Part shown: positions 1 through 64,000 of the stretch, one piece after another | Position numbering within the stretch: the stretch's first letter is position 1 | Layout of the letters: each line of letters starts with the position of its first letter | Assembly: GCF_014230055.1 (NCBI RefSeq) | Contig: NZ_JACHVA010000082.1 | Span: 124,001 to 188,000, forward strand | DNA from: Puniceicoccus vermicola | GTDB taxonomy: Bacteria; Verrucomicrobiota; Verrucomicrobiia; Opitutales; Puniceicoccaceae | DNA: 64,000 bases | Reading direction: 5' to 3' | The notes under the pieces: model-generated | Seen by the model: only the letters and a program-made list of their open reading frames with translations | What the model was told of the DNA's origin: nothing | Database searches by the model: none | Translations under genes and position numbers: made by a program

Positions 1-46
1 ATTTTTCCATTGGATAGCGGAGGCGAGGGTTGCTAGGATTCTTTCC

Positions 47-703
47 ATGAAAAAAGTAGCAGTCCTTCTCTCTGGCAGTGGGGTTTATGACGGTAGTGAA
101 ATCTACGAGGCGACATTTACTCTGCTGGCGTTGGAAGAGGCCGGGGTGGACGTGACCTGTTGCGCTCCGGATATACCGCAGATGCACGTCATCAATCATG
201 TCACGGGCGATGTTGCGGAAGGCGAGTCGCGCTCTGTGCTTGTCGAGGCGGCTCGGCTGGCTCGCGGAGAGGTGACAGATTTGGCCAAATTGAGTGAGGC
301 GGAGTTTGACGCCCTGATTCTTCCTGGAGGATTTGGGGCCGCCAAGAATCTTTGCGATTTTGCAGTGAAGGGCCCCGACTGTCAGGTCGAGCCGCAGGTT
401 GCGGGGGTCGTTGAAGCGTTCCACGCCGCTGGTAAACCGATCGGGCTCATGTGTATTGCACCCGCGATCGGGGCGGCTCTTTTCGGAGGCAAGGGCATTC
501 GGCTCACGATCGGAAACGACGCCGATACCGCCAGCGGGCTTCAAGCGTTGGGTGCCGAGCATGTCGATTGCCCGGTGGACGAGATTGTCGTGGATGAGAA
601 CAACAAGGTAGTCACGACTCCCGCCTATATGCTCGGGCCGAAGATGGCCGATGTGAAAGCGGGCATTGATAAGCTCGTGGCCAAAGTTTTGGAAATGGCC
701 TGA
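47..703 (+). CDS. elbB: ElbB/ES1-family DJ-1/PfpI-like protein
   Basis: This 218-residue protein belongs to the class I glutamine-amidotransferase-like ES1/ElbB group of the DJ-1/PfpI superfamily. The N-terminus ([20 protein letters not shown]) matches the family opening, followed by [13 protein letters not shown] and then [11 protein letters not shown], where the cysteine sits at the nucleophile-elbow position. ElbB was first linked to isoprenoid synthesis in E. coli; glyoxalase-like activity has been reported for relatives, so the physiological substrate is uncertain. Length is typical. The gene lies 5 bp upstream of trmD and is probably co-transcribed with it. The family assignment is firm; the function is not. 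Confidence 0.88.
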
Positions 704-708
704 CGGCG

Positions 709-1374
709 ATGCGCTTCGATGTTTTGACCCTTTTCCCGGCCATGCTGGAAGGTTTTTTGGCCGAGAGTATGGTCGGGAAATCCATCCAGCGAGGTATCGT
801 GGAGGCCGCTGTCCACAATCTGCGTGATTGGACCACGGACAAGCACCAGATAACCGATGACCGCCCCTTCGGGGGAGGTGCAGGAATGGTCATGAAGCCG
901 GAACCGATTTTCTCGGCCATTGAGGAGCTTCGGAGTGAGCAGAGCACCGTCATTTATCTCGCCCCGGATGGAGAACAACTCAGTCACTCTCTGGTCATGG
1001 AACTGGCGGCCAAGCCGCATTTGATCCTCCTGAGTGGCCACTATGAGGGGATCGACGAGCGGGTGCGGGAGAATCTCATCGATCGGGAGATCAGTATTGG
1101 CGACTACGTTCTCACCAATGGAACTCTGCCAGCCGCAGTTTTGATTGACGCAGTGGCCCGGCAACTCCCCGGAGTCCTGGGGGAGGCCCAATCGCTGGAG
1201 CAGGATAGCTTCTCGGACGGATTGTTGGGGCTTCCACAATACACCCGTCCCGCCGAATTTCGCGGGATGAAGATTCCGGAAGTTTTGCTTTCCGGCAATC
1301 ACGCCAAGATCGAGGCTTGGCGGCAAGAGCAGCGAAGAGCGCGGACGGCGAAGCGACGGCCGGATTTGTTGTAG
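709..1374 (+). CDS. trmD: tRNA (guanine-N1)-methyltransferase TrmD
   Basis: TrmD makes m1G37 in tRNAs reading CNN/CGG-type codons, using S-adenosylmethionine through a trefoil-knot SPOUT fold. Seen: N-terminal [22 protein letters not shown] at residues 110-119, the SAM-knot segment [10 protein letters not shown] at 129-138, and [16 protein letters not shown] around 166-181, which contains the catalytic aspartate (D170) and the conserved PxYTRP. At 221 residues it is near the short end for the family but complete. It is next to elbB rather than in the usual rpsP-rimM-trmD-rplS cluster, which is absent here. Confidence 0.96.
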
Positions 1375-1593
1375 AGATGGCTGTGGCCATTCCTCTCCCT
1401 GCAAAAAGAAAATAGGTTCCTAACGCGAATCCCATGTGGGGTGGTCGCTTCAGCGCCACCCTTCGCGATTAGAAACGGCTCTCTCCAAGGCGCAGGAGAG
1501 GCGGAGCGGAAGCGCGATAAGCGATTTCGATTAGCCCCCGGCGAGTGCCGGAAGACTCTGCCACATCGCAAGGAAGGGCGATCTTCCTTTCTT

Positions 1594-2613
1594 CTACGGA
1601 GCGATGGTATCGAGAAGGGCTTGGACGCAGTCTATCCGGGTCTTCGGGCTGAGGCCGTGGCCGCCATTGAAGATGAAGCCGGGATCGCCTTTGCGGTTTT
1701 CGAGAATATTGGCAGCGGCCGCCCGGACATATTCGGGATCTGTTTCGAGAAGAATCGGGTCGAGATTTCCCTGGATGGCGATGTTGGGTCCGATAGTGGC
1801 TCGGGCTTGGGAGAGGGAGGTAGCCCAGTCGATCGCGATGGCTTCGGTCCCGACCGTCACTTGATCCGTGAGGCGGTTGGCCGCGCCTCGTGAGAAAAGG
1901 ATCATCGGCTTGTCGCAGGCTTCCTTGATCTTACGGATGGGATCCAGACACCATTCTTCGTAAAACTCGCTGGGACAAAGTGCTGCCCAGGAATCGAATA
2001 GTTGAATTGCATCCGCCCCGGAGGCGCATTGCAGTCGGACGTAGTCGGTACAAGCGGTGGTAATGCCTTTCAAGAGGAGGCGGGCACTGTGCGGGTCGCG
2101 GTAGAGCATTTCGCGCAAGTTGCGGCCTTCGCCGGGAGATCCACCTTCGACGAGGTAGAGCGCGAGTGTCCAGGGCGCTCCGCAGAATCCGAGAAGGGTT
2201 TTCTCTTCGCCCAGCTCTTTTTTCAGCATTTGTAGAGCCTCCCCGACATATTCGAGACGTTCGGCGGCTCCTTCGGGAGTCAGTGAATCCACCTCGATTT
2301 CAGAACGGATCGTCCGCTCCAGTTCGATTCCGCCTTCATCGCGAAAACGATAATCAACCCCGAGGGCTTCGGGGATGACAAGAATGTCACTGAAGAGAAT
2401 GGCCGCGTCGAGCTGGGGGAAACGCTTGAGCGGTTGCAGAGTCACCTCTGTCGCCAATTCGGGTGTGCGGACCATCGTCCGAAAATCGCTCTCTTCTTTC
2501 AACGCACGGTATTCGGGAAGATAGCGTCCAGCCTGTCTCATGAGCCAGACGGGGGGGCGGTCGAGATTGCGACAGGCGAGTGCGTCGAGAAAACGTTTCC
2601 TTGAAGTGGTCAT
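1594..2613 (-). CDS. hemE: Uroporphyrinogen decarboxylase HemE
   Basis: HemE decarboxylates the four acetate side chains of uroporphyrinogen III to give coproporphyrinogen III in the cytoplasm. The 339-residue reading from the ATG at 2613 opens with MTTSRKRFLDALAC and carries RPPVWLMRQAGRYLPEY at residues 19-35, the family's substrate-binding signature; the body includes LFSDILVIPEALG, FCGAPWTLALYLVEG and FNGGHGLSP near the C-terminus. A longer upstream reading exists (to 2733) but adds 40 residues unlike the family. The chosen ATG overlaps the hemF stop as ATGA, so the genes are translationally coupled and supply consecutive pathway steps. Confidence 0.96.
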   Translation of the reverse strand: MTTSRKRFLDALACRNLDRPPVWLMRQAGRYLPEYRALKEESDFRTMVRTPELATEVTLQPLKRFPQLDAAILFSDILVIPEALGVDYRFRDEGGIELERTIRSEIEVDSLTPEGAAERLEYVGEALQMLKKELGEEKTLLGFCGAPWTLALYLVEGGSPGEGRNLREMLYRDPHSARLLLKGITTACTDYVRLQCASGADAIQLFDSWAALCPSEFYEEWCLDPIRKIKEACDKPMILFSRGAANRLTDQVTVGTEAIAIDWATSLSQARATIGPNIAIQGNLDPILLETDPEYVRAAAANILENRKGDPGFIFNGGHGLSPKTRIDCVQALLDTIAP

Positions 2614-3572
2614 GAAGATTGCTCGTTGTTTTCGAGAGGATGGGTCGGCGCGAGCCAGTCCCGTGGTCGTAGATATCGCTCGGTCAATTGTTCTTCTGGG
2701 GAACCGGGTTCGGGCGTCCAATTGTAGGACCAATTGGCTTCGGCGGGAAGCGACATGAGGATCGATTCCGTGCGTCCTCCTGAGGCGAGCCCGAACTTTG
2801 TGCCGCGGTCATGGAGTAGATTGAATTCTACGTAGCGGCCCCGCCGGAGGCGCTGAAATTGTTTCTCTCTTTCGCCGAACGGAGTGGATGCACGCCGATC
2901 CAGAATACGAAAGAAGGACTCGCGGAATCCGTTTCCGACCTCAAGCGAGAAGGCAAAGGTGCGCTCAAATCCCAATTCTGAAAAATCGTCGTAGAAAATA
3001 CCTCCGATCCCTCGGCACTCGTCGCGGTGGGGAAGATAGAAATACTCATCGCACTCCCGCTTGAAGGATCGGTAGAGGCCAGGCTTGGCTTGCTCACAGA
3101 TGTCATGGGCCGCCTGGTGCCATTCCACTGCATCCTCGTCAAAACCATAGCAGGGTGTCAGGTCGAAACCGCCGCCAAACCACCACTGGATCGATTGCTC
3201 TTCCAGAGCCGGGAGGACGAAGAACGCGCGGACGTTCATGTGAGCGGTCGGTGCGTAGGGGTTCTGCGGATGCAAGACTACGGAGACTCCCATCGCCTCG
3301 AACGGTCGCCCGGCAAATTCGGGTCGGCGAGCAGAGGCAGGAGCGGGTAGGGCGTCGCCGCTGACGCGGGAAAAGTTTACGCCTCCCTTTGAGAGGATTT
3401 TGCCGCCTTCTACGGCCCTTGAGATTCCACCTCCGCCGCCGGGGCGTTCCCAGGAATCCTCACGAAGGATATCCGATCCTTCCCGGTTCTCGATCTCCCG
3501 ACATAGGTCATCTTGGAGCTTTTGAAAAGCGGCTTGGACCTGGTCCGGATCGGGCTGTGCGCTTTGGATCAC
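2610..3572 (-). CDS. hemF: Oxygen-dependent coproporphyrinogen III oxidase HemF
   Basis: HemF oxidatively decarboxylates coproporphyrinogen III to protoporphyrinogen IX using O2, which indicates aerobic haem synthesis. The 320-residue protein shows HPQNPYAPTAHMNVRAFF at 101-118 and WWFGGGFDLTPCYGFDEDA at 130-148, the classic HemF blocks. It starts with GTG at 3572, and that codon overlaps the stop of the upstream binding-protein gene as GTGA; its own stop overlaps the hemE start. This makes hemF the middle member of a tightly coupled leftward operon. Length and motifs are normal. Confidence 0.96.
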   Translation of the reverse strand: MIQSAQPDPDQVQAAFQKLQDDLCREIENREGSDILREDSWERPGGGGGISRAVEGGKILSKGGVNFSRVSGDALPAPASARRPEFAGRPFEAMGVSVVLHPQNPYAPTAHMNVRAFFVLPALEEQSIQWWFGGGFDLTPCYGFDEDAVEWHQAAHDICEQAKPGLYRSFKRECDEYFYLPHRDECRGIGGIFYDDFSELGFERTFAFSLEVGNGFRESFFRILDRRASTPFGEREKQFQRLRRGRYVEFNLLHDRGTKFGLASGGRTESILMSLPAEANWSYNWTPEPGSPEEQLTERYLRPRDWLAPTHPLENNEQSS

Positions 3573-4441
3573 TCTGCGATCGGGAGATCTGCCGCGAGCT
3601 GGCGTCTGCGTGAGTTCAGAATCGGGAAAAACCCTTCGCTCTGGAGGATCTCTGCAACCGAATCGGAGAGCAGGAATTCGAGGTAGGGAGCGAGGAACCG
3701 GTATTGGCTTCGCGGGACACAGACGTAATAAGCGAGGGCCAACGGGTAATCCCCGTAGTTCACATTCTCGAGGGTCGGGCCGAACGAGACGCCGCCGTCT
3801 TCAGCTTCGATGCGGAGAGCTTTCAGCTCGGTGGAAAGGGGCAGGGTGTCGATGACCCCGATCGCTCCGTCATTATTGCTGACGAAGGATTCCAGTTGAA
3901 TGGAAGAGTCGTATTCTTGGATGCCGGAGCGGATAGGTTCCCTGTCGAGGAACCGGGCGCTGAACAAGTCGAGGACGGGGCTCGTTCCGGGGTTGGCGTA
4001 GGCAGCCTGAATGTTCCGGTTCTGCCAAGCGCCGGAAAGGCCGAGGTCCGACCACCGGGCAATCGCGTTTTCGGTCAGAGATCCATAAATCCCGCCAATC
4101 TGTTGCCGTGTCAGGGACTTCAGCGGATTCTTCCGATTGACGACAACGGCTCCAATTTGAAACGCGAAGGGCAGGACGGGGAAGTCTAGCTCCGTCGGAT
4201 CCTGATGGGGCATGGCGACCAGAATCAGGTCGGCCTCTCCTTCGTAGAAATCGCGAAATGCGAGAAGACTGCCACCCAGTTGGATTTCGAGCTGGTCGCC
4301 TTCTTCGCTCGCGAAAGCTTCGAGAGCTTCGACGAGAGCGGGCGGAATGTAGTCGGACCCTTCGATGCGGACGACCCGCGCTTGAAGTACGGAACTGAGT
4401 GCAAGAGTCAGGAGAAGAATTTGGGGGAGAATGCCTTTCAT
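3569..4441 (-). CDS. PstS-like periplasmic solute-binding protein
   Basis: A 290-residue exported protein of the phosphate-binding (PBP-like type 2) family. From the ATG at 4441 it begins MKGILPQILLLTLALSSVLQA, a signal peptide. The mature part has IEGSDYIPPALVEALEAF, GGSLLAFRDFYEGEADL and QIGAVVVNRKNPLKSLTRQQIGGIYGS, the layout of PstS-type proteins. Phosphate is the usual ligand, but no pst transport genes are nearby, so this may be a stand-alone sensor or scavenging protein. A start 14 codons upstream (4483) is possible but would overlap the regulator gene and displace the signal peptide. It sits between the NtrC-type regulator and hemF. Confidence 0.82.
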   Translation of the reverse strand: MKGILPQILLLTLALSSVLQARVVRIEGSDYIPPALVEALEAFASEEGDQLEIQLGGSLLAFRDFYEGEADLILVAMPHQDPTELDFPVLPFAFQIGAVVVNRKNPLKSLTRQQIGGIYGSLTENAIARWSDLGLSGAWQNRNIQAAYANPGTSPVLDLFSARFLDREPIRSGIQEYDSSIQLESFVSNNDGAIGVIDTLPLSTELKALRIEAEDGGVSFGPTLENVNYGDYPLALAYYVCVPRSQYRFLAPYLEFLLSDSVAEILQSEGFFPILNSRRRQLAADLPIAE

Positions 4442-4451
4442 GAGTGAGAGA

Positions 4452-5816
4452 TTAAGATTCGAGGAGTTCGGGCCAGCGTGCAAGTTTGCGGTGGAGAGTA
4501 CGGCGACTCATTCCGAGGAGGTCCGCAGCTTTCGTCTTGTTGTTGCCGGTTTGCAGAAGGGCGTTCCGCAGCAAGCGCTTTTCATTCTCCTCGACGGAGA
4601 GAGGGTTGGCCGCGAGTGTTTTGGAATTGCTCGTCGGAGTTTGTTGTTCGCCGAAGAATTTGCTGTCGAGATCGTACTCAGTGACCCGACTGCCCCGTTT
4701 GAGAATGACCGTATTTTCGCAAAAGTTGCGCAGTTCCCGGATGTTCCCCGGCCAGCTATATTTCTGGAGGACCGAGAGTGCTTCGGGAGAAAAGGTGACG
4801 GGCGGGACTCCGTTTTCGCGGCTGAAGTTAGCGACATAGTGCTCAAGCAGGAGCGATATGTCGCCTTCACGCTGGCGGAGTGGAGGGAGATCGACCGTGA
4901 CGACGTTGAGCCGATAGAGGAGGTCTTCGCGGAAATCGCCTTTGCGCGCCATCGCCTCGAGGTCGCGATTGGTGGCACATACGAGGCGAACATCGACTTG
5001 CACAGGTTTGACGCTACCGAGTCGCTCAAAGGAGCGGGTTTCCAGAAAGCGGAGGAGCTTGATCTGGGTTGATGGATCGATCTCGCCAATTTCATCGAGA
5101 AAGAGGGTTCCGGAATCGGCAGCCTCGAAGCGGCCAATCCTTCGCTCGGTCGCACCGGTGAAGGCCCCTTTCTCGTGGCCGAAGAGTTCGCTTTCCAGAA
5201 GGTTTGAGGCCAGAGCGGCGCAATGCACGGCGACAAAGGGCCGGCGGCTGCGTTCGCTGTTCTGGTGAATGGCCTGGGCGATCAGCTCTTTCCCGGTACC
5301 GGTTTCTCCCTCGATGAGGACAGTCGCCTTGGAGGGGGCTACCAAGCGAACGGTTTCGAGGACGTTTTGAAGATTCGGTGAATTTCCGAGAATCTCGTCG
5401 AACTGGAATTTTTTGTCGAGGCGCTGATGGAGGTTCTGGTTTTCCTCCTGGAGGCGTTCGGACTGGAGAGCCCGTTCGATCAGGAGTTCGAGTTTTTCAA
5501 GACTGACAGGCTTCGTTAGGAAATCGTAGGCACCCCGCTTCATGGCTTCGACGGCAGTTTCGACGTTGCCGTAGGCGGTCATCATGATGCAGACGGGACG
5601 GGGGGAGAGCTTGAGAGTTCGCTCGATCACCGACATCCCCGATTTGCCAGCCATGCGCAGGTCGGTGAGGACGACATCAAATCGATCACTCTCGATGTGG
5701 TTGAAGGCCTCTCTGGCATTGTTGGCCGTTGTGATCTCGTAGCGATCCTCCAGGGCAGCCTCCAAGCCCTCGAGCGTATGAGGCTCGTCATCAACAATTA
5801 ATATGGAAGCGGGCAT
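4452..5816 (-). CDS. NtrC-family sigma-54-dependent response regulator
   Basis: A complete 454-residue bacterial enhancer-binding protein. The receiver domain (1-115) has the acidic pair at D9-D10, the phospho-acceptor D52 in DVVLTDLRM and K101 in FLTKP. A short coiled linker (about 106-135) leads to an AAA+ domain with Walker A GETGTGKE at 169-176, the sigma-54 contact loop GAFTGA at 216-221 and Walker B GTLFLDEI at 235-242. The C-terminus has a Fis-type helix-turn-helix (KTKAADLLGMSRRTLHRKL). It should activate sigma-54 promoters after phosphorylation. No histidine kinase is adjacent; the target genes are unknown. It ends 10 bp before the PstS-like gene. Confidence 0.93.
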   Translation of the reverse strand: MPASILIVDDEPHTLEGLEAALEDRYEITTANNAREAFNHIESDRFDVVLTDLRMAGKSGMSVIERTLKLSPRPVCIMMTAYGNVETAVEAMKRGAYDFLTKPVSLEKLELLIERALQSERLQEENQNLHQRLDKKFQFDEILGNSPNLQNVLETVRLVAPSKATVLIEGETGTGKELIAQAIHQNSERSRRPFVAVHCAALASNLLESELFGHEKGAFTGATERRIGRFEAADSGTLFLDEIGEIDPSTQIKLLRFLETRSFERLGSVKPVQVDVRLVCATNRDLEAMARKGDFREDLLYRLNVVTVDLPPLRQREGDISLLLEHYVANFSRENGVPPVTFSPEALSVLQKYSWPGNIRELRNFCENTVILKRGSRVTEYDLDSKFFGEQQTPTSNSKTLAANPLSVEENEKRLLRNALLQTGNNKTKAADLLGMSRRTLHRKLARWPELLES

Positions 5817-5918
5817 TGTCGTCTGAGGATGGATGGTGGCGGCAGGAGGGCAAGAAATTCTTTGCCTCTCCGCAGCGGATTCAGCTGGCTATCTCCCGGA
5901 CTCGGCACGGGAGTCCGT

Positions 5919-7223
5919 TCAGTTGCTGAGTACTTTTTCGACAAATTCCTGAGGCACTTCGGCGATCGAGGCGATGACCGCCGTGTCCCCATCTACCAGA
6001 TCCGAGAGGGCCAGCAAGTAAGAGCTGCGGCAGGCGTCGAGAGTTTCGAAGAGGCTGATGTTTTCCGAACGGGCTTTCGGGGAAACTGCCGATTCGTCCT
6101 CATTCATGGCCTCGAGGACATCGCGCGCTGATAGCGGTCGACCGGAATAGTTTTGCTGAAGGCGGAAGAGGACCTTGCGGAGCTCGGTGAAGTTACCGGG
6201 CCAATCCCGCCCCCGAAGGAGATTGATGGCGTCAGCGTCCCAACTCAGAGAGTCGCCATCCTCGGTCTCGGCGGCGCGGGCAGCGGCTTCGATGTCGTCC
6301 GGGCAGTCGCTCAATAGAGGGACGTGAAGCTCAGAACCTCCCATCGAGAGGTAGAGTTCGTCGCTCAAAACACCTTCCTGGTAGAGGGTTTCCACGTCGG
6401 AGCCGATCATGAAAATGAAACGAAAGTGTCCCTCCCAGTGGTCGCTAAACGTCCCTTTGCGGGATCCTCGCGCCAATTGTTTTTGCTGGCCTGGATCGAG
6501 TCGCTCGGTCTCTGGGATGGAAATCACAAAGCTCTCGAGCTTCTTTTCTCCGGCTTCCCGAGCGATTTGTTCCAGCAATTCGAGAGAGAAATCGTTGGGT
6601 TCGATGATCCGGCTGTCCGCCGTCTCGGGGTTTAGCCAACTGAAGAAGTCTTCGGCGATGGCGCGGGTAGGGGTGCCGCGCGGGGTGACGATGCAAAGGT
6701 TTTGGCGCCGGTTCCGCATGCGGTAGATCGATTCGGCAAAGGCATGGCTCGCATCCGATTGGCAGGGGAGTGCCTTGAAGGGAAAACCGAGATCGTTGGC
6801 ATCTCCCGGTTTTTCAACCGTTTCACTACTAGCCTTTTTCGTCTTGGACTTCCCTTCGGCGATCAACTTTGCCGCATTTTTGAGGAGCGAAAAGACGCTG
6901 AGAGGCTTCTCGTAGAGGCCGACGATGCCTTCGGATTCCATTTTTTCACGGTCCTTGGATTCCAGGAATCCAGAAACCATGATGATCGGGAGCTCTGTTT
7001 TGATCGCCTTGATCTTCTTGGCCAGTTCGAATCCGTTGAGCCCTGGCATCCGCAAATCGGTTACAACGAGACTAAAGTCCATCGAGCGTACCAGTTCCTC
7101 GACCTTCGTGGGCTCGCCGGTCATTTCCACATCGTAGGAAGCCTGAGAAAAAACGTCGGTCAGCAGAGAGGCGAAATCGAGATCGTCGTCAACAATGAGA
7201 ATGCGGGGAGCTTCTTTTTCCAT
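5919..7223 (-). CDS. Response regulator with degenerate sigma-54 activator module
   Basis: A 434-residue protein laid out like its neighbour (4452-5816) but with a worn-out output part. The receiver domain is intact: D13-D15, acceptor D56 in LVVTDLRMPG and K106 in LYEKPLS. In the AAA+-like region the place of the Walker A loop reads IVTPRGTPTRAIAE, without the GxxGxGK pattern; no GAFTGA loop is present, while a relic of the conserved WPGNIRELRN motif survives as WPGNFTELRK. The C-terminal segment resembles a Fis domain in position but lacks a recognisable recognition helix. It is open throughout, so it may be a functional partner rather than a pseudogene. It lies 102 bp upstream of the intact regulator. 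Confidence 0.78.
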   Translation of the reverse strand: MEKEAPRILIVDDDLDFASLLTDVFSQASYDVEMTGEPTKVEELVRSMDFSLVVTDLRMPGLNGFELAKKIKAIKTELPIIMVSGFLESKDREKMESEGIVGLYEKPLSVFSLLKNAAKLIAEGKSKTKKASSETVEKPGDANDLGFPFKALPCQSDASHAFAESIYRMRNRRQNLCIVTPRGTPTRAIAEDFFSWLNPETADSRIIEPNDFSLELLEQIAREAGEKKLESFVISIPETERLDPGQQKQLARGSRKGTFSDHWEGHFRFIFMIGSDVETLYQEGVLSDELYLSMGGSELHVPLLSDCPDDIEAAARAAETEDGDSLSWDADAINLLRGRDWPGNFTELRKVLFRLQQNYSGRPLSARDVLEAMNEDESAVSPKARSENISLFETLDACRSSYLLALSDLVDGDTAVIASIAEVPQEFVEKVLSN

Positions 7224-7236
7224 GGAGGTCTAAGGA

Positions 7237-7755
7237 CTAGTGGTCGTTTTCGCTGTCGGCCGAATCGGTTTGCGAGATGCGGTCAATGGCTTCGGTTACG
7301 CACTGGATCGAAGCCCCGTACCAGATGATGGGCTTGTCCGCGGCCTTTTCCCAATATTCGACGACGGGGCGACTCGGGTAGTAGGCGGTGGCCACGAGAT
7401 AATAGTCACCCACTAGATCAAAGGGGATCGTCCAAGTGGCCCAGCAGACATCCGGGTCGTTCATGGCATTGCCGAGGGGGCGCAGCTTATAATTGCTCAG
7501 AGCAATCAGCCCGATCTTGGATTCCTTGACCACGAAGTTGATGTAGTCCTTCTCATCGAGCTTCTTGAGATCGTAGATGAGAATGTTGAGGACGGAAATC
7601 TGTCGCGGATTGCCTCCGTCGATTGCGTCTAGAAGCCGTTCGTTGGCCTCGTCGATGTCCTCCTCGTTGACTAGGCCGTATTCGTTCAGGGTATTGGCGA
7701 GAAAACGGTTGCTGCGCAGAACGAGGGCTTTGTGTTCTTTGCTAATCGCGGGCAT
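7237..7755 (-). CDS. Conserved hypothetical protein (172 aa)
   Basis: Soluble 172-residue protein, not recognised. The N-terminal third (MPAISKEHKALVLRSNRF, then LVNEEDIDEANERLLDAI) looks helical and the C-terminal part (VGDYYLVATAYYPSRPVVEYWEK) looks beta-rich. There is no signal peptide or membrane segment. It ends 13 bp upstream of the degenerate response regulator and is probably the first gene of that leftward array, so a link to the signalling pair is possible but unproven. Confidence 0.7.
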   Translation of the reverse strand: MPAISKEHKALVLRSNRFLANTLNEYGLVNEEDIDEANERLLDAIDGGNPRQISVLNILIYDLKKLDEKDYINFVVKESKIGLIALSNYKLRPLGNAMNDPDVCWATWTIPFDLVGDYYLVATAYYPSRPVVEYWEKAADKPIIWYGASIQCVTEAIDRISQTDSADSENDH

Positions 7756-7903
7756 GTGATGTCAAGCTAGTCGGGGTTTCGCAGGGTTCAATCCAAAAGC
7801 GAGGGTGAGCCGTGTCCGCAATGCCAGTTCTTCCGCCGTGGTGAGGCGCGGTTCATGGGCAAAGTGAGCGATCCGGTCGGGAGAGAAGGTGTCGACCGGA
7901 GGT

Positions 7904-8236
7904 TTATCCCTTCGTCCGATCAATGTGGCCCAGATCGCGCCCTGGAGCAAGGAGGTCGCGGACTCGCTTTTTAAGTTCTTTGATTTCGGGGAATCCACCT
8001 TCTTCGCCGCGGTCCCAGAGAACGGTTTCGCCGGAAACAACCCTAAATACCCCGGAAGAATCGCTGGGGCTGAGGGTGACTCCGGCCAAATCCTCCTCGA
8101 AGGTGCTGAGAAGTTCCTGCCCCATCCATGCAGAGCGGAGCAGCCACTTGCAGCCGGGGCAGTAGGTAATGACGATCAGGGGTTTGGTGGTTTCTGGCAC
8201 AGGGTTTGAAGAAATGGTCCTTTCCCCGGGGCGCAA
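7904..8236 (-). CDS. Rdx family (SelT/SelW/SelH-like) thioredoxin-fold protein
   Basis: A 110-residue protein of the Rdx selenoprotein-like family with a redox motif C26-P-G-C29 (ITYCPGCKWLLRSAWMGQELL), i.e. a cysteine-for-selenocysteine form. The following GVFRV, LWDRGEEGGFPEIKELKKRVRDLL and a GRDLGHIDR tail match bacterial members. The fold is thioredoxin-like and the role is probably thiol redox, but the partner is not known. The exact start is uncertain, since several residues before IVITYC are dispensable for the family. Confidence 0.82.
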   Translation of the reverse strand: MRPGERTISSNPVPETTKPLIVITYCPGCKWLLRSAWMGQELLSTFEEDLAGVTLSPSDSSGVFRVVSGETVLWDRGEEGGFPEIKELKKRVRDLLAPGRDLGHIDRTKG

Positions 8237-8369
8237 CGCGAAAGTCGCTTACTTTGGGGTGGAGAAGTGACTCACTCCTTGGGCCTCCTGTGGGGAAGAA
8301 TGACTGAATTCGCAAATCCGATGATTTTTGGATTCGCCCGATCGGGATTGGGTCTTTACGAAGAGGATC

Positions 8370-8798
8370 ATGAAAATCTCTCTCGGAACGGATCACGCGG
8401 GCTACACTCACAAGGAAGCAGTCAAGAAGCACTTGGAAGAGGCGGGCTACGAGGTTCTTGATTTTGGAACCAATTCAGTCGAAGCTGTCGACTACCCGGA
8501 TTTCATTCGCCCGGCTGCGGAAGCAGTTCCCGCCGGCAAAGCCGATCGGGCCATCGTTTTTGGTGGAAGCGGAAACGGGGAAGCGATCACTGCGAATAAA
8601 GTGAAAGGAATTCGCTGTGCGCTTTGCTGGAATATTGAGACCGGTGAGCTGGCCAAGCAGCACAACGACGCCAATTGCCTATCCTTTGGTGCTCGCCAAA
8701 CTCCGGTGGATGAAGTTTTGAAGATTATCGACGCTTGGCTCGCGGCAAAATTCGAAGGCGGACGCCACGAGCGGCGCATCCAAAAGATTGAGAACTGA
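8370..8798 (+). CDS. rpiB: Ribose-5-phosphate isomerase B, Glu-type
   Basis: RpiB interconverts ribose 5-phosphate and ribulose 5-phosphate in the pentose phosphate pathway. The 142-residue protein from the ATG at 8370 (preceded by AGAGGA) begins MKISLGTDHAGYTHKEAVKKH, with GTDHAG typical. The active-site loop reads FGGSGNGEAITANKVKGIR instead of the cysteine-containing CGTGIGMSI form. This is the Mycobacterium-type variant, where a glutamate replaces the catalytic cysteine. Similar LacA/RpiB proteins act on other phosphosugars, so allose or galactose phosphates remain possible substrates. Confidence 0.9.
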   Translation: MKISLGTDHAGYTHKEAVKKHLEEAGYEVLDFGTNSVEAVDYPDFIRPAAEAVPAGKADRAIVFGGSGNGEAITANKVKGIRCALCWNIETGELAKQHNDANCLSFGARQTPVDEVLKIIDAWLAAKFEGGRHERRIQKIEN

Positions 8799-8867
8799 CC
8801 CCCGGCGGGCCGGACGATTTTCGTTCCGGTTTTGACACCGAGGGAACATCAGGCTTTGTAACCCATT

Positions 8868-9470
8868 ATGGCTGAAATTATGCAGGCAAAAGAAAACCAA
8901 GAGGATAAGAAGAAAGAAGGCGGTTCGCTGTCAGAGATGGTGAAGAAACGCTTCCTCGAGGATCGTAAGATTTTTCTCTGGGGAGAAGTTTCCGATGATT
9001 CGATGAAAGAAGTCACCGAAAAGCTCCTCTACCTCGAATCCGAAGATCCCGGCAAGGAGATCAAGTTTTACATCAACACTCCCGGGGGCTCGATCACCGC
9101 TGGAATGGCGGCGTACGATACCATGAAGCTGATTTCCAGCCCCGTGACGGTCATTGTCACTGGGATGGCGGCGAGCATGGGCTCGATCCTTCTCTCGGGG
9201 GCTGACAAGGGGCGTAGATTCATTTACCCACACGGCCGGGTGCTGATTCACCAGCCGCTGATCAGCGGGACGTTCATGGCACCAGCCGTGGACATCAACA
9301 TCCAGGCCCAAGAGATGGAACGCATTCGCGATGAGCTGAACAAGATTCTTGCCGAAGCGTCAGGGAAGGATCTTTCCGTCATCGAGAATGACACGGATCG
9401 GGATTTCTACCTCACCGCCGAGGAATCGATTCAATACGGTCTCGTCGATGAGATCGTCACCAAGATCTGA
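8868..9470 (+). CDS. clpP: ATP-dependent Clp protease proteolytic subunit ClpP
   Basis: The 200-residue protein has the ClpP catalytic triad in place: Ser103 in GMAASMGS, His128 in RVLIHQPL and the aspartate of NDTDRD (174-179), with the INTPGG and SITAGMAAYDTM blocks before them. It forms the tetradecameric chamber that degrades substrates fed by ClpX or ClpA-type ATPases. No ATPase gene is adjacent. The charged leader (MAEIMQAKENQEDKKKEGG) is longer than usual and may be a propeptide; an alternative start is M5. The gene is followed after 12 bp by dapF. Confidence 0.95.
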   Translation: MAEIMQAKENQEDKKKEGGSLSEMVKKRFLEDRKIFLWGEVSDDSMKEVTEKLLYLESEDPGKEIKFYINTPGGSITAGMAAYDTMKLISSPVTVIVTGMAASMGSILLSGADKGRRFIYPHGRVLIHQPLISGTFMAPAVDINIQAQEMERIRDELNKILAEASGKDLSVIENDTDRDFYLTAEESIQYGLVDEIVTKI

Positions 9471-9482
9471 TTTCTTCCTCCA

Positions 9483-10316
9483 GTGAGCCTGGTTTTTCAA
9501 AAATACCACGCCCTCGGAAACGACTACTTCGTCCTCGATCCTTCGAGCGGCGAGCTGCCGGATTCGAAGGGGATCGAACTCGTCTGCCATCGTAACTTCG
9601 GGCTGGGTTCCGATGGGATCCTCTACGGGCCACTACCTTCCGAGGTGGCGGATTTCCGGCTGAGGATTCTGAATCCCGATGGCAGCGAGGCGGAAAAGAG
9701 CGGGAATGGCCTACGGATCTTTTGCCGCTACCTGCACGACCGGGGAGAGGTGACAGATCGCCCCTTCACGGTTGAGACTGAAGGTGGGGTCGTCTCCGCT
9801 TGCATCCACGACGCCTCCGAGAGCATTGAGGTCGAGATGGGGAAGGTTTCCTTTTCCAGTCAGGTGATCCCCGTGAACGGAGAGGAGCGAGAGGTCATTC
9901 AGGAAACGTTGGAGGCGAACGGCCAGAAAGTTGAGTTCTCGGCGGCAACCATCGGAAACCCTCATTGCGTGGTTCTACGCGACAAGGTTTCTGAGCAGGA
10001 AGCCCGTGACTTGGGACCGCATCTGGAGAATCATCCTCTTTTCCCGAATCGTACGAATGTGCAATTCCTGGAGGTGATCGACCGGGGCAACATCCGTTTG
10101 GAAATCTGGGAGCGCGGAGCGGGCTACACCTTGGCCTCGGGCAGCAGTTCCAGTGCGGCCGCTTCGGTCGCTCGCAAGCTGGGGCTTGTCGATTCGGATG
10201 TGACCGTGCACATGCCCGGAGGATTGCTGACTCTCTCGATCAGTGACGATTTCGCGGTTCGGATGACAGGTCCCGTTCGACTCATCGGCGAGCTGACTTG
10301 GACTCCCGAAGACTAA
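9483..10316 (+). CDS. dapF: Diaminopimelate epimerase-like protein lacking both catalytic cysteines
   Basis: The 277-residue protein has the DapF fold signatures: FQKYHALGNDYFVLD at the N-terminus, NFGLGSDG, RILNPDGSEAE, TIGNPHCV and RTNVQFLEV. DapF epimerises LL- to meso-diaminopimelate with two cysteines that act as acid and base. Here both are serine: the first motif reads EKSGNGLR (Ser73, codon AGC) and the second TLASGSSSSA (Ser219, codon TCG), where family members normally have CGNG and ACGTGA. The start is GTG at 9483. It could be a DapF working through serines, a divergent racemase, or an inactive paralogue; a normal dapF elsewhere would favour the last two. Confidence 0.85.
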   Translation: MSLVFQKYHALGNDYFVLDPSSGELPDSKGIELVCHRNFGLGSDGILYGPLPSEVADFRLRILNPDGSEAEKSGNGLRIFCRYLHDRGEVTDRPFTVETEGGVVSACIHDASESIEVEMGKVSFSSQVIPVNGEEREVIQETLEANGQKVEFSAATIGNPHCVVLRDKVSEQEARDLGPHLENHPLFPNRTNVQFLEVIDRGNIRLEIWERGAGYTLASGSSSSAAASVARKLGLVDSDVTVHMPGGLLTLSISDDFAVRMTGPVRLIGELTWTPED

Positions 10317-10326
10317 AAAGGACTTT

Positions 10327-10351
10327 CCGTAGATCTACGGCCTAGCCGTAG
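10327..10351. repeat. Short overlapping palindromes after dapF
   Basis: CCGTAGATCTACGG (10327-10340) is a perfect 14-bp palindrome, and its right arm can instead pair with a third CCGTAG copy at 10346-10351. It lies between the convergent dapF and potassium-channel genes. There is no T-tract, so it is at best a weak bidirectional terminator. Confidence 0.4.
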
Positions 10352-10394
10352 GGATTCTCCGCCACGGCAAATGCTCCTCGGCTCTCGGGCTTCT

Positions 10395-10835
10395 TCAGTC
10401 CTTGGGCTTTTGATGGGCACCGCCCTTGGCAGAGGATTTTGTGCGGCCTTTAGATCGGGCGGTAGCCTTCTTGGTGTGTGTTTGACTTTCTTGCTTCTTG
10501 TTGAGGACAAATTCCTCCCTGACCGCGATCTGCGCTTGCGCGAGCTGGGTGACTAAGGCGACGAAAACGCCGATCCCGACGAGGGCGTAAAAGATCGTGA
10601 AGATTTTGGAGACATCCCGGGTGGGATGCAGATCTCCGTACCCAATCGTGGTCAGAGTCATTACACAAAAGTAGGACGCATCGACCACGGACCAACCCTC
10701 TGTTCGGCAATAGAACGCGGTTCCGCAGGCAACAATGGTCAGGGCTAGGATCAGAGTGATGCGAAAATGGGTCTGCTGCCAAGCCATCCGCAGGCCGCGA
10801 AAGAACTGTAGCACGGTAAGGAGAAATGAAGGCAT
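10395..10835 (-). CDS. Two-transmembrane potassium channel
   Basis: A 146-residue inner-membrane protein with two helices (about 25-42 and 78-98) flanking a pore loop with the K+ selectivity filter TLTTIGYGD at 60-68. This is the minimal KcsA-like (ion_trans_2) architecture. The C-terminal tail (about 115-146) is lysine-rich and hydrophilic with no RCK/TrkA-N domain, so no ligand gating is evident. It starts 3 bp after the glycosylase stop and is likely co-transcribed with it. Confidence 0.88.
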   Translation of the reverse strand: MPSFLLTVLQFFRGLRMAWQQTHFRITLILALTIVACGTAFYCRTEGWSVVDASYFCVMTLTTIGYGDLHPTRDVSKIFTIFYALVGIGVFVALVTQLAQAQIAVREEFVLNKKQESQTHTKKATARSKGRTKSSAKGGAHQKPKD

Positions 10836-10838
10836 GGC

Positions 10839-11765
10839 TTATTTTTTTCGTTTATCGGAGGAGGTGTCGACTTCAGATCCAGTCGCGGGGTTGCGTGCGT
10901 GCGCGAAGAGGAATTGCTGGGCGATCCCCGCTGCGGAGCCATAGTGGGCGCGGGCGAAGAGCTGGATTTGGTCATCTGTGAACGAATCAAGCCCGTAGGA
11001 TTCTCGCATGTGCCGACTGATCCAGGTGTCGATCGGAAAGGCCTCGAGCCGTCCGTATCCAAACAGCAGAACGCAATCGGCGATTTTGCGTCCGACACCG
11101 GGTAAGGCGATCAGCTTGCGGCGGGCTTCGTCAGTGGGAAGACTTTCGAGACTGTCCAGATAGCCGTCCTGCTGACTCAGATAATCTGCGGATTGGTGGA
11201 TCGATCGGGCGCGGTAGCCGATCCCACACATCCGGAGGTCCGCTTCCGGAACGGAGGCAAGCGTCGCCCAGGAGGGGGGAGCAAAAAGGCCGTGATCAAG
11301 GGCTTCACCCCATCGCCGGGAGATTTCGAGGAGGCCAGCGCGGATCTGCTCGATTCGTTTGAGGGGACTGAGAAGAAAAGAGAGGAGGGCGACATCCGGG
11401 CTTTGCCGGAGGATGCGCAGACCGGGAAATTGCCCGACGGCTTGGTTGAGGACTGGATCGGAGCGCCAGGGCAGGGCATCCACTTCTCGTGCGAAGTCGA
11501 TCGAAGTGGCAAAGTACGATTCGATGGTTGCTTTTACATCCTCCTTGGACGAAGTGGATCCGGAGGCAGACCAAGTCAAATGGTGATCGGACAGAAGTTC
11601 CAATGTGCAGGCGTGTTTCCCGACAATGCCCTTCCAGGTTGTGGCCGTTATCGGCTCCCAGAGAAAGCTCTGTCCTCCTGCGAGGATCTCTCGGAGCACT
11701 CTTTGGCCCCCTTCGACCGGGAAGGGTAGCGTTCCGCTGGGAGAACCCGCGTCAGCTGGGTTCAT
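10839..11765 (-). CDS. OGG1-type 8-oxoguanine DNA glycosylase
   Basis: A 308-residue HhH-GPD glycosylase resembling eukaryotic-type OGG1. The N-terminal beta domain (about 10-100) precedes the helical domain; the hairpin-helix-hairpin reads LPGVGRKIADCVLLFG at 221-236 with K227 at the Schiff-base lysine position, and the catalytic aspartate is D246 in EAFPIDTW. It would excise 8-oxoguanine opposite C and nick the strand. The ATG at 11765 is chosen because the in-frame upstream extension (to 11879) overlaps the lipoprotein gene. The gene overlaps that lipoprotein's end by 14 bp. Confidence 0.86.
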   Translation of the reverse strand: MNPADAGSPSGTLPFPVEGGQRVLREILAGGQSFLWEPITATTWKGIVGKHACTLELLSDHHLTWSASGSTSSKEDVKATIESYFATSIDFAREVDALPWRSDPVLNQAVGQFPGLRILRQSPDVALLSFLLSPLKRIEQIRAGLLEISRRWGEALDHGLFAPPSWATLASVPEADLRMCGIGYRARSIHQSADYLSQQDGYLDSLESLPTDEARRKLIALPGVGRKIADCVLLFGYGRLEAFPIDTWISRHMRESYGLDSFTDDQIQLFARAHYGSAAGIAQQFLFAHARNPATGSEVDTSSDKRKK

Positions 11766-12270
11766 TCGCTGGAGTCTGGGTGCCTGTTGCGGCCGGTGGA
11801 GAATCGACCGACCAGAGATAACTTTCCCTCTCCTCCAAGACTTTACCTTCAGGGTCGAGAATTTGAAGGTTCCAGGCAACTGGTCCGAATTGGATTCCGG
11901 GCCAATCCAATCCCGTCAAACCGATCCAGAGAGTGGCTCCAGAGCTGGCGGAGCGCTCTGGTTCCAACGTGAATTCCTTCATCTCGGGATCTCCGGGAAT
12001 CTGCACCGAGAGGTGAATTTCACCAATGTCCCTCTGAGACATTTCCTTCGTGATGGGCAGGATCCAAAAATATCCGCCCCGCACCTCGGGATCCGTACGG
12101 ACATAGATGCGATCCGTCTCGGGTTCTTGACCCGTGAAATATTCGCTGATGCGAAAAAAGTCTTCCTCTGGAATATAGCGGTGCTCAGTGGCTGGGCCCG
12201 AAGTCTGAGTCGTCGGGGTGCTGCAAGCCGTTAAAAGCGCTAATAGAAACAATTTACCTAAAATTCGCAT
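11752..12270 (-). CDS. Putative lipoprotein, unknown function
   Basis: A 172-residue protein beginning MRILGKLFLLALLTAC, a signal peptide with a lipobox (LLTAC) at residues 12-16. The mature part is Thr/Ser-rich at first, then contains an aromatic beta-rich domain (GGYFWILPITKE, EIHLSVQIPGDPEMKEFTLEP, GPVAWNLQILDPEGKVL) that looks like an immunoglobulin-like fold. It is not recognised. It is the first gene of the set with the glycosylase and K+ channel. Confidence 0.75.
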   Translation of the reverse strand: MRILGKLFLLALLTACSTPTTQTSGPATEHRYIPEEDFFRISEYFTGQEPETDRIYVRTDPEVRGGYFWILPITKEMSQRDIGEIHLSVQIPGDPEMKEFTLEPERSASSGATLWIGLTGLDWPGIQFGPVAWNLQILDPEGKVLEERESYLWSVDSPPAATGTQTPANEPS

Positions 12271-12423
12271 CTCAATTTAGAGCAGGAAAAAGTTGACCTT
12301 GGTTGCTAAAAAACAATCCTCCTAACTTTCCCGATTATTGATCTTGTAACCGATTTAGTAAGCTTTCGCGAATTCATGTTTCTCCGCAAGTGTTTTGATC
12401 TTGGATCCTTTTCCCGCGAGGGA

Positions 12424-13638
12424 ATGAGGGTATCGACTTCCTTTTTTGCCCTCGGCTTGATTGCCCTGTTCGCCTTGGCCATGCCGGCGGAGGTTTTTGG
12501 TGCGGAAGGAGACGCGAAGGTGGCCTCGGCACCGTCAGCAAGTGATTCTTCGGAATCTGCTGAGGCATCTGCAAAGGAGGGCACTGCCACCAATGAGGAT
12601 GCGGGGACGGTTGATTCGACCGAGAGCGCAGTCCCGGGCGAGGCCGGTACTGCCGATGAGAATGCTGCGCCGGAGTCGGGAGAGGCCACCGAGGAAGTCG
12701 TTGAAGTGGTCGAGGAGAGCCCCTTCGTTTCTCCGCAGGAGGCCCTTGTCGCGGTCCGTGGCGATGCGAAGGTGGGCCTCGGCGTGCTCGCAACTTATGA
12801 GGAGCGGACGGTTGTCGTGACTTCCCTCTCTGCATTGAATGGAAGCCGCCGAATTCTGGTCAATACGGCTGGAGGTCAGGAGGTGCCGATCGTTGGTGTG
12901 ATCGGAGTGAAGGGCAAGGATATGGCCTTTTTAGCAGTGGATTCAGCTGCTGCGGATCTTCCGGTTGCCGAGTTGAATCTTGAAGGGAAAATCGAGAAAG
13001 ATGATTCGGTAAGAATTTTAAATCCGCGTCGCGAGATTAAGTTGAAGGTCAGAGGGGAGGAATCCGGCCGGATCGAGATCGGGGATGTGGAAGGGCCCGT
13101 TTTTGCAGGTTCTCCAGTGGTCGTTGGCAAACAGGTCATCGGAGTCTTTAGCCCAGCTCGACTTGTCGGGACTCAGGCTTCCTCGGGGGCTGATAGTACC
13201 GTGATTTGGAACGCGGGGATCGTTCCCTTCAGCTCTTCCATGCAGTGGGAACCGATCGATCTGGCGACGATGGCTCTGGAAAGTGAGACCCTCGATGATT
13301 GCCTCTCGGTCATTTCTCAGGTCGGTTCGTTTCTCAAGGTGAGTGGTTTTAAAGGAGAAGTTTCGATGCAGCGCCTTTTGGTCGCCCGGGACCGTTTGAA
13401 GGATGACCTCGCTCGTTCAAGCCAAGCTGTGGAGAAGGATAATGCCAGAAAGAAGTTCGCCTTCTCGGTTCGCAGTTCAACGGGTTCCGTCCAATCCGAT
13501 CTCCAGGGAGCTCTTAACAATTACTATTCTTATTTCGATCCTGAGGTCACGCTTCTGGTCGATCTCTACCGCCCGGTGCATGAGAAGATTCAGGATTTGA
13601 ACAATAACCTGCGGAAGGCGGACTCGTTCGCTCGCTAA
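12424..13638 (+). CDS. Exported trypsin-fold protein, probably catalytically inactive
   Basis: A 404-residue secreted protein from the ATG at 12424 (GAGGGA just upstream). A signal peptide (MRVSTSFFALGLIALFALAM, cleaved near PAEVFGA) is followed by an Ala/Glu/Ser-rich low-complexity linker of about 75 residues. Next comes a domain reading ALVAVRGDAKVGLGVLATYE, VVVTSLSALNGSRRILV and KDMAFLAVD, which follows the HtrA/trypsin pattern, but the catalytic-histidine segment reads TSLSALNG instead of TNxHV. The serine loop (GPVFAGSPVVVGKQVIGV) is also non-canonical. This suggests a pseudo-protease. The C-terminus is helical. Its stop overlaps the lnt start (TAATG). Confidence 0.72.
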   Translation: MRVSTSFFALGLIALFALAMPAEVFGAEGDAKVASAPSASDSSESAEASAKEGTATNEDAGTVDSTESAVPGEAGTADENAAPESGEATEEVVEVVEESPFVSPQEALVAVRGDAKVGLGVLATYEERTVVVTSLSALNGSRRILVNTAGGQEVPIVGVIGVKGKDMAFLAVDSAAADLPVAELNLEGKIEKDDSVRILNPRREIKLKVRGEESGRIEIGDVEGPVFAGSPVVVGKQVIGVFSPARLVGTQASSGADSTVIWNAGIVPFSSSMQWEPIDLATMALESETLDDCLSVISQVGSFLKVSGFKGEVSMQRLLVARDRLKDDLARSSQAVEKDNARKKFAFSVRSSTGSVQSDLQGALNNYYSYFDPEVTLLVDLYRPVHEKIQDLNNNLRKADSFAR

Positions 13639-15284
13639 TGAGTCGAGACGCGGCCGATGCTGGTTCGTCCCGGAAAGAACCAGCAATACCTGAAAGCGAA
13701 AAGACAGGGGGATTGAGACCATGGGGCTGGCTTCTCGTCTTGGTCCTTCTCTCTGCGTTTCTTCGGTTTACACTTTTCCCGCCAATTTCCTTTTCCGAAG
13801 GCGCCTATTTTTTTCTCGCGCCTCTCCTACTCTGGAACTGGCAGGGGCACAGCCGGAAAGCCATCTTCGGATGGGGCTGGCTTGCTGGTTTTCTCTTTTG
13901 GGTCGCGTCGATCGTCTGGCTCCGCCACGTAACCCTGATTGGGATGATCGGGCTTTCGGGGGTGCTCGCCCTCTTCATGGGAGTCTGGTCGCTGGTCTTT
14001 GGGCGTTGGCTGCAACCGCGCTGGGCCGGGAAAGACACTTTTACCGGCTCATGGTTTGTCCCTTTGGTCGGGGCCGCCGTCTGGGTCCTTCTCGAGTGGA
14101 CCCGCTCTTGGATTTTCTGGGGATTTCCGTGGAACCCGGTTTCTCTCTCGCAGTGGAATCGACCGGCTGTCCTGTCAATCGTCTCAGCGACTGGCGGGTG
14201 GGGGCTGACTTTTTTGCTAATCTGGATCAACCTGGCGCTCGTTCAGTGGTTGCGAACTCCCTTTACTGAGTGGAAATCCAAAGGGTTCCTTCCAGTTGCA
14301 CGCAAGGTGCCAATCGTTCTGGTCGTTCCGATCGGAATTCTCATGGTCAGTGCCGGATCCTATTTTTGGCAATCGATGAAGCGGGAGCCATCGGAACCAG
14401 TCCGGGTTGGATTTGTTCAACCGTATTCCACCATGAAATGGGATCAGTCGGCTGTTTCCCGCAACATTGAGAACCTGTGGCAGGAAACCCGCAGCCTCCA
14501 GGGAGAGGACCCGGAAATCATTCTCTGGCCGGAAGCCTCGACACCCATCCCCGTCATTGGTGAGTATTCCATTCGTACGGGAGTGGAGGCACTGGCGTCG
14601 GGGATGAAGGCTCCGATCCTCATGGGAAATATGGCTTCCTATCGTGAGAAAGGGATTTACGAGAATGGAGTCTTTCTGGTTGAGCCGGATGGCGGGCTCG
14701 TCGCTGACTACTACGTGAAACGGGAGTTGGTTCCCTTCGGCGAGTTTGTTCCGTTTCGAGAGATTTTCCCCTTTCTAGAGAAGGTGGTGCCAATTGGGCT
14801 CGATTGTCGACCCGGAGAGCGGCCCGTCCTCTTCCCATTTCCCTCGGCCGACGGACAGGATAAGGTTGGGCCCTTGGTCTGCTATGAGGATGTCTTTCCC
14901 TCTCTGGCTCGCGACACGACCCAGGCCGGAGCGGACTGGCTCTTCGTCGCTACGAACAACGTGTGGTATGGAGAAGAGGCAGGTGCCTACCAACACGCCG
15001 CCCATGCGGTTGTCAGAGCCGTCGAGAACCGACGTCCTGTCTTGCGAAGTGGGAATGCCGGGTGGTCGGGGTGGATTGACGAATGGGGGCATATCCGGAA
15101 GAGGGTCTCCGATGAAAATGGGTCCATTTACTTTCGGGGAGCGGAAACGGTCTCGGTGAACCGGGACTTACGCTTTGATGGGGTGATGACACCCTACGCC
15201 CGATTTGGGGACTGGATCGTCGCTCTCGCCGCCGGAATCTTGGGCGCGGGTCTTCTCTCGAGCTGGAAAAGAAAACGTTCATAG
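13638..15284 (+). CDS. lnt: Apolipoprotein N-acyltransferase Lnt
   Basis: The 548-residue inner-membrane enzyme adds the third acyl chain to lipoproteins. The N-terminal half has several hydrophobic helices (LLVLVLLSAFLRFTLFP onward). The C-terminal nitrilase domain carries the triad: glutamate in LWPEASTP (about residue 298), lysine in YVKRELVPFGEFVPF (about 361) and cysteine in LVCYEDVFPS (about 415). A final helix (AAGILGAGLLSSW) anchors the C-terminus. It is translationally coupled to the upstream pseudo-protease gene. The enzyme fits with the lipobox proteins seen here. Confidence 0.94.
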   Translation: MSRDAADAGSSRKEPAIPESEKTGGLRPWGWLLVLVLLSAFLRFTLFPPISFSEGAYFFLAPLLLWNWQGHSRKAIFGWGWLAGFLFWVASIVWLRHVTLIGMIGLSGVLALFMGVWSLVFGRWLQPRWAGKDTFTGSWFVPLVGAAVWVLLEWTRSWIFWGFPWNPVSLSQWNRPAVLSIVSATGGWGLTFLLIWINLALVQWLRTPFTEWKSKGFLPVARKVPIVLVVPIGILMVSAGSYFWQSMKREPSEPVRVGFVQPYSTMKWDQSAVSRNIENLWQETRSLQGEDPEIILWPEASTPIPVIGEYSIRTGVEALASGMKAPILMGNMASYREKGIYENGVFLVEPDGGLVADYYVKRELVPFGEFVPFREIFPFLEKVVPIGLDCRPGERPVLFPFPSADGQDKVGPLVCYEDVFPSLARDTTQAGADWLFVATNNVWYGEEAGAYQHAAHAVVRAVENRRPVLRSGNAGWSGWIDEWGHIRKRVSDENGSIYFRGAETVSVNRDLRFDGVMTPYARFGDWIVALAAGILGAGLLSSWKRKRS

Positions 15285-15422
15285 AGGCTTCTCTGGGCTC
15301 CTGCGGGTCGTTTTTTCTCTGGTTTTTTAGGTGGATCGCCGCTTTTTCACAAGCAGCTCCACAGATGGAAGCCTTGCTTCTTGAAACTTGAAGCGCATTT
15401 GGTTTAAATTTGTGAAAAATGT

Positions 15423-17660
15423 ATGAATCGATTCCTGCCCAGTATAATGATCTTAGGTCTCCTTATCAATTGGACGACCTCGCTGGCGGAAGGAGAAGAA
15501 CTCGACTCTGTGCGGCTTCAATTGAAGTGGAGGCACCAATTTCAGTTCGCGGGATACTATGCCGCCATTGATCAGGGGTATTACCGGGAAGAGGGACTGG
15601 AGGTCGAATTAATTGAGCCCGAAGTGGGGCAGGATCCGTTTGACCTCGTCTTAGCCGGCAATGCGGAATTTGGAGTCTCGAATTCGGAAATTGTTTGGAG
15701 GAGCGCGGAAGGGGAGCCGGTGGTCCAGTTAGCGGTGATTTACCAGCATTCTCCGCTGGTTCTCCTGTCGATTCGAGACTACGGGATCGAGACCCTTCAT
15801 GACCTGGCTGGGCATTCGGTGATGATCGAGCCAAACGCGGCCGATCTTTTGGCCATGTTTCGCTCCGAAGGAATCGACCTCGGCGAAATTCAGTTTCTAC
15901 CCCACGAGTTCTCGGTAGAGCCGTTGGTCGATGGCGAAGTGCAGGCGATCTCTGGCTACGTCTCGGATGAACCCTATGCGGTGGAGCAGCTGGGGCTCGA
16001 TCCCATCATTTTCACCCCTCGATCAGCTGGGATTGATTTTTACGGCGACGGAATCTTTACCACCCGCGAGCAAGTTGAGAAACATCCGGATCGCGTCGAA
16101 GCATTTCGCCGGGCGAGCTTGCGGGGATGGGAATATGCCTTGATGAATCCAGATGAAATCATCGATCTCATCCTGAACGAGTATTCTCAGCGGAAGACTC
16201 GGGATCAGCTCGAGTATGAGGCGATGAAAACGATGCAGCTCGTTCGGGCGGATTTGGTGCCCGTGGGTTACATGAATCCCGGCCGGTGGCGATACATTAG
16301 CGAAGTGTTCTATGAGAATGGTCTCATTGAGGAGCCAATCTCCCCTGAGCAGTTTCTCTATGCTCACGACGCTCGCTTTCCCTGGAAAACCTTTTTTGTC
16401 TCCACGATGGGTCTCGCGGCAATCGCCATTGTTTTGACTCTTCTTGCCTGGTACCTCTACCGCAATAAACTGCGGCTCGAAGCGGCAATCAGAAGTAAGA
16501 CTGAGGTAGAAAAGAAGCTGCGCCACAGCGAAGAATTTTATCGTAATTTCTACGAGTCCGCCCCGCTGGCCTTCGTTATTTGGGATGAGAATTTCAAAGT
16601 GCTGCGATGGAATGCAGCAGCTGAGCGAGTCTTTGGCTGGAAGGCCAGTGAGGTGGTGGGGCGTTCATTCGATGAGTTCATGGTCCCCGAAGAGGATTTT
16701 GGGAATCTCGAGAAGGTCGTCTCCCACGTCCGTCAGAAAGAAGTGGCCTGCATGGCAAATTGGAACCTGCGGAAAGATGGCACGAAGATTTGGTGCCAAT
16801 GGCACAATGTCGCCCTTTTCGGTGGAGATAGGGAGTTGGTAGAGGTGCAATCAATCGCTCTGGATGCAACCCTCCAATACGAAAGGGAGCAGCGGCTCGT
16901 GACCGAGAGAGAAGTGGCTGAGATGGCCAGCAAGAACAAGGGGCAATTCTTAGCCAGTGTCAGTCACGAAATTCGCAACCCCTTGAGCGCGATCATCAGC
17001 TTCGCCAACTTTATCCGGGAAGATTGCGAAACCGAGGAAAGGAGGGAGATGGCCGACACCATCATTTCCAGCGGAGAGGCGTTGATTCGGATTCTCAACG
17101 ATCTGATCGACCACGAGAAGCTGGGAGCGGGCGTAGTTGAGCTGGTTCCTTCACGCATTTGTCTTGGGGAAGTGGTCCAGAAAACCATGAAACTCCATCA
17201 ACGGATGGCGAAAGAAAAAGACCTGGAATTGCATTTTGAAATCTCACATCCGAAGGTGGAAGTGACCTTGGATACGCTTCGGGTTCAGCAGGTGCTCAAC
17301 AACCTTCTCTCGAATGCGATCAAATTTACCGAAAAAGGGTCGATCCTGATTTCAGTGGACTTCGACCAAACGCGTGAGCTCCCCGTGCAAATTCGTTGTG
17401 AAGATACCGGAATCGGTATCAGCCAATCGGAATTGAAGAGTATCTTCCGAATGTATGACCAAGGGGAGCACGGAAAATCGAAAGTTTTCCGGGGCACGGG
17501 TGTGGGACTGGCGGTTTGCGAAAAGCTGGTCGTGCTCATGGGCGGCCGCATTGAGGTGCAGAGTAAAGAGGGGGTCGGCAGCACCTTCACTGTCCACTTG
17601 CCGGAGGAAATGGCCGTACACTCGACCGGACGGGAAGACTGCGGAGCACAATCCTCGTGA
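15423..17660 (+). CDS. NMT1/THI5-sensor PAS histidine kinase
   Basis: A 745-residue membrane kinase. It has a signal peptide (1-22), then a periplasmic NMT1/THI5-like binding domain (VRLQLKWRHQFQFAGYYAAIDQGYYREEGLEVEL onward, to about residue 310), which in the family binds pyrimidine or other small nitrogenous ligands. A transmembrane helix follows at about 323-346, then a PAS domain (FYRNFYESAPLAFVIWDE, about 375-490), the dimerisation helix with the phospho-accepting histidine in SVSHEIRNPLSA (about 514), and a HATPase with NLLSNAIKF, DTGIGI and GTGVGLAVCEKL. No receiver domain or neighbouring response regulator exists. The ligand is unknown. Confidence 0.9.
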   Translation: MNRFLPSIMILGLLINWTTSLAEGEELDSVRLQLKWRHQFQFAGYYAAIDQGYYREEGLEVELIEPEVGQDPFDLVLAGNAEFGVSNSEIVWRSAEGEPVVQLAVIYQHSPLVLLSIRDYGIETLHDLAGHSVMIEPNAADLLAMFRSEGIDLGEIQFLPHEFSVEPLVDGEVQAISGYVSDEPYAVEQLGLDPIIFTPRSAGIDFYGDGIFTTREQVEKHPDRVEAFRRASLRGWEYALMNPDEIIDLILNEYSQRKTRDQLEYEAMKTMQLVRADLVPVGYMNPGRWRYISEVFYENGLIEEPISPEQFLYAHDARFPWKTFFVSTMGLAAIAIVLTLLAWYLYRNKLRLEAAIRSKTEVEKKLRHSEEFYRNFYESAPLAFVIWDENFKVLRWNAAAERVFGWKASEVVGRSFDEFMVPEEDFGNLEKVVSHVRQKEVACMANWNLRKDGTKIWCQWHNVALFGGDRELVEVQSIALDATLQYEREQRLVTEREVAEMASKNKGQFLASVSHEIRNPLSAIISFANFIREDCETEERREMADTIISSGEALIRILNDLIDHEKLGAGVVELVPSRICLGEVVQKTMKLHQRMAKEKDLELHFEISHPKVEVTLDTLRVQQVLNNLLSNAIKFTEKGSILISVDFDQTRELPVQIRCEDTGIGISQSELKSIFRMYDQGEHGKSKVFRGTGVGLAVCEKLVVLMGGRIEVQSKEGVGSTFTVHLPEEMAVHSTGREDCGAQSS

Positions 17661-17735
17661 TCCGAAGATTTTTTAAGAAAATACAAAATTTCCCTTGCCC
17701 TCAGTTCAGGAATCTGGAGAGTCATCTGGCTTTGG

Positions 17736-17811
<76 letters not shown>

Positions 17812-17821
17812 TTCTCGAAGT

Positions 17822-17845
17822 CGCCGCGCCTTAGCGGCGTTTTTT
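17822..17845 (+). terminator. Intrinsic terminator after tRNA-Lys
   Basis: A perfect 6-bp GC stem CGCCGC/GCGGCG with loop GCCTTA is followed at once by six T residues. It begins 10 bp after the tRNA CCA end and is the natural terminator of that transcript. Confidence 0.9.
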
Positions 17846-17930
17846 GTGGCCGCTCCAAGAGCGACGATAAATCCACCAGCGAGGAGGAGGCATGCCGCTC
17901 ATCGTAGGTTTCGAATCTCGATTGACTCTT

Positions 17931-18201
17931 ATACCGAATTTAGTAAGTTTTGATCCTTATGGTGCAGCGTAGAATCGAAGCAGCGCAAGGCGCAGGGATC
18001 GGATTCGTATCGAGATACGCTCCGATCCCTGCAACGCCGCGACCTTCGATTCTGGGGCATCCCCCTGGGACGGGCGGGAAATGAGCCTGAGCAGCGTTAG
18101 CCCAAATGGCACGGGTCGCAGACCCGCCTCCAATTGGGCCGCCTCGCTCAGACTCATTTCCCATCCCGCCATAACTATCAAAACTTCCTAAATTCGGTAT
18201 T
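17931..18201 (+). repeat. 271-bp inverted-repeat element, copy A
   Basis: The element is bounded by imperfect terminal inverted repeats of about 24 bp (left end ATACCGAATTTAGTAAG, right end mirror CTTCCTAAATTCGGTAT). Inside are two long hairpins. Hairpin 1 (17971-18053) has outer arms AGAATCGAAG/CTTCGATTCT, a 12-bp inner stem at 17992-18003/18021-18032 and a CGTAT/ATACG tip. Hairpin 2 (about 18066-18170) pairs GGGAAATGAG-type arms and ends in GGGTC-GCA-GACCC. The same sequence occurs in reverse orientation at 63465-63735. It looks like a MITE-type or structured-RNA repeat; open frames inside it are by-products. Confidence 0.85.
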
Positions 18202-18490
18202 ACTTTTGCGGGGGACTCCAAAAGGCTTTTGTGAAAGAGGCTAGGAACGGTGTTGGGAGGTTTTCTGAGCTCTTGCTCTCATGACGAGCACAGAGCCCAA
18301 TGAGGGAGCAGAGATGTGCATTGACTTGGAGAGATTAGTTATTTGTTCCCCCATGGCTCCTCGAGGGAATCATTTACGATCTCCGCGTAATTCAACGAGA
18401 GATACATTCATCAATTTAATCGCGTTGGCGAAGGTTGTCATGAGCGAGACCTGATGAAGTGTCGCCCAATAAGCCTTCCCACGGGAAATG

Positions 18491-18519
18491 CCAAAGGAGT
18501 GAGAGCTTCCAGCTCTCTC
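18491..18519 (+). repeat. 29-bp REP-like palindromic repeat, copy 1
   Basis: The core GAGAGCTTCCAGCTCTC is a short hairpin (GAGAGC/GCTCTC). The 29-bp segment, beginning CCAAAG, matches 32794-32822 with a single mismatch. Both copies are intergenic. Confidence 0.7.
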
Positions 18520-18691
18520 CAAAACGAATCCGTCAACAACGAAGGAATGTTCTTAGTGAACACCTTCTAATGGGCGGGGGACCGCAGATTTCAATCCGCC
18601 AGCTGAATCGGAGTTTTCGCGCCAGCCCACAGGGCTAAGTCCGGGAGGAATGCCTGTGCGCGTTGCTTGCGCCTCAAGGGCGCTACCGAGG

Positions 18692-19852
18692 CTATTCGAA
18701 GTATGCGACGAGTTCCGGTGGGAGCGGCTTCACGTCGCGAGGAGCGGAGCCGTTACGGATCGAATCGGTGGCTTCGCAAGCCGCAGCAACACTGTATCGT
18801 GCGGCGACTGGAGAGGTCGTTGCTTTACTTCCGTCCCGGGCGAAATCGAGAAACTCCTGAACAATTTGCGGGTCGGCTCCTCCGTGGGATCCTGAGGCTT
18901 CGGCGATGCCGAATTGCTCGTCGGCTTCCGCGTTATATTCAGAACGTTTCTTCCACAGTTTGATAACCGTGCCTTCTCCCACGTCTCCGAAATTTTCGAT
19001 TCGTCCTTCGGTTCCGATGATCGTGTAGTTGCGCCAGTAGTCGGGCGTGTAGTGGCATTGTTGGTAGCTACAAAACACTCCGTTATTGAGTTCCATTTGG
19101 ACCATGCTGATGTCCTCGACATCAATGATCGGATGAAGACCTTTTTGGCTGAGTGGAGGCCAGTTCTCTTCAGACCAGTCGCGTTTGCCAGGTTCGGGAG
19201 AGGAATCGCGGTCCTCAATCTGATCGTACAGAGTCAATCCGCCCATGGCCGAAACGCGTTTGGAATATCCGCCGCAGAGCCAGTGCAAAATGTCGATATC
19301 GTGGGATCCTTTCTGCAGGAGCAGTCCCGTGGTGTTCCGACGGTCGGCGTGCCAGTCTTTAAAGTAATAGTCGCCACCCCAACCCACGAAATGCCGACAC
19401 CAACCTGCTTTGACTTCTCCAATGAGTCCATCGTCGATGATCTTCTTCATCTGGAGGACGAAGGGCATGTGACGCATGTTATGGCCGAGATACAATTTGG
19501 CGTTCGATTTTCGGGCGGCTTCAAGGATTCGGTCGCATCCGGCTACGGTAATCGCCATTGGCTTTTCCAAGTAGACGGATTTTCCGGCTTCCAGGCAGGC
19601 TACGGTGTGTTCCTCGTGAAGATAGTCGGGAGAGGAAACGAAAACCGCATCAATGTCCTCGCGGGCTGCCAGTTCCCGATAGTCGTGGGTAAGAAACTCG
19701 GCATTGGTGGCTTCCTCGAATTCTTTGAGAAAGGGAGGGTGGGGATCCGCGCCGGCAACGATTCGCGAGCCTTCGCCAGGTTTGTGCGCAAGTCGCGCAA
19801 GTTTGCCGCGCCCGCTAACGCCGATTACACCGATTCTGAGTTCTTTTTTCAT
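18692..19852 (-). CDS. Gfo/Idh/MocA family oxidoreductase
   Basis: A 386-residue NAD(P)-dependent dehydrogenase. The N-terminal Rossmann fold (MKKELRIGVIGVSGRGKLA) is followed by AVFVSSPDYLHEEHTVACLEAG and the hallmark EKPMAITVAGCD. The C-terminal domain includes GHNMRHMPFVLQMKKIIDDGLIG and a KGSHDIDILHWL stretch, with the catalytic-type histidine/aspartate pattern. Substrates in the family are sugars, inositols or glycoside derivatives; this one cannot be assigned. There is no N-terminal Tat leader. It stands alone between two repeat-containing intervals. Confidence 0.88.
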   Translation of the reverse strand: MKKELRIGVIGVSGRGKLARLAHKPGEGSRIVAGADPHPPFLKEFEEATNAEFLTHDYRELAAREDIDAVFVSSPDYLHEEHTVACLEAGKSVYLEKPMAITVAGCDRILEAARKSNAKLYLGHNMRHMPFVLQMKKIIDDGLIGEVKAGWCRHFVGWGGDYYFKDWHADRRNTTGLLLQKGSHDIDILHWLCGGYSKRVSAMGGLTLYDQIEDRDSSPEPGKRDWSEENWPPLSQKGLHPIIDVEDISMVQMELNNGVFCSYQQCHYTPDYWRNYTIIGTEGRIENFGDVGEGTVIKLWKKRSEYNAEADEQFGIAEASGSHGGADPQIVQEFLDFARDGSKATTSPVAARYSVAAACEATDSIRNGSAPRDVKPLPPELVAYFE

Positions 19853-20046
19853 GGGATGGGAGGAAAGGTTTTTCTAGAGGGAAAAGATTTATGAGTTGGG
19901 ATTCAGTCGATTGGTATTGTAGGCGGAAATGTATCTCAAGGTCGAAATATGGCTAAAATGACTCATTGAGTCGATATTGGGGTAGGGGAAAGGAGGGAGA
20001 GGAGCGGGGAGTGGGGATTTGGAAGACATCTTATTCTGCCTTACAG

Positions 20047-20086
20047 AACCGATAACCGATAACCGATAACCGGAAACCGGAAACTG
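20047..20086 (+). repeat. 7-bp tandem repeat (AACCGAT/AACCGGA)
   Basis: Three copies of AACCGAT run directly into two copies of AACCGGA and a partial AACTGG. The phase is exact. A scattered variant of the same word occurs near 32928-32957 (AACCGAGAACTG, then GATAACCGAACC). Confidence 0.7.
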
Positions 20087-20136
20087 GCAACCTCTCTGAA
20101 GTCGGAACAACAGACCCGATTATGGAGGATCATCAA

Positions 20137-20232
20137 GGTAGCGCGGGTTGGCTCAACCCGCAGCCAAGTCTGAATATAGGTAACCTGGTCCCTTTGTTCC
20201 CGGGATGAGCCATGAGGCCATGGCTCGCTACC
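20137..20232. repeat. 96-bp inverted-repeat element
   Basis: The ends GGTAGCG (20137-20143) and CGCTACC (20226-20232) are complementary. Internal hairpins are GCGGGTTG-GCT-CAACCCGC near the left end and GAGCCATGAGGCCATGGCTC near the right end. It may act as the 3' processing or termination signal of the ABC transporter gene or be a small mobile repeat. Confidence 0.5.
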
Positions 20233-20243
20233 TGACGAGGGCC

Positions 20244-22097
20244 TTACGCCTGCTTGTCGTACAGATCTTTGTAGAGGGGGCAGGTCTGGTAAACTTCGCT
20301 GTGAGGGCCGTCGGCGATGATTCGTCCATCGTCGAAGACGAGGACTCGCTCGGCGCTGCGGATGGTGCTGAAGCGGTGGGCGATGACGATGGCGGTCTTG
20401 CCGGGGAGAAGTTTGTCGAGGGCTTGCTGGATCTTCTGTTCGCTCTCGGTGTCGAGGGCGGAGGTGGCTTCGTCGAGGATCAAAATCGGAGCGTTGCGGA
20501 GGAAGGCGCGGGCGAGGGCGATGCGTTGCTTTTGACCGCCGGAGAGGCGGGTGCCTTTCTCGCCGACAATGGTCTCGTAGCCGTTGTCGAGATCGACGAT
20601 GAACTCGTGGGCAAAGGCGTTGCGGGCGGCTTCTTCGATCTCCTCGCGGGTGGCATCGAGACGGCCAATGCGAATGTTCTCGATGACGGTGTCGTTGAAG
20701 AGGACCGGATCCTGAGAGACCAGTGCGATCGAGTCGTAGAGAGCTTTCTTTTCGACCTCGCGGATGTCGCGTCCGTCGATCCGAAGAGCGCCCCCTTGGA
20801 CGTCGTAGAAACGGCTAACGAGGTTGGCGAAGGTCGATTTTCCGGCGCCACTGGGGCCGACGAGGGCGACGACTTGGCCGCCTTCGATGGTCAAGTCCAC
20901 ATTCTTCAGGGTCGGAGACTTGTCGTAGCTAAAGGAGACGTGGTCGAATTGGATGGCTCCTACGTCAATGTGGAACGGTTTGGGATCTTCCGGTTCGGGA
21001 ACCTCAATCGGGGCGTCGAGGATATACTCGATGCGCTCGAGGGAGGCAGTGGCCTGGCTAACGCGGTTGTGGATCATGCCGAGCTTTTTCACGGGCTCGT
21101 AGGACATATAGAGCGCGAAAATGAGGGGGACGATCTGTTCCAGGGTCACCCCACGCCGAGCCGCGAAGTAGATGGCAATCGCGATGCCTACCGCTGAGAT
21201 GAACTCGATTAACGGCGAGAGCATATTCGCATATTTGACGACCTTCATCTGGTGGGCGAAGAGGCGCCGGACGGAATTGAAGAATCGTTTTTCTTCCCGT
21301 TCCTTCAAGTTGAAGGCGCGAACTTCGCGGGGGGCGGAAAGGTTCTCGCTGAGGATGCCCGTCAAATCTCCGGATTCATCCTGCATGAGCCGGGCTTTCT
21401 TGAGCATCTTGCGGCCAACGTAGCGAATGGGGAGAACAGCGACGGGAATGGTCAGGAGGCAAAGAAGAATGAAGGCCAGATCGCTTTCCCTGAGGGAGAG
21501 GTAGATCAGCGCCCCGATGGCCCCGACGAAGGTGACCGGCTGCTTAACGAGGTCGTTGGCAACGAATATGATCCCATTCTGGAGCTGAGTCGTATCGACG
21601 ACGACTCGGCTTACGAGCTCTCCGCTCTGGTTCTTCTGGAAGAAAGAGAGAGGCAGAACCTGGAGCTTGGAAAAGATCATACAGCGTATCTTCTCGAGGA
21701 CCCGGACGCCGCAGTAATTGATCAGGTAGGTATTGGCAAAGGCACTGAGTCCACGGACTGCAAAGGAAGCGGGGAGGATGGCGACGGCAAGGATGAGAAT
21801 CCAGAAGGACGTCCCTTGGTCCTTGTCCCACCCTAGCTCTTTGCGCTGCTCGGTGGTGATGACTTCTCCCATCTCATCGGTCATCTGCTGCATTTGCTCG
21901 TGGGTCAGGACATCCCGGGCTTCCTTGGAAAAATGGGCGTATTCCGCTTGGTTGAAAATGATCGGGAAGACCTCGCTGGTGACGAAGGGCAGTCCGAACC
22001 CACTGGCCAGACCGTAGATGATTCCAGCAAAAATCGCCCCGGTAAAGTGCCACTTCACCGGACGAAGCATTTTGAGATACGGCCAGAATTCTTTCAT
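20244..22097 (-). CDS. MsbA-type ABC exporter (fused permease and ATPase)
   Basis: A 617-residue half-transporter. The N-terminal membrane domain has about six helices (from WHFTGAIFAGIIYGLASGFG onward) with an unusually long, charged extracytoplasmic insert after helix 1 (about residues 45-90, rich in E/K/Q). The ATPase has Walker A GPSGAGKST at about 413-421, signature LSGGQKQR at about 516 and Walker B ILILDEATSALD at about 537. The family exports lipid A, lipids or peptides; the similarity to MsbA/BmrA is general and the cargo is uncertain. It is apparently monocistronic. Confidence 0.9.
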   Translation of the reverse strand: MKEFWPYLKMLRPVKWHFTGAIFAGIIYGLASGFGLPFVTSEVFPIIFNQAEYAHFSKEARDVLTHEQMQQMTDEMGEVITTEQRKELGWDKDQGTSFWILILAVAILPASFAVRGLSAFANTYLINYCGVRVLEKIRCMIFSKLQVLPLSFFQKNQSGELVSRVVVDTTQLQNGIIFVANDLVKQPVTFVGAIGALIYLSLRESDLAFILLCLLTIPVAVLPIRYVGRKMLKKARLMQDESGDLTGILSENLSAPREVRAFNLKEREEKRFFNSVRRLFAHQMKVVKYANMLSPLIEFISAVGIAIAIYFAARRGVTLEQIVPLIFALYMSYEPVKKLGMIHNRVSQATASLERIEYILDAPIEVPEPEDPKPFHIDVGAIQFDHVSFSYDKSPTLKNVDLTIEGGQVVALVGPSGAGKSTFANLVSRFYDVQGGALRIDGRDIREVEKKALYDSIALVSQDPVLFNDTVIENIRIGRLDATREEIEEAARNAFAHEFIVDLDNGYETIVGEKGTRLSGGQKQRIALARAFLRNAPILILDEATSALDTESEQKIQQALDKLLPGKTAIVIAHRFSTIRSAERVLVFDDGRIIADGPHSEVYQTCPLYKDLYDKQA

Positions 22098-22486
22098 CGG
22101 AAGCGATCATCTTCACGGTCCAACCCCCTCGCGTAAAGTCTCAATCCAACGGGATTTTCTGTGGAGGCATTTCCTCGCGGATCCTCTCCAATCTTTTACC
22201 GGAAGAAGGGCGTTGATGGTGGGCTTGGCGCTCGCGGCTGGGCGGGTTTAAGATCTGAGGAACTTCTTGGTCGAGGAGCGGTGGGTGAGTGGTTCCGCTT
22301 TCTCTCGGCACGGGATGGCTTGAGAGTCGTGGCCGACTGCGGGAGGGGCTTACGCACTGGGTGGGCGCTGAAGCAACCCACCTACCGTAGATATCGAGTT
22401 CCATTTTCGGTTTCTCCCTTTCGTTGGGTCTTGGAAACTACTGGGAGGGAGATAGGTGAGAAGCGAAATTTCCTCTTTACATTCAA
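22098..22486. other. Intergenic region, divergent promoters
   Basis: This 389-bp gap separates the leftward ABC exporter from the rightward IclR gene and should contain both promoters. No gene, RNA or clear repeat is visible in it. Confidence 0.5.
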
Positions 22487-23275
22487 ATGAGAAAAATTAA
22501 TTTCAAATATGAAATGGAAAAGCGTAATACGATTCCCGCTGTCGATAAATCGATGAAGCTGCTGACCGTTCTCGCGGAGAGTGACGAGTCGTGGAGTAGT
22601 GCGCAGCTGGCGCGGAAATTGGATATTTCACCTTCGACCTGTTACCGGATTCTCCAAACCCTGGTCGGTCGGAACTGGTTGCGATTGACGCCCAATGGAA
22701 ACTTTACCTTTTCGGCGGGGATCTTGCCTCTCTTAAAGCCCCTTTCCGACTATCAGCGACTCTTTGAGAGCTTGGGCGCGCCACTCCGCGGGTTGGTGTC
22801 GCAGACTGGGTTGACTGCCAAGATTTCGGTGAAAGAGGGTGATTCAGCCTCCACCGTCTATCGTGTGGAGTCACCTCGGCCGTTGGCTCCGAGTTTCAAG
22901 CTGGGGGGATCCTTCTCGCTATCTTACGGATCGAGTGGTGCCTGTCTGCTGGCAGGATTGGAAGATGAGGAAATTCAGCGAATCGTCGAAGAGAGTTCTG
23001 ACGAAGTATGGACTTATCAGCAGCCAGAGGACGTTTGGCAGCGGGTCCAATCGGTGCGTTCGCAAGGCTTTTGCAGTGATCCCGGACTGTACCAGCCATC
23101 GGTCTTTGGAATTTCGGCTCCGATCCAGAATCAGAATGACTCCTATTTTGCCGCGCTTTCCTTGATCGGTTGGGAGGCGGATTTTATGGAGGGGAAGCGG
23201 GAGGAATTGGAAACCCTCGTCCTCCAATGTGCGCGGGAGTGCTCCGAGGCTCTGGGAAACAAGGCGGTAGCCTAA
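22487..23275 (+). CDS. IclR-family transcriptional regulator
   Basis: A 262-residue regulator, first gene of a four-gene rightward operon. The winged HTH (about 18-75) reads VDKSMKLLTVLAESDESWSSAQLARKLDISPSTCYRILQTLV, and the C-terminal effector domain includes FSLSYGSSGACLLAGL and a final FAALSLIGWEADFM. IclR/KdgR proteins commonly repress sugar-acid genes, which matches the downstream catabolic genes. An ATG at 22514 is an alternative start, and a palindrome at 22500-22515 would then lie directly before it as an autoregulatory operator. Confidence 0.87.
   Translation: MRKINFKYEMEKRNTIPAVDKSMKLLTVLAESDESWSSAQLARKLDISPSTCYRILQTLVGRNWLRLTPNGNFTFSAGILPLLKPLSDYQRLFESLGAPLRGLVSQTGLTAKISVKEGDSASTVYRVESPRPLAPSFKLGGSFSLSYGSSGACLLAGLEDEEIQRIVEESSDEVWTYQQPEDVWQRVQSVRSQGFCSDPGLYQPSVFGISAPIQNQNDSYFAALSLIGWEADFMEGKREELETLVLQCARECSEALGNKAVA
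22500..22515 (+). promoter_or_regulatory. Candidate IclR autoregulatory operator
   Basis: ATTTCA-AATA-TGAAAT is a palindrome with perfect 6-bp arms at the beginning of the IclR gene. It is AT-rich, like many KdgR/IclR sites, and overlaps the alternative start codon at 22514. Binding by the encoded protein is inferred from position only. Confidence 0.4.
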
Positions 23276-23286
23276 GCATAACAGAT

Positions 23287-24051
23287 ATGAAGAATACCTC
23301 ATTTTCATTGGAAGGGCGTACGGCCCTCGTAACCGGATCTTCCCGTGGAATCGGCCGGGCGATTGCGATCGGACTGGCCCAGTGTGGTGCCCGATTGGTC
23401 CTCCACGGGATCCGCAGGTCGGACAATGTGCAAGGGGTGATCGATGAGATCTCGGCCCTCGGGGGCAAAGCCTCTTTTATTGCGGGAGACTTGAGTGGGG
23501 ATGGGGCTGGAGCAGCCTTGGCGAAGAGGGTTCTCGAAGAGGTGGGGACGGTTGATGTCGTCGTCTTGAATGCCTCGATCCAGATCAAGAAGGATTGGAA
23601 AGAGCACACTGCGGAAGACTCGGCGCTTCAGATGCGGACCAATTTTCAGTCCTCCCTCGAGCTCCTTCAGACCCTTGTTCCCGGTATGGAAGAACGCGGC
23701 TGGGGACGGATTCTTGCAGTTGGGAGTGTGCAACAATCGAATCCGCATCCGATGATGTTGCCCTATGCGGCTTCGAAGTGTGCCCAGATGAGTTTGGTGA
23801 CAAGTTTGGCCAAAGAATTGGCTCCATCCGGCATTACCGTGAACAATTTGGCGCCGGGAGTGATCCTCACGGATCGCAATACGGAAGCGCTCTCAAACGC
23901 CGAATACGAGAAGCAGGTTCTGGAAAAGATCCCGGTACGCTTCTTCGGTGAGTCGGAGGACTGTGTCGGCATCGCCCAGCTTCTCTGTTCCGATGCCGGC
24001 CGTTACATCACCGGCCAAAATATTTATGCCGACGGAGGGATGTCCCTCTAA
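23287..24051 (+). CDS. SDR-family oxidoreductase (FabG/gluconate-5-dehydrogenase-like)
   Basis: A 254-residue short-chain dehydrogenase from the ATG at 23287. The cofactor motif TGSSRGIGRA is at 16-25, followed by LNASI (NAG-type position), the active-site serine in LAVGSVQQ and YAASK with Tyr and Lys. The C-terminus (CSDAGRYITGQNIYADGGMSL) is standard. Within this operon a likely role is oxidising a sugar acid, e.g. a 5-keto/5-hydroxy gluconate or fructuronate-type intermediate, but this is inferred from its neighbours. It begins 11 bp after the IclR gene. Confidence 0.88.
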   Translation: MKNTSFSLEGRTALVTGSSRGIGRAIAIGLAQCGARLVLHGIRRSDNVQGVIDEISALGGKASFIAGDLSGDGAGAALAKRVLEEVGTVDVVVLNASIQIKKDWKEHTAEDSALQMRTNFQSSLELLQTLVPGMEERGWGRILAVGSVQQSNPHPMMLPYAASKCAQMSLVTSLAKELAPSGITVNNLAPGVILTDRNTEALSNAEYEKQVLEKIPVRFFGESEDCVGIAQLLCSDAGRYITGQNIYADGGMSL

Positions 24052-24089
24052 GTCTTCTTTAAATCCGAAATTTACGACCCAGGAAAATT

Positions 24090-24833
24090 ATGTCCGTGAA
24101 TGACTACAAAAAAGAAGTCGAGATGATGAATCTCGAGAAGTTGATCGAAGATCGCGAGTTGGTGACGATTGAGCCATTTCCGATCCCCGCCAAAGAGCTC
24201 TTGGCCCGTTTTGAAGACCTCTACACCGGAGCCGTTAACGATGTGCTGCGTGAATTTTGTCTCCTCGACCAGGCCCTGCCGGGTCATATTGTGCCACTCC
24301 GTGAATACCGAACCGTCGCGGGGTTGGCCTTCACGGTGAAGAGCGCCCCCAATGTGAAAATCACCGGGGAGATGACCTACCGCACCGAGATGCTTGGGGA
24401 GCTGGGCGAGGACGCATTTGTGGTTTGGGATACGACCAAGGATGAAAAAGCGACTCTCTGGGGTGGGGTGATGACCGCCACCGCCAAGGGCTTAAAAGTG
24501 AAAGCTGCCTGCATCGATGGAGGGATCCGCGATACGCATCAAATTCTCGAAGCGGACTTTCCGGTCTTTTACAAGTATCGCATTTCCAATGGGAGCCTCG
24601 GTCGGTGCTTGATCACCCACTACCAGATTCCGATCAAAATTGGTGATGTCGACGTGCAACCTGGCGACGTGGTTCTCGGGGATATCGACGGCGTTCTCGT
24701 GGTTCCCCGCAAAATCGCTTACGACGTCCTATTGCGGGCCGAGGAGATTAAGCGGAACGAGAAGGAGATTTTTGGCTGGGTGGCCGAAGGGCAAAGCATC
24801 CAGGAGATTACCGAGAAGGGCGGCTATTTTTAA
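24090..24833 (+). CDS. RraA-like / 4-hydroxy-4-methyl-2-oxoglutarate aldolase family protein
   Basis: A 247-residue protein of the RraA/HMG-aldolase fold. The core begins LYTGAVNDVLREF, then RTVAGLAFTVKSAPNV, and the active-site block reads AACIDGGIRDTHQI with the Arg-Asp pair that binds metal and pyruvate. The C-terminal PGDVVLGDIDGVLVVPRKIA is typical. Catalytic members cleave 4-hydroxy-2-oxoacids to pyruvate; here the gene sits between an SDR and a mannonate-dehydratase-like gene, so an aldolase step in sugar-acid breakdown is likely. The N-terminal extension (about 40 residues) is longer than in RraA itself. Confidence 0.85.
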   Translation: MSVNDYKKEVEMMNLEKLIEDRELVTIEPFPIPAKELLARFEDLYTGAVNDVLREFCLLDQALPGHIVPLREYRTVAGLAFTVKSAPNVKITGEMTYRTEMLGELGEDAFVVWDTTKDEKATLWGGVMTATAKGLKVKAACIDGGIRDTHQILEADFPVFYKYRISNGSLGRCLITHYQIPIKIGDVDVQPGDVVLGDIDGVLVVPRKIAYDVLLRAEEIKRNEKEIFGWVAEGQSIQEITEKGGYF

Positions 24834-24836
24834 GCC

Positions 24837-25805
24837 ATGATCCTCGCTGATTTTCTACCCGCTGAACCGGACCGTTCCTGGAAATTAGCCCAGCAGGTTG
24901 GGGTGACTCATGCGATTGTTAAAGCGGCCCCGGAGCTAACTGGTCTTCAGGCTCCCGATGACCTCGATGCCCTGCGAACCGTGCAGAAGCGTTTTGCCGA
25001 CGCAGGTTTTCAGCTTATCGGAATGGAGGGCGACCAGTTTGACATGCAGCGCATCAAGCTGGGCCGGGAGGGACGCGATGAGGACTTGGAGAAATACTGC
25101 CAGATGCTGCGGAATATGGGTGAGCTGGGAATTTCTCTGCTTTGCTACAACTTCATGGCGACAATCGGATGGTTTCGGACTCAGGTGAAAGTTCCGGCCC
25201 GCGGGGGAGCCTGGACGAACCGCTTCGTTCTGTCTGAAGTGGAACCTGGCGACGTACCCCAAGAAGATCAGGTCACCGAGGAGAAGCTCTGGGAGAATTA
25301 TCGCTATTTTATTAAGGCAGTGATGCCTACTGCGGAAGCGGCAGGCGTCTCCATGGGCTTGCATCCTGACGATCCTCCCCTGAGTCCACTTCGTGGAGTG
25401 GGTAGGATCTTCTCTTCTCCCGATGGATTTGCGAAGGCGATGGAGTTGAGTGACAGTCCCTCGCACGGAATTACCTTTTGTCAGGCCAATTTCGTCGCGA
25501 TGGGGGCTGACCTTCCCAAGTGTATCGAGCGGTTCGCATCTCGAATCAAGTTCATCCACTTTCGGGATGTGAAGGGTTCGGCTGAAGACTTTGAAGAGAC
25601 CTTTCACGACAACGGTCCGACCGACATGGCCGAAGTGATTCGCCTTTACGCCGCAGCGGGTCTCGACGCGCCGATCCGGGTCGACCATGTCCCAACCATG
25701 GAGGGCGAGGACAACCGCAATCACGGCTACGCGGTGTTGGGGCGATTATTTGCCCTTGGCTATCTGAAGGGAATTCTGGACACCCACCGGATCCCATATC
25801 GCTAG
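24837..25805 (+). CDS. Mannonate dehydratase-like protein (UxuA family)
   Basis: A 322-residue TIM-barrel protein. The block MGLHPDDPPLSPLRGVGRI matches the metal-binding HPDDPP segment of D-mannonate dehydratases, which turn mannonate into 2-keto-3-deoxygluconate. IKFIHFRDVKG and the late HGYAVLGRLFALGYLKGIL agree with the family. E. coli UxuA is about 390 residues, so this is a shorter variant. It starts 3 bp after the RraA-like gene and ends the operon. Together with the IclR, SDR and aldolase genes it suggests hexuronate or aldonate catabolism. Confidence 0.85.
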   Translation: MILADFLPAEPDRSWKLAQQVGVTHAIVKAAPELTGLQAPDDLDALRTVQKRFADAGFQLIGMEGDQFDMQRIKLGREGRDEDLEKYCQMLRNMGELGISLLCYNFMATIGWFRTQVKVPARGGAWTNRFVLSEVEPGDVPQEDQVTEEKLWENYRYFIKAVMPTAEAAGVSMGLHPDDPPLSPLRGVGRIFSSPDGFAKAMELSDSPSHGITFCQANFVAMGADLPKCIERFASRIKFIHFRDVKGSAEDFEETFHDNGPTDMAEVIRLYAAAGLDAPIRVDHVPTMEGEDNRNHGYAVLGRLFALGYLKGILDTHRIPYR

Positions 25806-26038
25806 AACGCGTCAGCGGGAGAAAAGGCCTCCTCGAACGTCTAAATTCGGCGGAGAGAAGGGATCCTTCGGGGCACTCTTCTGCGCCCGGTTTTTGGGAT
25901 TCTGGCTGGATCTGGATTTTTATCCCGCATAGCAGCGGGGGAGAGTTGCCTTCCGCCTAGTGGCAGATGATGGATTTTTTGGGGGCTGAGGTTTTTAAAA
26001 GACGGCGCGTCGTTTGCGTATTCATGGTCGATCGTTAT

Positions 26039-26056
26039 GTTCGATTTGTATCGAAC
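26039..26056 (+). promoter_or_regulatory. Palindromic site before the luciferase-like gene
   Basis: GTTCGAT-TTGT-ATCGAAC is a perfect palindrome with 7-bp arms. It ends 10 bp before the ATG at 26067, where it would overlap the ribosome-binding region. It could be a repressor operator or a translation-affecting hairpin. Confidence 0.5.
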
Positions 26057-26066
26057 TATATAGCTT

Positions 26067-27068
26067 ATGACGCAACACCTTCAGTATTCTCTTCTCGATC
26101 TAGTTCCTGTGATTCAGGGCGGGTCTGCCTCGGACTCTTTTCGGAATGCTTTGGATTTGGCCCGGCATGCGGAGGCATCGGGATATTCACGGTTCTGGGT
26201 GGCCGAGCACCATAACATCCCCGGGGTGGCCTGTGCGGCGACCTCTGTGTTGATGACCTACCTTGCCGGGGGGACGGAGAAGATTCGCATTGGCTCCGGA
26301 GGAGTGATGTTGCCGAACCATGCTCCCTTGTTGATCGCCGAACAATTTGGGACGCTCGAATCCCTTTTTCCGGGAAGAATCGATTTGGGCTTGGGGCGCG
26401 CACCGGGTGGAGATACTCCGACGATGCGTGCGATGAGACGCAACCGCGATAACGTCGATCATTTTCCCCATTCGGTCCAGGAATTGCAGGGCTACTTGGG
26501 AGATCGGGTCGCTGGACAGGAAGTGCATGCGATACCGGGAGAGGGGACAAAGGTGCCTCTCTATTTGCTCGGTTCGAGCACCTACAGCGCGCAACTCGCG
26601 GCGAAATTGGGTCTTCCTTTCGCGTTTGCCTCCCATTTCGCGCCGGACCACCTCGGAGAAGCCTTGAGGCTCTATCGGAAATATTTCGAGTCCTCGGATC
26701 AGTGCTCTACGCCGTATGTCATGGTGGCCGTCAATATTCTGGCGGCTGACGAACGTGCCGAAGCGGAGCGTTTGGAGCGAGGGCTGCACCAACAGTTTCT
26801 GAACATGGTTCGCGGACGACGCCAAGAGATGGCCCCTCCACCGGATCAGCTTGGATGGGCAAAGTGGGAGGAGGCCGAAGTGAGGCGGATGACGCGTTAT
26901 TCCGCCGTCGGCGTCGCCGACGAAGTTCGCGATCAGCTCGTGTCCATTCTCGAAGATACGCAGGCGGATGAAATTGTCGCCACCGCCCAAGCCTACGATC
27001 ATGAACGGCGGGTTCGCTCCTTTCAAATCGCGGCAGATGTTTTGGCCGGACTGACGGTTGCCGCATAA
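26067..27068 (+). CDS. LLM-class flavin-dependent oxidoreductase
   Basis: A 333-residue luciferase-like monooxygenase of the single-subunit type. Seen: [39 protein letters not shown], then [42 protein letters not shown], the family's strongest block. The C-terminus includes [11 protein letters not shown] and [19 protein letters not shown]. Such proteins use FMNH2 from a separate reductase; the substrate is unknown. A perfect palindrome lies just upstream. It reads as a single gene with its own promoter. Confidence 0.92.
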
Positions 27069-27126
27069 AGCATCGGAAGCAAAGAGGGTTGTCTCTCGGC
27101 GGGCTCTGTTTAGGTATCGGGGCACC

Positions 27127-27555
27127 ATGCTCAAGTACTCAGTCCTTCTCGCCTGTCTTGCTTCTCTCCTTCATGGGGAGGAGTCTCATTCGGTTGAACC
27201 TGCCATTCAAAAAGAGGTTCTCGTGCAATCCTCGGAATCCTGGGATGGGCAATCACTCCCCGCATATCCAACCGAGGAACCGCAGATTAGTGTTGTCCGC
27301 TTCATCATTCCGCCGAATTCCCAGTTGCCTATGCACAAGCATCCGGCAATCAATGCCGGTGTGTTGGTCAAAGGGACGCTCACGGTGATCTCGGAGACCG
27401 GCGACGAGAAGCTCCTGGAGGAGGGGGACGCGTTGATCGAGCTCGTCAATGCCTGGCACTACGGGCGTAACGACGGAGACGTTCCGGCGGAGATTGTAGT
27501 CGTTTATGCCGGGGTGAAAGGTCAGCCTTTGGCGGTTCTGAGGGAGCAGAAGTAG
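27127..27555 (+). CDS. Exported cupin-domain protein
   Basis: A 142-residue protein from the ATG at 27127 with a short signal peptide (MLKYSVLLACLASLLHG). The cupin barrel is clear: ISVVRFIIPPNSQLPMHKHPAINAGVLVKGTLTV contains the HxH metal ligands, and DALIELVNAWHYGRNDG supplies motif 2 with its histidine. The role is unknown; periplasmic cupins often bind metal or small ligands. It begins 58 bp after the oxidoreductase and may be read through from it. An ATG at 27058 inside the previous gene's end is not favoured. Confidence 0.8.
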   Translation: MLKYSVLLACLASLLHGEESHSVEPAIQKEVLVQSSESWDGQSLPAYPTEEPQISVVRFIIPPNSQLPMHKHPAINAGVLVKGTLTVISETGDEKLLEEGDALIELVNAWHYGRNDGDVPAEIVVVYAGVKGQPLAVLREQK

Positions 27556-27831
27556 GATCGGGGTTTACGCATTGGCAGAAATGCGAAGCCTTCAACCTCT
27601 CTCATAAGCATCCATTGATGCCATGGAGATCGGCTGCGCCCATTCGGGTCATTCATTAAAACCACGAGACCAGATTCGCAGGTTTACGGATGAGGGGCAC
27701 TGGGGAGAATATACGGGTGTTTTCTATTTTTAGTGCAACTTGTTTAGTGAGAGGGAGATCTGACTATTTTCTCTTGTCCAATTTCTTCATCTGTTTCAGG
27801 ATCATTATCGTTCACCCCGCTGTAGTTTTCT

Positions 27832-28608
27832 ATGAATATTCGAAGTTACCCGCTCTTTCTTTCATCAGCACTCTTTCTCGCCGTCGGAACCGTTTCTCAT
27901 GCGGCAGTATTGGTTGGAGAACTGGTGAACGGCTCTCCCTACCGGGAGAATACGGTTTTTGATCTTTCTGAGTATGGAACCTCAGATTGGGCTTATTGGA
28001 ATACGACCGCCAGTTCGTTAGCGTCCGGATCGCCGACTAATGAAATGAACGGAGGCAGCATGATCGGCGATATTTCGGTCATTGGTTCGGGAAGCCTTCG
28101 CGGTTCAAAAGCATCGACAAAGCCCGCTGCCTCTTATTCGTTTACGAATGGAACGAGTCCGGTTTCAGGAACGGTTCAACAACCGAGCGGGCTGTTTAGC
28201 AAAAGTCTGACTAGCGATGGTTCGGGAGTCAGTTTAGCGATCATTCTAGTGGAGGTGCGGACCTACGAGATTTATCTCTGGACGGGGGCCTATAATGTTT
28301 CTGTGGGTACTTTGAGTGCTAAGTTTAAGGGGAAAGAGAACCCTACTTTCGTGAACTCAGAGATTACCGCTGGGACGGGGACTAAGGCGATTTTTCTTTA
28401 TCGGTTGACGGTGACTCCCGATCAAGCCGGCGATGAATTGATTGTCGATGTCGTCAATACCGATTCGGGTGGAGGTAACGCGCATATTCTTCTGAGTGGT
28501 GCGGCAGTATCAGCCGTTCCCGAACCCAGCTCGGCAGGCCTTTGGATTCTCGGTTTCACTTTGGCCTATTTCGTCTCCGCTCGGAGACGGAGAGGGCCTC
28601 GCGCTTAG
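27832..28608 (+). CDS. PEP-CTERM sorted exported protein
   Basis: A 258-residue secreted protein. It has an N-terminal signal peptide (MNIRSYPLFLSSALFLAVGTVSHA), a Ser/Thr/Gly-rich beta domain of unknown function, and a C-terminal PEP-CTERM tail: VPEPSSAGLWILGFTLAY, hydrophobic stretch, then RRRRG. Such tails direct proteins to exosortase/archaeosortase-type processing and anchoring. No exosortase gene is within the window. Two more proteins of this type occur at 36436-37161 and 42409-43251 with unrelated bodies. Confidence 0.87.
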   Translation: MNIRSYPLFLSSALFLAVGTVSHAAVLVGELVNGSPYRENTVFDLSEYGTSDWAYWNTTASSLASGSPTNEMNGGSMIGDISVIGSGSLRGSKASTKPAASYSFTNGTSPVSGTVQQPSGLFSKSLTSDGSGVSLAIILVEVRTYEIYLWTGAYNVSVGTLSAKFKGKENPTFVNSEITAGTGTKAIFLYRLTVTPDQAGDELIVDVVNTDSGGGNAHILLSGAAVSAVPEPSSAGLWILGFTLAYFVSARRRRGPRA

Positions 28609-28703
28609 GTTTGGATCTTTGACGCAGATTTTGTATTCTTCGTGCGGGTTTGAGAGCTTCCAGATTGATTTGAAGGAACGAACCAGCCTACAGTTGCGGG
28701 TTT

Positions 28704-29807
28704 ATGGCCCAAAAGACTGTCGTTGAATCGAACAAGACCATCCGCTTCGCTCTCGTGGGCTGCGGATCGATTGCCAAAACCCAGATCAAAGCGTTGCGGG
28801 AGCTTTCTCCTCTGGCTGAGTTGGTCTGCATCTGCGACCGGATTCCTGAGCGGGCAGAAGCCTTGGCCCAAGAGTTTGGTTTGGAATCGATTGAGTTTGA
28901 GACCGCTTGTGGAGATCCGGAGATTGATGCGATTACCTTTTGCACGCCGTCCGGCGTCCATGCGGGTCAGGCGGTTGAGGCTCTTGAGGCGGGAAAGCAC
29001 GTGGTCGTGGAGAAGCCGATGGATGTGACGGTGGAGGCTTGTGAAAAGTTGAAAGCTGCGGCGGATCGGTCGGGCAAGCAGTTTGCCGTAATCTCGCAGC
29101 ATCGCTTCGATCCAGCTTCCAAAACTGTAAGTCAGGCGATCGTCGAGAGGAAATTGGGAGACCTGGTTTTTGCCGAAGCCCGGATCCCGTGGTATCGAAC
29201 GCAGGAATACTATGACTCCGGCGACTGGCGGGGCACTTGGGAACTCGATGGGGGCGGATGCCTCATGAATCAAGGGATTCACACCGTCGATCTGATGCTT
29301 TGGCTCGCCGGACCGGTAAAGCGGGTGTTTGCCCGGATGAAAACCGTAGCTCACGAAAGGATTGAGGTCGAAGACTTGATCACGGTTCAGGTTGAATTTG
29401 CGTCTGGGATGATGGGATCCCTCATCGCCTCCACGGCGCTCTACCCAGGTTATCCCATTTCCTTGGGATTGTTTGGCACGACGGGTTCAGCGGTCATTGA
29501 AGGGGATGAATTGGAAACCTTGGCCATTCAGGGTGAGGAGACGATCCGCGGAGACGGGGCCAATGCCCATGCGGTTCAAGTCGCAACCGGGGGAACCCGC
29601 TCAGCCACGAATGAAGCGGAGAAGCCCAGTGATTCCGTATGGAAATGGGGCGATGCGCACCGGGAGCAGTTTCGGGAGTTCGTCGAGTGTATCCATTCGG
29701 GGGCGAAGCCAACTGTGACTGCGGAAGACGGTCTCGCCGCCGTACGATTTATCAAATCCTGTTACGAGTCGGCTCAGAAAGGGGACTGGATCGAGCTAGG
29801 AGGCTAG
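28704..29807 (+). CDS. Gfo/Idh/MocA family oxidoreductase
   Basis: A 367-residue NAD(P)-dependent dehydrogenase. The Rossmann fingerprint FALVGCGSIAKTQIKAL at about 11-27 is followed by DAITFCTPSGVHAGQAVEALEAGKHVVVEKPMDVTVEAC with the conserved EKP. The C-terminal domain has SQHRFDPASK and GGGCLMNQGIHTVDLMLWL, with the histidine and aspartate expected for catalysis. The substrate is probably a sugar or polyol. It is a different subfamily from the copy at 18692-19852. Confidence 0.9.
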   Translation: MAQKTVVESNKTIRFALVGCGSIAKTQIKALRELSPLAELVCICDRIPERAEALAQEFGLESIEFETACGDPEIDAITFCTPSGVHAGQAVEALEAGKHVVVEKPMDVTVEACEKLKAAADRSGKQFAVISQHRFDPASKTVSQAIVERKLGDLVFAEARIPWYRTQEYYDSGDWRGTWELDGGGCLMNQGIHTVDLMLWLAGPVKRVFARMKTVAHERIEVEDLITVQVEFASGMMGSLIASTALYPGYPISLGLFGTTGSAVIEGDELETLAIQGEETIRGDGANAHAVQVATGGTRSATNEAEKPSDSVWKWGDAHREQFREFVECIHSGAKPTVTAEDGLAAVRFIKSCYESAQKGDWIELGG

Positions 29808-29919
29808 ATCCAGAGCTAGGCTTAGCTCGAAGTTTGAATCGGACTCTGCTGGAAAGTTGGTCCGCTGGATTTCCGGGGGTTCTTGAAACTGCGATTCTCC
29901 AAGAGGATGGATCTCAGTT

Positions 29920-30732
29920 TCAGGCTTGGTTGCTTCCTGCTCGGATGCGAAGACCGTTCGTCGAGAGCCGATTTACGGCTCGCTCACCAGGCAGGACACA
30001 GCGATAGCCGCGCTCTTGCAGGGCCTGAAGGACTTGGGCGATGGCGTGAACTCGAATCGATTCTGTGAGGGAAGAACCTTCGTGCAAGAGTAGGATCGCT
30101 CCTGGCCGCAGTTTGGAAAGGATGCGCGAGGTTACCGATTCGGGAGAACGAGAAAAGCTATCGCCGCTACGAATGGACCAAGACACACAGTGGAGCCCAT
30201 GTTCACGAAGAGTGCGCCGAAGCCAGAAATTTTTGATGCCTACAGGAGCGCGAAACCAACGAAGGTTCGCTCCCAGGCCTTGGAGAAGTTTGTGGCATTT
30301 TTCCACCTCGCTCTGAGTCCGAGACGCTCCTGCAAACCAGAAACTGGCGACTGGATGCGTATAGGTGTGCGTGCCGATTTCGTGACCACGGGCTAGCACT
30401 TGCCGGATCAGTTCAGGATGGCTTTCGGCCGGTTCCCCGACCACGAAGAAAGTGGCCTTGGCGTTGTATTTATCGAGTAGGTCCAGGATCTGAGGCGTGT
30501 CTTCCGGAGAGGGACCATCGTCGATCGTCAGCCACACTTCGGGTGCGTCGGTGATAAAGCGGGACGTGACATCGCAGAGCCCCTGCAGTCGGGGATGGAG
30601 CAGATGGAGGACGACGAACCCACCAGCCCCGAAAAAAAGAAGCCATCCGGTGATGGTGAAAGTCCCCTCTAAAATCAGGCAAATCGCTAAGATCTTGATG
30701 GCGAGGGTCTGAATGAGGAGCCAGGGTTTCAC
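29920..30732 (-). CDS. Membrane-anchored polysaccharide deacetylase
   Basis: A 270-residue NodB-domain protein. Two N-terminal hydrophobic segments (about 5-22 and 25-43) precede the catalytic domain, where VWLTIDDGPSPEDTP carries the first metal-binding aspartate motif and GHEIGTHTYTHP the HxxxH pair; RAPVGIKN and ILLLHEGS match later NodB blocks. It would deacetylate N- or O-acetyl sugars at the membrane. Starting at the GTG (30732) gives GTGA overlap with the upstream PAP2 gene; a longer frame extends to 30972 but lies within the PAP2 gene. Confidence 0.85.
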   Translation of the reverse strand: MKPWLLIQTLAIKILAICLILEGTFTITGWLLFFGAGGFVVLHLLHPRLQGLCDVTSRFITDAPEVWLTIDDGPSPEDTPQILDLLDKYNAKATFFVVGEPAESHPELIRQVLARGHEIGTHTYTHPVASFWFAGASRTQSEVEKCHKLLQGLGANLRWFRAPVGIKNFWLRRTLREHGLHCVSWSIRSGDSFSRSPESVTSRILSKLRPGAILLLHEGSSLTESIRVHAIAQVLQALQERGYRCVLPGERAVNRLSTNGLRIRAGSNQA

Positions 30733-31376
30733 AGAATCACCTTTCTCCTGTGTGCCCACCACAAATTGAGAGGAGAAACGACGAGAGCCAGGAATATTCC
30801 AGACAATACATCGATCCAGACATGTTGTCGGGTGGTGAGGGTGGAGAGGACAATCGCCACGCACCAGATGATGTTGATTCCTTTTGGAATGGGGCCAGTG
30901 CCGGAAATTCGGAGAATTTCGTGGAGCCAGGATGCGGCAAAGACCGCATAGGCCACGTGCAGAGACGGACAAGCATTGCCAGAGTGGTCCTTCGATTTGA
31001 GGAATTCGAGCAGCGGATAATGAGTCCAGTCCGCTGGCGTGTTGGGGACTGAGGTCGGGAAAAAATAGAAGAAACTGAGGCCGACGAGGGCCATGACCGT
31101 CGCCCCCAGCAGATAATGGCTCATTGCCCGCAGATTGATCATGAAGCCCGCCGGAAGGGAGATATAGATCCAGAGAGAGAAATAGACCAAGGCGCTCCAG
31201 TCGAGAATCGGGAGTTTCCCGTCAATCGGCAGTAGAGGGGCCTCCCGGACTGGGTAGGCCGGATGATCCAGGAGATAGAAGTAGGCGACAAAAAAGAGGA
31301 AGATCGCGAGAGAAGTTCCTAGCGCCTTCCAGAGCATGAGCCTGGTGAAACGCTGCTTCCATTTGACGGATTCCAT
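30729..31376 (-). CDS. PAP2-superfamily membrane phosphatase
   Basis: A 215-residue polytopic protein with about six hydrophobic segments. The acid-phosphatase signature is split as usual: KDHSGNACPSLHVAYAVF (SGN..SLH, with the catalytic histidine) and TTRQHVWIDVLSG (R-x3-H-x-D type). The family dephosphorylates lipid pyrophosphates or phosphatidic acid, or transfers phospho-head groups. It is translationally coupled to the deacetylase gene, which suggests a joint role in envelope lipid or glycan modification. That role is inference. Confidence 0.85.
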   Translation of the reverse strand: MESVKWKQRFTRLMLWKALGTSLAIFLFFVAYFYLLDHPAYPVREAPLLPIDGKLPILDWSALVYFSLWIYISLPAGFMINLRAMSHYLLGATVMALVGLSFFYFFPTSVPNTPADWTHYPLLEFLKSKDHSGNACPSLHVAYAVFAASWLHEILRISGTGPIPKGINIIWCVAIVLSTLTTRQHVWIDVLSGIFLALVVSPLNLWWAHRRKVIL

Positions 31377-31602
31377 AAGGAAAGAAGGGGGGATATCGCG
31401 GTGTCAGGCAAGAAGGTTTCCGGCCGTTCGGGAAAGTGGAAGCAAGAACCCGTATCCTCGAGGACATGAGGGCGAGTCAGTTGCAGAGGCGTTTCTTGCC
31501 CGGATTTAGTGAGGTCTCGACCATTAGATTGGGAGGCGATTCGGCTACGAGCCTGTTGGAATTTCTTTTCGCACCCGATGAATTCGGGTAAACAGGGGAG
31601 GA

Positions 31603-32619
31603 ATGAGTAATATCTACCAAGTCGCGGAACGAGCAGGAGTCTCCCCAAAGACGGCTGCCCGTATTTTGGCCGGACAATCCCTCCGGTCCAAAAGTCGCGA
31701 CCGGGTGTTGGAAGCTGCCCGAGAACTGGGCTATGTGCGCAACCAGCAGGCAGCGAATTTGCGCAATGGATCTTCCTCAATGATTGGAGTCGTTGTGCCC
31801 AATATCGACAATCCTTTTTACGGAGCGGTGATCCAATCTATGCACGATGCCTTCCTTGAGCGCGGTTTTGCGATTCAGGTAGCTTCAAGCTTTGGCGATT
31901 CACGAGAAGAGGCCAGGGCTCTGCAAACGCTGCAGTCTTATCGCGTCGATGGGATATTTTTCAGTGCCTCTGAGCATCCGATGAGTTCCGAAAGTCGAAA
32001 AATTTGCTCCCAAATGATCCATCAAGGTAAGCCCGTGGTTCTTGGAGGAGTTATTGAGAATTTGGTCGATGGGGCGGAAGTTGTTCAACTTCGCAACGAG
32101 GAAGCCGTCCGGAAGGCCATTCGCTATTTAGTCGCTCAGGGGCATCGGAGAATCGGATTCCTTGGGGGGCTCGCTGCGAGTCGTACGGTTCAGGCCCGGT
32201 TGGAGGGCTACCGCGAAGGTATGGCCGAGTCAGACTGTCCAATCCAAGAGAGGTTCACGATCTACGCCGAGGGAGGCCCAAAGTCTGTTCTCTCCCAGAT
32301 GTTGGCCCTGCTAAAGAATGAGTCCACTGACGAGCGGCCCACCGCGTTCTTCGCTGCGAACGACATTATTGCCATCTCCGCTCTCAAAGCCTTTCGAGAG
32401 CTCTCCCTAAGAGTCCCGGAGGACATTGCCATCGTCGGGTTTGATGGAATTGATCTGGGCGAACTGGTGACTCCCTCCCTGACCACTCTCCACCAACCAA
32501 TGGATACGATCGCCCGTGACGTTGCGGAATTGTTTGAATCCCGCGTTCGTGGAGTTCCACTTACCCGAGAGATTTCCCTGATCTACGAGCCCGAATTGAT
32601 CCTCCGGGGTTCCGCCTGA
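31603..32619 (+). CDS. LacI-family transcriptional regulator
   Basis: A 338-residue repressor of standard length. The HTH reads IYQVAERAGVSPKTAARILAGQ, followed by the hinge ARELGYVRNQQAANLR and a periplasmic-binding-like effector domain (IGVVVPNIDNPFYGAVIQSM; IRYLVAQGHRRIGFLGG; PTAFFAANDIIAISALKAF; VGFDGIDLGELVTPSLTT). The ligand is probably a sugar. The nearest genes, PAP2/deacetylase to the left and a hypothetical protein to the right, do not identify its regulon. Confidence 0.92.
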   Translation: MSNIYQVAERAGVSPKTAARILAGQSLRSKSRDRVLEAARELGYVRNQQAANLRNGSSSMIGVVVPNIDNPFYGAVIQSMHDAFLERGFAIQVASSFGDSREEARALQTLQSYRVDGIFFSASEHPMSSESRKICSQMIHQGKPVVLGGVIENLVDGAEVVQLRNEEAVRKAIRYLVAQGHRRIGFLGGLAASRTVQARLEGYREGMAESDCPIQERFTIYAEGGPKSVLSQMLALLKNESTDERPTAFFAANDIIAISALKAFRELSLRVPEDIAIVGFDGIDLGELVTPSLTTLHQPMDTIARDVAELFESRVRGVPLTREISLIYEPELILRGSA

Positions 32620-33114
32620 GGAGGTCGCTCCGTCGAGACGATAAACGATTTTCCCATCCCCCCCCGGAGGATGACGAATGCAGCCCGACCGTGGTGATCG
32701 ATTACGGGATAACGACCAGGAGCCTGAAGAATGGCACCAGCCAAACCGAACCTTTTCCTGCTCTGTAAGCCGGACCGATTGGAGAGATTTTTCCCAAAGT
32801 AGTGAGAGCTTCCAGCTCTCTCTTGCGGATAGGAGAGAAATGGCGACCTATCAAAGTCCAACACCATACCCCAAAATATCGATCTGTCCTCTGCAGAGGT
32901 CGCGATGATTTGCATTCTCAAGGAACGGCGAACCGAGAACTGACAAATCGATAACCGAACCACTCGCCTCGTTTTTTATCCGGCTTACAGTAGCCGCTCA
33001 GCTTTAGCTGCGCGGTCTTGTGGTTTTGCAATGTTCCTTGAGGAGACGAATGGACCAGATAAGCGATCCAATCTTGAAGAGGAAGATGGCCTTTCCTTTT
33101 TGGAGGTTCACATC
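32620..33114. other. Intergenic region
   Basis: No gene is seen in about 495 bp. It contains the second 29-bp REP-like repeat (32794-32822) and a scattered AACCGA-word stretch at 32928-32957. Confidence 0.5.
32794..32822 (+). repeat. 29-bp REP-like palindromic repeat, copy 2
   Basis: Matches 18491-18519 at all but one position, including the hairpin core GAGAGCTTCCAGCTCTC. Same orientation on the + strand, intergenic. Confidence 0.7.
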
Positions 33115-33765
33115 CTACTGCTTCACCACCAGATCGGTAAACCACAGATGAAATGGGCCGTCCGGGTAGGCTTTGTGTTCGGTGCTCAAGGTGAGGGGTC
33201 CGACTTTTTCGTAGTCGCTCCACGTCGCGACGAGGCTCGGTTCTTCGCTACCTCCCTTACGGTAAACCCAGTGGGTAATCCGGTCGTTTGGGTCGTAGTA
33301 GACTTCGTAAACATCACCGGGGGTGTAGCCGACACCGTCTGGATAGATGACTTTGATCCCGCCAACCGCCTCAATCCCGGCGGTGAAGTTTTCCGGGTCG
33401 ATGGTTTTTAAGGTGACGGAGTCGTCCCAGACGACAGCGAAGGGAAAGGCCAGCCAGTAGAGGTCGTTGATGAATTTCCCGTCAACCGCTGGATCGGCGT
33501 CTGGTCCCCGAGTGTAGGTGATTGTTTCTCCTCCATCTTCATACTGGACTTGATCGGTTGTGGGCCACCATTTCCAGCTGCGCTCAACTGTACGGCTGGG
33601 GAGCTCGACATGAAAGGTGTATTCAATCGACTCGACAGACGGCCATTCTCCGAGGCCGGAGGCAGAGGCGATCTTTTGCATGATGTCCTCCGCGGAATCA
33701 TTCGCGCGAGAAAACCCAGGAAGAAGGACAAGAATTACGACGAGGAGGCGGAGTTTGAAAATCAT
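33115..33765 (-). CDS. Exported hypothetical protein (LolA-like?)
   Basis: A 216-residue secreted protein with a signal peptide (MIFKLRLLVVILVLLPGFSRA). The mature part opens with DSAEDIMQKIASASGLGEWPSVESIEYTFHVEL and is beta-rich, with YEVYYDPNDRITHWVYRKGG and LTLSTEHKAYPDGPFHLWF. This outline recalls the LolA/LolB-like outer-membrane-lipoprotein-sorting fold used by many hypothetical proteins, but I see no diagnostic motif. The function is unknown. Confidence 0.75.
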   Translation of the reverse strand: MIFKLRLLVVILVLLPGFSRANDSAEDIMQKIASASGLGEWPSVESIEYTFHVELPSRTVERSWKWWPTTDQVQYEDGGETITYTRGPDADPAVDGKFINDLYWLAFPFAVVWDDSVTLKTIDPENFTAGIEAVGGIKVIYPDGVGYTPGDVYEVYYDPNDRITHWVYRKGGSEEPSLVATWSDYEKVGPLTLSTEHKAYPDGPFHLWFTDLVVKQ

Positions 33766-33887
33766 CCTACAGGCTTTATTCAGGTAGCTTGGAATGGCAA
33801 ATGTCCCGGTCAGTTCCTCGATGGTTCTGAGAAATTCGTATATTCGGCCCTCGGCTTGACCGACTTGCAGAAGAACCTACTGGGAAT

Positions 33888-34922
33888 CTAAACGGGGAGG
33901 GGGCGGGCCGGCAGTGTTTGGCCTTCGATCCAAACACCAGAGGTCAGGAGGAGAATCGGAGCCTCGGGGATTCCCGTCTCATGGGAAAGGCGGGCGCGGA
34001 CGAGCAAGTCGATTGCTCCCCGGGCCATTTGAGCCGTATTCTGATAGATCCCTGAAATACTTCCTGAACGGTCGTGAACCCCTAGGGATAAAAAGCCTCT
34101 TTCTCGGACCGCTTTGGGGATGAGCTCGAACCAAGGGTCCGAGTCGGCAATGATCACATCTGGGTTGACCTTCTGAAGCCATGAACTGAGTCCGTCGGCC
34201 TCTCGCTGAGGGGGTTGCCAGATATGTTCGGCCGGATGATCCCACGCCAGGAAGGCGGCACTATAAGCGCGAAGCATCCGCATCTCAAGGTCACTTCGGA
34301 GCAGAAGGCAGGGGCGGCTGAACCCAGATTGCTGGAGTCTCTCTAAAGCCTGAGACATTGCATTGTAGTGGCTGGTTTGGGATCTATGAAAGGCGGGCTC
34401 ACGGAGAGAACTCCCGACGAATACACTACTGAGATTTTTCCACTCGAGCTGAGGAACTCGAGCTTCGGAGGAAGTGGGCGGGGTAATGATCACTCCTTGA
34501 ATATTCCGGGCTTCGAGGATTTCCATGATGACTTGAGGGGTCATCTCTGGGTTGAGGACGAAGTGGTCGATTCCTCGCCCGTGTATTTTTGAGCCTTCTT
34601 GAAGACCGTCATAGATATCCGCATCAAATCCATGATTCGAATTCACTCCGGCCCACCTCTCTGGCCACCAGAGAGCGGCAAAGGTCTCCTGGTAATGGAT
34701 GGGGCGCCGACTGGCAAAACGGGTCATGAGTTCACTGACCATCTTGTCCGGAGCGTATCCTAAGTCGCTCGCCGTTTTGAGAATTTTTTCGCGCAGCTCA
34801 GCCTTGATGGACGAATCCTTCTTGAAGGCACGAGAGACGGTCATTCGGGACACTCCGACCTCCTCGGCGACTTGACGGAGGGAGGCCGCCTTGCGTGAAT
34901 TGGATGAGGACTTACCGACCAT
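33888..34922 (-). CDS. LacI-family regulator, paralogue 1 (probable regulon controller)
   Basis: A 344-residue LacI-type protein from the ATG at 34922: MVGKSS, then HTH ASLRQVAEEVGVSRMTVSRAFKKD and hinge TASDLGYAPDKMVSELMTRFASRR. The effector domain follows (VIITPPTSSEARVPQLEW; PDVIIADSDPWFELIPKAV; GIYQNTAQMARGAIDLLVRARL). It is clearly homologous to the adjacent gene at 35155-36222. A frame extends upstream to 34964, but the shorter start places the palindrome TGTGACAGTAACA (34935-34947) 12 bp before the start codon, as an autoregulatory operator. The same palindrome recurs across the next 26 kb, making this the best candidate controller. Confidence 0.87.
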   Translation of the reverse strand: MVGKSSSNSRKAASLRQVAEEVGVSRMTVSRAFKKDSSIKAELREKILKTASDLGYAPDKMVSELMTRFASRRPIHYQETFAALWWPERWAGVNSNHGFDADIYDGLQEGSKIHGRGIDHFVLNPEMTPQVIMEILEARNIQGVIITPPTSSEARVPQLEWKNLSSVFVGSSLREPAFHRSQTSHYNAMSQALERLQQSGFSRPCLLLRSDLEMRMLRAYSAAFLAWDHPAEHIWQPPQREADGLSSWLQKVNPDVIIADSDPWFELIPKAVRERGFLSLGVHDRSGSISGIYQNTAQMARGAIDLLVRARLSHETGIPEAPILLLTSGVWIEGQTLPARPLPV

Positions 34923-34934
34923 CTCAGAAAACGC

Positions 34935-34947
34935 TGTGACAGTAACA
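34935..34947 (-). promoter_or_regulatory. Operator copy 1: TGTGACAGTAACA
   Basis: A 13-bp near-palindrome (consensus TGTKACWGTMACA), 12 bp before the preferred start of LacI paralogue 1. It suggests autoregulation. Confidence 0.65.
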
Positions 34948-35154
34948 GATGTTGGGCAATCCATTTCTCTCAGAAATCGTGAGGTCCGGGGCTTCTTTCG
35001 GCGTATCCGGGAGCGGCACCTCGTCCGAGGTGACGATGAGAAGAATCAACGTCGGTGGACTGTCTTAGTTGATCTCACTCTCCCCCAGGTCTCAATAGTT
35101 AGGGTTTTACCCTTTTCATCGAACCTGTGACCAACCCAAGGTTTGGTTTAGAGG

Positions 35155-36222
35155 TTATACGGTGGATTGAGTTGACTCGGATTTCTTTTCCCGCGTCGAT
35201 TTCAACGTGGTCCCCTCGACCCACGTCCCCGACGTGAGCATGAGCAAAGGTTCCCGGGGTTCCCCTCGCTCGTGTTGAAGCCGTGCGCGTACCAACAGGT
35301 CCACGGAGCATTTGGCGATACTCGCGGCGTCCTGGTAGATTCCCGCGACACGGCTCTCTATAGAGCGGACGGAGAGGGCGACAAAGTCCGTCTTTTGATC
35401 TTCGTTTGGAAGTAGATCGTGCCAAAGTTCCCAGTCGCCGATGATTACGTCTGGTTTTACCCTATTTAACCATTCAGATAGTTCGGGAATGCAATGGCTT
35501 TGCGATTGCCAAATGCGGGCTGGGTCATGGCCCCATGCCAGGAAGGCCGCCCGGTAACCTCTGTTTGTGCGCTTGTCCATGTCGCTATGGATCAGTAAGC
35601 AGGGTCGCTCGTATTGTCGTTCATTTAAGGTTTCGAGTACTCTGACCATCATGTTGTAATGACCAGGTTGGGTGCGATGGAAGTTCGGTTTTTGATACGA
35701 GTAGCCAATGGTCGCGGCACTCAAATGATCCCATTTCAGTTCGGGAGGTTCCGCGTCGGCCGCGCTGGGAGGAGTGAGGATAACCCCCTGAATATTTCGA
35801 GCGGTGAGCATCCGGTCAATGACTCGGGGGGTCATCTCTTGGGTCATGACAATGTGATCAATAGACCGACCATGGAGTTTCGCACCTTCGATCAAGCCGT
35901 GATAGAGGTCGTAGTGGTATCCTTCGCCCGTGCCGATTTCAGCCCACCGTTCGGGAGACCAGATTGCGGCGAAGGTTTCCTGATAGGAGATGGACCGACG
36001 GCTCGCAAAGCTAGTCATGAGCTCGCTCACCATCCTGTCGGGCTTGTATCCTAGTTTGTGAGCCGCTTCTAAGACTTTCTTGCGCAGTTCTTCGCTGATG
36101 GGAGCATCTTTCTGGAAGGCGCGAGAAACCGTCATCCGGGATACGCCTACTAATTCAGCGACTTGGCGTAGTGAGACCGCTGCTTTTTGGGGTGGGTTGG
36201 AATCCGAAGGCAAACCGGGCAT
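35155..36222 (-). CDS. LacI-family regulator, paralogue 2
   Basis: A 355-residue LacI-type protein. The HTH is VSLRQVAELVGVSRMTVSRAFQKD, with hinge AHKLGYKPDRMVSELMTSFASRR; the effector domain has GVILTPPSAADAEPPELKW and DVIIGDWELWHDLLPNEDQ. It aligns along its whole length with the neighbour at 33888-34922, including the shared KMVSELMT-type hinge, so the two arose by tandem duplication. No copy of the TGTKACWGTMACA operator is seen before this gene, so its own targets may differ. Confidence 0.9.
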   Translation of the reverse strand: MPGLPSDSNPPQKAAVSLRQVAELVGVSRMTVSRAFQKDAPISEELRKKVLEAAHKLGYKPDRMVSELMTSFASRRSISYQETFAAIWSPERWAEIGTGEGYHYDLYHGLIEGAKLHGRSIDHIVMTQEMTPRVIDRMLTARNIQGVILTPPSAADAEPPELKWDHLSAATIGYSYQKPNFHRTQPGHYNMMVRVLETLNERQYERPCLLIHSDMDKRTNRGYRAAFLAWGHDPARIWQSQSHCIPELSEWLNRVKPDVIIGDWELWHDLLPNEDQKTDFVALSVRSIESRVAGIYQDAASIAKCSVDLLVRARLQHERGEPREPLLMLTSGTWVEGTTLKSTREKKSESTQSTV

Positions 36223-36372
36223 GAATTACCAATTTGTGTCCGTTGCAGATAGGTGAGGCAATTCCCATTTCGCGCGAAGCTACATCGCAAAGAAAATGAA
36301 ATGCCTTCGCCGCTTCATTGCGGGAGGCTTCTTCGTAAGGAGCTACGAAGAAACGGGTGACGTTGTGAATCT

Positions 36373-36406
36373 AAAAAAAGGGGCGGGTCTAGTGGTAGAC
36401 CCGTCC
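36373..36406 (-). terminator. Intrinsic terminator of the PEP-CTERM gene
   Basis: GGGCGGGTCTA (36381-36391) pairs with TAGACCCGTCC (36396-36406) with one G-U, loop GTGG. On the minus strand the stem is followed by seven T residues (36379-36373). It ends transcription about 30 bp after the stop of 36436-37161. Confidence 0.88.
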
Positions 36407-36435
36407 TAGTGAAAGGTTTCTCGGCCAGGGCGAGA

Positions 36436-37161
36436 CTACCGGCGGCGGCGTAAGATTACGAAGGACGCTGATAAAACACTGAAAAGAAATGCTGCCGAAG
36501 CGGGTTCAGGGATAGCGTTGATTTGAACCGCACCCAAGTATGAATATTCGCTCTCGTTATTGGATCCTTTTTGAACGGTAAGGGAAATCGTTCCGCTTGC
36601 CGTGGAACGGATTCCAATGGTCGTTACCGTACCCGCAATGTTGTCTCCTGCGTTGAGATAGACGGAATTGCTGTTTTCACCGACAAAGTCGTATTGGGTC
36701 TCGCGGTTATCGGTGGCTTTCCGGGACGCATACATGGTGAAAGTATAGGTTTTTGCCGGGTCGAGTCCGGAGAACTCCAAGATGCCTAGGCCGTCGCTGG
36801 GAGTGATTCCAGCTTCTGCAGTGGCTGTGTAGAAGCTGTCTTCCGTCGCTGTTGTAGGATAAGGGGTCGGCCCTCCCGTGTTGAAGTTTGAGGAACCGAA
36901 TCCGTTGATGTTTCTTCCATCGAAAGCATTGGTGATGTCTAGCGAGATGCCGGTTGGCTCGCCTTCCGTATCGACCATATCAGAAAAGAGCCGACCTGTA
37001 TTCCCCCCGGCAACAATGCCAAGGTGGGCATTGTTCCAAGTCTCCGGCTGTCCGGTCGTTTGTTTGTTCTCATCGCCGAAATCAATGAGGATTGACTGCG
37101 CGCAGAGGAGGGTGGGTGCGATCCCTAAGGTGGAGAGCAGAAGGTTGATTGATATTTTCAT
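36436..37161 (-). CDS. PEP-CTERM sorted exported protein
   Basis: A 241-residue secreted protein. A signal peptide (MKISINLLLSTLGIAPTLLCAQS) leads to a beta-sandwich-like domain opening ILIDFGDENKQTTGQPETWNN and including GLDPAKTYTFTMYASRK, a pattern seen in carbohydrate-binding or fibronectin-like domains of Verrucomicrobiota/Planctomycetota. The tail is IPEPASAAFLFSVLSASFVILRRRR. Ligand binding is a guess. It has its own terminator and lies between the LacI pair and the symporter. Confidence 0.87.
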   Translation of the reverse strand: MKISINLLLSTLGIAPTLLCAQSILIDFGDENKQTTGQPETWNNAHLGIVAGGNTGRLFSDMVDTEGEPTGISLDITNAFDGRNINGFGSSNFNTGGPTPYPTTATEDSFYTATAEAGITPSDGLGILEFSGLDPAKTYTFTMYASRKATDNRETQYDFVGENSNSVYLNAGDNIAGTVTTIGIRSTASGTISLTVQKGSNNESEYSYLGAVQINAIPEPASAAFLFSVLSASFVILRRRR

Positions 37162-37385
37162 GATGGATAGGACAAATGGGGTTCAGATTTCTGTTTGGCA
37201 GAGGGTTTGAATCGGGGGAGTTCACCGATAACTCGGGAGGTTTAAATACCTTGCGAGAGATTGAAGGTGGAAGGTTTCAAAATCAATATTTGAGTGTATT
37301 TTAACAGATTTCCTTGCCGGGAATAATGGCAGTAATTGCTGAAATAGTGTCGATTTTACTACTTTTGAAACCGAGTCCCTGACGC

Positions 37386-39122
37386 TCACCAGAAAATTAG
37401 ATAGAGCGCGAGAGTTGCGACAATGACTGCATACCCGCAAATCATGGCTGGTTTTGAACTCTTGAGTTCAATGGCTTCATTTTCCGGCAGCACGACCGGG
37501 ACTTTCATCGGCTTCCACTTCGTCAGGGCAATACCAGCGAGAATGACGATGAAAAAGCAAAGAGCCATTCGGTCGAGAAAGGCCATTTGGTCAGAATACC
37601 ACCAGCCGCGTGAGATCAAAAAGGGGCCTCCCACCCACTTGAAGAATCCGTAAGCAAAGACGTTGAGGGCGATGCCGATAGCTCCGAAATAGCGAGGCGT
37701 CTTCGGTGAGAAAAAACCGAAAATGAATACGGCCAGGATTCCCGGAGAAATGAATCCTTGGAATTCCTGAATATAGGCGAAGATACTGGAGAACTTGTCG
37801 AGTTGGGGAGCGACCAAGGCGGCCATAAGGACAAAGATAACGACGAAGGCACGTCCGACGCGAACCAGTTTGACTGGGTCTTTTTCTCCGCTGAACTTGG
37901 AGTACAGGTCCATGGTGGCGATGGTTGATGCGGAGTTCAGCATGGAAGCCAAAGAGCTAATGACTGCGCCGGTCAATGCAGCGAGAACAAACCAGGAAAC
38001 TAAAGGCATTGGTTTGATTAGGTTTCGGACGAGGACCGGAAAGGCTCGGTCGTAGTCGTATGCTCCCGTCGCACTATCCAGAAGATCGGTGCTAAATAGA
38101 TTGTAGGCTAGTATTCCTGGTATGACGACAAGGAAAGGGATGAGTAGTTTTAAAAAAGCGGCGAAGACGATGCCTTTTTGGCCTTCGGCTAGCGACTTTG
38201 ATCCGAGAGTGCGTTGAACGATATATTGGTTCAGACCCCAGTAGAAAAGATTGGGAATCCAAAGGCCAATGAGGAGGGCGGTCCATGGCAGGTCGGAGTC
38301 TGTTTTTGGACGGATCATGTGAGCCTTTCCGCCGATCCCGTTCTCGCCTTCTCTGGCAACTGCTTCGCCTTCGACACCGTCGTTCAAGAGCATGAACCGT
38401 TCCCAGGCATTCGCATCCTGCAGATCTTCAACGGTTGCGTTTGAATTATGGACCTTAGTCAGAATTAGTTCATCGGCCGGCTTTTGGGCGAGGACCGAGA
38501 AAGCTAAGATCATAACGATGAGTCCACCTAGGATGAGCGCAGACCCCCAAACCAAATCGGTCCATGCGCAGGCTTTCAATCCTCCAACGAAGACATAGAG
38601 TGCGGCAAAAAGAGCGATCATCCAACAGACCGCGGTCAAGTTGTTGAGAATGGGAACGGTATTGTAATACTCCGATACAAACTTTGCTCCAGAGAAGATG
38701 ACGGATGATGTTGTCACGAAAACCATTGTGACGATGGCAGGGATCGCCATGGCCATCCGAGCGACACCATCAAAACGGTATTCGAGAAATTCTGGGATCG
38801 TGTATAGACCGGCCTTCAAAAATTTAGGAAGGAACCAGAAGCCCACGATGACTAGGGTGATCGCCGCTATCCATTCGTAGGATGCGATGGACATGCCGAG
38901 CCAGTTTGCCGCAGATCCGGACATACCGACAAACTGTTCCGTTGAGATATTCGCGGCGATCAGGGAGAATCCTACTAGCCACCAAGTCAGGCCTCGCCCT
39001 GCGAGAAAGTAGTCGGAAGCTCCTTTTTCCTCGTAATTTCCGCTCCCGCGACTTTTCCAGATTCCGAGGGTGATGACACCGACAACGGCGAGGATGAATA
39101 ATGAGACTTCGATGATATTCAT
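37386..39122 (-). CDS. Sodium:solute symporter (SSS family), alpha-galactoside operon
   Basis: A 578-residue transporter from the ATG at 39122 with about 13-14 hydrophobic helices, beginning MNIIEVSLFILAVVGVITLG. SSS hallmarks include DYFLAGRGLTWWLVGFSLIAANISTEQFVGMSGSA and TDLVWGSALILGGLIV, with a soluble insert (about 230-280, rich in D/E/N). This subtype imports sugars or sugar acids with Na+. It starts 34 bp after the GH36-like gene, so it probably takes up galactose or galactosides released by it. A longer in-frame start (39248) lies inside the glycosidase gene and is not favoured. Confidence 0.9.
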   Translation of the reverse strand: MNIIEVSLFILAVVGVITLGIWKSRGSGNYEEKGASDYFLAGRGLTWWLVGFSLIAANISTEQFVGMSGSAANWLGMSIASYEWIAAITLVIVGFWFLPKFLKAGLYTIPEFLEYRFDGVARMAMAIPAIVTMVFVTTSSVIFSGAKFVSEYYNTVPILNNLTAVCWMIALFAALYVFVGGLKACAWTDLVWGSALILGGLIVMILAFSVLAQKPADELILTKVHNSNATVEDLQDANAWERFMLLNDGVEGEAVAREGENGIGGKAHMIRPKTDSDLPWTALLIGLWIPNLFYWGLNQYIVQRTLGSKSLAEGQKGIVFAAFLKLLIPFLVVIPGILAYNLFSTDLLDSATGAYDYDRAFPVLVRNLIKPMPLVSWFVLAALTGAVISSLASMLNSASTIATMDLYSKFSGEKDPVKLVRVGRAFVVIFVLMAALVAPQLDKFSSIFAYIQEFQGFISPGILAVFIFGFFSPKTPRYFGAIGIALNVFAYGFFKWVGGPFLISRGWWYSDQMAFLDRMALCFFIVILAGIALTKWKPMKVPVVLPENEAIELKSSKPAMICGYAVIVATLALYLIFW

Positions 39123-39156
39123 GGGGTCGTCTTCGAGGGTTAAATGGTCGAGGGGC

Positions 39157-40797
39157 TCAAGCGCGGGCGATGAAGCGCGCGAAGACATAATCGAGGCTTT
39201 CAGGTATTTGGATCCGAAGAAAATCCGACTCTGATTCCACTGCTCCATTGGGGCTTAGGATTTCCCAGTCTACCTTTTCAAGTTCGAGACCGCTGGGGAG
39301 TTCGATCCGGGCATGGTTACTGGGATTCCGCTCGCGGAAGATCAGGATGAATCCACGATCTTTCTTTACGGCAATAGACATGAATCCTGTGTAAGCAATC
39401 CCGTCTGGTTCCTTCCCGATCGGAAGGATTGTTCCGCTGAATAGTTCTTGGCGATGATCTTTCCATTTTTGAACTAGAGGCGCCAAGTCCTTTTGATAGT
39501 CATTTGGGAGATTCGAGCATTCGAACCAACCAAGAGGGTTCGCGAACATGACCGTTGCGAATAGGGTATCGGATTTGTAGTGGGCCGGAGCGAGCGGGTC
39601 CTGACTGTATTTCGCGGTGTTGCGCTCCTTGTTCAAGAATTCCATTCGCAATCGTTTCGAATCGATCCATCGGGAAAGTTGCCACAGATTGCGAAGGGTG
39701 TGATGCGGCCAATATGACCTCCAGTCTGAGTAGCGATTCTCGACAAAGAGAGGCCCTACGGAAATTTCACCTAAGTACCCCGGCCGTTTGCCGGCGGTGA
39801 TATCGAGATCGAAGAGGACTTCTCCCCGGCTTTCGGTGAGAACCCGGTTGAAGAATGCGCGTAAGTTATTACGTCCGTCATCCGTGTTCACATTGAGACT
39901 ATCCACTTTGAAAAACCGGATCCCGTAGGTGCGATGAAGCTCCAGGACTTTCTCGGCATCTTTTTTCCAGTTCTCTAGACTATTCCACGAGTCGGGTGCA
40001 TACCACAGGCCGATTTCGATGTCCTGGTTTTTTGCATGCGCAAGAATCGGGTGTAATCCGTTGGGGAAGCGATTAGGATCAACCTCCCAGAATCTAGGGT
40101 TTGTCTGCCAGAAATTCTCCCAGACTCCTCCATTGTCTTCGGCATTCGTCGAATTGGCGCTGGTCCCTTGCTGCCACCCGTCATCGAGTTGAACAACCTC
40201 GACTCCGATTTGGGCGGCAGCATCAATTTCGGCAAGAATGAACTCTTCTCTCATCCGGGAATCCTGGGAGCGATCGCCCCAAGTGTTGCTGAGAAAGCGG
40301 GGAAGTCTTTGGATCTCGTTGTCAGGGCGTTGCTCTCTTTGCCAGTTCTGAAGAGCTTGGGTCCGGCCTAATTCGCCTCCCTCGTATTGGAGAACGGTCC
40401 AGGTGCCCTCCGATTCTTTTTCATACAAGCGGACCGAAACGCCTGCTTCGCGGTGAAACGTCACTCTGAAGTCTGAATTTGCCGGGACTTTTCGTGCTGA
40501 AGGCAAAGGGGCGCGCTTGATAAAAATGTAGCCCGACTGATGGATCGTGTCTTCGATCTGGAAGAGGTTTCCATCCAAAGCCAAGTCATCCTCGTTGGGG
40601 TGCAAAAGCCAGACCCGCTCCTGAACGAGCTCGTCGCTATGGTCGGTTGCATCATTCAGATAGACCTGAGTGAGTTTGAGGTGAGGGGAGGCGATTTCCA
40701 AAATTCTTGAAGGTCGACCTGAATGGCTTGATTGTCCCTGCTCGATCTTAGAGGATTGAGTTTCGATACCGCTGGGGAAAACTTCTTCGTGGGGCAT
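39157..40797 (-). CDS. GH36-like alpha-galactosidase
   Basis: A 546-residue cytoplasmic glycoside hydrolase (no signal peptide) from the ATG at 40797. The TIM-barrel region has FLSNTWGDRSQDSRMREEFILAEIDAAAQIGVEVVQLDDGWQQG, typical of GH36/GH27 clan D, then IEIGLWYAPDS and IRFFKVDSLN, where the aspartate is at the nucleophile position. LFDLDITAGKRPGYLG probably carries the acid/base. The C-terminal beta domain follows. The general substrate is an alpha-galactoside; finer specificity is not visible. It is divergent from the XylR-type regulator 160 bp away, the likely local controller. Confidence 0.86.
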   Translation of the reverse strand: MPHEEVFPSGIETQSSKIEQGQSSHSGRPSRILEIASPHLKLTQVYLNDATDHSDELVQERVWLLHPNEDDLALDGNLFQIEDTIHQSGYIFIKRAPLPSARKVPANSDFRVTFHREAGVSVRLYEKESEGTWTVLQYEGGELGRTQALQNWQREQRPDNEIQRLPRFLSNTWGDRSQDSRMREEFILAEIDAAAQIGVEVVQLDDGWQQGTSANSTNAEDNGGVWENFWQTNPRFWEVDPNRFPNGLHPILAHAKNQDIEIGLWYAPDSWNSLENWKKDAEKVLELHRTYGIRFFKVDSLNVNTDDGRNNLRAFFNRVLTESRGEVLFDLDITAGKRPGYLGEISVGPLFVENRYSDWRSYWPHHTLRNLWQLSRWIDSKRLRMEFLNKERNTAKYSQDPLAPAHYKSDTLFATVMFANPLGWFECSNLPNDYQKDLAPLVQKWKDHRQELFSGTILPIGKEPDGIAYTGFMSIAVKKDRGFILIFRERNPSNHARIELPSGLELEKVDWEILSPNGAVESESDFLRIQIPESLDYVFARFIARA

Positions 40798-40956
40798 TCG
40801 TAAAAAGGTTGGAGAGGGAGAGGGGTGGTTGCTGTTGGATTCGGTAGGCGCAAAACGGTGATTATAGGCATTATCGCTCCCGCAGACAATGGTGAAAACA
40901 GTATAGAATGTGTCGATATTGCCCAAATTTTCTTGCTCGAATAGCAGGAACCGGAG

Positions 40957-42099
40957 ATGGTCTTCTGTGTGACGGCGCCTGTTGTGCATGTAGGGATTAC
41001 TATTGACGTGTCGAGTGGGGAAGGCCGGGAAATGCTTCGCGGCGCTGCCGATTTTGCTCGGCAGCGAGCGAGTTGGGAAATCGTTCTTCCTTGTTTTGAG
41101 TCAGCTGTCGGAGCCATCAACGTCCCGTATTGGTGCGACGGCCTTTTAACGAGGCCTTTGAAGCCAGTGGATCGGGAGGCCTCTTTGAGATTTAAAGGAC
41201 CTAAGTTTGGTCTGGTTTCAGCGGGAATGGTAGAAAACGGGATTCCATTTCTGACGAGTGATGGCGTCTCATTCGCGCTTCAGGCCTTCGAGCATCTGCG
41301 CGGTTTGGGCCTCAAGCGCATGGGGTATGTGGGATTCGGCGGGGTGCTCTATTCCCAATTGCGCCAAGAAACGTTTTTGCGAACTGCGGCTGAAGCGGGC
41401 CGCGAGGTTGATGTTTTCAACATTGGAAGTCCAAGTGATCGAAGAGAACTCATCCTGTGGCTGAAGAATTGGTCGGCTCCGTTTGGTCTTTTCGCGGCAA
41501 ATGACTTACTTGCGAGGGAAGTCATCAACTGTGCGCACGAAGCCGGGATTCGGATCCCTGGTGAGATGTGTATCGTGGGAGCGGGTAATGATGACTCCAT
41601 TTGTACAATGGTTCAACCCACACTCACTTCAGTCGATCCCGGCTCCTATCAAATAGGATTTGAAGGGGCGCGCCGTCTTGACGATCTGATGTCCGGTAGG
41701 CCAGTTAGCCCGTCTGGTTATGTTTCTTCCTTAGGTGTCGTGGCGAGGGAGTCCACTGATATTCGCCTTCAGGATCCATTGATCGCACGAATCCTCAGTG
41801 TGATCCGCTCAGATGCCCCACGCGGCCTGAATGTGGTGGATCTTCTCGGGCAATTTCCGATTTCCCAGAGTTCATTGAATCGCCGTTTTCGGGAAGCAAC
41901 TGGGCGGAGTCCCTATGAGGAAATTCAAAGAGTCCGTGTGGAGCGTGCCAAGTATTTACTTCGCCATTCGGATTTAAGTAATGAATTGATCGGGGAGGAA
42001 TGCGGCTTTCCCACCACCAAAGCGTTTTACTCGGCCTTTCGCTCTTCAACGAATCTCACTCCCCGAGCCTATCGTTTCCAGACCGGACCGAGGACTTGA
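40957..42099 (+). CDS. XylR-type regulator (LacI-like sensor plus AraC HTH)
   Basis: A 380-residue regulator combining a periplasmic-binding-like sensor (1-275: VVHVGITIDVSSGEGREMLRGAADFA; FGLFAANDLLAREVINCAHEAGIRIPGEMCIVGAGNDD; PTLTSVDPGSYQIGFEGARRLDDL) with a C-terminal AraC double HTH (DLLGQFPISQSSLNRRFREATGRSPYEEIQRVRVERAKYLL, then IGEECGFPTTKAFYSAFRSSTNLTPRAYR). This is the XylR (xylose activator) layout. It is divergent from the GH36-like gene and probably activates that operon on binding a sugar. Confidence 0.9.
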   Translation: MVFCVTAPVVHVGITIDVSSGEGREMLRGAADFARQRASWEIVLPCFESAVGAINVPYWCDGLLTRPLKPVDREASLRFKGPKFGLVSAGMVENGIPFLTSDGVSFALQAFEHLRGLGLKRMGYVGFGGVLYSQLRQETFLRTAAEAGREVDVFNIGSPSDRRELILWLKNWSAPFGLFAANDLLAREVINCAHEAGIRIPGEMCIVGAGNDDSICTMVQPTLTSVDPGSYQIGFEGARRLDDLMSGRPVSPSGYVSSLGVVARESTDIRLQDPLIARILSVIRSDAPRGLNVVDLLGQFPISQSSLNRRFREATGRSPYEEIQRVRVERAKYLLRHSDLSNELIGEECGFPTTKAFYSAFRSSTNLTPRAYRFQTGPRT

Positions 42100-42386
42100 T
42101 CCCCCCCGACCTTCCGTGAGTCGATCGCTTGGGATTCGGGCGTATCCACGACAATCTCGGCGGCTTCATTTACCGTACTCGGGTCTGGGTCTTTGAACGA
42201 AGAACCGGCTTCAGGTGCAGCACTGCCCGAGGTCATTCGGCCGTTGTAGGCCAGTGAAATTGCCGAGGCACTCGCGGTCAGGGCGAGTCCAATAATTAGT
42301 GCGAAGAGGGTTCGGAATGGTCTGCGCGTGATTGGGAATGAAGAAAGAAAGCCTGCCGTCCGAGAACGGCAGGCATCTTGAACCAA
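42069..42386 (-). CDS. Possible small membrane or exported protein, start uncertain
   Basis: An open minus-strand frame, not recognised. It contains one hydrophobic segment (PFRTLFALIIGLALTASASA) followed by an acidic tail (SKDPDPSTVNEAAEIVVDT-like). It overlaps the convergent XylR-type gene by 31 bp, and its first 15 or so codons coincide with the terminator hairpin of the PEP-CTERM gene, so any real start must be further in, where no ATG precedes the hydrophobic part. It could be spurious. Confidence 0.3.
   Translation of the reverse strand: MVQDACRSRTAGFLSSFPITRRPFRTLFALIIGLALTASASAISLAYNGRMTSGSAAPEAGSSFKDPDPSTVNEAAEIVVDTPESQAIDSRKVGGDQVLGPVWKR
42341..42374 (-). terminator. Intrinsic terminator of the PEP-CTERM gene
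   Basis: GCCTGCCGT (42351-42359) pairs perfectly with ACGGCAGGC (42366-42374), loop CCGAGA. On the minus strand it is followed by the T-rich run TTTCTTTCTT. It lies about 35 bp after the stop of 42409-43251. Confidence 0.82.
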
Positions 42387-42408
42387 TTAGCCAAGGGGGC
42401 CCAAAAAA

Positions 42409-43251
42409 TTAGGTTCGGCGGCGGCGCATCACTACAGCGCTCAACATGGCGAGACCGGAAAGTAGAGCGAAGGTTCCCGGTTCGGGGATCGCTGTGCTGG
42501 TCAGGGTGAAGTTATCGAAGTATCCATTCTGGCCGCCCGAGACAATATTGGCCGTAAATCCTACTGCAACTATCTCTGACAGGAGATCGGCGGATTCGGA
42601 GGAGGAATAGGTATAAGTCGAGCCGTACTGCACATTATCCACCCACAGTTCCAGGGAAAACTGGTCACCAAGAGTTCCAGCATCGGTGTCAAAAGTATTG
42701 AGGATGAGCTTAAAGTTGCGGCTCGTCGTGATATCAAAGTTTGAATCAATGGCTGTTGCACTGGATCCATCGGCAAAGAGGGATAGGTCACCCGTGTCTG
42801 TCTCGCCGGTTCGTAGGTAGGTCCAAGGGGTGCTTGGACTTTGACTACTAAAAGGTTGGAATTTGGAGCCAACCGTGCTGAAAAATCCGAAGCCGAGAAA
42901 TTGTGAAGTTGTTCCAGACGCTAATGTGTCTGAATACATATCAATGGAGAGTTCATAGCTATTTCCGGCGCCTAGACTGGTCGACAAGTAGCTGGTAGAG
43001 TTGGCGGCGTTGGTACCACCACTACGGGTTCTGACTCGGTTTCCGCCGTTAATTACGTAGCTAGGGGTAGACCAAGTTCCCGTACCGACGTCTGGTGTTG
43101 TGCCATTGATGTCATCCCCGAAACTTCCAGAGAATGCGTCACTGAAGATTGTTGTCGTCTGGCCGGAAGCGGCCAGTGCCGCCAGTAAACCAGTGGCGAT
43201 GAGGAGGGTCCGTATCATAGGATGGCAGGGATGAGGTGATGTTGAATTCAT
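42409..43251 (-). CDS. PEP-CTERM sorted exported protein
   Basis: A 280-residue secreted protein with a signal peptide (about residues 10-30, MIRTLLIATGLLAALAASGQ). The body reads as a lectin-like jelly roll: TTIFSDAFSGSFGDDINGTTPDVGTGTWS, SLGAGNSYELSIDMYSD and FSLELWVDNVQYGSTYTYSS, i.e. a concanavalin/LamG-like outline, so glycan binding is plausible. The tail is IPEPGTFALLSGLAMLSAVVMRRRRT. A consensus operator (43348-43360) lies 96 bp upstream. A start at residue 12 (MIRT) is an alternative. Confidence 0.86.
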   Translation of the reverse strand: MNSTSPHPCHPMIRTLLIATGLLAALAASGQTTTIFSDAFSGSFGDDINGTTPDVGTGTWSTPSYVINGGNRVRTRSGGTNAANSTSYLSTSLGAGNSYELSIDMYSDTLASGTTSQFLGFGFFSTVGSKFQPFSSQSPSTPWTYLRTGETDTGDLSLFADGSSATAIDSNFDITTSRNFKLILNTFDTDAGTLGDQFSLELWVDNVQYGSTYTYSSSESADLLSEIVAVGFTANIVSGGQNGYFDNFTLTSTAIPEPGTFALLSGLAMLSAVVMRRRRT

Positions 43252-43573
43252 GATTTGTTTGGGTTGTGTGAAACAGTTAACTCGATCTCTCGAGGATGTG
43301 TCTCAGAATATTGCAGTCGTCCCATCCGTTTTAAATCCCCTTAGTCCTGTTACAGTCACACCTCCTATTGCCAGTGGTGTAGAGCCATACATTTGGAGTC
43401 GTCCGAATCTATTCCATGAGGCAGCGCTCGACTCTTTGAACGGCACTATCCATTCAACGCAAAAAGAAAGGCACGCCGTTCGTAAACGACAGACCTCTAT
43501 GCCTCAGAAGAATAGATCTACTGAGTTTTGAACCCTTTCAGTCAGTAGGGTTAGTTTGCTGCTAGAATCGGAC
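43252..43573. other. Intergenic region with operator
   Basis: 322 bp between the PEP-CTERM gene start and the end of the prepilin gene. Apart from the operator at 43348-43360 no gene or terminator is clear. Confidence 0.4.
43348..43360 (-). promoter_or_regulatory. Operator copy 2: TGTTACAGTCACA
   Basis: A 13-bp member of the TGTKACWGTMACA set, 96 bp upstream of the PEP-CTERM gene at 42409-43251. Identical to the copies at 52391 and 55988. Confidence 0.65.
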
Positions 43574-44257
43574 TTACTTCTGAACGATTTTCCAGAGCTT
43601 ATGATTGCCGGCAACTTCGTCTTTCGACATGCTGACTACACTTCCATCGAAGAACGCGATGTTTGCCATTCCGTTGTGCCGGTATGATATGGCGTGCGCC
43701 ACGTACTGGTCGTCTTTAGAACTGCGGGCTGCGTACATGAGTATTTGCCAGTCAACGGCATCGGCAAAAGCCATCGTGGTGGACGGATTGGCGACCTCGA
43801 CAACTCGCGCCGTACGTTTACCGGGCTCGCTCCATCCTCCTGGGACATCGGTGATGTTGAGACCGTAGCTAAACCCCGACATCCCCCCAGGCTTGAATTC
43901 CTTGTTGTTTAAGTTGGTAGGGCACTTCAAAGGAGGCTGGTCTCCCATGTATTCGAGGACTTCGGGATTCTCGTACCAGTTGACCCGATCAATCTTCCCA
44001 CCGCTGCTGAGGGTGTTGGTAATGCTGGGGATAAAGTAACCGTGGTCGGAGGCATACAGAGAATTGGCCGCTTGGAGTTGCCGTAGGTTGCTCTGGCATT
44101 TGCTGGAATTGCCTTTTTGGCGAATATGGCCAACAGCAGGGACGATGATCGCCGCCAATATTCCGATGACTGCGATTACACAAAGAAGCTCTATGAGTGT
44201 AAACGCACTGCGAAACTTTCGACGAAGCGGGATTGATGGATGGATGGGAGAGGGCAT
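43574..44257 (-). CDS. Type II secretion/type IV prepilin-like protein
   Basis: A 227-residue pseudopilin-like protein from the ATG at 44257. After a basic leader comes RSAFTLIELLCVIAVIGILAAIIVPAVGHIRQKG: the N-methylation motif with Glu at +5, though Ala rather than Gly precedes the cleavage site. The soluble domain (SKCQSNLRQLQAANSLYASDHGYFIPS; GMANIAFFDGSVVSMSKDEV) is the H-X9-DG form widespread in Planctomycetota and Verrucomicrobiota. These can form short pseudopili or surface fibres. It belongs with the cassette upstream (44462-48459). Confidence 0.88.
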   Translation of the reverse strand: MPSPIHPSIPLRRKFRSAFTLIELLCVIAVIGILAAIIVPAVGHIRQKGNSSKCQSNLRQLQAANSLYASDHGYFIPSITNTLSSGGKIDRVNWYENPEVLEYMGDQPPLKCPTNLNNKEFKPGGMSGFSYGLNITDVPGGWSEPGKRTARVVEVANPSTTMAFADAVDWQILMYAARSSKDDQYVAHAISYRHNGMANIAFFDGSVVSMSKDEVAGNHKLWKIVQK

Positions 44258-44343
44258 TTTTTCGATTCTTTTCGAGTGGGATTCTCTTTCATTGCAGGGC
44301 AATTGTCTGAGAATTAATTTTTTGATACGTTGAGGAACGATGT

Positions 44344-44356
44344 TGTTACCGCAACA
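44344..44356 (-). promoter_or_regulatory. Weak operator-like site: TGTTACCGCAACA
   Basis: A palindromic variant of the TGTKACWGTMACA set (two central departures), 86 bp before the prepilin start. Its membership is doubtful. Confidence 0.3.
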
Positions 44357-44461
44357 GGAGAGTTCTCAGCCTCACTGCTGAGGGAGTTTTCTGAATCAGA
44401 CAGATCGATCCCGCGCAGAATTCTCCGGGCATTTGTGTCTCGGGCCTTTAGGTTTTTGATT

Positions 44462-45187
44462 CTATTGCTCCTCTGCTGGTTGCTCCGCAGGAACAAATTC
44501 CTTGTAACGACGGATTTCGATGGGGTTTACGGGGTCATCGCTGTTGAACATGAAGATGTTGACGCGATTGTCGGTTTTATGACCCCACAGGGAACTGTAG
44601 GCCAGCTTCCATTCATCGCCTTCGGAGCGGGCGAATTTAACCTCAATGGTGGTTGTTTGCTGAGCCGGAAGCTCAACGATGACCGAGTCCTGCTTGGCGA
44701 GAGTGAACATCTCGTCGTCGATTTTACCAGTGATGCTAAAGTCGCTGAAATTGAAGATCTGGTAGCTTCCACGAGGGAATTGTTTGCGGTTTCGCGGGAT
44801 TGGATAAACCCGATAGAATTCTCGCTGAGAGTTGGTTTTTTTCTGAAATACGAGCAGCACCTCATTAAGATTCTTGGGGAGACGCGTTTGGGCGACCGGG
44901 GTTCGGACCATCTCTCCGGTTTGTGGGTGGGCGGTCTCGCGGAAGAAGACGAGATTTGCCGGGCCTTTGTAGTTCACGGGAATGGACAGTCCGCGGTTGT
45001 AGACGGTTGCGGTTTGCACTTCACTATCAGATTCAAACTTGAGATCACGGATCACCGAAGGAGCCCAGTTTAAGGTGGTGAATTTAACCTCAACGAGGTT
45101 CTCCTCCCCAATTTGGCCTGGGAGGGAGGGGGCAATCCATGCCGACAAGAGAAGGATCGAGAAGGAGGCCGGTTTTAGAAGCTTCAT
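44462..45187 (-). CDS. Exported hypothetical protein of the prepilin cassette
   Basis: A 241-residue secreted protein from the ATG at 45187: signal peptide MKLLKPASFSILLLSAWIAP, then a beta-rich body (LVEVKFTTLNWAPSVIRDLKFESDSEV; LSIPVNYKGPANLVFFRE; VYPIPRNRKQFPRGSYQIFNFSD). It is not recognised outside such cassettes. It begins 11 bp after the large prepilin-like gene and is surely co-transcribed with it, so it is probably an assembly or periplasmic partner. The opposite strand is also open here but lacks a leader and conserved features. Confidence 0.8.
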   Translation of the reverse strand: MKLLKPASFSILLLSAWIAPSLPGQIGEENLVEVKFTTLNWAPSVIRDLKFESDSEVQTATVYNRGLSIPVNYKGPANLVFFRETAHPQTGEMVRTPVAQTRLPKNLNEVLLVFQKKTNSQREFYRVYPIPRNRKQFPRGSYQIFNFSDFSITGKIDDEMFTLAKQDSVIVELPAQQTTTIEVKFARSEGDEWKLAYSSLWGHKTDNRVNIFMFNSDDPVNPIEIRRYKEFVPAEQPAEEQ

Positions 45188-45198
45188 GGGATTGAAAG

Positions 45199-48100
45199 TT
45201 AGACTTCGTCGGGGCTCAGCCAACGGAGGCTGACGATTTTGAACTGACGCCCGAAGGTTCCCGGCGGGTCGTTGCGATCGATGCTGGAATTGGGGTCTCC
45301 TTCGACCGGTTCGGACATGCGCTGAACAATGGCCTCACAATAGGCAGTAGACTGCACATCGTTACTCACTTCGCTGCGGGAGTCGCCATAGGCGCGTACG
45401 ACAAAAGTATCGGAGCGTGTGGTCAGTATGGGGCCAAGGGCTTGAAGAAGGTCTCCTTGCAACAGGTGCCCCGGTGTGCCGGAAGCCTGCTGGCCAGAGG
45501 TTGTTGTGAGGAACGGTGTGCTGCCGTGAGTGACTCCGACGGAATCGGTCAGATTCGGGTCAATGTTGCTGTTGATGTTCGTGGAGGTCGTATCAATGGC
45601 CTGTTGAAGAATTCCGCTGAGTCGCTCATCCTCGGTCGTGTCAGGTAGGTCAATCAGGCTTCGATTTACGAAATCCGCGAGCGTCCCGAAGGGGCTGCCC
45701 CGCGCTTTGAGAATCCGGACGATTTCGGTGGCGAGGTCGGTAATCTGGGTCGTCGTCAATTCCTGATATCCACGCCAGAAATTGTCGAAGCCGGAATTGT
45801 CGATAGTCTTGTAGGCAAGGCCGTATGGGTTGCTCAATCGAGTGAAAAAGAGGTTTCCGGTGGTGACGGTGGTGGTATTCGTGGTTGGTTCGTGGACCGG
45901 TAGCGCCAAGTTATCCATCGAGCTGAGAACGGAGATCCATGCCTCAACGGATGTGGAGTTTACATTGAACGGACCATTGACGGTCATGTAAGAGGCGAGA
46001 GCATGGAAGTCGTCGATATCCGTTTTCGCATCGTCGAAGACGCCGATGGCGGTCAGGTCAGAGGCATTTTCACTGAAAGCGTATCGTTTGTTCCGATATT
46101 TCTTGTTAGCTATGAGGTTTTCGATTTGTCCATTGCTCAAGTTCGGATCGATGGACGAGAAGAAGTAGCTGTCCCAGACTTGCTCATTGATCAGGTAGGG
46201 GAGGTCGTAAATATCCAAGTCGGAGAGCCCCCCAAAACCAATGCTTTCGGTGTCGTTTGCCTTAATTCGTGGGTTTGCGTAAGAGTTTCCAATGATGAAG
46301 CTTGGTTGGTGATTGTAGCGCGAGAGGTTAGCGTGTTGGAGAGCGCCCAAGGAAAGCAAGGGTTCCCGGGGGATATCGAAGAGAACAACGTGTCCCTGCC
46401 CTTCGGTCCTGATCGTATTGCCCCACCTTCCTGAGTAACGGGTGTTGTTAAAGGTTTCCGGTTCAAGTGGCGAAGAGAGAAGTCCCTGTTCCCCCTGATA
46501 GGAGAAGCCACTCATTAGTATGTTGCCATTTCCGCTCCGAAAGCCGTCCCAATCCGGGTTGCCTTGCAAGGTTCTCAGGTTGCTGTCGATTCCGTTGCGC
46601 AAGCCGTAGTCGCTTTTCGAGGTTTGCATGTTGAAGGCCCAGCTGGCGAGCTCTCGTCCGGTTGCCAGATCCTGTGCGGTGTTGGGGGCCGGAGGGTTAT
46701 TTGAATCAATTAACTTGGGCCCGAGTGACGAGTCCTGCCATAGACGTTTAATTCGCTGAATGCTGTGTGCCTCCGCTCGGCTAGGGCCTCCACGCAACCA
46801 CACAAAGGCGTCTTCACCGATGTCTATTTCCCTGATTTGAATCACAGAGGTTGGATCCGCATAAATGATGTTCCCACTTTTGTCTCGGACGGTAAAGAAG
46901 AGGGATCCGTTCTGCGTGTAAGTGTTACGGAGAATGTAGTCCTCGTTAACTCCGTTGCTTGTGTTTTTTAGTAGTTTGCGATGAAGGGGAGCAAACAATC
47001 GAGTTTCTCCGGGTTGGAAATCGATGTATTCCCCGCTCGGCGTTTCGACTAGGAAATTGAGATAGTTACTTCCATAGGTCAGAACATTTTGGTCATCAAA
47101 ATCAAATGTATAGCTGGTGCCGTCTACAACCAATTCGAAAGAAGGATTGAGCTCGAAGTGAATCTGGTAGGCGGCGTCATTGATGGCCACATTATAAGGA
47201 TTATAAATCCCGAACATCGGTCGGACCTGTATTTCTATTTTATACTGTCCAGCACCGCCATGCAGCTCGGTCTTGATCCCAAAATCAAGTTGGAGGCGAG
47301 ACATGACTGGAGTCACTGGATTGTTTCGATGGTAAGTGTCGGTGTATTTATAATGCCAAAAATCATTGATGGTTCCGTGCTTATACGGGACATAGTCTGT
47401 CCTCATTGCGGTGTTCAAGGCTGGATTGGGAACTTGTAGATCGATATTCGCTGTGTTTCCTACCTGACGATACAAGCTATAATAGTTTTTTAGAATGGTC
47501 CAGTTCGGGCCTGTGCGACCCGTTGAGGGTTCGATGAGGTCGAGAAAATATCGGTCGGCCCCGGCTGGATTTGCACCGAATTCCATGTTGAAGACGCCGT
47601 CGTCTGCGAAGGCGAAGGTCAGATCTTTTTTGAATCCGCCGTTGCGAGAATCAGTCAGAAGTCCTTCGGAGTAGGCGGTGAGGTCATGTCGGTAGTTTCT
47701 AGCGATGCTTGAATCGTCTGCCAAAAGCGATAGCTCATTCAGAGAAAGCGCACGGCCAGTTCGAGAATCCTCCTCGATGTCGAGGGAGGAAAATCGTGTA
47801 TCTATTTGGTTAATGCCAAACTGATAGGCTAGAGTGGTTGGGGAACCTGTGCGGCTGCTGCTCGGAGTGTTGTCTTCAGACTCGATGTTGAACTTGGCTT
47901 TGAGGCCTTCGTCGCCGACCCAGTAGGCGATCTTTCCCGTTGGGACACCATTGGCGTCATTGAGTTCGACGGTTGAGACCTTTACGCGATCGGAGGGGTC
48001 ATTCACACTCTGATCGATGAGCCAGACGGTGTTGTAGGGCGGCGCGGGATCGGGAAGTGCTACGGATGGGGTTTGGTAATTCGGGTCGTCGGGAGAGAGG

Positions 48101-48459
48101 GCTTCGTTGCCACTGACGATCCAAGCCGGTGATTGCGAGGTGTCGTTCGAATTCCAGACTCCTGTCCAAAACGGATTTGCTGAATTGACCGGAGAAATGT
48201 CGGCTCGAGCGGTGGCCCTTTGATCTTCGCCAGCATACTTCTGTAGGTTGCCTACGGCAAGAATTAAGCTGAGTTGGGCGTTCTGGCGTGCTTCGAGGGT
48301 TTTCCTCACTGAAGCTGAATGTTGGGTCTCCACCGAAATGAAGGCCGTTAAACTGATCAAGATCAGGAGAATGAATCCCATCAAACTTAGGGAAACGATC
48401 ATCGCGAAGCCATCGCGATTTATGGGAAATTCTGGATTGAGCGGTGAAGGATGTCGCAT
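45199..48459 (-). CDS. Large prepilin-like protein, Verru_Chthon cassette A type
   Basis: A 1086-residue protein with a prepilin-like N-terminus: a basic leader, then RDGFAMIVSLSLMGFILLILISLTAFISVETQ, hydrophobic for about 22 residues. The +5 residue is not Glu, as in GspK-type minor pseudopilins. The leader is followed by a helical stretch (ARQNAQLSLILAVGNLQKYAG) and a very long, Asn/Asp-rich extracytoplasmic body. It resembles the Verru_Chthon cassette protein A family and functionally recalls GspK as a pilus-tip-like subunit. An operator (48618-48630) is 158 bp upstream. Confidence 0.82.
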   Translation of the reverse strand: MRHPSPLNPEFPINRDGFAMIVSLSLMGFILLILISLTAFISVETQHSASVRKTLEARQNAQLSLILAVGNLQKYAGEDQRATARADISPVNSANPFWTGVWNSNDTSQSPAWIVSGNEALSPDDPNYQTPSVALPDPAPPYNTVWLIDQSVNDPSDRVKVSTVELNDANGVPTGKIAYWVGDEGLKAKFNIESEDNTPSSSRTGSPTTLAYQFGINQIDTRFSSLDIEEDSRTGRALSLNELSLLADDSSIARNYRHDLTAYSEGLLTDSRNGGFKKDLTFAFADDGVFNMEFGANPAGADRYFLDLIEPSTGRTGPNWTILKNYYSLYRQVGNTANIDLQVPNPALNTAMRTDYVPYKHGTINDFWHYKYTDTYHRNNPVTPVMSRLQLDFGIKTELHGGAGQYKIEIQVRPMFGIYNPYNVAINDAAYQIHFELNPSFELVVDGTSYTFDFDDQNVLTYGSNYLNFLVETPSGEYIDFQPGETRLFAPLHRKLLKNTSNGVNEDYILRNTYTQNGSLFFTVRDKSGNIIYADPTSVIQIREIDIGEDAFVWLRGGPSRAEAHSIQRIKRLWQDSSLGPKLIDSNNPPAPNTAQDLATGRELASWAFNMQTSKSDYGLRNGIDSNLRTLQGNPDWDGFRSGNGNILMSGFSYQGEQGLLSSPLEPETFNNTRYSGRWGNTIRTEGQGHVVLFDIPREPLLSLGALQHANLSRYNHQPSFIIGNSYANPRIKANDTESIGFGGLSDLDIYDLPYLINEQVWDSYFFSSIDPNLSNGQIENLIANKKYRNKRYAFSENASDLTAIGVFDDAKTDIDDFHALASYMTVNGPFNVNSTSVEAWISVLSSMDNLALPVHEPTTNTTTVTTGNLFFTRLSNPYGLAYKTIDNSGFDNFWRGYQELTTTQITDLATEIVRILKARGSPFGTLADFVNRSLIDLPDTTEDERLSGILQQAIDTTSTNINSNIDPNLTDSVGVTHGSTPFLTTTSGQQASGTPGHLLQGDLLQALGPILTTRSDTFVVRAYGDSRSEVSNDVQSTAYCEAIVQRMSEPVEGDPNSSIDRNDPPGTFGRQFKIVSLRWLSPDEV

Positions 48460-48842
48460 GTTTTCGGGGTGAGGGAGCGAGCGGACAGGTTTCGGATTTT
48501 TTGGGTGGGTTTCAATTTGGCCGAACCTCGAAAGGAGGAGTGATGGGAGGTGCGCGGCCTAATTTGAATTTCTTTGAGAATGGAGTAGAAAAGCAATGGT
48601 GGAAAATCCTTCTCCGGTGTTACTGTAACAAGTCGGATGGATGGTGATTTCATTTGAAGTGTAGACCGGATTGCGCTTCGAGGTGATCCTTTCAAAAGGA
48701 ATCTCGGCCCGTTGCTTGTAATACCGAATTCAGGGAATATCTTGTCCCCTGCGCGATCTGCGGATAGCCCGTGACGGCGTGGGGGGATGGCTCTCGCTCG
48801 AGCTCCCGATGCCAGAGCGAGGATAGCTTAGAAGGTCGGTAT
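48460..48842. other. Intergenic region with operator and possible repeat remnant
   Basis: No gene is seen in 383 bp. It holds the near-perfect palindrome at 48618-48630 and a 122-bp segment (48721-48842) whose ends ATACCG and CGGTAT recall the 271-bp element's ends, with different internal sequence. Confidence 0.45.
48618..48630 (-). promoter_or_regulatory. Operator copy 3: TGTTACTGTAACA
   Basis: The most symmetric copy: a perfect palindrome about its central base. It is 158 bp before the large prepilin-like gene and near no other gene start. Confidence 0.68.
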
Positions 48843-50006
48843 CTAACGGGCAGTTGCAAGAAGCTCAGACACCGTCACGAAGCGGTAGCCTCGTTCCCGA
48901 AGAATTTCGATTATGGTGGGTAAGGCTTCGAGGCTCTTGGGGGACCAATCGTGCATGAGAATGATGCTGCCGGCCTGGGTTTTCTCAGTGGTAGCGCGCT
49001 CAATGATGAGATCGACCGTGGTATCTTTGTGCCAGTCGGTGACTCCCACGGAGCAATCGATCGGCTGGAGTTCGGTTGCTTGCAGAATCTCCATCAACTT
49101 CGGGGTGTAGAGGATGTAGGGGGCTCGGAAGAGAGTCGGTTTCTTGCCGGTGGTCTTTTGAATGATTTCCTGGGTCTCGATTACTTGTTTATACGCTTCG
49201 ACGTCGCTGATTTGATTGAAACGGGGATGGCTATAGGAGTGGTTTCCCACTTCATGTCCTTCTTCGACAATGCGCCGGGCAATCTCGGGGCGTTGGGCGA
49301 CGCTTTTCCCTTTCCAGAAAAAAGTAGCTTTGATGTTTTCCTTGGCGAAGAGGTCGAGATATTTCGGACTCAGGTCGTTCGGTCCATCGTCGAAGGTCAA
49401 AGCAATTAGAGGTTGGTCGGTTTCGACGGATTTGATCCGTCGAATGGTGACCTCATCAACGGTTGGCACTTCGAGTGATGAAGGCTCCTCCGGGAGATCG
49501 GTCGGCATCACCTTAAGATCGTCGACCCGCACACTGCCGGCTGAGGATACGCTTACCGCTAGGTTGGTCTTCGCCGCATTCTCAGGGAGTACGACAGTCT
49601 TGCTGAAGCTGCTTTTTTTATCAGGTGTGTCCAAGAGGGCGAGGTCAATCCAAGCGATCGTTTTCGAATCGGAGTCAAAACACTGAAGAGAAACCTTGGT
49701 TGGGCTTTCCGTAGTCGAGAGTGCGTAGCCGGAGACCGTGACTTCACCGCGATAGGAAAAGGGCATCGATACACTTCCTTTGACCGGATCACCCTCTGCA
49801 ATGATTTTTACTCCTTGGCCAGAATTCAGGCCGACCGGGTCGGTTTCGACCTTGATGGAGCCGGAGCCCGTCCACTTATACCAGCCTTTGCTTCCCTCAT
49901 CGCATGATCCGTATCGAAGAATATTGGAGTCGCTCTCTGCCAATAAGCTCTGGACGCATGCCAAGAGGACGAGAATGGAAACGATCTGATTCAGTTTTCT
50001 GAGCAT
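48843..50006 (-). CDS. Secreted polysaccharide deacetylase with N-terminal beta domain
   Basis: A 387-residue exported protein. Signal peptide (about 1-23), then a carbohydrate-binding-like beta domain (about 28-165: NILRYGSCDEGSKGWYKWTGSG; SAGSVRVDDLKVMP) and a NodB deacetylase domain: PLIALTFDDGPNDLSPKYL with the first metal aspartate, HEVGNHSYSHPRFN with the HxxxH pair, LFRAPYILYTP and SIILMHDWSPKS. It should remove acetyl groups from polysaccharide outside the cytoplasm. It follows the Asp-box gene by 40 bp and probably shares its operator at 52391. Confidence 0.88.
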   Translation of the reverse strand: MLRKLNQIVSILVLLACVQSLLAESDSNILRYGSCDEGSKGWYKWTGSGSIKVETDPVGLNSGQGVKIIAEGDPVKGSVSMPFSYRGEVTVSGYALSTTESPTKVSLQCFDSDSKTIAWIDLALLDTPDKKSSFSKTVVLPENAAKTNLAVSVSSAGSVRVDDLKVMPTDLPEEPSSLEVPTVDEVTIRRIKSVETDQPLIALTFDDGPNDLSPKYLDLFAKENIKATFFWKGKSVAQRPEIARRIVEEGHEVGNHSYSHPRFNQISDVEAYKQVIETQEIIQKTTGKKPTLFRAPYILYTPKLMEILQATELQPIDCSVGVTDWHKDTTVDLIIERATTEKTQAGSIILMHDWSPKSLEALPTIIEILRERGYRFVTVSELLATAR

Positions 50007-50046
50007 GAGATTTATTCTGTTTGGGATTGTTCTGGAAAATGAAAAT

Positions 50047-52275
50047 TTAGTTCTGATTCACCGAATTCAGAGGAAGGTAAAAGACCCCGTTGCCCGGAGT
50101 GCCGACGACAAGACGGTCTCCAGCAAAGGCCATCTTGAGCCGCTGCCGCTGGGGCAGGTGATCATCGACAGGGTGCCAGTTTTGACCTCCATTTCCAGTG
50201 ATGAGAATTCCGCCGACTTCGTCGAGCGCGACCGCGATCCGCTGAGAGTCGTTTTGGTCGACCGAGACAGAGTGAATTCCTTGGTCCAGGATCTTGGTCC
50301 AAGTTTTCCCGTTGTCGCGGCTCTGGTGTAGACCTCCGTTTTCTTCGGAAAGTAAATACACGCCCTCTTGGTCGGGGACACTCAGAACCTGCATGAATTT
50401 GCTGCCAGAGAGTCTAGCCGAAGATCGTTCCCATGTATCTTCGTCTGAGTTCCGGTAGTACACCGCATTGTTTTTGATCGCGACCATCGATCCATTCGGG
50501 CTCCGGGACAGCTGAAAGCCAGAGTCCCAGATAGAGCTTTGGAAAAACGAATCTCCGTTAGGCAAGCCGTCGCTGTCCCACGACCAGCTTTTGCCCATGT
50601 CCGTGCTGCGCCAGACTCCTCCTTTTCCTGATTCTATTGGGCCGCTTACTCCTATGTATACTTCTCGGGGATTCCCAGAGTCGACTGCGAGAGAGTTCAC
50701 CCGCCATTTCTTCTCCTCTTTAGGAATATTCGTCATCGGCGATTTGTGAAACTTCTTTCCGCCGTCTAGGCTTACGTAGATAGTATCAGCGTACCAACCA
50801 TGATAACGGGGAGCGAGAATGTAGACGGTCTCCGGCGCCGAGGGTGCAACTGCGATCGCCTTGCAGTTATCGGAGGTGCCCTCCGCGTGGGAGAACGAGG
50901 TGGCGGCATCGATAGAGCGGAAGTAGCCGTTATCGGCCATACCCATGTGGACAATATTGGGGTTCTGGGGCGCCTGAGCAACCGTGTGAATGACGGTGTT
51001 CTCGATCCCGTCGATCGTCAGGATCCAGGTCTTGCCAGCGTCCCATGACTGGTAAATGGCATAGTAGTCGCTAAAATACCAATGATCGGGGTCCAGAGGA
51101 TCGACGACGATGGACGCAGTTGCCCTGCCAAATTTATCCCAATGGTTTGGTTTGGTTCGTGCGAACCAATCTCCCTGAATTCGTTTCGATTCGACTTCTC
51201 TCCAAGGTGAATCGATCGGTTTTTTAATGAAGAAACTTCCGCTGCCATTTCCGACCAAAAGGAAATCCGGACCCGCTCCGATGGTTCTGTAGCTGAGGCC
51301 GGAGGTGGGGGATTGTTTCTTTTCGGCTGTTGGAAGTCCCTCGGAGGCATCTTTCCACGTTTTTCCGTAGTCAGAGCTGGAGGCGATTCGAATCCCGTTG
51401 AAGATTCCGAACCAGACTTGAGGGTCTACGGGGCTTTGAACGATTTCGATAGGGGAATCGTCCGAAAGTTTCTCCCAGTTCATTCCGGCGTCTTCGGAAC
51501 GGTAAAGACCTCCGTCCAGTTTGCTGTATTGGCGTTTCCCTTTCCAGCTTGTTATGTTCGACATTTTGCTGGCTGCGGCGCAGAGGAAAAGTCGATTGGG
51601 ATTGCTGCGGTCGATCTTAAGGTCGTTCACGTAGACTTTGTCGAGCCCGAGCCCAATCCAGTTATCGCCAGCATCGGGACTCACAAAAATCCCGTCCCAG
51701 CCGGGCGCTGCATAGATCAAATTCTCATCGGCGGGTGATCGCTGGAGGATCCGGCCTGTGCTTCGATTGGGACCGTTACCGAAAACTTGAGTGTCGAGGA
51801 CCTTTTCCCAAGTCCCACCGCCATCGGTGCTCTTGAAGATTCCTTGTTGTGGCATCCATTGATCGCCTACGGCGGCGATCAGGAAATCTGGATTCTCTGG
51901 GTCCACTAGCAGATCACGGACACAGTCAAGACTCTGAGGATGGTAGTTGATGTGGATCATATACCAATTGCGTCCCCCATCATCGGAGCGAAAGATTCCA
52001 CCGACATCACTGTGCGCGTAGAGCCGATCGGGATCGACCCGATTCGGGATGACATTCAGTAGGTAGCCGCCTCCACCAATCTTGCTCGAACGCCAATGCC
52101 CATACTCAGCCAGGTTTTCGGTCGGGTTGAAAATAATACCAACATCGCTGTGATGAACCGCATCGCTCTGCTCAGTTGAGGACGAGTCTTTGGGCAGCTC
52201 TCCGGGCGGGCCGAAAAGGCAAGCGGGCGCGGTTGCCAAAATCGAGACGAATGGAATGAGCAGAAAACGTAGCAT
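50047..52275 (-). CDS. Secreted Asp-box (BNR) protein, GH74-like
   Basis: A 742-residue exported protein with a signal peptide ending LATAPAC (possible lipobox). The body is a double-propeller with at least ten Asp-box repeats, e.g. SDDGGRNW, STDGGGTW, SPDAGDNW, SEDAGMNW, SSDYGKTW, SWDAGKTW, STDMGKSW and SRDNGKTW. The first blade, WRSSKIGGGGYLLNVIPNRVDPDRLYAHSDVGGIFRSDDGG, resembles GH74 xyloglucanases. The active-site acids are not confirmed. It could be an endo-xyloglucanase-like enzyme or a non-catalytic relative. Operator copy 4 lies 115 bp upstream. Confidence 0.78.
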   Translation of the reverse strand: MLRFLLIPFVSILATAPACLFGPPGELPKDSSSTEQSDAVHHSDVGIIFNPTENLAEYGHWRSSKIGGGGYLLNVIPNRVDPDRLYAHSDVGGIFRSDDGGRNWYMIHINYHPQSLDCVRDLLVDPENPDFLIAAVGDQWMPQQGIFKSTDGGGTWEKVLDTQVFGNGPNRSTGRILQRSPADENLIYAAPGWDGIFVSPDAGDNWIGLGLDKVYVNDLKIDRSNPNRLFLCAAASKMSNITSWKGKRQYSKLDGGLYRSEDAGMNWEKLSDDSPIEIVQSPVDPQVWFGIFNGIRIASSSDYGKTWKDASEGLPTAEKKQSPTSGLSYRTIGAGPDFLLVGNGSGSFFIKKPIDSPWREVESKRIQGDWFARTKPNHWDKFGRATASIVVDPLDPDHWYFSDYYAIYQSWDAGKTWILTIDGIENTVIHTVAQAPQNPNIVHMGMADNGYFRSIDAATSFSHAEGTSDNCKAIAVAPSAPETVYILAPRYHGWYADTIYVSLDGGKKFHKSPMTNIPKEEKKWRVNSLAVDSGNPREVYIGVSGPIESGKGGVWRSTDMGKSWSWDSDGLPNGDSFFQSSIWDSGFQLSRSPNGSMVAIKNNAVYYRNSDEDTWERSSARLSGSKFMQVLSVPDQEGVYLLSEENGGLHQSRDNGKTWTKILDQGIHSVSVDQNDSQRIAVALDEVGGILITGNGGQNWHPVDDHLPQRQRLKMAFAGDRLVVGTPGNGVFYLPLNSVNQN

Positions 52276-52390
52276 AGATTTGTGTCAGATTTGCGGCGGT
52301 TCAATCCGCGAGCCCGAGGTGGGCTTGATCTACTAAGATGTGAGCAAAAAGCTAGCGTCTTCCACCTGGATCGGAAAACCTTTCTTTAAA

Positions 52391-52403
52391 TGTTACAGTC
52401 ACA
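52391..52403 (-). promoter_or_regulatory. Operator copy 4: TGTTACAGTCACA
   Basis: Located 115 bp before the GH74-like gene, ending right where the DUF4380 coding region stops. Identical to copies 2 and 7. Confidence 0.65.
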
Positions 52404-53435
52404 TCAAGGCAAGTGCTGCGAATTGGTGACGATTTTCTCGAAAGGCCAGTCCTGCTCTTCGGCGGTTAGCTGCATCAAGTTCCATTGCTCAGAGAAATTG
52501 GCGGATTCACCAGGTGCGAGCGTGAACTCCGGGGAATGCAATTCGAGTTCCATCAAATGGCCGCGAGAATCCTGCGTGTAGCGTTGATAGATTTCGAGTG
52601 GGGAATGCTCTGCGGGAACTTCGCCGGGCAGGACTTCGTCGCTGACTTTTTTGATGAAGAGATTGTCTTTGTAGACCGCGATGATGGCTCGGTACTCGGA
52701 GAAGGACAGTTTTCCAAAAAAACTATAGTCTTCCAGATCGCTCACAGAGGGACGGCCAAAAGAAACTACACCGTTATGGATCTCATAGTACAGGGGTCGT
52801 TCAGTATGTGGTCTCCAAGCACTAAAGGCGAAGCTTAGGTTGCCTTTCTCGGGAATCGAGAAACCTGACTGGCCTTCGGGGTGAAATCGGGTATTCGACC
52901 AAATATTCCAAGTTACGGGACGAGTGCGCTCGTTGGTCACTGATACGGTGATGTTCAGTTGGCCGGGAGCTCCGAACTCGAAAATCTTCGTCATCCGCAT
53001 CCCGTTCAGCGGGCTGATATTCCCCTGTAGCACTAGGCGGTTTGCGGAGTGTTCCATCACTTCGCAACGGTCATAGAGCAGGTAGGGGTCCGGATGAAAG
53101 GACTTATCCGGGGGAGACAGATCGCCATCTGTATCCTCCCACCATTTTGAAGCAGGTCCGATCCATACAATATGTCCTTGATATTCAGTCAGGTCGGGAG
53201 CGTTTTCTGCTTTGGGGATCTCATCGTCTGTTAATGACCAATCGGCCGGATCCGAATGGAGCACGTTCTCTCCGTCTGCACGTCGAAACAGCATGATGCG
53301 TCCGCCGAGGTCCACTTTGATGCCAATCACTAGCTCCTCATTCTTCAGCAAGAGTAGGTCGCTTTCGGCTGCATCGCCATAGGGCAAGCAACAGAGCAGG
53401 AAGGAGAGGTAGAGAAAATAGAGGGCTCGATGCAT
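52404..53435 (-). CDS. Exported DUF4380-like protein
   Basis: A 343-residue secreted protein. Signal peptide MHRALYFLYLSFLLCCLPYGDA, then a beta-sandwich domain (LVIGIKVDLGGRIMLFRRADGENVLHSD; HIVWIGPASKWWEDTDGDLSP; MRMTKIFEFGAPGQLNITVSVTNERTRPVTWNIWSNTRF; FTLAPGESANFSEQWNLMQL). This matches DUF4380, which has a galactose-mutarotase/lyase-like beta-supersandwich fold and is common in polysaccharide loci. The activity is unknown. An operator (53543) lies 107 bp upstream. Confidence 0.82.
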   Translation of the reverse strand: MHRALYFLYLSFLLCCLPYGDAAESDLLLLKNEELVIGIKVDLGGRIMLFRRADGENVLHSDPADWSLTDDEIPKAENAPDLTEYQGHIVWIGPASKWWEDTDGDLSPPDKSFHPDPYLLYDRCEVMEHSANRLVLQGNISPLNGMRMTKIFEFGAPGQLNITVSVTNERTRPVTWNIWSNTRFHPEGQSGFSIPEKGNLSFAFSAWRPHTERPLYYEIHNGVVSFGRPSVSDLEDYSFFGKLSFSEYRAIIAVYKDNLFIKKVSDEVLPGEVPAEHSPLEIYQRYTQDSRGHLMELELHSPEFTLAPGESANFSEQWNLMQLTAEEQDWPFEKIVTNSQHLP

Positions 53436-53542
53436 CGGAGAAGGAGTAGTTCTGAACGTATCCTTTTGATGTTTACAGGAGGGAGAAAAATTAACCTAGG
53501 TGTGTGATGGGTTCTCTTCCAGAGAGAAAACTCTTCTTCGGT

Positions 53543-53555
53543 TGTTACTGTCACG
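53543..53555 (-). promoter_or_regulatory. Operator copy 5: TGTTACTGTCACG
   Basis: 12 of 13 positions fit the consensus. It is 107 bp before the DUF4380 gene. It lies exactly 100 bp from copy 6, in the divergent interval. Confidence 0.62.
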
Positions 53556-53642
53556 CAAGGAGATCAGTGGAGAGCTGATTGCAGCTCGGTAGTGGAAGCC
53601 CTGGGCTGGCTCCTCGTAGAGGTTTGATAGGCATCCTTTCGA

Positions 53643-53655
53643 GGTGACAGTTACA
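53643..53655 (+). promoter_or_regulatory. Operator copy 6: GGTGACAGTTACA
   Basis: Sited 68 bp upstream of the broken SGNH gene's start (53724). It departs from the consensus at two positions. Confidence 0.55.
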
Positions 53656-53723
53656 TGGACCGACTAGTTTCACGGGGGCGGCAGCAGGAACATATTCGGT
53701 TTTCCAACCTCCACAGTATACGC

Positions 53724-54013
53724 ATGAGTTCAATCGCCTTTATTTTCCGGAGCCTACGGGTTGCTCTTTATCTTCTTGCTGCCGTCTGCTCCGTCTCCGC
53801 TGTTTTCGTCGAGAGAGTTCTACTGTTCATCGGCAACAGTTTTACGATTGGGCAGGAGGAGACCTTACCGTTCCTGACATTTTTGATGCTTTGGGCAATG
53901 CCGCCGGATATGAAGATCAGACAACAGTGATCCGTGCCGTCGGTGGAAAAGACTATCAGGATCACTACGAGAATCGTTTTATAAAGATACATTTCTCCGG
54001 TCAGACCCGGTAG
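53724..54013 (+). pseudogene. Frameshifted, truncated SGNH/GDSL-type hydrolase
   Basis: The reading from the ATG at 53724 gives a signal-like leader (SSIAFIFRSLRVALYLLAAVC) and then VERVLLFIGNSFTIGQE, an SGNH block I motif. Near 53857-53865 the coding sense switches frame: the next frame reads TVPDIFDALGNAAGYEDQ, then TTVIRAVGGKDYQDHYENRF, as expected for the family, and stops at 54013. The rest of the enzyme (blocks II-V, with the catalytic Asp-His) is missing. The fragment overlaps the end of the convergent pectate-lyase-fold gene by 13 bp. It was probably a carbohydrate esterase. Confidence 0.8.
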
Positions 54014-55497
54014 GTTTTAAAGGAATCTGGATCCTCGCTACTGCTTTTCTGGAGACGCCGGGTAAGCTGTGCTTGATGGAGGTCGGAGGGTTGGAGACCT
54101 TCCGAAGGGATGGCTTCCCACCAAAGCCCAGAGATGTCTTTCGAGCTGGGTCCCTGACTGTCGAGGCCTACAAAGTTTACTTCTTCGGGGCCGAATTCGG
54201 GGCCCGGGTGGGAGATGGCTTTTTGACTGGAGATGCCCCAGAACGTGGCTCCTCGTCCTGTGTGTTTTCCCCGCCGAGGCCCCCCTCCAAATCGCCAGAC
54301 CGACTCGCCCTTCCCGACATCGACTTGGGTGAAGAGGTTTCGGTTTGGGCAGAGGCGGTGATGGTCGAGAGATAAGTCCAGACCTCTTCCTCGTTTGACG
54401 ACATTGCCGTTCGCCCCGTTTTCGACGGTGATGTCGTGGATGAATCGAGTTTGGAAATCGAAATTCTGGAGCAAGTTGTCCTGCGAATGATTACTGAAGG
54501 AAACGCCGTGATGACCCGCGTCACCCTCAGTTTTCGGGCGATTCGAAGTCAGGGTGAGGCCGTCAATTGTGGAGAAATGACTTTTCAGGAAGATTCCACT
54601 GTCGGCATTGTGGATTTCAACATCTCGAACCCAGCAATGGGCTGCCTCGTCGATGGCAACCGCGTTCATACCCCATTCCTTGAAATGTCCGCCATAAGGT
54701 TCGGTAGGAAATTTAATACTTAGATTTTCGATCCCGCATTCGGTCACTTCGGGGGCGAATGTCATGATCTCGGCATTCCACTCCAGTCGGATGTCAAAGG
54801 GAAGAAAACGTTCGAGAATAATTTGCTTTCCGCGTATGTGTTGAATGCGTGTAACAAAGGTGGTCCGTTGGTATAGGCTCAAGTCTTCGATATTCTCCCA
54901 TTCGTCGTCGACATAGAGGTGTCGGATGATCGAAGCATCGCCGCTGTCTTCCATTTGAATCGTCACCATTTGCCCCGCGTTTAAACCACTGGTATCTTTG
55001 ACGGTTAGGATTTGGGCGCCTCTTACTGCTTCCGCGGTAATTTTGGTGATGGGTTTGTGCTCCAGTTGGCCGTGAATCCAGATAAAACCACCGGACCAGG
55101 AATAGCTTGAGGTTTTCAGGCCTTCCGTCGTGGATGACATTCTCGGGCGCACCATCTCAAGCTTTGTCGTGGGGAGAATAATGGTGTTCTTGGAGCCTTC
55201 CCCGCGCAATACAACATTGGGCTTCCGGATCCAGAGAATGTCGCTAATGATAAACTGGCCTTTGGGAATCTCAATGGCCAGACCGTCGCTCTCCGCGATG
55301 GCTCGACGGAACGCTTCTGTGCAGTCGGTTTGACCGTCTCCAACGGCGCCGAAATCAAGGACACTGATCCCTGATTGAGGTTCTGGAATTGGCTGTTCGC
55401 CAGAATGGTATCCAGCGAAAGAAAAGTCGGGCAGACGCCCCTGGGGATCCCATTTTTCACCAGATTTACCCCAAAGATCAGAATGGGTGGCATTCAT
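54001..55497 (-). CDS. Pectate-lyase-superfamily right-handed beta-helix protein
   Basis: A 498-residue protein with the pectate_lyase_3/GH28-type opening GISVLDFGAVGDGQTDCTEAFRRAIAESDGLAIEIPKGQFII, then a repetitive beta-helix with RDVEIHNADSGIFLKSHFSTIDGLTLTSNRPKTEG and many Asn/Asp turns. These proteins cleave or bind acidic polysaccharides; no catalytic residue can be fixed here. No signal peptide is found at the ATG 55497, odd for a member of a secreted family, so it may act inside the cell or have lost its leader. The nearest operator (55988) is 490 bp away. Confidence 0.75.
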   Translation of the reverse strand: MNATHSDLWGKSGEKWDPQGRLPDFSFAGYHSGEQPIPEPQSGISVLDFGAVGDGQTDCTEAFRRAIAESDGLAIEIPKGQFIISDILWIRKPNVVLRGEGSKNTIILPTTKLEMVRPRMSSTTEGLKTSSYSWSGGFIWIHGQLEHKPITKITAEAVRGAQILTVKDTSGLNAGQMVTIQMEDSGDASIIRHLYVDDEWENIEDLSLYQRTTFVTRIQHIRGKQIILERFLPFDIRLEWNAEIMTFAPEVTECGIENLSIKFPTEPYGGHFKEWGMNAVAIDEAAHCWVRDVEIHNADSGIFLKSHFSTIDGLTLTSNRPKTEGDAGHHGVSFSNHSQDNLLQNFDFQTRFIHDITVENGANGNVVKRGRGLDLSLDHHRLCPNRNLFTQVDVGKGESVWRFGGGPRRGKHTGRGATFWGISSQKAISHPGPEFGPEEVNFVGLDSQGPSSKDISGLWWEAIPSEGLQPSDLHQAQLTRRLQKSSSEDPDSFKTYRV

Positions 55498-55769
55498 CGT
55501 ATCGGAAAACGCTAGGTTTAAAATTTAAAATAACAGGTGGGTTCGCAATCGTTGGCGCTAGCATCGGTGGGGTGCCCAGAGATTTCGCAGAAAATAGGCG
55601 ACCATTTTGGGTTGTTGCTCCCGGGTAAATACACTCTCTTTTTTCCGTTCGCGCGGCAGAAGTTTTGAGGCGTTCGGAAATCGGCGAAATTCCAGATTTT
55701 GTTTAAGTTGGAGAGATCGTGGGTGAAGGTCCGTTGGGGAAAGAGCATGCGAATTCGTTGATGATGGGT

Positions 55770-55809
55770 CGAAAGAGAAAAACGATCGGGAGAATTTCTC
55801 CCGATCGTT
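55770..55809 (-). terminator. Orphan intrinsic terminator
   Basis: AACGATCGGGAGA (55781-55793) pairs perfectly with TCTCCCGATCGTT (55797-55809), loop ATT. On the minus strand it is followed by a T/C-rich run complementary to GAAAGAGAAA (55771-55780). No minus-strand gene ends before it. Confidence 0.72.
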
Positions 55810-55987
55810 AGCAGCAGCAGAAAGCTAAAGGCTGATCAGGGGCTCTTAATCGTATCTCATCGGGAATTGAAAACTTTTAGTCCGTAGATTAGGGAATGCT
55901 TGGGAAGGCCGTGTCGGAGGGACACACCGATTCAGATGAGCGGCGATTCTAGCCGGCGTGATGAAAAAAAGAGGAGTCCAGCGGAGT

Positions 55988-56000
55988 TGTTACAGTCACA
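55988..56000 (-). promoter_or_regulatory. Operator copy 7: TGTTACAGTCACA
   Basis: Identical to copies 2 and 4. There is no gene within 200 bp on either side; leftward it faces the orphan terminator 180 bp away, then the pectate-lyase-fold gene. Confidence 0.62.
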
Positions 56001-56366
56001 ATTCTCAGGATGAAGGGTTTCTGCCGAGAATTTTGCGACTCATTCTAGAGGAGTCGCCGTTGGCTCTGGAATCAGGTTTTCGGTGAGCAAAGAGGGTTTT
56101 GGATTCTCTTTGTTGGATTCACGGCTGCTCAATTTAAGATCAGTCTGCGGCTCGGGCCATCGTCAACTGATCAGAGTAGATTCAACCTTCCCCTAAATTA
56201 GTTTGAGGCCGAGCCAGACGTTTTTTTGGGGGCTTAGCAAATCAAAAAAATGCTCCGGCAGAAGCGAAGGCAGACGAGAACCTGACCGTCGGAGGGACAG
56301 TGGATCGTCCACAGATGCTTCTAAGTCGAATATTCAATTCCGGGCAACGCATCTCCACTATTGAAA

Positions 56367-56379
56367 TGTGACAGTAACT
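56367..56379 (+). promoter_or_regulatory. Operator copy 8: TGTGACAGTAACT
   Basis: Differs from copy 1 only at the last base. It is 123 bp upstream of the SSS symporter start at 56503. Confidence 0.6.
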
Positions 56380-56502
56380 TTTTGGTTGCCATTCTCCTGT
56401 GTTCCCGACTGCAGTCTGGTCGAAATTCGCTCAGGTTACTGAGGTGGCCCCATGGTCTGCGGATTTCCCCGTATCGTAATCCCCTGAACCTGTATTGTCG
56501 TC

Positions 56503-58230
56503 ATGCTCTCCATTGATTATTTTGTCCTCGCTATCTACCTCGCCGGAATTTTTGGGGTGGGGCTCTTCTTGTCTTCCAAGAACAAGAGTTCTGCGGACAT
56601 GTTTGCGGCGGGCGGGGAGTCTCCATGGTGGACGTCGGGATTGAGTTCCTTCATGACGATGTTCTCGGCGGGGACTTTCGTTGTCTGGGGAGGTATCGCC
56701 TACGAACACGGTTTCGTAGCCGTGATGATCAACTTTTGCTACGGGGTAGCGGCGATTCTTGTCGGATATTTTGTCGCGGGGCACTGGAAGCGAATGGGGG
56801 TCAAGACCCCGGCTGAGTTCATTGAGCTCCGCTTTGGTCCGGGAGCCGTCCAATTCTACACTTGGGCAATGATGGTTTTCCGGATCGTGGGAGTGGCAGT
56901 TTCGCTGTATTCATTGTCCATTGTTCTGGTCGCGATGATGCCTTTGGAGGCGGGTAATCCGCTTCGGGATCCGGCCACCGGAAATCTCTCTCTCATGTGG
57001 GCGATCGTAATCTTCGGTGGGATTGTTGTGATCTATACCATGGCGGGCGGGCTTTGGGCGGTTTTGATGACGGATGTGCTCCAGTTTATCGTCCTCAATC
57101 TTGCGGTCCTGTTCATTGTGCCACTGGCCTTTGGCAGTGTCGGCGGAGTCGGTGCATTTTTAGAGAAAGCTCCAGACGGCTTCTTCGCGCTGACGAGCGA
57201 CAAATACACCGTCTTCTTCCTTTTTGGTTGGGTCATTATCCATTTCTTCATGATTGGTGCGGAATGGGCTTTCGCCCAGCGGTTCATTTGTGTCTCGAGC
57301 GAGAAGGACGCGAAGAAGAGCTGTTTTCTTTTTGGAGGCTTATACCTGCTAAGCCCGTTGCTCTGGCTTCTGCCACCGATGATTTATCGCACCATCGATC
57401 CCAATGCCGATCCGCAGGAAGCCTATATCCTGGCCTGTCGGGCGGTGCTTCCGGCCGGGATGGTCGGCTTGATGGTCGCGGCCATGTTTTCGGCAACTGC
57501 CAGTATGGTCAGTTCCCAGTTGAACGTCTTCGCGGGAGTCCTGACTGACGAGATGTATCGACGGATCTTTAAGCCCGAGGCGACGGATCGACAACTCGTT
57601 CGGGTAGGCCGCATCTTCACAATCTTATTGGGGGCGGTCCTGATCGGCGTTTCTCTGATGATTCCCTATCTGGGAGGAGCGGAAAAGGTCGTCGTGGCCA
57701 TCACTAGTTTGATGGTGGGGCCTCTATTGGCACCGACGATCTGGGGCCTCTTTAGTCGGCGAATCGGCATCCGGGCGATCTGGACGACCGTAGCCGTTAG
57801 TTTTGTTCTGGGTCTCCTCCTGAAAATGGGACTCTCATCCGGAGGATTTCTTGTCTTTGGGCAAACCTCCCGGTTAGCGGAATGGGTCCAGACAAATGGG
57901 ACAATGGTCGATCTCTTGATCGGGGTCGCCATTCCGGTCGTGATTCTTACCGCGATGCATTTCTGGCGAGGAGAAACCTCGGCAGGTTGGATCCGGATCG
58001 AGCAGCAGGTTAGTGAGGTGATCGCCGCGGGGAAAACGACCGTAGCCAGCACTCTTCCCGCAGTGATCGTCGGAGGGTGTATTTTTCTGTGCGGGATCCT
58101 GATGTTCGGCCTCATCCCGTTTAATCGCGAGGGTCGACTGATCCTGGCCATCTTCGGGGCCGTCCTCTTCCTGATTTCCGGAGGCATATTTTTGCTCATA
58201 CAGATCCAGAAAAAACGAAACGCTGGATGA
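56503..58230 (+). CDS. Sodium:solute symporter (SSS family)
   Basis: A 575-residue transporter with about 13 membrane helices, beginning MLSIDYFVLAIYLAGIFGVGLFLSSKNKSSADMFAAGGESPWWTSGLSSF. Conserved SSS stretches include GGIVVIYTMAGGLWAVLMTDVLQFIVL and AMFSATASMVSSQLNVFAGVLTDEMYRRI. The subtype is common in verrucomicrobial polysaccharide loci and probably imports a sugar or uronate made by the nearby enzymes. The operator at 56367 links it to the regulon. It is the first gene of a rightward pair with the damaged SDR. Confidence 0.9.
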   Translation: MLSIDYFVLAIYLAGIFGVGLFLSSKNKSSADMFAAGGESPWWTSGLSSFMTMFSAGTFVVWGGIAYEHGFVAVMINFCYGVAAILVGYFVAGHWKRMGVKTPAEFIELRFGPGAVQFYTWAMMVFRIVGVAVSLYSLSIVLVAMMPLEAGNPLRDPATGNLSLMWAIVIFGGIVVIYTMAGGLWAVLMTDVLQFIVLNLAVLFIVPLAFGSVGGVGAFLEKAPDGFFALTSDKYTVFFLFGWVIIHFFMIGAEWAFAQRFICVSSEKDAKKSCFLFGGLYLLSPLLWLLPPMIYRTIDPNADPQEAYILACRAVLPAGMVGLMVAAMFSATASMVSSQLNVFAGVLTDEMYRRIFKPEATDRQLVRVGRIFTILLGAVLIGVSLMIPYLGGAEKVVVAITSLMVGPLLAPTIWGLFSRRIGIRAIWTTVAVSFVLGLLLKMGLSSGGFLVFGQTSRLAEWVQTNGTMVDLLIGVAIPVVILTAMHFWRGETSAGWIRIEQQVSEVIAAGKTTVASTLPAVIVGGCIFLCGILMFGLIPFNREGRLILAIFGAVLFLISGGIFLLIQIQKKRNAG

Positions 58231-58402
58231 CCGTTTCAGAATCCTCCTTCGGGAGTCCATATGGGTTGGTCGAACGAGGACAGTAGTTAGTTTCTGCTCA
58301 CCACCTGGATCAAGGTGACTAAATCCTGAGGTCTATGGGATTACTCCCATCGAAATGCCGCATTGAGTTGCGGGATGAGGCGATTGGGGCTCCTTTTACT
58401 CT

Positions 58403-59167
58403 ATGGCGGATGAAAACGAACCCCACCGTGTCATTTTGATCGCGGGCGTCACCGGAGGCATTGGTTCGGATCTCGCAGCCCGTTGTGCCGAAGCGGGATG
58501 GGAGGTCGCTGGGTTTTCCCGGTCGGCCGAGAATCTGGAGGCCCTGAGAGAGAAAATTCCAGAGCTTACGTGCTTTGAGGCGAATGCGTGTGAATCAAAT
58601 GCGGTGCAAGGGGTTGTGGACAAGGTCATGGAGAAGTTCGGGCGCGTCGACGCTTACGTGCATTGTGTCGGATCCTTTTTGCTCAAGCCGGCTCACAGTT
58701 GTTCCGACGAGGAATTTGGCGAAACGCTGATGTTGAATCTGAACTCGGCATTCTTCGGGCTGCGGGCTGTGGTAAGACCGATGATGAAGGGAGATGGGGG
58801 CGCGATCACTCTGATCAGTTCGGTCGCAGCGATGGCTGGCATGCCGAGCCACGAAGCCATTGCCGCGGCGAAGGGAGGCATCAATGGCCTGGTGCGGAGT
58901 GCCGCCTCGACCTATGCCAACAAGGGCATTCGGGTGAACGCTGTTGCCCCCGGTATGGTCGAGTCCAACCTGTCCAAGCCCCTTCTCGGATCTGAACAGT
59001 CTCGAAATATGGCCATCTCTATGCATCCATTGGTCTCATTCCTGCGGCCTGCGGGGGATCTTCTCTGGTTTCGTGGGTGCCGGGTGGATACCATGACCAG
59101 ACCGATAGTTATCCTTATGACGATGCGATTGTCAGGATGCGTCTCGCAATGGAGATGGGGACGTTGA
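58403..59167 (+). pseudogene. SDR-family dehydrogenase truncated and fused to foreign 3' sequence
   Basis: The first 205 or so residues are a normal short-chain dehydrogenase: ILIAGVTGGIGSDLAARCAEAGWEVAGFSRS with the cofactor motif, then VHCVGSFLLK, SSVAAMAGMPSHEAIAAAKGG and GIRVNAVAPGMVES. The C-terminal part expected after NMAISMH is missing; the frame then runs out of phase through sequence belonging to an acetylesterase remnant. The catalytic Tyr position reads Ile (EAIAAAK), known in some SDR groups. As the tail of the fold is lost, it is probably inactive. Confidence 0.75.
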
Positions 59168-59520
59168 AGGGTATCCTCTGGCATCAGGGAGAATCGGACA
59201 GTCGCTCGGGGCGAGCCGAAGAGTATGAGGCCCACTTGCGTGAATTATTCGAGCGGTTTCGGGAAGAGTTTGACGACCCCGATCTACCGATTCTGGTGGG
59301 GTAACTCGGCCAGTTTCGTAGGTGGAATCCGAGTCGGCAAATGGTGAATGATTCTCAGATCGCCGTTGCCGAGGATATGGAAAAAGTCATCTTTGTGAAA
59401 AGAGATGGATTGACCTCACTCGAGGATCGAACTCATTTCGATACGCGATCACAGATCGAGTTTGGAAAGCGCTACGCGGATGCCTACTTGTCTCTTGAGG
59501 ATCGCAAAGGCGGACAGTAA
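59023..59520 (+). pseudogene. Remnant of a sialate-O-acetylesterase-type (SASA) carbohydrate esterase
   Basis: In the frame starting near 59023 the sequence reads GLIPAACGGSSLVSWVPGG, then GTLKGILWHQGESDSRSGRA and LRELFERFREEFDDPDLPILVG. WHQGESD and the surrounding pattern are the family's core motif. A TAA at 59302-59304 sits where GAA (Glu) is expected in VGELGQF; the frame then continues with conserved-looking sequence (DGLTSLEDRTHFDTRSQIEFGKRYADAY) to the natural stop at 59518. The 5' half, with the GxS motif, is absent and replaced by the SDR. Confidence 0.8.
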
Positions 59521-59588
59521 GAAGATTCGTTTGGATCTCCCGACAGCACCTTTATAGTTGTCGATTGTGGGAGGCCGTGACTTTTGCT

Positions 59589-61082
59589 CTACGCTTTGGG
59601 CAGCTCCCGGAATTCGCCCTCTGCGGGGGCGATTTTGCTTACGAGTACGATACTGATCCAAGAGAAGATGAAGCCAGGGAGGATTTCATAGAGCCCGGGG
59701 CCACCGAGGAAGGACTGGTTCCAGCCCATTGCAATCCAGAGGATAACCGTACACGCGCCGACTACCATTCCCGCCAGCGCGCCTGTGCCGGACATTTTCT
59801 TCCAGAGGAGGGATAGGATGATCAAGGGGCCGAATGCAGCACCAAATCCCGCCCAAGCATTCGCTACGAGGGCCAGGACCTCCGATCCTGGATTGACGGA
59901 AATCAAGGCCGCTACGACACCGACGAGGAGCACGCTGATACGCCCTGTCGTGACGAGTTGCTTTTCGGTCGCCTGCTTGTTCATGAAGATGCGATAGAAA
60001 TCCTCCGTGAGTGAAGATGAGGAGACCAGGAGCTGGCTCGAAATGGTGGACATGATTGCTGCCAGGAGTGCGGCATAGAGAAAGCCCGTCACCAAAGGGT
60101 GGAATAGCAGATCCGCTAGAACAATGAAGATGGTCTCGGGGTCGGAGAGGACAATCCCATTCCGCTCCGTATAAGCGCGGCCAAAGATACCCAAGCAGAT
60201 TGCGCCCAATAGGGTGATGCCCATCCAACCCATGGCAATATTTCGGGCTTTGGGAACGTCCTTTACGGATCGAACGGCCATGAAGCGGACAATAATGTGA
60301 GGTTGCCCGAAGTAGCCAAGGCCCCAAGCCACAGCGGAAAGAAAGCCAAAGAAAGTCAGACCATGGAAGAGGGAGAGGAAGTTCGGATCGATGGTCCGAA
60401 GTCGATTCGCCGCCGCGCTCATGCCATCGCCCTGACCTGTGGTGAGGATGACCCATGGCATGATGACCAAGGCCAGCATCATGATGCAACCTTGGGCAAA
60501 GTCGGTTAGGCTCACAGCGAGGAAGCCGCCGACAACCGTATAGCTGAGGACGATGATGAGGGTAAACCAGATCCCAAATTGATAGTCGCTCATGAAGCCG
60601 AAGTTGATGAGCTCCCCGAATGCACTGGCAAATAGTTTCCCTCCGGCGACCAGTCCTGAGGCCGTGTAGACCACAAAGAAGACAACCACAATCACCGCAG
60701 AAACCATACGCAAGGCTAGGGAGCGGGAGGGAAAGCGGTTGGCGAGAAACTCCGGTACGGTGAGGGAGTTATCGTAACGCTCCGTCTGCTCGCGGAGGCG
60801 GGGTGCTACAATGATCCAGTTGAGCAAAGCACCGACGAAGAGACCAATGCCAATCCAGGCTTCGATCAAGCCAGCGGCATAGAGTGCTCCCGGGAGTCCG
60901 AGTAGGAGCCATCCTGACATATCCGAGGCCCCGGCTGAGAGCGCTGCGACAGCAGGAGGCAATTTTCGCCCCCCGAGCATATATCCCTCAGAATTCGAGG
61001 TCGCTTTCTTCGCCGCGTAAAAGCCGATGGCGATCATGAGAATGAAGTAGGCGAAGAGACTGGTCCAAATTCCGAGTTCCAT
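59589..61082 (-). CDS. putP: PutP-type sodium/proline symporter
   Basis: A 497-residue SSS transporter from the ATG at 61082 with about 13 helices: MELGIWTSLFAYFILMIAIGFYAAKKATSNSEGYMLGGRKLPPAVAALSAGASDMSGWLLLGLPGALYAAGL, a segment very close to E. coli PutP. Later blocks include GYFGQPHIIVRFMAVRS, AAIMSTISSQLLVSSSSLTEDFYR and NAWAGFGAAFGPLIILSLLW. Proline (or a related amino acid) is the expected substrate. A frame reaches 61184 but the extra 34 residues are non-hydrophobic and atypical. A weak operator-like site lies 33 bp before the start. Confidence 0.88.
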   Translation of the reverse strand: MELGIWTSLFAYFILMIAIGFYAAKKATSNSEGYMLGGRKLPPAVAALSAGASDMSGWLLLGLPGALYAAGLIEAWIGIGLFVGALLNWIIVAPRLREQTERYDNSLTVPEFLANRFPSRSLALRMVSAVIVVVFFVVYTASGLVAGGKLFASAFGELINFGFMSDYQFGIWFTLIIVLSYTVVGGFLAVSLTDFAQGCIMMLALVIMPWVILTTGQGDGMSAAANRLRTIDPNFLSLFHGLTFFGFLSAVAWGLGYFGQPHIIVRFMAVRSVKDVPKARNIAMGWMGITLLGAICLGIFGRAYTERNGIVLSDPETIFIVLADLLFHPLVTGFLYAALLAAIMSTISSQLLVSSSSLTEDFYRIFMNKQATEKQLVTTGRISVLLVGVVAALISVNPGSEVLALVANAWAGFGAAFGPLIILSLLWKKMSGTGALAGMVVGACTVILWIAMGWNQSFLGGPGLYEILPGFIFSWISIVLVSKIAPAEGEFRELPKA

Positions 61083-61880
61083 ATTCCAATAATGAAGGTG
61101 CTGAAGATCTTGATCTGTAACAGTGATCTCTTCAGGAGGGCAAAAGAAAAGAGATCTCCGTGCGATCCGCTGGGTTAGAGTCAACGTATGGGTGGGATGG
61201 GGCCAGATTCTCAGCGGTCCCCATTTTCCACCCCGGGCTTCGTGAATGCTCTCATTCTACCAAGGGGGTTTTTGCGGATTTCGCTTCGCTGGAGCTGCCG
61301 GACCTAGATGCAGTCTGGTCGTATTTAGCAAAGGGAAGATCCCGAGATATCTGATCGACCTGGGTCGTTCATTGTTGGAGTTCAGACGATGTCGTACGTC
61401 TCTTTATCCATTTGTACTTCGGTAGCTTGTATTTGTCGCTGTAATATGCCCGTGAAGAAATACTGATTCTCACTCTATCAGGATTCCCTTTGTATCCCCG
61501 GCGAACATCCAAGTGAAGCGCTCCGGAGCAAACCATCGGCAGTTGGTGGTCTTTCCGAGCACGACAACTCGGGGTGATCCAGGATGAAGGCATGGCCAAC
61601 CTCTCTCATGAAGGATTGTCTTTCTTTTTCTGAACACTCCTGAGGACAGGTCGCATCCCGAAGAGACCGTCCCACAAGGGGAAATTTGGATAAGCGTTAA
61701 CGTGCAGAATTAAGAAAATGGTCGGATCAAAGATTGCATAATGCAATGGATGGATCCGAGCCCTAAAACCCCAAATGGGAGGAAATAGGCTCTGCGGATG
61801 CCGGAGAAGAGGCGTGGGGAGTTCGGTGTGTAGCCTGAAATCACGGATTGGCATGAAATTCGCGCACTGAATGGTTACTT
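61083..61880. other. Gene-free interval
   Basis: About 800 bp between the divergent PutP-type and flavoprotein genes. Several short open frames exist on both strands, but none has a recognisable domain, leader or ribosome site. It may hold decayed sequence; I see no repeat or RNA. Confidence 0.45.
61116..61128 (-). promoter_or_regulatory. Weak operator-like site: TGTAACAGTGATC
   Basis: A partial match (left half good, right half poor) 33 bp before the PutP-type gene. As an amino-acid symporter is an unlikely regulon member, this may be chance. Confidence 0.3.
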
Positions 61881-62546
61881 ATGCCAACCGTAGAAATCCA
61901 ATCGATCCAATCGTTAAACTATAATGTTCGTCAGTTTCGGACGGAAAAGCCGGACGGCTACGAATTTACCCCGGGCCAGGCGACTTTGGTGGCCATTGAC
62001 CGGGAAGGCCTACGGGAGGAAAAACGGCCGTTTACTTTTACTTCCTTACCCGACGATGACTTCCTCGAATTCACCATTAAAACGTATCCCTCTCACGAAG
62101 GGGTTACGGACAAACTAAAGGAACTGAATCGGGGTGAACATCTGATTCTCGAAGATCCGTGGGGAGCGATCCAATTTAAAGGTAAGGGGACGTTCATCGC
62201 CGGAGGAGCCGGAGTCACTCCTATGCTCGCCATTCTCCGCAACGAAGCTTCCAAGGGGTCGGACGCTGTGAGCCGTCTGATCTTCTCCAATAAGAAGGAA
62301 AAAGATTTGTTCTTGGAGGAGGAACTCAAGACCGTTTCGGAGGGTCGTCTCCTATTGACGTTCACGGATCAGGAAGTCGATGAAGCCGAATATGGTCGAG
62401 TCGATGAGGGGTTTCTTCGCAAGCATGTCAGTGATTTTAATCAATATTTCTACGTTTGCGGCCCGCCCGAGATGGTTGAATCCGTCGAAGAAGATCTGGA
62501 AAAGCTCGGCGCAGATCCGGATAAGATTGTTACGGAAGAGTCGTAA
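61881..62546 (+). CDS. Ferredoxin/flavodoxin reductase-like flavoprotein
   Basis: A 221-residue FNR-type oxidoreductase. The FAD domain has the RxYS-like motif in KRPFTFTSLPDDD, with EFTIKTYPSHEGVTDKL; the nucleotide domain has FIAGGAGVTPMLAILRNE and the C-terminal YVCGPPEMVESVEEDL. There is no [2Fe-2S] domain, so it would pass electrons between NAD(P)H and a separate partner (flavodoxin, ferredoxin or a haemoprotein). It is an isolated gene. Confidence 0.9.
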   Translation: MPTVEIQSIQSLNYNVRQFRTEKPDGYEFTPGQATLVAIDREGLREEKRPFTFTSLPDDDFLEFTIKTYPSHEGVTDKLKELNRGEHLILEDPWGAIQFKGKGTFIAGGAGVTPMLAILRNEASKGSDAVSRLIFSNKKEKDLFLEEELKTVSEGRLLLTFTDQEVDEAEYGRVDEGFLRKHVSDFNQYFYVCGPPEMVESVEEDLEKLGADPDKIVTEES

Positions 62547-62872
62547 ACGAGAACTCTTCGGTTAGCCGGCGCGGCGAAAGGTTGACTCGATTGTCGCTCT
62601 TTTTTCGCGCGGTTTCGTTGTCTCAAATCTACTTGTGAACCAGTTCACCTGTACGGTTGGTTGTTCTGATCGTAACGCGAATGCTTTAGGGGCTCTGCTC
62701 GATAGAATGAAGGTTTCCTTGCGCTGATGCATCGGTTCATTGTCGGGCTTGTCGGAGCAATCCACTCGATCCGTCGAAATTTCGCTCTGATTTAGAGAAG
62801 AGCTTTTGCTCAAGAGGCAATCGGGAGAAGACAGTTTGTGTCTCTACGAAGAGATGATCGGAGCATAGCGAT
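62547..62872. other. Intergenic region with a palindrome
   Basis: No gene is seen in the 326 bp between the convergent flavoprotein and receiver genes. It contains GTGAAC-CA-GTTCAC at 62635-62648 (6-bp perfect arms), with no obvious target gene. Confidence 0.4.
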
Positions 62873-63241
62873 TTACTCTCCCCAATGTTCTTTCTCTACG
62901 AGGCGGATTGTTTTCCGAATTTGATCCGGTCGGAAAGGCTTTTGGATGAAATGTCGCGCCCCGCGTCGTTTTGCTTCGGGCAAGATATTAGGAGACATAT
63001 GGGCGGTAAATATGACGACTGGAATCTGTGAGCCTCTCGCCTGTAACTCTTCCATGTAGTCCAAGCCATCCGTCTTCCCGAGCATCCGGTCAAGGATGAT
63101 CGCATGGACCTTTTTCTCTGTGAGAATCTGGTCCGCTTGTTGGGGATTGTAAGCGGTGTAAGCGCGATGTCCGGTTGTTCTCACAATCAGAGCCGTGACC
63201 GCGAGTACATTCTCTTCGTCGTCTATTATTAGAACATTCAA
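62873..63241 (-). CDS. Single-domain response regulator (CheY-like)
   Basis: A 122-residue stand-alone receiver domain: acidic pair D7-D8, phospho-acceptor D51 in HAIILDRMLG, T79 in FTAH and K101 in FIQKPF, all in place. With no output domain it must act on another protein, e.g. a kinase or a multi-step relay. No kinase is adjacent. The nearest kinase in the window (15423-17660) lacks a receiver, so pairing is conceivable but unsupported. Confidence 0.9.
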   Translation of the reverse strand: MNVLIIDDEENVLAVTALIVRTTGHRAYTAYNPQQADQILTEKKVHAIILDRMLGKTDGLDYMEELQARGSQIPVVIFTAHMSPNILPEAKRRGARHFIQKPFRPDQIRKTIRLVEKEHWGE

Positions 63242-64000
63242 TGGTTTTGCCTCATGAGGTTACCTGCATAAGCCATACCACCGGCTTAGTCTTTTTTCGC
63301 TGTAGAGAATCTCTTCCTTTTTTACTTTGCCCCATCGGTTGGCAGAAGCCGCCATTACAGGGCTGAGTGCCAAGCGACGGATTTGAATTAATCTTTAGTC
63401 TCAGAAGGCACGTAACCAAGACGGTAGGTTATTCTCGTGCAGGATGCACGAAGAGGGGGGCCTGATACCGAATTTAGGAAGTTTTGATCGTTATGGAGGG
63501 ATGGGAAATGAACCTGAGCAAGGCGGCCCAATTGGAGGCGGGTCTGGGACCCGTGCCATTTGGGCTAACGCTGCTCGGGCTCATTTCCCGCCCGTCCCAG
63601 GGGGATGCATCCAGAATCGAAGGTCGCGGCGTTGCAGGGATCGGAGCGTATCTCGATACGAATCAGATCCCTGCGCCTTGCGCTGCTTCGATTCTGCTCT
63701 GCACCATAACCGTCAAACCTTCCTAAATTCGGTATTACTCGTGCCGGGATGAAACCTTTTGATTCTATGCACGGTGGCGGCTGAAAAAGTTGAACCATGG
63801 GTGACTTCTGGCTCCGAACTGCAGTTTTTGGAACGGCTCTGCGAGCCTCCTCCTCGCGAAGGGAGCATTTACGGCTTTATCCCGAGGAATTCGTGGACTT
63901 AAGCCGAAACTTCGTGGGAAGCGGAAGGATAGTAGAACGAGACTGATGCCCGCTCCGAATCTCTAAGGGTTTCGAATCGGCCTCCCTTGGGAGTGATGAT
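63242..64000. other. Gene-free end of window with repeat
   Basis: The last 759 bp contain the second 271-bp element (63465-63735). No gene is supported; the open frames over the repeat are structural by-products. Confidence 0.5.
63465..63735 (-). repeat. 271-bp inverted-repeat element, copy B
   Basis: The reverse complement of the element at 17931-18201, of the same 271-bp length, with a scattering of substitutions. The ends (ATACCGAATTTAGGAAG and its mirror) and both internal hairpins are kept, and several differences seem to preserve pairing. It stands alone in non-coding sequence 224 bp upstream of the receiver gene's start. Confidence 0.85.

Follow-up and report, generated by a model that had tools for sequence, protein, structure and literature searches.

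NtrC-type response regulators of Opitutia, predicted to be ATPase-dead and linked to the genes of a probable second type IV filament machine

Protein A is encoded in a 64,000-nucleotide stretch of a Puniceicoccus vermicola contig (hereafter the window) and resembles an NtrC-type regulator from which the ATPase motifs have gone. We propose, with a probability of about two in three, that A and two related protein classes, B and C, are NtrC descendants which have a dead ATPase but can be phosphorylated, and that they serve a second type IV filament machine of Opitutia as response regulators. The genes for M, A, B and the ATPase PilB2 form a conserved four-gene module that travels with PilC2, a second platform gene of the PilC/GspF family. 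As judged from sequence and gene content, the three regulator classes probably act through protein contact, A and B as a pair.

Protein A: domains, lost motifs and conservation

The domain architecture of protein A was established with Pfam, which recognised Response_reg (2.8e-20, residues 8-115), Sigma54_activ_2 (5.9e-7, residues 155-304) and, barely below its cut-off, AAA_lid_14 (4.4e-6, residues 316-381). By this succession of receiver, AAA+ core and lid, A is, by descent, an enhancer-binding protein (bEBP) of the NtrC family. The features of the locus are collected in Table 1; open reading frames were called by a longest-ORF script, and their start positions may be off.

Table 1. Features of the protein A locus (window positions)
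Feature	Position	Strand	Description
Intact NtrC-type regulator	4452..5816	-	Complete motifs; judged outside the module
Protein A	5919..7223	-	434-aa NtrC-type response regulator, predicted ATPase-dead, ATG start; orthologues in 28/103 genomes
A C-terminal helices, residues 391-434	5922..6053	-	Fis-type helix-turn-helix remnant without basic recognition helix
A AAA+ lid, residues 316-381	6081..6278	-	Relic WPGNFTELRK; 26.9 bits against a cut-off of 27
A degenerate sigma-54-type AAA+ core, residues 155-304	6312..6761	-	Without Walker A GK, GAFTGA, Walker B DE and R-finger
A receiver domain, residues 8-115	6879..7202	-	Phosphorylation residues D12, D13, D56, S84 and K106 present
Protein M	7237..7755	-	172-aa stand-alone protein of predicted GSPII/MshEN fold, 13 bp upstream of A

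In an alignment with the canonical regulators of the window's genome, the Walker A site of A is CIVTPRGTPTRAIA, against LIEGETGTGKELIA in the intact protein, a 14-column deletion takes the place of the GAFTGA segment, and the Walker B DE, the sensor I N and the R-finger are missing, while WPGNFTELR is kept in the lid. The first-pass annotation, which had described an intact receiver and the loss of the Walker A and GAFTGA loops next to this relic, is therefore borne out on both counts. The same losses extend to the relatives: the Walker A and Walker B residues were found in 0/25 full-length A proteins and 0/16 B proteins, and the GAFTGA loop is deleted in all 25 and all 16 (the truncated A proteins of L043 and L057 were excluded from this alignment). 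A and B thus lack the Walker and GAFTGA features of a sigma-54-dependent bEBP and are unlikely to function as one; by its motifs, A is predicted to be unable to bind or hydrolyse ATP or to contact sigma-54. The receiver is nearly invariant in its key residues, D56 being present in 26 of 27 A orthologues (E in the other) and S84 and K106 in all 27, and the corresponding D, S and K are kept in 16/16 B proteins, so that by residues both receivers appear phosphorylation-competent. At the other end of the protein, HTH_8 gave no Pfam match in the 27 A and 16 B proteins searched, and the last 45 residues carry a mean net charge of -0.9 in A, -4.4 in B and -2.3 in C (canonical bEBPs, +4.4). Rfam gave no matches in window 1-16000, and neither the promoter and terminator scans nor the sigma-54 -24/-12 pattern yielded matches above chance.

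Structure prediction points to a persisting AAA+ fold, as the first-pass annotation had proposed to check. The AlphaFold2 model of A, built with 27 sequences, has a mean pLDDT of 87.2 and three C-terminal helices, and its pTM of 0.57 leaves the placement of the domains unsure. Its best Foldseek matches were NtrX (E 1e-20) and NtrC1 (E 1e-18), and the AAA+ domain of NtrC1 alone matched the model with a TM of 0.71 of its length. VIA-align 2 ranked NtrC4, NtrC1 and NtrX at the top (Z 22 to 23), in a tie with receiver-only chains and with a high rmsd, as expected if domains move. NtrC1, NtrX and ZraR, the best sequence and fold matches, share with A the order of receiver, AAA+ core, lid and C-terminal helices, but A lacks their basic recognition helix, their sigma-54 loop and all their ATPase motifs, and its gene neighbours are a filament motor set.

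A search of the order, 103 genomes in all, gave orthologues of A in 28, the window's genome included, and the 28 best matches contain no internal stops. Identity is 64% to the congener G002 and 27-38% to the remaining orthologues. Against G002, YN00 gave dN/dS of about 0.13 for A, 0.05 for the receiver and 0.11 for the AAA+ and lid part, values of which only the direction is safe since dS is near or past saturation; the identities between the window's genome (G000) and G002 are 85% for the receiver and 62% for the AAA+ and lid part, which also retains family-specific conserved positions. The stop-free orthologues in 28/103 genomes and the dN/dS of about 0.13 argue against a chance open frame, and the earlier suggestion that the full-length frame is under selection agrees with this purifying pattern, dS saturation notwithstanding. 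At 398 bits or more, A was found in 11 of 286 genomes of the class, all within the window's order, and the hosts of the named records are Opitutia, including Cerasicoccus and Coraliomargarita. In a phylogenetic tree, A and B are separate from a group of canonical regulators and C, and every class is monophyletic; the long branches leave the number of origins unsettled.

Some A loci show further peculiarities. A receiver-only gene of 122-123 aa lies directly upstream of A in L046, L048, L049, L054 and L056, and the A proteins of one family (L046, L048, L054, L056) have an altered, extended C-terminal tail. Directly downstream of A, L032, L033, L036, L037 and L039 encode a conserved protein of 218-232 aa, for which Pfam gave no match in the two members checked.

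A gene set with a motor ATPase and a platform protein

Protein M is probably co-transcribed with A. The M of the window has no Pfam match of its own, and MshEN was matched in 3 of 17 M members. Its AlphaFold model (pLDDT 89.7) resembles the N-terminal GSPII/MshEN domains of PilF, MshE, XpsE and PilB (Foldseek E 6.6e-6 to about 1e-4), with fold Z scores of 13.9 for PilF, 13.0 for XpsE and 12.7 for MshE, so that M is predicted to have the fold of the PilB N-domain. This assignment as an MshEN relative was made on the fold and not on profile comparison, which was weak between M and PilB2 (hhalign probability 1.3%). Unlike the domain in MshE, PilF and XpsE, M is a separate protein without ATPase. 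By eye, the c-di-GMP motif reported in PMC5013675 is not intact in M. Across the phylum, M was found in 28 of 288 genomes, all within the window's order.

B is a second regulator built like A, the two aligning over 431 columns in hhalign with a probability of 100. PilB2 combines a T2SSE ATPase domain with an MshEN domain (Pfam); it is closest to PilB yet under both curated equivalog cut-offs, with 563.8 bits against the PilB model TIGR02538 (cut-off 675.65) and 539.3 bits against the GspE model TIGR02533 (cut-off 630.25). An extra PilB-type ATPase beside the main one is also found in Acinetobacter, where it is named TfpB (PMC8213720 and PMC11656802), but PilB2 scores 434 bits against TfpB, below its cut-off of 850, and comes with M and a regulator set of its own.

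The named records contribute 27 loci (L115-L141, of which L117, L118, L121, L122 and L126 overlap the sampled genomes; L114 and the weak L142, from Deltaproteobacteria, lie outside the 27), and 21 of them have all four genes in the order M-A-B-PilB2. A-B-PilB2 without adjacent M occurs in three loci, all from Cerasicoccus, and the remaining three are interrupted by contig ends. The window's genome carries the set in two parts, M-A at 5919-7755 and B-PilB2 on contig C127; likewise, A and M lie on separate contigs from B and PilB2 in the window's genus. Beside PilB2 of this genus, L060:1071-5583 and L107:9646-14035 contain what looks by eye like an ExbB-ExbD-TonB-type operon.

Two candidates were rejected while the neighbourhood was searched for partners. 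The downstream gene of about 600 aa that was considered as a histidine kinase encodes the T2SSE ATPase, and no kinase was found in the M-A-B-PilB2 module; Obg GTPase, encoded upstream of A in several genomes, was set aside because its gene is universal. Elsewhere in the window, 15423-17660 encodes a 745-aa protein with, by eye, a substrate-binding-like domain, a PAS domain and a histidine kinase, possibly an orphan kinase.

The four genes also co-occur across the 103 genomes, where A is present in 28, M in 38, B in 21 and PilB2 in 40. All 38 M genomes carry PilB2, all 21 B genomes carry A, and 25 of the 28 A genomes carry PilB2. The exceptions (G024, G042, G070) have A and B without M or PilB2 above threshold, and possess PilC2 and another PilB-like ATPase. 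Of the PilB2 genomes, 15 lack A, and because all 15 carry C, A or C is present in 40/40. Presence was scored with cut-offs of E up to 2.1e-33 for A, E up to 1e-70 for B, E up to 1e-30 for M (excluding a weak match in G014), 880 bits for PilB2 and 339 bits for C; these were fixed at visible score gaps after the scores were known, and the co-occurrence p-values ignore the shared ancestry of the genomes.

Class C is a milder decayed relative of NtrC, found in 19 of the 103 genomes of the sampled order in which it was searched (loci L086, L088, L089, L090, L091, L093, L095, L061 and L145-L155). The Walker A GK is kept in five of seven C proteins, and GAFTGA and the Walker B pair are lost in all seven. 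Of 20 C loci, 17 have C immediately behind PilC2; in G084 and for one of the two G043 copies PilC2 is not adjacent, and the G098 locus is interrupted by a contig end. Four C-linked PilC2 proteins compared in full have 37-43% identity to the pilus PilC and 22-25% to the GspF of the window's genome. The second PilC of A genomes belongs to the same PilC2 family in 20/20 loci fetched, including that of the window's genome (C53); in the genome counts, PilC2 membership was assigned by score range only and is uncertain in seven genomes. In L176:8191-8712, L177:6809-7330 and L178:7055-7609, the gene behind PilC2 encodes 173-184 aa, a C-like receiver joined to a C-like tail from which the AAA+ domain is wholly absent, and in L166:8177-8569 a receiver alone stands in this place.

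Control by contact and competing explanations

Descent, motif loss, the kept receiver and the tight gene linkage to PilB2, M and PilC2 lead us to infer that phosphorylation would set the pairing of A with B and their contact with PilB2, M or PilC2. The receivers of A and B would be phosphorylated by an unlinked histidine kinase, which would shift their pairing or oligomer state; the dead AAA+ and lid body would be a scaffold that docks on PilB2, M or PilC2, and docking would switch or place the assembly motor, whose product would be a filament or a secreted one. A and B may oppose one another. The full scenario, in which all three classes left transcription and control the second filament motor by contact, A and B form an opposing phospho-switched pair, and C is a separate line of decay in which the AAA+ domain was finally lost in some genomes, stands in our view at even odds.

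Precedents exist for response regulators acting on the extension motor PilB, as proposed for A and B. In Pseudomonas, the response regulators PilG and PilH form an antagonistic pair that acts on PilB, and in cyanobacteria PATAN regulators bind PilB (PMC10519157). A and B are tied to PilB2 by gene linkage. Unlike them, the regulators of Pseudomonas and cyanobacteria are CheY-like or PATAN proteins belonging to chemotaxis-like arrays; in the A loci we recognised no array of this kind. To our knowledge, the PilG/PilH and PATAN regulators are not NtrC-derived.

The main rival, which we consider unlikely, is that A remains a transcription regulator, of sigma-70 type, and controls expression of the PilB2 module. 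Indeed, bEBPs without GAFTGA are known to work at sigma-70 promoters, and NtrC of Caulobacter and Rhodobacter as well as VspR/VpsR have, like A, lost the sigma-54 loop and kept the receiver fold; the 8-column gap of class C at GAFTGA can be compared with the 8-residue deletion of Caulobacter NtrC (PMC10274813). A retains its receiver and three C-terminal helices, and VpsR and FleQ are also among its Foldseek matches. The GAFTGA-less proteins named above, however, regulate by binding DNA, and in Caulobacter NtrC the Walker residues are required, which are absent from A and B; in A the R-finger is gone as well. The missing HTH_8 matches, the non-basic C-terminus of A, the extended tails that replace its usual end in one family and the C-like forms from which the whole AAA+ domain is gone also speak against DNA-bound action, although the residual C-terminal helices may still bind DNA.

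Less probable still, A and B could act as sinks for phosphate or be inert remnants maintained by their place in the operon. Within A, conservation is highest in the receiver, and the receiver-only copies beside A in several genomes would suit a sink, but the purifying selection on the AAA+ and lid part, its family-specific conserved positions and the frames kept open in so many genomes are difficult to reconcile with inert sequence.

Finally, the first-pass annotation had suggested that A might pair with the intact NtrC next to it, or antagonise it, in a phosphorylation-dependent way. This neighbour is indeed complete by Pfam and alignment, the two genes are adjacent on the same strand in the window and in G002, and both proteins keep their receivers. 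Nevertheless, these two are the only A loci among 28 with NtrC nearby (the window, L031-L048 and L050-L058, counting the second A copy of G005, L053, and omitting L049 of G047, on a short contig), and NtrC is near A in 0/27 loci of the named records. An NtrC orthologue was present in 15/15 genomes searched, including the congener G001 and the family member G003, which lack A and whose content fits a joint loss of A, M, B, PilB2 and PilC2. G001 keeps the NtrC-PstS-HemF-HemE block but has no M and A with it; in the window the same block (NtrC, a PstS-like binding protein, HemF and HemE, the last two named by eye from sequence) occupies 1594-5816. Both the gene-pair comparison and the sister genomes therefore count against the pairing, which we regard as very improbable, and the partner proposed was probably the wrong one: a hetero-oligomer may exist, and the dead paralogue B is a better candidate partner than NtrC because all 21 B genomes also have A.

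Significance for Opitutia and the NtrC family

The titles and abstract openings returned by a full-text literature search, which covered few subscription journals, mentioned no type IV pilus gene sets containing ATPase-less NtrC-like proteins, and NtrC and Verrucomicrobia were absent from a word search of the main text of the PilB cofactor review PMC11656802. Our analysis points to M, PilB2 and PilC2 as parts of a second, conserved type IV filament machine of Opitutia, with Cerasicoccus and Coraliomargarita as named host genera suited to testing. It also calls for caution, as annotation as a sigma-54 regulator may not mean that a protein regulates transcription. Protein A appears to be more than a lone relic, namely a member of a conserved, seemingly ATPase-dead NtrC-type set tied to filament machine genes. 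If our reading is true, an enhancer-binding protein would have been emptied of its ATPase and reused as a controller at the protein level, and intermediate stages of this decay would survive in living lineages. This suggests that in some bacteria a transcription regulator may have been put to new use in steering the motor of a filament or of secretion.

What the first reader, a model, noticed from the sequence alone, without database searches (positions are those of the whole stretch)
9483..10316. DapF homologue with both catalytic cysteines changed to serine
The codons at the two active-site positions read AGC (Ser73) and TCG (Ser219), while surrounding DapF motifs are well kept. Known DapF enzymes depend on the two thiols as acid/base. 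A double Cys-to-Ser form would be expected to be nearly inactive, unless this lineage has an unusual mechanism or a new substrate.
Basis: partly seen in the sequence, partly recalled or inferred. Interest (0 to 1): 0.62.

Follow-up and report, generated by a model that had tools for sequence, protein, structure and literature searches.

The report
Thiol-free (Ser/Ser) DAP epimerase subfamily
An enzyme that bacteria need to build cell wall and lysine, thought always to work with two cysteines, here has serines at both positions, and this is not a broken copy but a large, ancient branch found in several bacterial phyla, often as the only such gene in the genome.

Summary
Confirmed: window 9483-10316 encodes an intact 277-aa DapF homologue with serine at both catalytic cysteine positions (S73 AGC 9699-9701; S219 TCG 10137-10139). 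It is the only DapF gene found in its 96%-complete genome. It is not a degenerate copy. All 80 best loci in an 84,980-species collection, and 175 of 275 DapF entries aligned, are Ser/Ser (Verrucomicrobiota, Thermodesulfobacteriota, Planctomycetota, Cyanobacteriota and others); 95, reference included, are Cys/Cys and one is Ser/Cys. Ser/Ser is one clade (100/100 support). Both serines are invariant within it although both serine codon boxes occur, and the residues that bind diaminopimelate are fully kept. In the same order the Ser/Ser gene is usually the sole DapF with no meso-DAP dehydrogenase. Where it is missing from a normal-sized, nearly complete genome, Ddh or a Cys/Cys DapF is present (9 of 9). 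Best reading: an active DAP epimerase that supplies meso-DAP without thiols. The chemistry is inferred: Ser/Ser proton transfer, perhaps helped by clade-specific Tyr15, Tyr215 and Lys72. No such Ser/Ser DapF was found in the papers searched; the nearest precedents are Ser/Cys hydroxyproline epimerases. Activity is untested. New variant of a known kind, unnoticed because the standard family model accepts it.

The parts
9483..10316 (+). Ser/Ser-type DapF homologue, 277 aa, GTG start
   Evidence: TIGR00652 237.8 bits vs cut-off 114.65; PF01678; AlphaFold2 model pLDDT 94.4, pTM 0.88; best Foldseek match P. aeruginosa DapF 8qzy, TM 0.91-0.92
9699..9701 (+). Ser73 codon AGC, at the position of catalytic Cys73 (H. 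influenzae numbering)
   Evidence: 100% Ser in 139 distinct Ser/Ser-clade sequences, 100% Cys in 94 Cys/Cys sequences
10137..10139 (+). Ser219 codon TCG, at the position of catalytic Cys217
9504..9527 (+). Tyr8-...-Tyr15 (YHALGNDY): substrate Asn13 (N11 in H. influenzae) kept; Tyr8 and Tyr15 are invariant marks of the Ser/Ser clade (M6 and F13 in Cys enzymes)
9696..9719 (+). K72-S73-G-N-G-L-R-I79: Lys72 and Ile79 are marks of the Ser/Ser clade (Met/Gln72 and Cys79 in Cys enzymes)
   Evidence: K72 98%, I79 100%; Cys79 in 94 of 94 Cys/Cys sequences
9957..9965 (+). Asn159-Pro-His161, equivalents of N157 and H159
   Evidence: invariant in the Ser/Ser clade
10056..10064 (+). Asn192 (N190 equivalent, binds distal carboxylate) and Gln194 (clade mark)
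10101..10151 (+). E207-I-W-E210-R211-G-A-G-Y215-T-L-A-S219-G-S-S222-S: Glu210 and Arg211 (E208, R209) kept; Glu207, Tyr215 and Ser222 are clade marks
   Evidence: Tyr215 100% vs Glu/Ile/Val; Ser222 99% vs Gly 100%; Glu207 96% vs Arg 98%
8328..9470 (+). rpiB-like (8328-8798) and clpP-like (8868-9470) genes directly upstream; the same order of genes is kept in two congeners but not found in the other flanks examined
   Evidence: tblastn hits only in L019 and L023; gene names from the reading of the ORFs

Best explanation
The gene encodes the cell's diaminopimelate epimerase, converting LL-DAP to meso-DAP for peptidoglycan and lysine, in a form that works without catalytic thiols. Shown here: one monophyletic, multi-phylum Ser/Ser subfamily under strong purifying selection, with the DAP-binding pocket intact, usually the only DapF, and swapped in evolution for Ddh or Cys/Cys DapF. 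Inferred: it still epimerises DAP. Inferred with less certainty: the two serine hydroxyls at the N-termini of the facing helices take the places of the thiol/thiolate pair as the two acid/base groups of a 1,1-proton transfer. They would be helped by the kept His161 and Glu210 and by residues that changed together with them (Tyr8, Tyr15, Lys72, Glu207, Tyr215, Ser222), some of which may share or take over the acid/base role.
For: (1) Sole copy: no other PF01678/TIGR00652 gene in G000. Meso-DAP users are present: MurE of the 2,6-DAP-adding type (NF001126, 527 bits, cut-off 373; DNPR motif) and a LysA-like decarboxylase (250.7 bits, TIGR01048; below its cut-off). No Ddh in G000. (2) Replacement: among same-order genomes at least 90% complete and larger than about 1.3 Mb, 41 have Ser/Ser alone, 2 have Ser/Ser plus an alternative, 9 lack it and all 9 have Ddh or Cys/Cys DapF, 0 have none (Fisher p about 1e-8, not corrected for kinship). 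Within genus g18, G019 lacks Ser/Ser and has Ddh while G038, G052 and G067 have Ser/Ser and no Ddh. Genus g36 repeats this (G040, G054). (3) Single-contig genomes G007, G180 and G183, and finished chromosomes behind L094, L107 and L138, have Ser/Ser as only DapF and no Ddh. G007 also has DapL (555.8 bits), which makes LL-DAP and so needs an epimerase. (4) The distal-DAP residues given for Anabaena DapF (Asn66, Glu215, Arg216, Asn164, Asn197; PMC12039745), that is N64, E208, R209, N157 and N190, are kept in all 80 loci and in 100% of the Ser/Ser clade. (5) One clade, 100/100 support, in 100% of bootstrap trees (quick tree). (6) pN 0.08 against pS 0.80 between congeners. (7) The gene is kept in about 0.8-1.3 Mb reduced genomes.
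Against: No activity was measured. In Cys/Cys relatives a single Cys-to-Ser change is near-lethal to catalysis: under 0.1% in PddB (PMC8225329), greatly reduced in HisR (PMC11602996). Three Opitutaceae-like genomes (G037, G172, G191) also carry a Ddh, so meso-DAP there may come from elsewhere. Some cyanobacteria carry it beside Cys/Cys copies, where it may do something else. The order's LysA is atypical (below the lysA cut-off). The genomes are drafts, and the replacement statistic is not corrected for shared ancestry.
Confidence: 0.72

Rival explanations
1. The protein is a DAP epimerase, but the acid/base groups are other residues (Tyr15, Tyr215, Lys72, His161), and the serines only orient the substrate or stabilise the carbanion.
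For: Tyr8, Tyr15, Tyr215, Lys72, Glu207 and Ser222 changed together with the two Cys and are 96-100% conserved in the Ser/Ser clade but rare or absent in Cys enzymes. Tyr15 replaces a Phe kept in 92 of 94 Cys enzymes.
Against: Both serines are themselves 100% invariant and sit exactly where the thiols do; Lys72 is Ile in a few reduced-genome members. Geometry could not be measured: no model coordinates were available.
Confidence: 0.3
2. The protein acts on another substrate (another amino acid, or an elimination/isomerisation), and meso-DAP is made by an unrecognised route.
For: In some cyanobacteria it coexists with Cys/Cys DapF. In the proline racemase superfamily Ser/Cys enzymes epimerise but a Ser/Thr enzyme dehydrates 3-hydroxyproline (PMC4113996).
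Against: DAP-specific residues are fully kept. In normal-sized genomes it is lost only where Ddh or a Cys/Cys DapF is present. No second meso-DAP source was found in sole-copy genomes.
Confidence: 0.12
3. The protein is bifunctional, making D-glutamate as well as meso-DAP, as proposed for PVC bacteria without MurI on the basis of Chlamydia DapF (PMC5885031).
For: MurI is over the cut-off in only 4 of 70 genomes of the order; two of these (G040, G054) are genomes that lack the Ser/Ser gene and have Ddh, and in G054 murI and ddh are neighbours (C18:63727-64485 and 64647-65633).
Against: A D-amino acid aminotransferase-like protein of about 200 bits (below the 277-bit cut-off) is nearly universal in free-living members and could make D-Glu. 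G019 lacks both DapF and MurI. Cys/Cys members also lack MurI. The window protein scores only 81 of 350 bits on the bifunctional model.
Confidence: 0.1
4. A catalytically dead DapF kept as a DAP-binding or regulatory protein (compare the E. coli DapF-RppH partnership).
For: Cys-to-Ser mutants of Cys/Cys relatives are nearly dead.
Against: It would leave most of an order and several closed genomes without a meso-DAP source; exchange with Ddh would be unexplained.
Confidence: 0.04

Closest known systems
Cys/Cys diaminopimelate epimerase DapF (TIGR00652, PF01678; e.g. P. aeruginosa 8qzy, H. influenzae 1bwz)
   Same: Family score, two-domain fold (TM 0.91), all DAP-contact residues, His159/Glu208 equivalents
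   Different: Both catalytic cysteines are serine; about ten further positions changed in concert; separate clade
Ser/Cys 4-hydroxyproline 2-epimerase and Ser/Thr trans-3-hydroxyproline dehydratase (proline racemase superfamily; PMC4113996)
   Same: Shows that nature uses a catalytic Ser in place of one Cys in the same fold, including for two-base epimerisation
   Different: Only one Cys is replaced by Ser; other superfamily, about 15% identity; other substrate
Laboratory C73S and C217S mutants of H. influenzae DapF (2q9h, 2q9j)
   Same: Same substitutions, one at a time; fold kept
   Different: Made by mutation in a Cys background without the co-changed residues; Cys-to-Ser is used to hinder catalysis (PMC12039745)
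E. coli aspartate/glutamate racemase EcL-DER with one Cys replaced by Thr (PMC8142540)
   Same: A natural cofactor-independent racemase with a hydroxyl in place of one thiol
   Different: Other enzyme family; one position only; one-way reaction

Membership tests
DapF (TIGR00652 / PF01678) | Score above curated cut-off over the whole length | tested here: met
   237.8 vs 114.65 bits; all 29 diverse Ser/Ser members match TIGR00652
DapF (TIGR00652 / PF01678) | DapF two-domain fold | tested here: met
   Model pLDDT 94.4; top PDB matches are DapFs, TM about 0.9
DapF (TIGR00652 / PF01678) | Two catalytic cysteines (C73, C217); the PROSITE active-site signature requires Cys (signature as quoted in PMC8225329) | tested here: not met
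   Ser at both
DapF (TIGR00652 / PF01678) | DAP-contact residues N11, N64, N157, N190, E208, R209 and catalytic partner H159 | tested here: met
   Kept in all 80 genome-contig loci; 100% in the Ser/Ser clade
DapF (TIGR00652 / PF01678) | Role as meso-DAP source in the cell | tested here: inconclusive
   Strong indirect support from sole-copy status and exchange with Ddh or Cys/Cys DapF; no experiment
DapF (TIGR00652 / PF01678) | DAP epimerase activity | not testable with these tools
   Needs enzyme assay
Bifunctional DapF/glutamate racemase (NF038284) | Score above curated cut-off | tested here: not met
   81 vs 350 bits
PhzF isomerase family (TIGR00654) | Family match | tested here: not met
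   No match for the window protein at E 1e-3
Proline racemase superfamily, Ser types | Sequence membership | tested here: not met
   Only DapF models match by sequence; structural matches at about 15% identity

The most novel reading that the evidence does not exclude
A naturally thiol-free DAP epimerase: two serine hydroxyls, with clade-specific tyrosines and lysine, carry out the difficult alpha-proton transfer that textbooks assign to a cysteine thiol/thiolate pair. It serves as the only meso-DAP source in many bacteria of several phyla and would be insensitive to oxidation and to thiol-directed inhibitors.
Probability: 0.6. Interest if true: 0.8.

Novelty: new variant of a known kind. Interest (0 to 1): 0.7.

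Why it matters
DapF is a standard example of cofactor-independent racemisation by two cysteines, and that pair is the basis of its inhibitors and signature motifs. A large natural clade lacking both thiols yet apparently doing the same job would show that the thiol pair is not essential. It would give a natural comparison (co-changed residues against Cys enzymes) for how a base of very different pKa removes an alpha-proton, and it would mark many bacteria as having an enzyme not open to thiol-directed DapF inhibitors. It also bears on the debated cell wall of Opitutales, where DAP was long reported absent and later found at low level (PMC3035286; PMC5303756).

Tried and rejected
Second dapF in the genome: none. 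Pseudogene or sequencing error: rejected by conservation, serine codon variety and pN well below pS (dS saturated, so no dN/dS figure). Relocated cysteine nearby: none is special to the clade (Cys35 is invariant in the 29-sequence Ser/Ser alignment but is also near-invariant in the alignment with Cys/Cys enzymes; Cys162 is not invariant). Mobile-element origin: no close relative on plasmids or phages (all under 60% identity). Gene neighbourhood as a guide to function: neighbours vary and no DAP gene was recognised by eye in the 14 loci read; rpiB-clpP-dapF is kept only in congeners. DapD of the succinylase route in G000: only weak partial matches, so the route to LL-DAP in this genome (no DapL over the cut-off) was not settled. 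Literature: no paper held describes a Ser/Ser DapF. Measuring active-site distances in the model was not possible (no coordinates given).

Full report
Observation. ORF 9483-10316 is an intact DapF homologue. Alignment to H. influenzae DapF puts Ser73 (AGC) and Ser219 (TCG) at the positions of catalytic Cys73 and Cys217. The rest of the motif set is kept: N11, N64, N157, H159, N190, E208 and R209 equivalents are all present. AlphaFold2 gives a confident DapF fold (pLDDT 94.4, pTM 0.88), and Foldseek finds solved DapFs first, TM about 0.91.

Only copy. The whole genome (G000, 5.2 Mb, 96% complete) has no other PF01678 or TIGR00652 gene and no meso-DAP dehydrogenase. It has a MurE of the DAP-adding type with the DNPR motif (motif meaning from general knowledge) and a LysA-like decarboxylase below the lysA cut-off. 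Both point to a need for meso-DAP.

Distribution. Of 70 genomes of the same order, 62 have DapF. Seven carry a Cys/Cys copy (families f8 and f24; G064 has both types), one reduced genome has a divergent Ser/Cys protein, and the rest are Ser/Ser as far as the fragments show. The best 80 are all Ser/Ser, from Verrucomicrobiota and from records labelled Deltaproteobacteria, Desulfobacteraceae, Planctomycetota, Cyanobacteria, Armatimonadota, BRC1 and others; MAG labels may be wrong, but named cyanobacteria (Dulcicalothrix desertica, Westiellopsis prolifica) are among them. One of the two scan patterns names Ser73 itself, so this scan shows how wide the Ser type is, not its share; the share in the phylum comes from the unselected sample. 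Across all aligned entries, 175 were Ser/Ser and 95 Cys/Cys (some loci of one genome repeat; one of the 95 is the reference), with one Ser/Cys and no Cys/Ser. In the phylum-wide sample most other families have Cys/Cys, so the Ser type is a second lineage, not a feature of the phylum.

One clade. A careful tree of 67 diverse sequences places all Ser/Ser on one side of a branch with 100/100 support and in 100% of bootstrap trees. Under the midpoint root it lies among typical bacterial DapFs near cyanobacterial and other Cys enzymes (the root is for drawing only). A quick tree of 210 agrees. Serine codons of both boxes occur at both positions, so serine, not one codon, is what is kept.

What changed with the serines. 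In 139 distinct Ser/Ser against 94 Cys/Cys sequences, clade marks include Tyr8, Tyr15, Gly49, Lys72, Ile79 (Cys79 in all Cys enzymes), Gln194, Glu207 (Arg in Cys enzymes), Trp209, Tyr215 and Ser222 (Gly in all Cys enzymes). The distal-DAP contacts reported for Anabaena DapF (PMC12039745) are all kept. N157 is kept even though it is Val in 74 of the 94 Cys/Cys sequences. This argues for DAP as substrate and for a rebuilt catalytic centre rather than decay.

Functional inference by replacement. Among same-order genomes at least 90% complete, 48 have Ser/Ser alone, 2 have Ser/Ser plus an alternative, 9 lack it and have Ddh or Cys/Cys DapF, and 2 have none. Leaving out genomes of about 1.3 Mb or less the counts are 41, 2, 9 and 0 (Fisher p about 1e-8, not corrected for kinship). 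Swaps occur within genus g18 and between sister genera in f20, so Ddh took over at least twice. Outside the order, 8 of 9 DapF-less genomes of the phylum sample have Ddh, while most sole-Ser genomes have none. Closed or single-contig examples (G007, G180, G183, and the chromosomes of L094, L107 and L138) leave little room for a missed gene. G007 has DapL, which makes LL-DAP (pathway logic from general knowledge), a LysA-like protein, no Ddh and only the Ser/Ser DapF.

Mechanism. Shown: position, invariance, preserved pocket and partners. Inferred: 1,1-proton transfer by hydroxyl groups at the N-termini of the two facing helices, where the thiols normally sit and are tuned by helix dipoles and backbone amides (PMC12039745). 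Precedent that Ser can serve: a Ser/Cys 4-hydroxyproline epimerase solved with substrate (PMC4113996). Caution: laboratory Cys-to-Ser changes in Cys backgrounds cut activity to under 0.1% or greatly reduce it, so the co-changed residues are probably essential; whether Tyr15, Tyr215 or Lys72 shares the acid/base role is open.

Link to cell-wall literature. Opitutales were reported to lack DAP (e.g. Coraliomargarita, PMC3035286); sensitive GC/MS later found DAP at about a tenth of the E. coli level, with ornithine, in Lacunisphaera and Opitutus, and the authors listed DapL and DapF (PMC5303756). That DapF sequence was not checked here, though every Opitutaceae-labelled locus fetched is Ser/Ser. 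Low DAP might reflect a slower epimerase; this is speculation.

Verdict. A real, conserved, apparently undescribed thiol-free DapF subfamily, called DapF by the standard annotation model and therefore easy to overlook. It is filed as a new variant, not a plain member, because the defining cysteine pair was tested and is absent. It most likely works as a DAP epimerase.

Noticed in passing
G054:C18:63727-65633 (L070, L291): A genome that lacks the Ser/Ser dapF has murI and ddh side by side on the same strand; its sister G040 has both on separate contigs. MurI is otherwise nearly absent from the order (over the cut-off in 4 of 70).
   Followed up: partly
L064:18-911 (G036): A very divergent DapF homologue in a 1.0 Mb genome has Ser at the first and Cys at the second catalytic position, a possible intermediate or a separate line.
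   Followed up: partly
L280, L281, L160 (Dulcicalothrix desertica); L279, L159, L277 (Westiellopsis prolifica): Dulcicalothrix carries two Ser/Ser and one Cys/Cys DapF; Westiellopsis one Ser/Ser and two Cys/Cys. The role of the extra copies is unknown.
   Followed up: no
G000:C5:24021-25232 (L287): The LysA-like decarboxylase of most genomes of the order scores about 240-285 bits, below the lysA cut-off of 297.9; it may be a separate LysA branch.
   Followed up: no
G000:C141:10269-11108 and equivalents across the order: A D-amino acid aminotransferase-like protein of about 200 bits is nearly universal in free-living members and might be the missing D-glutamate source.
   Followed up: no
G000 (whole genome): No DapL over the cut-off and no good DapD match, so the route to LL-DAP in this genome is unclear.
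   Followed up: partly
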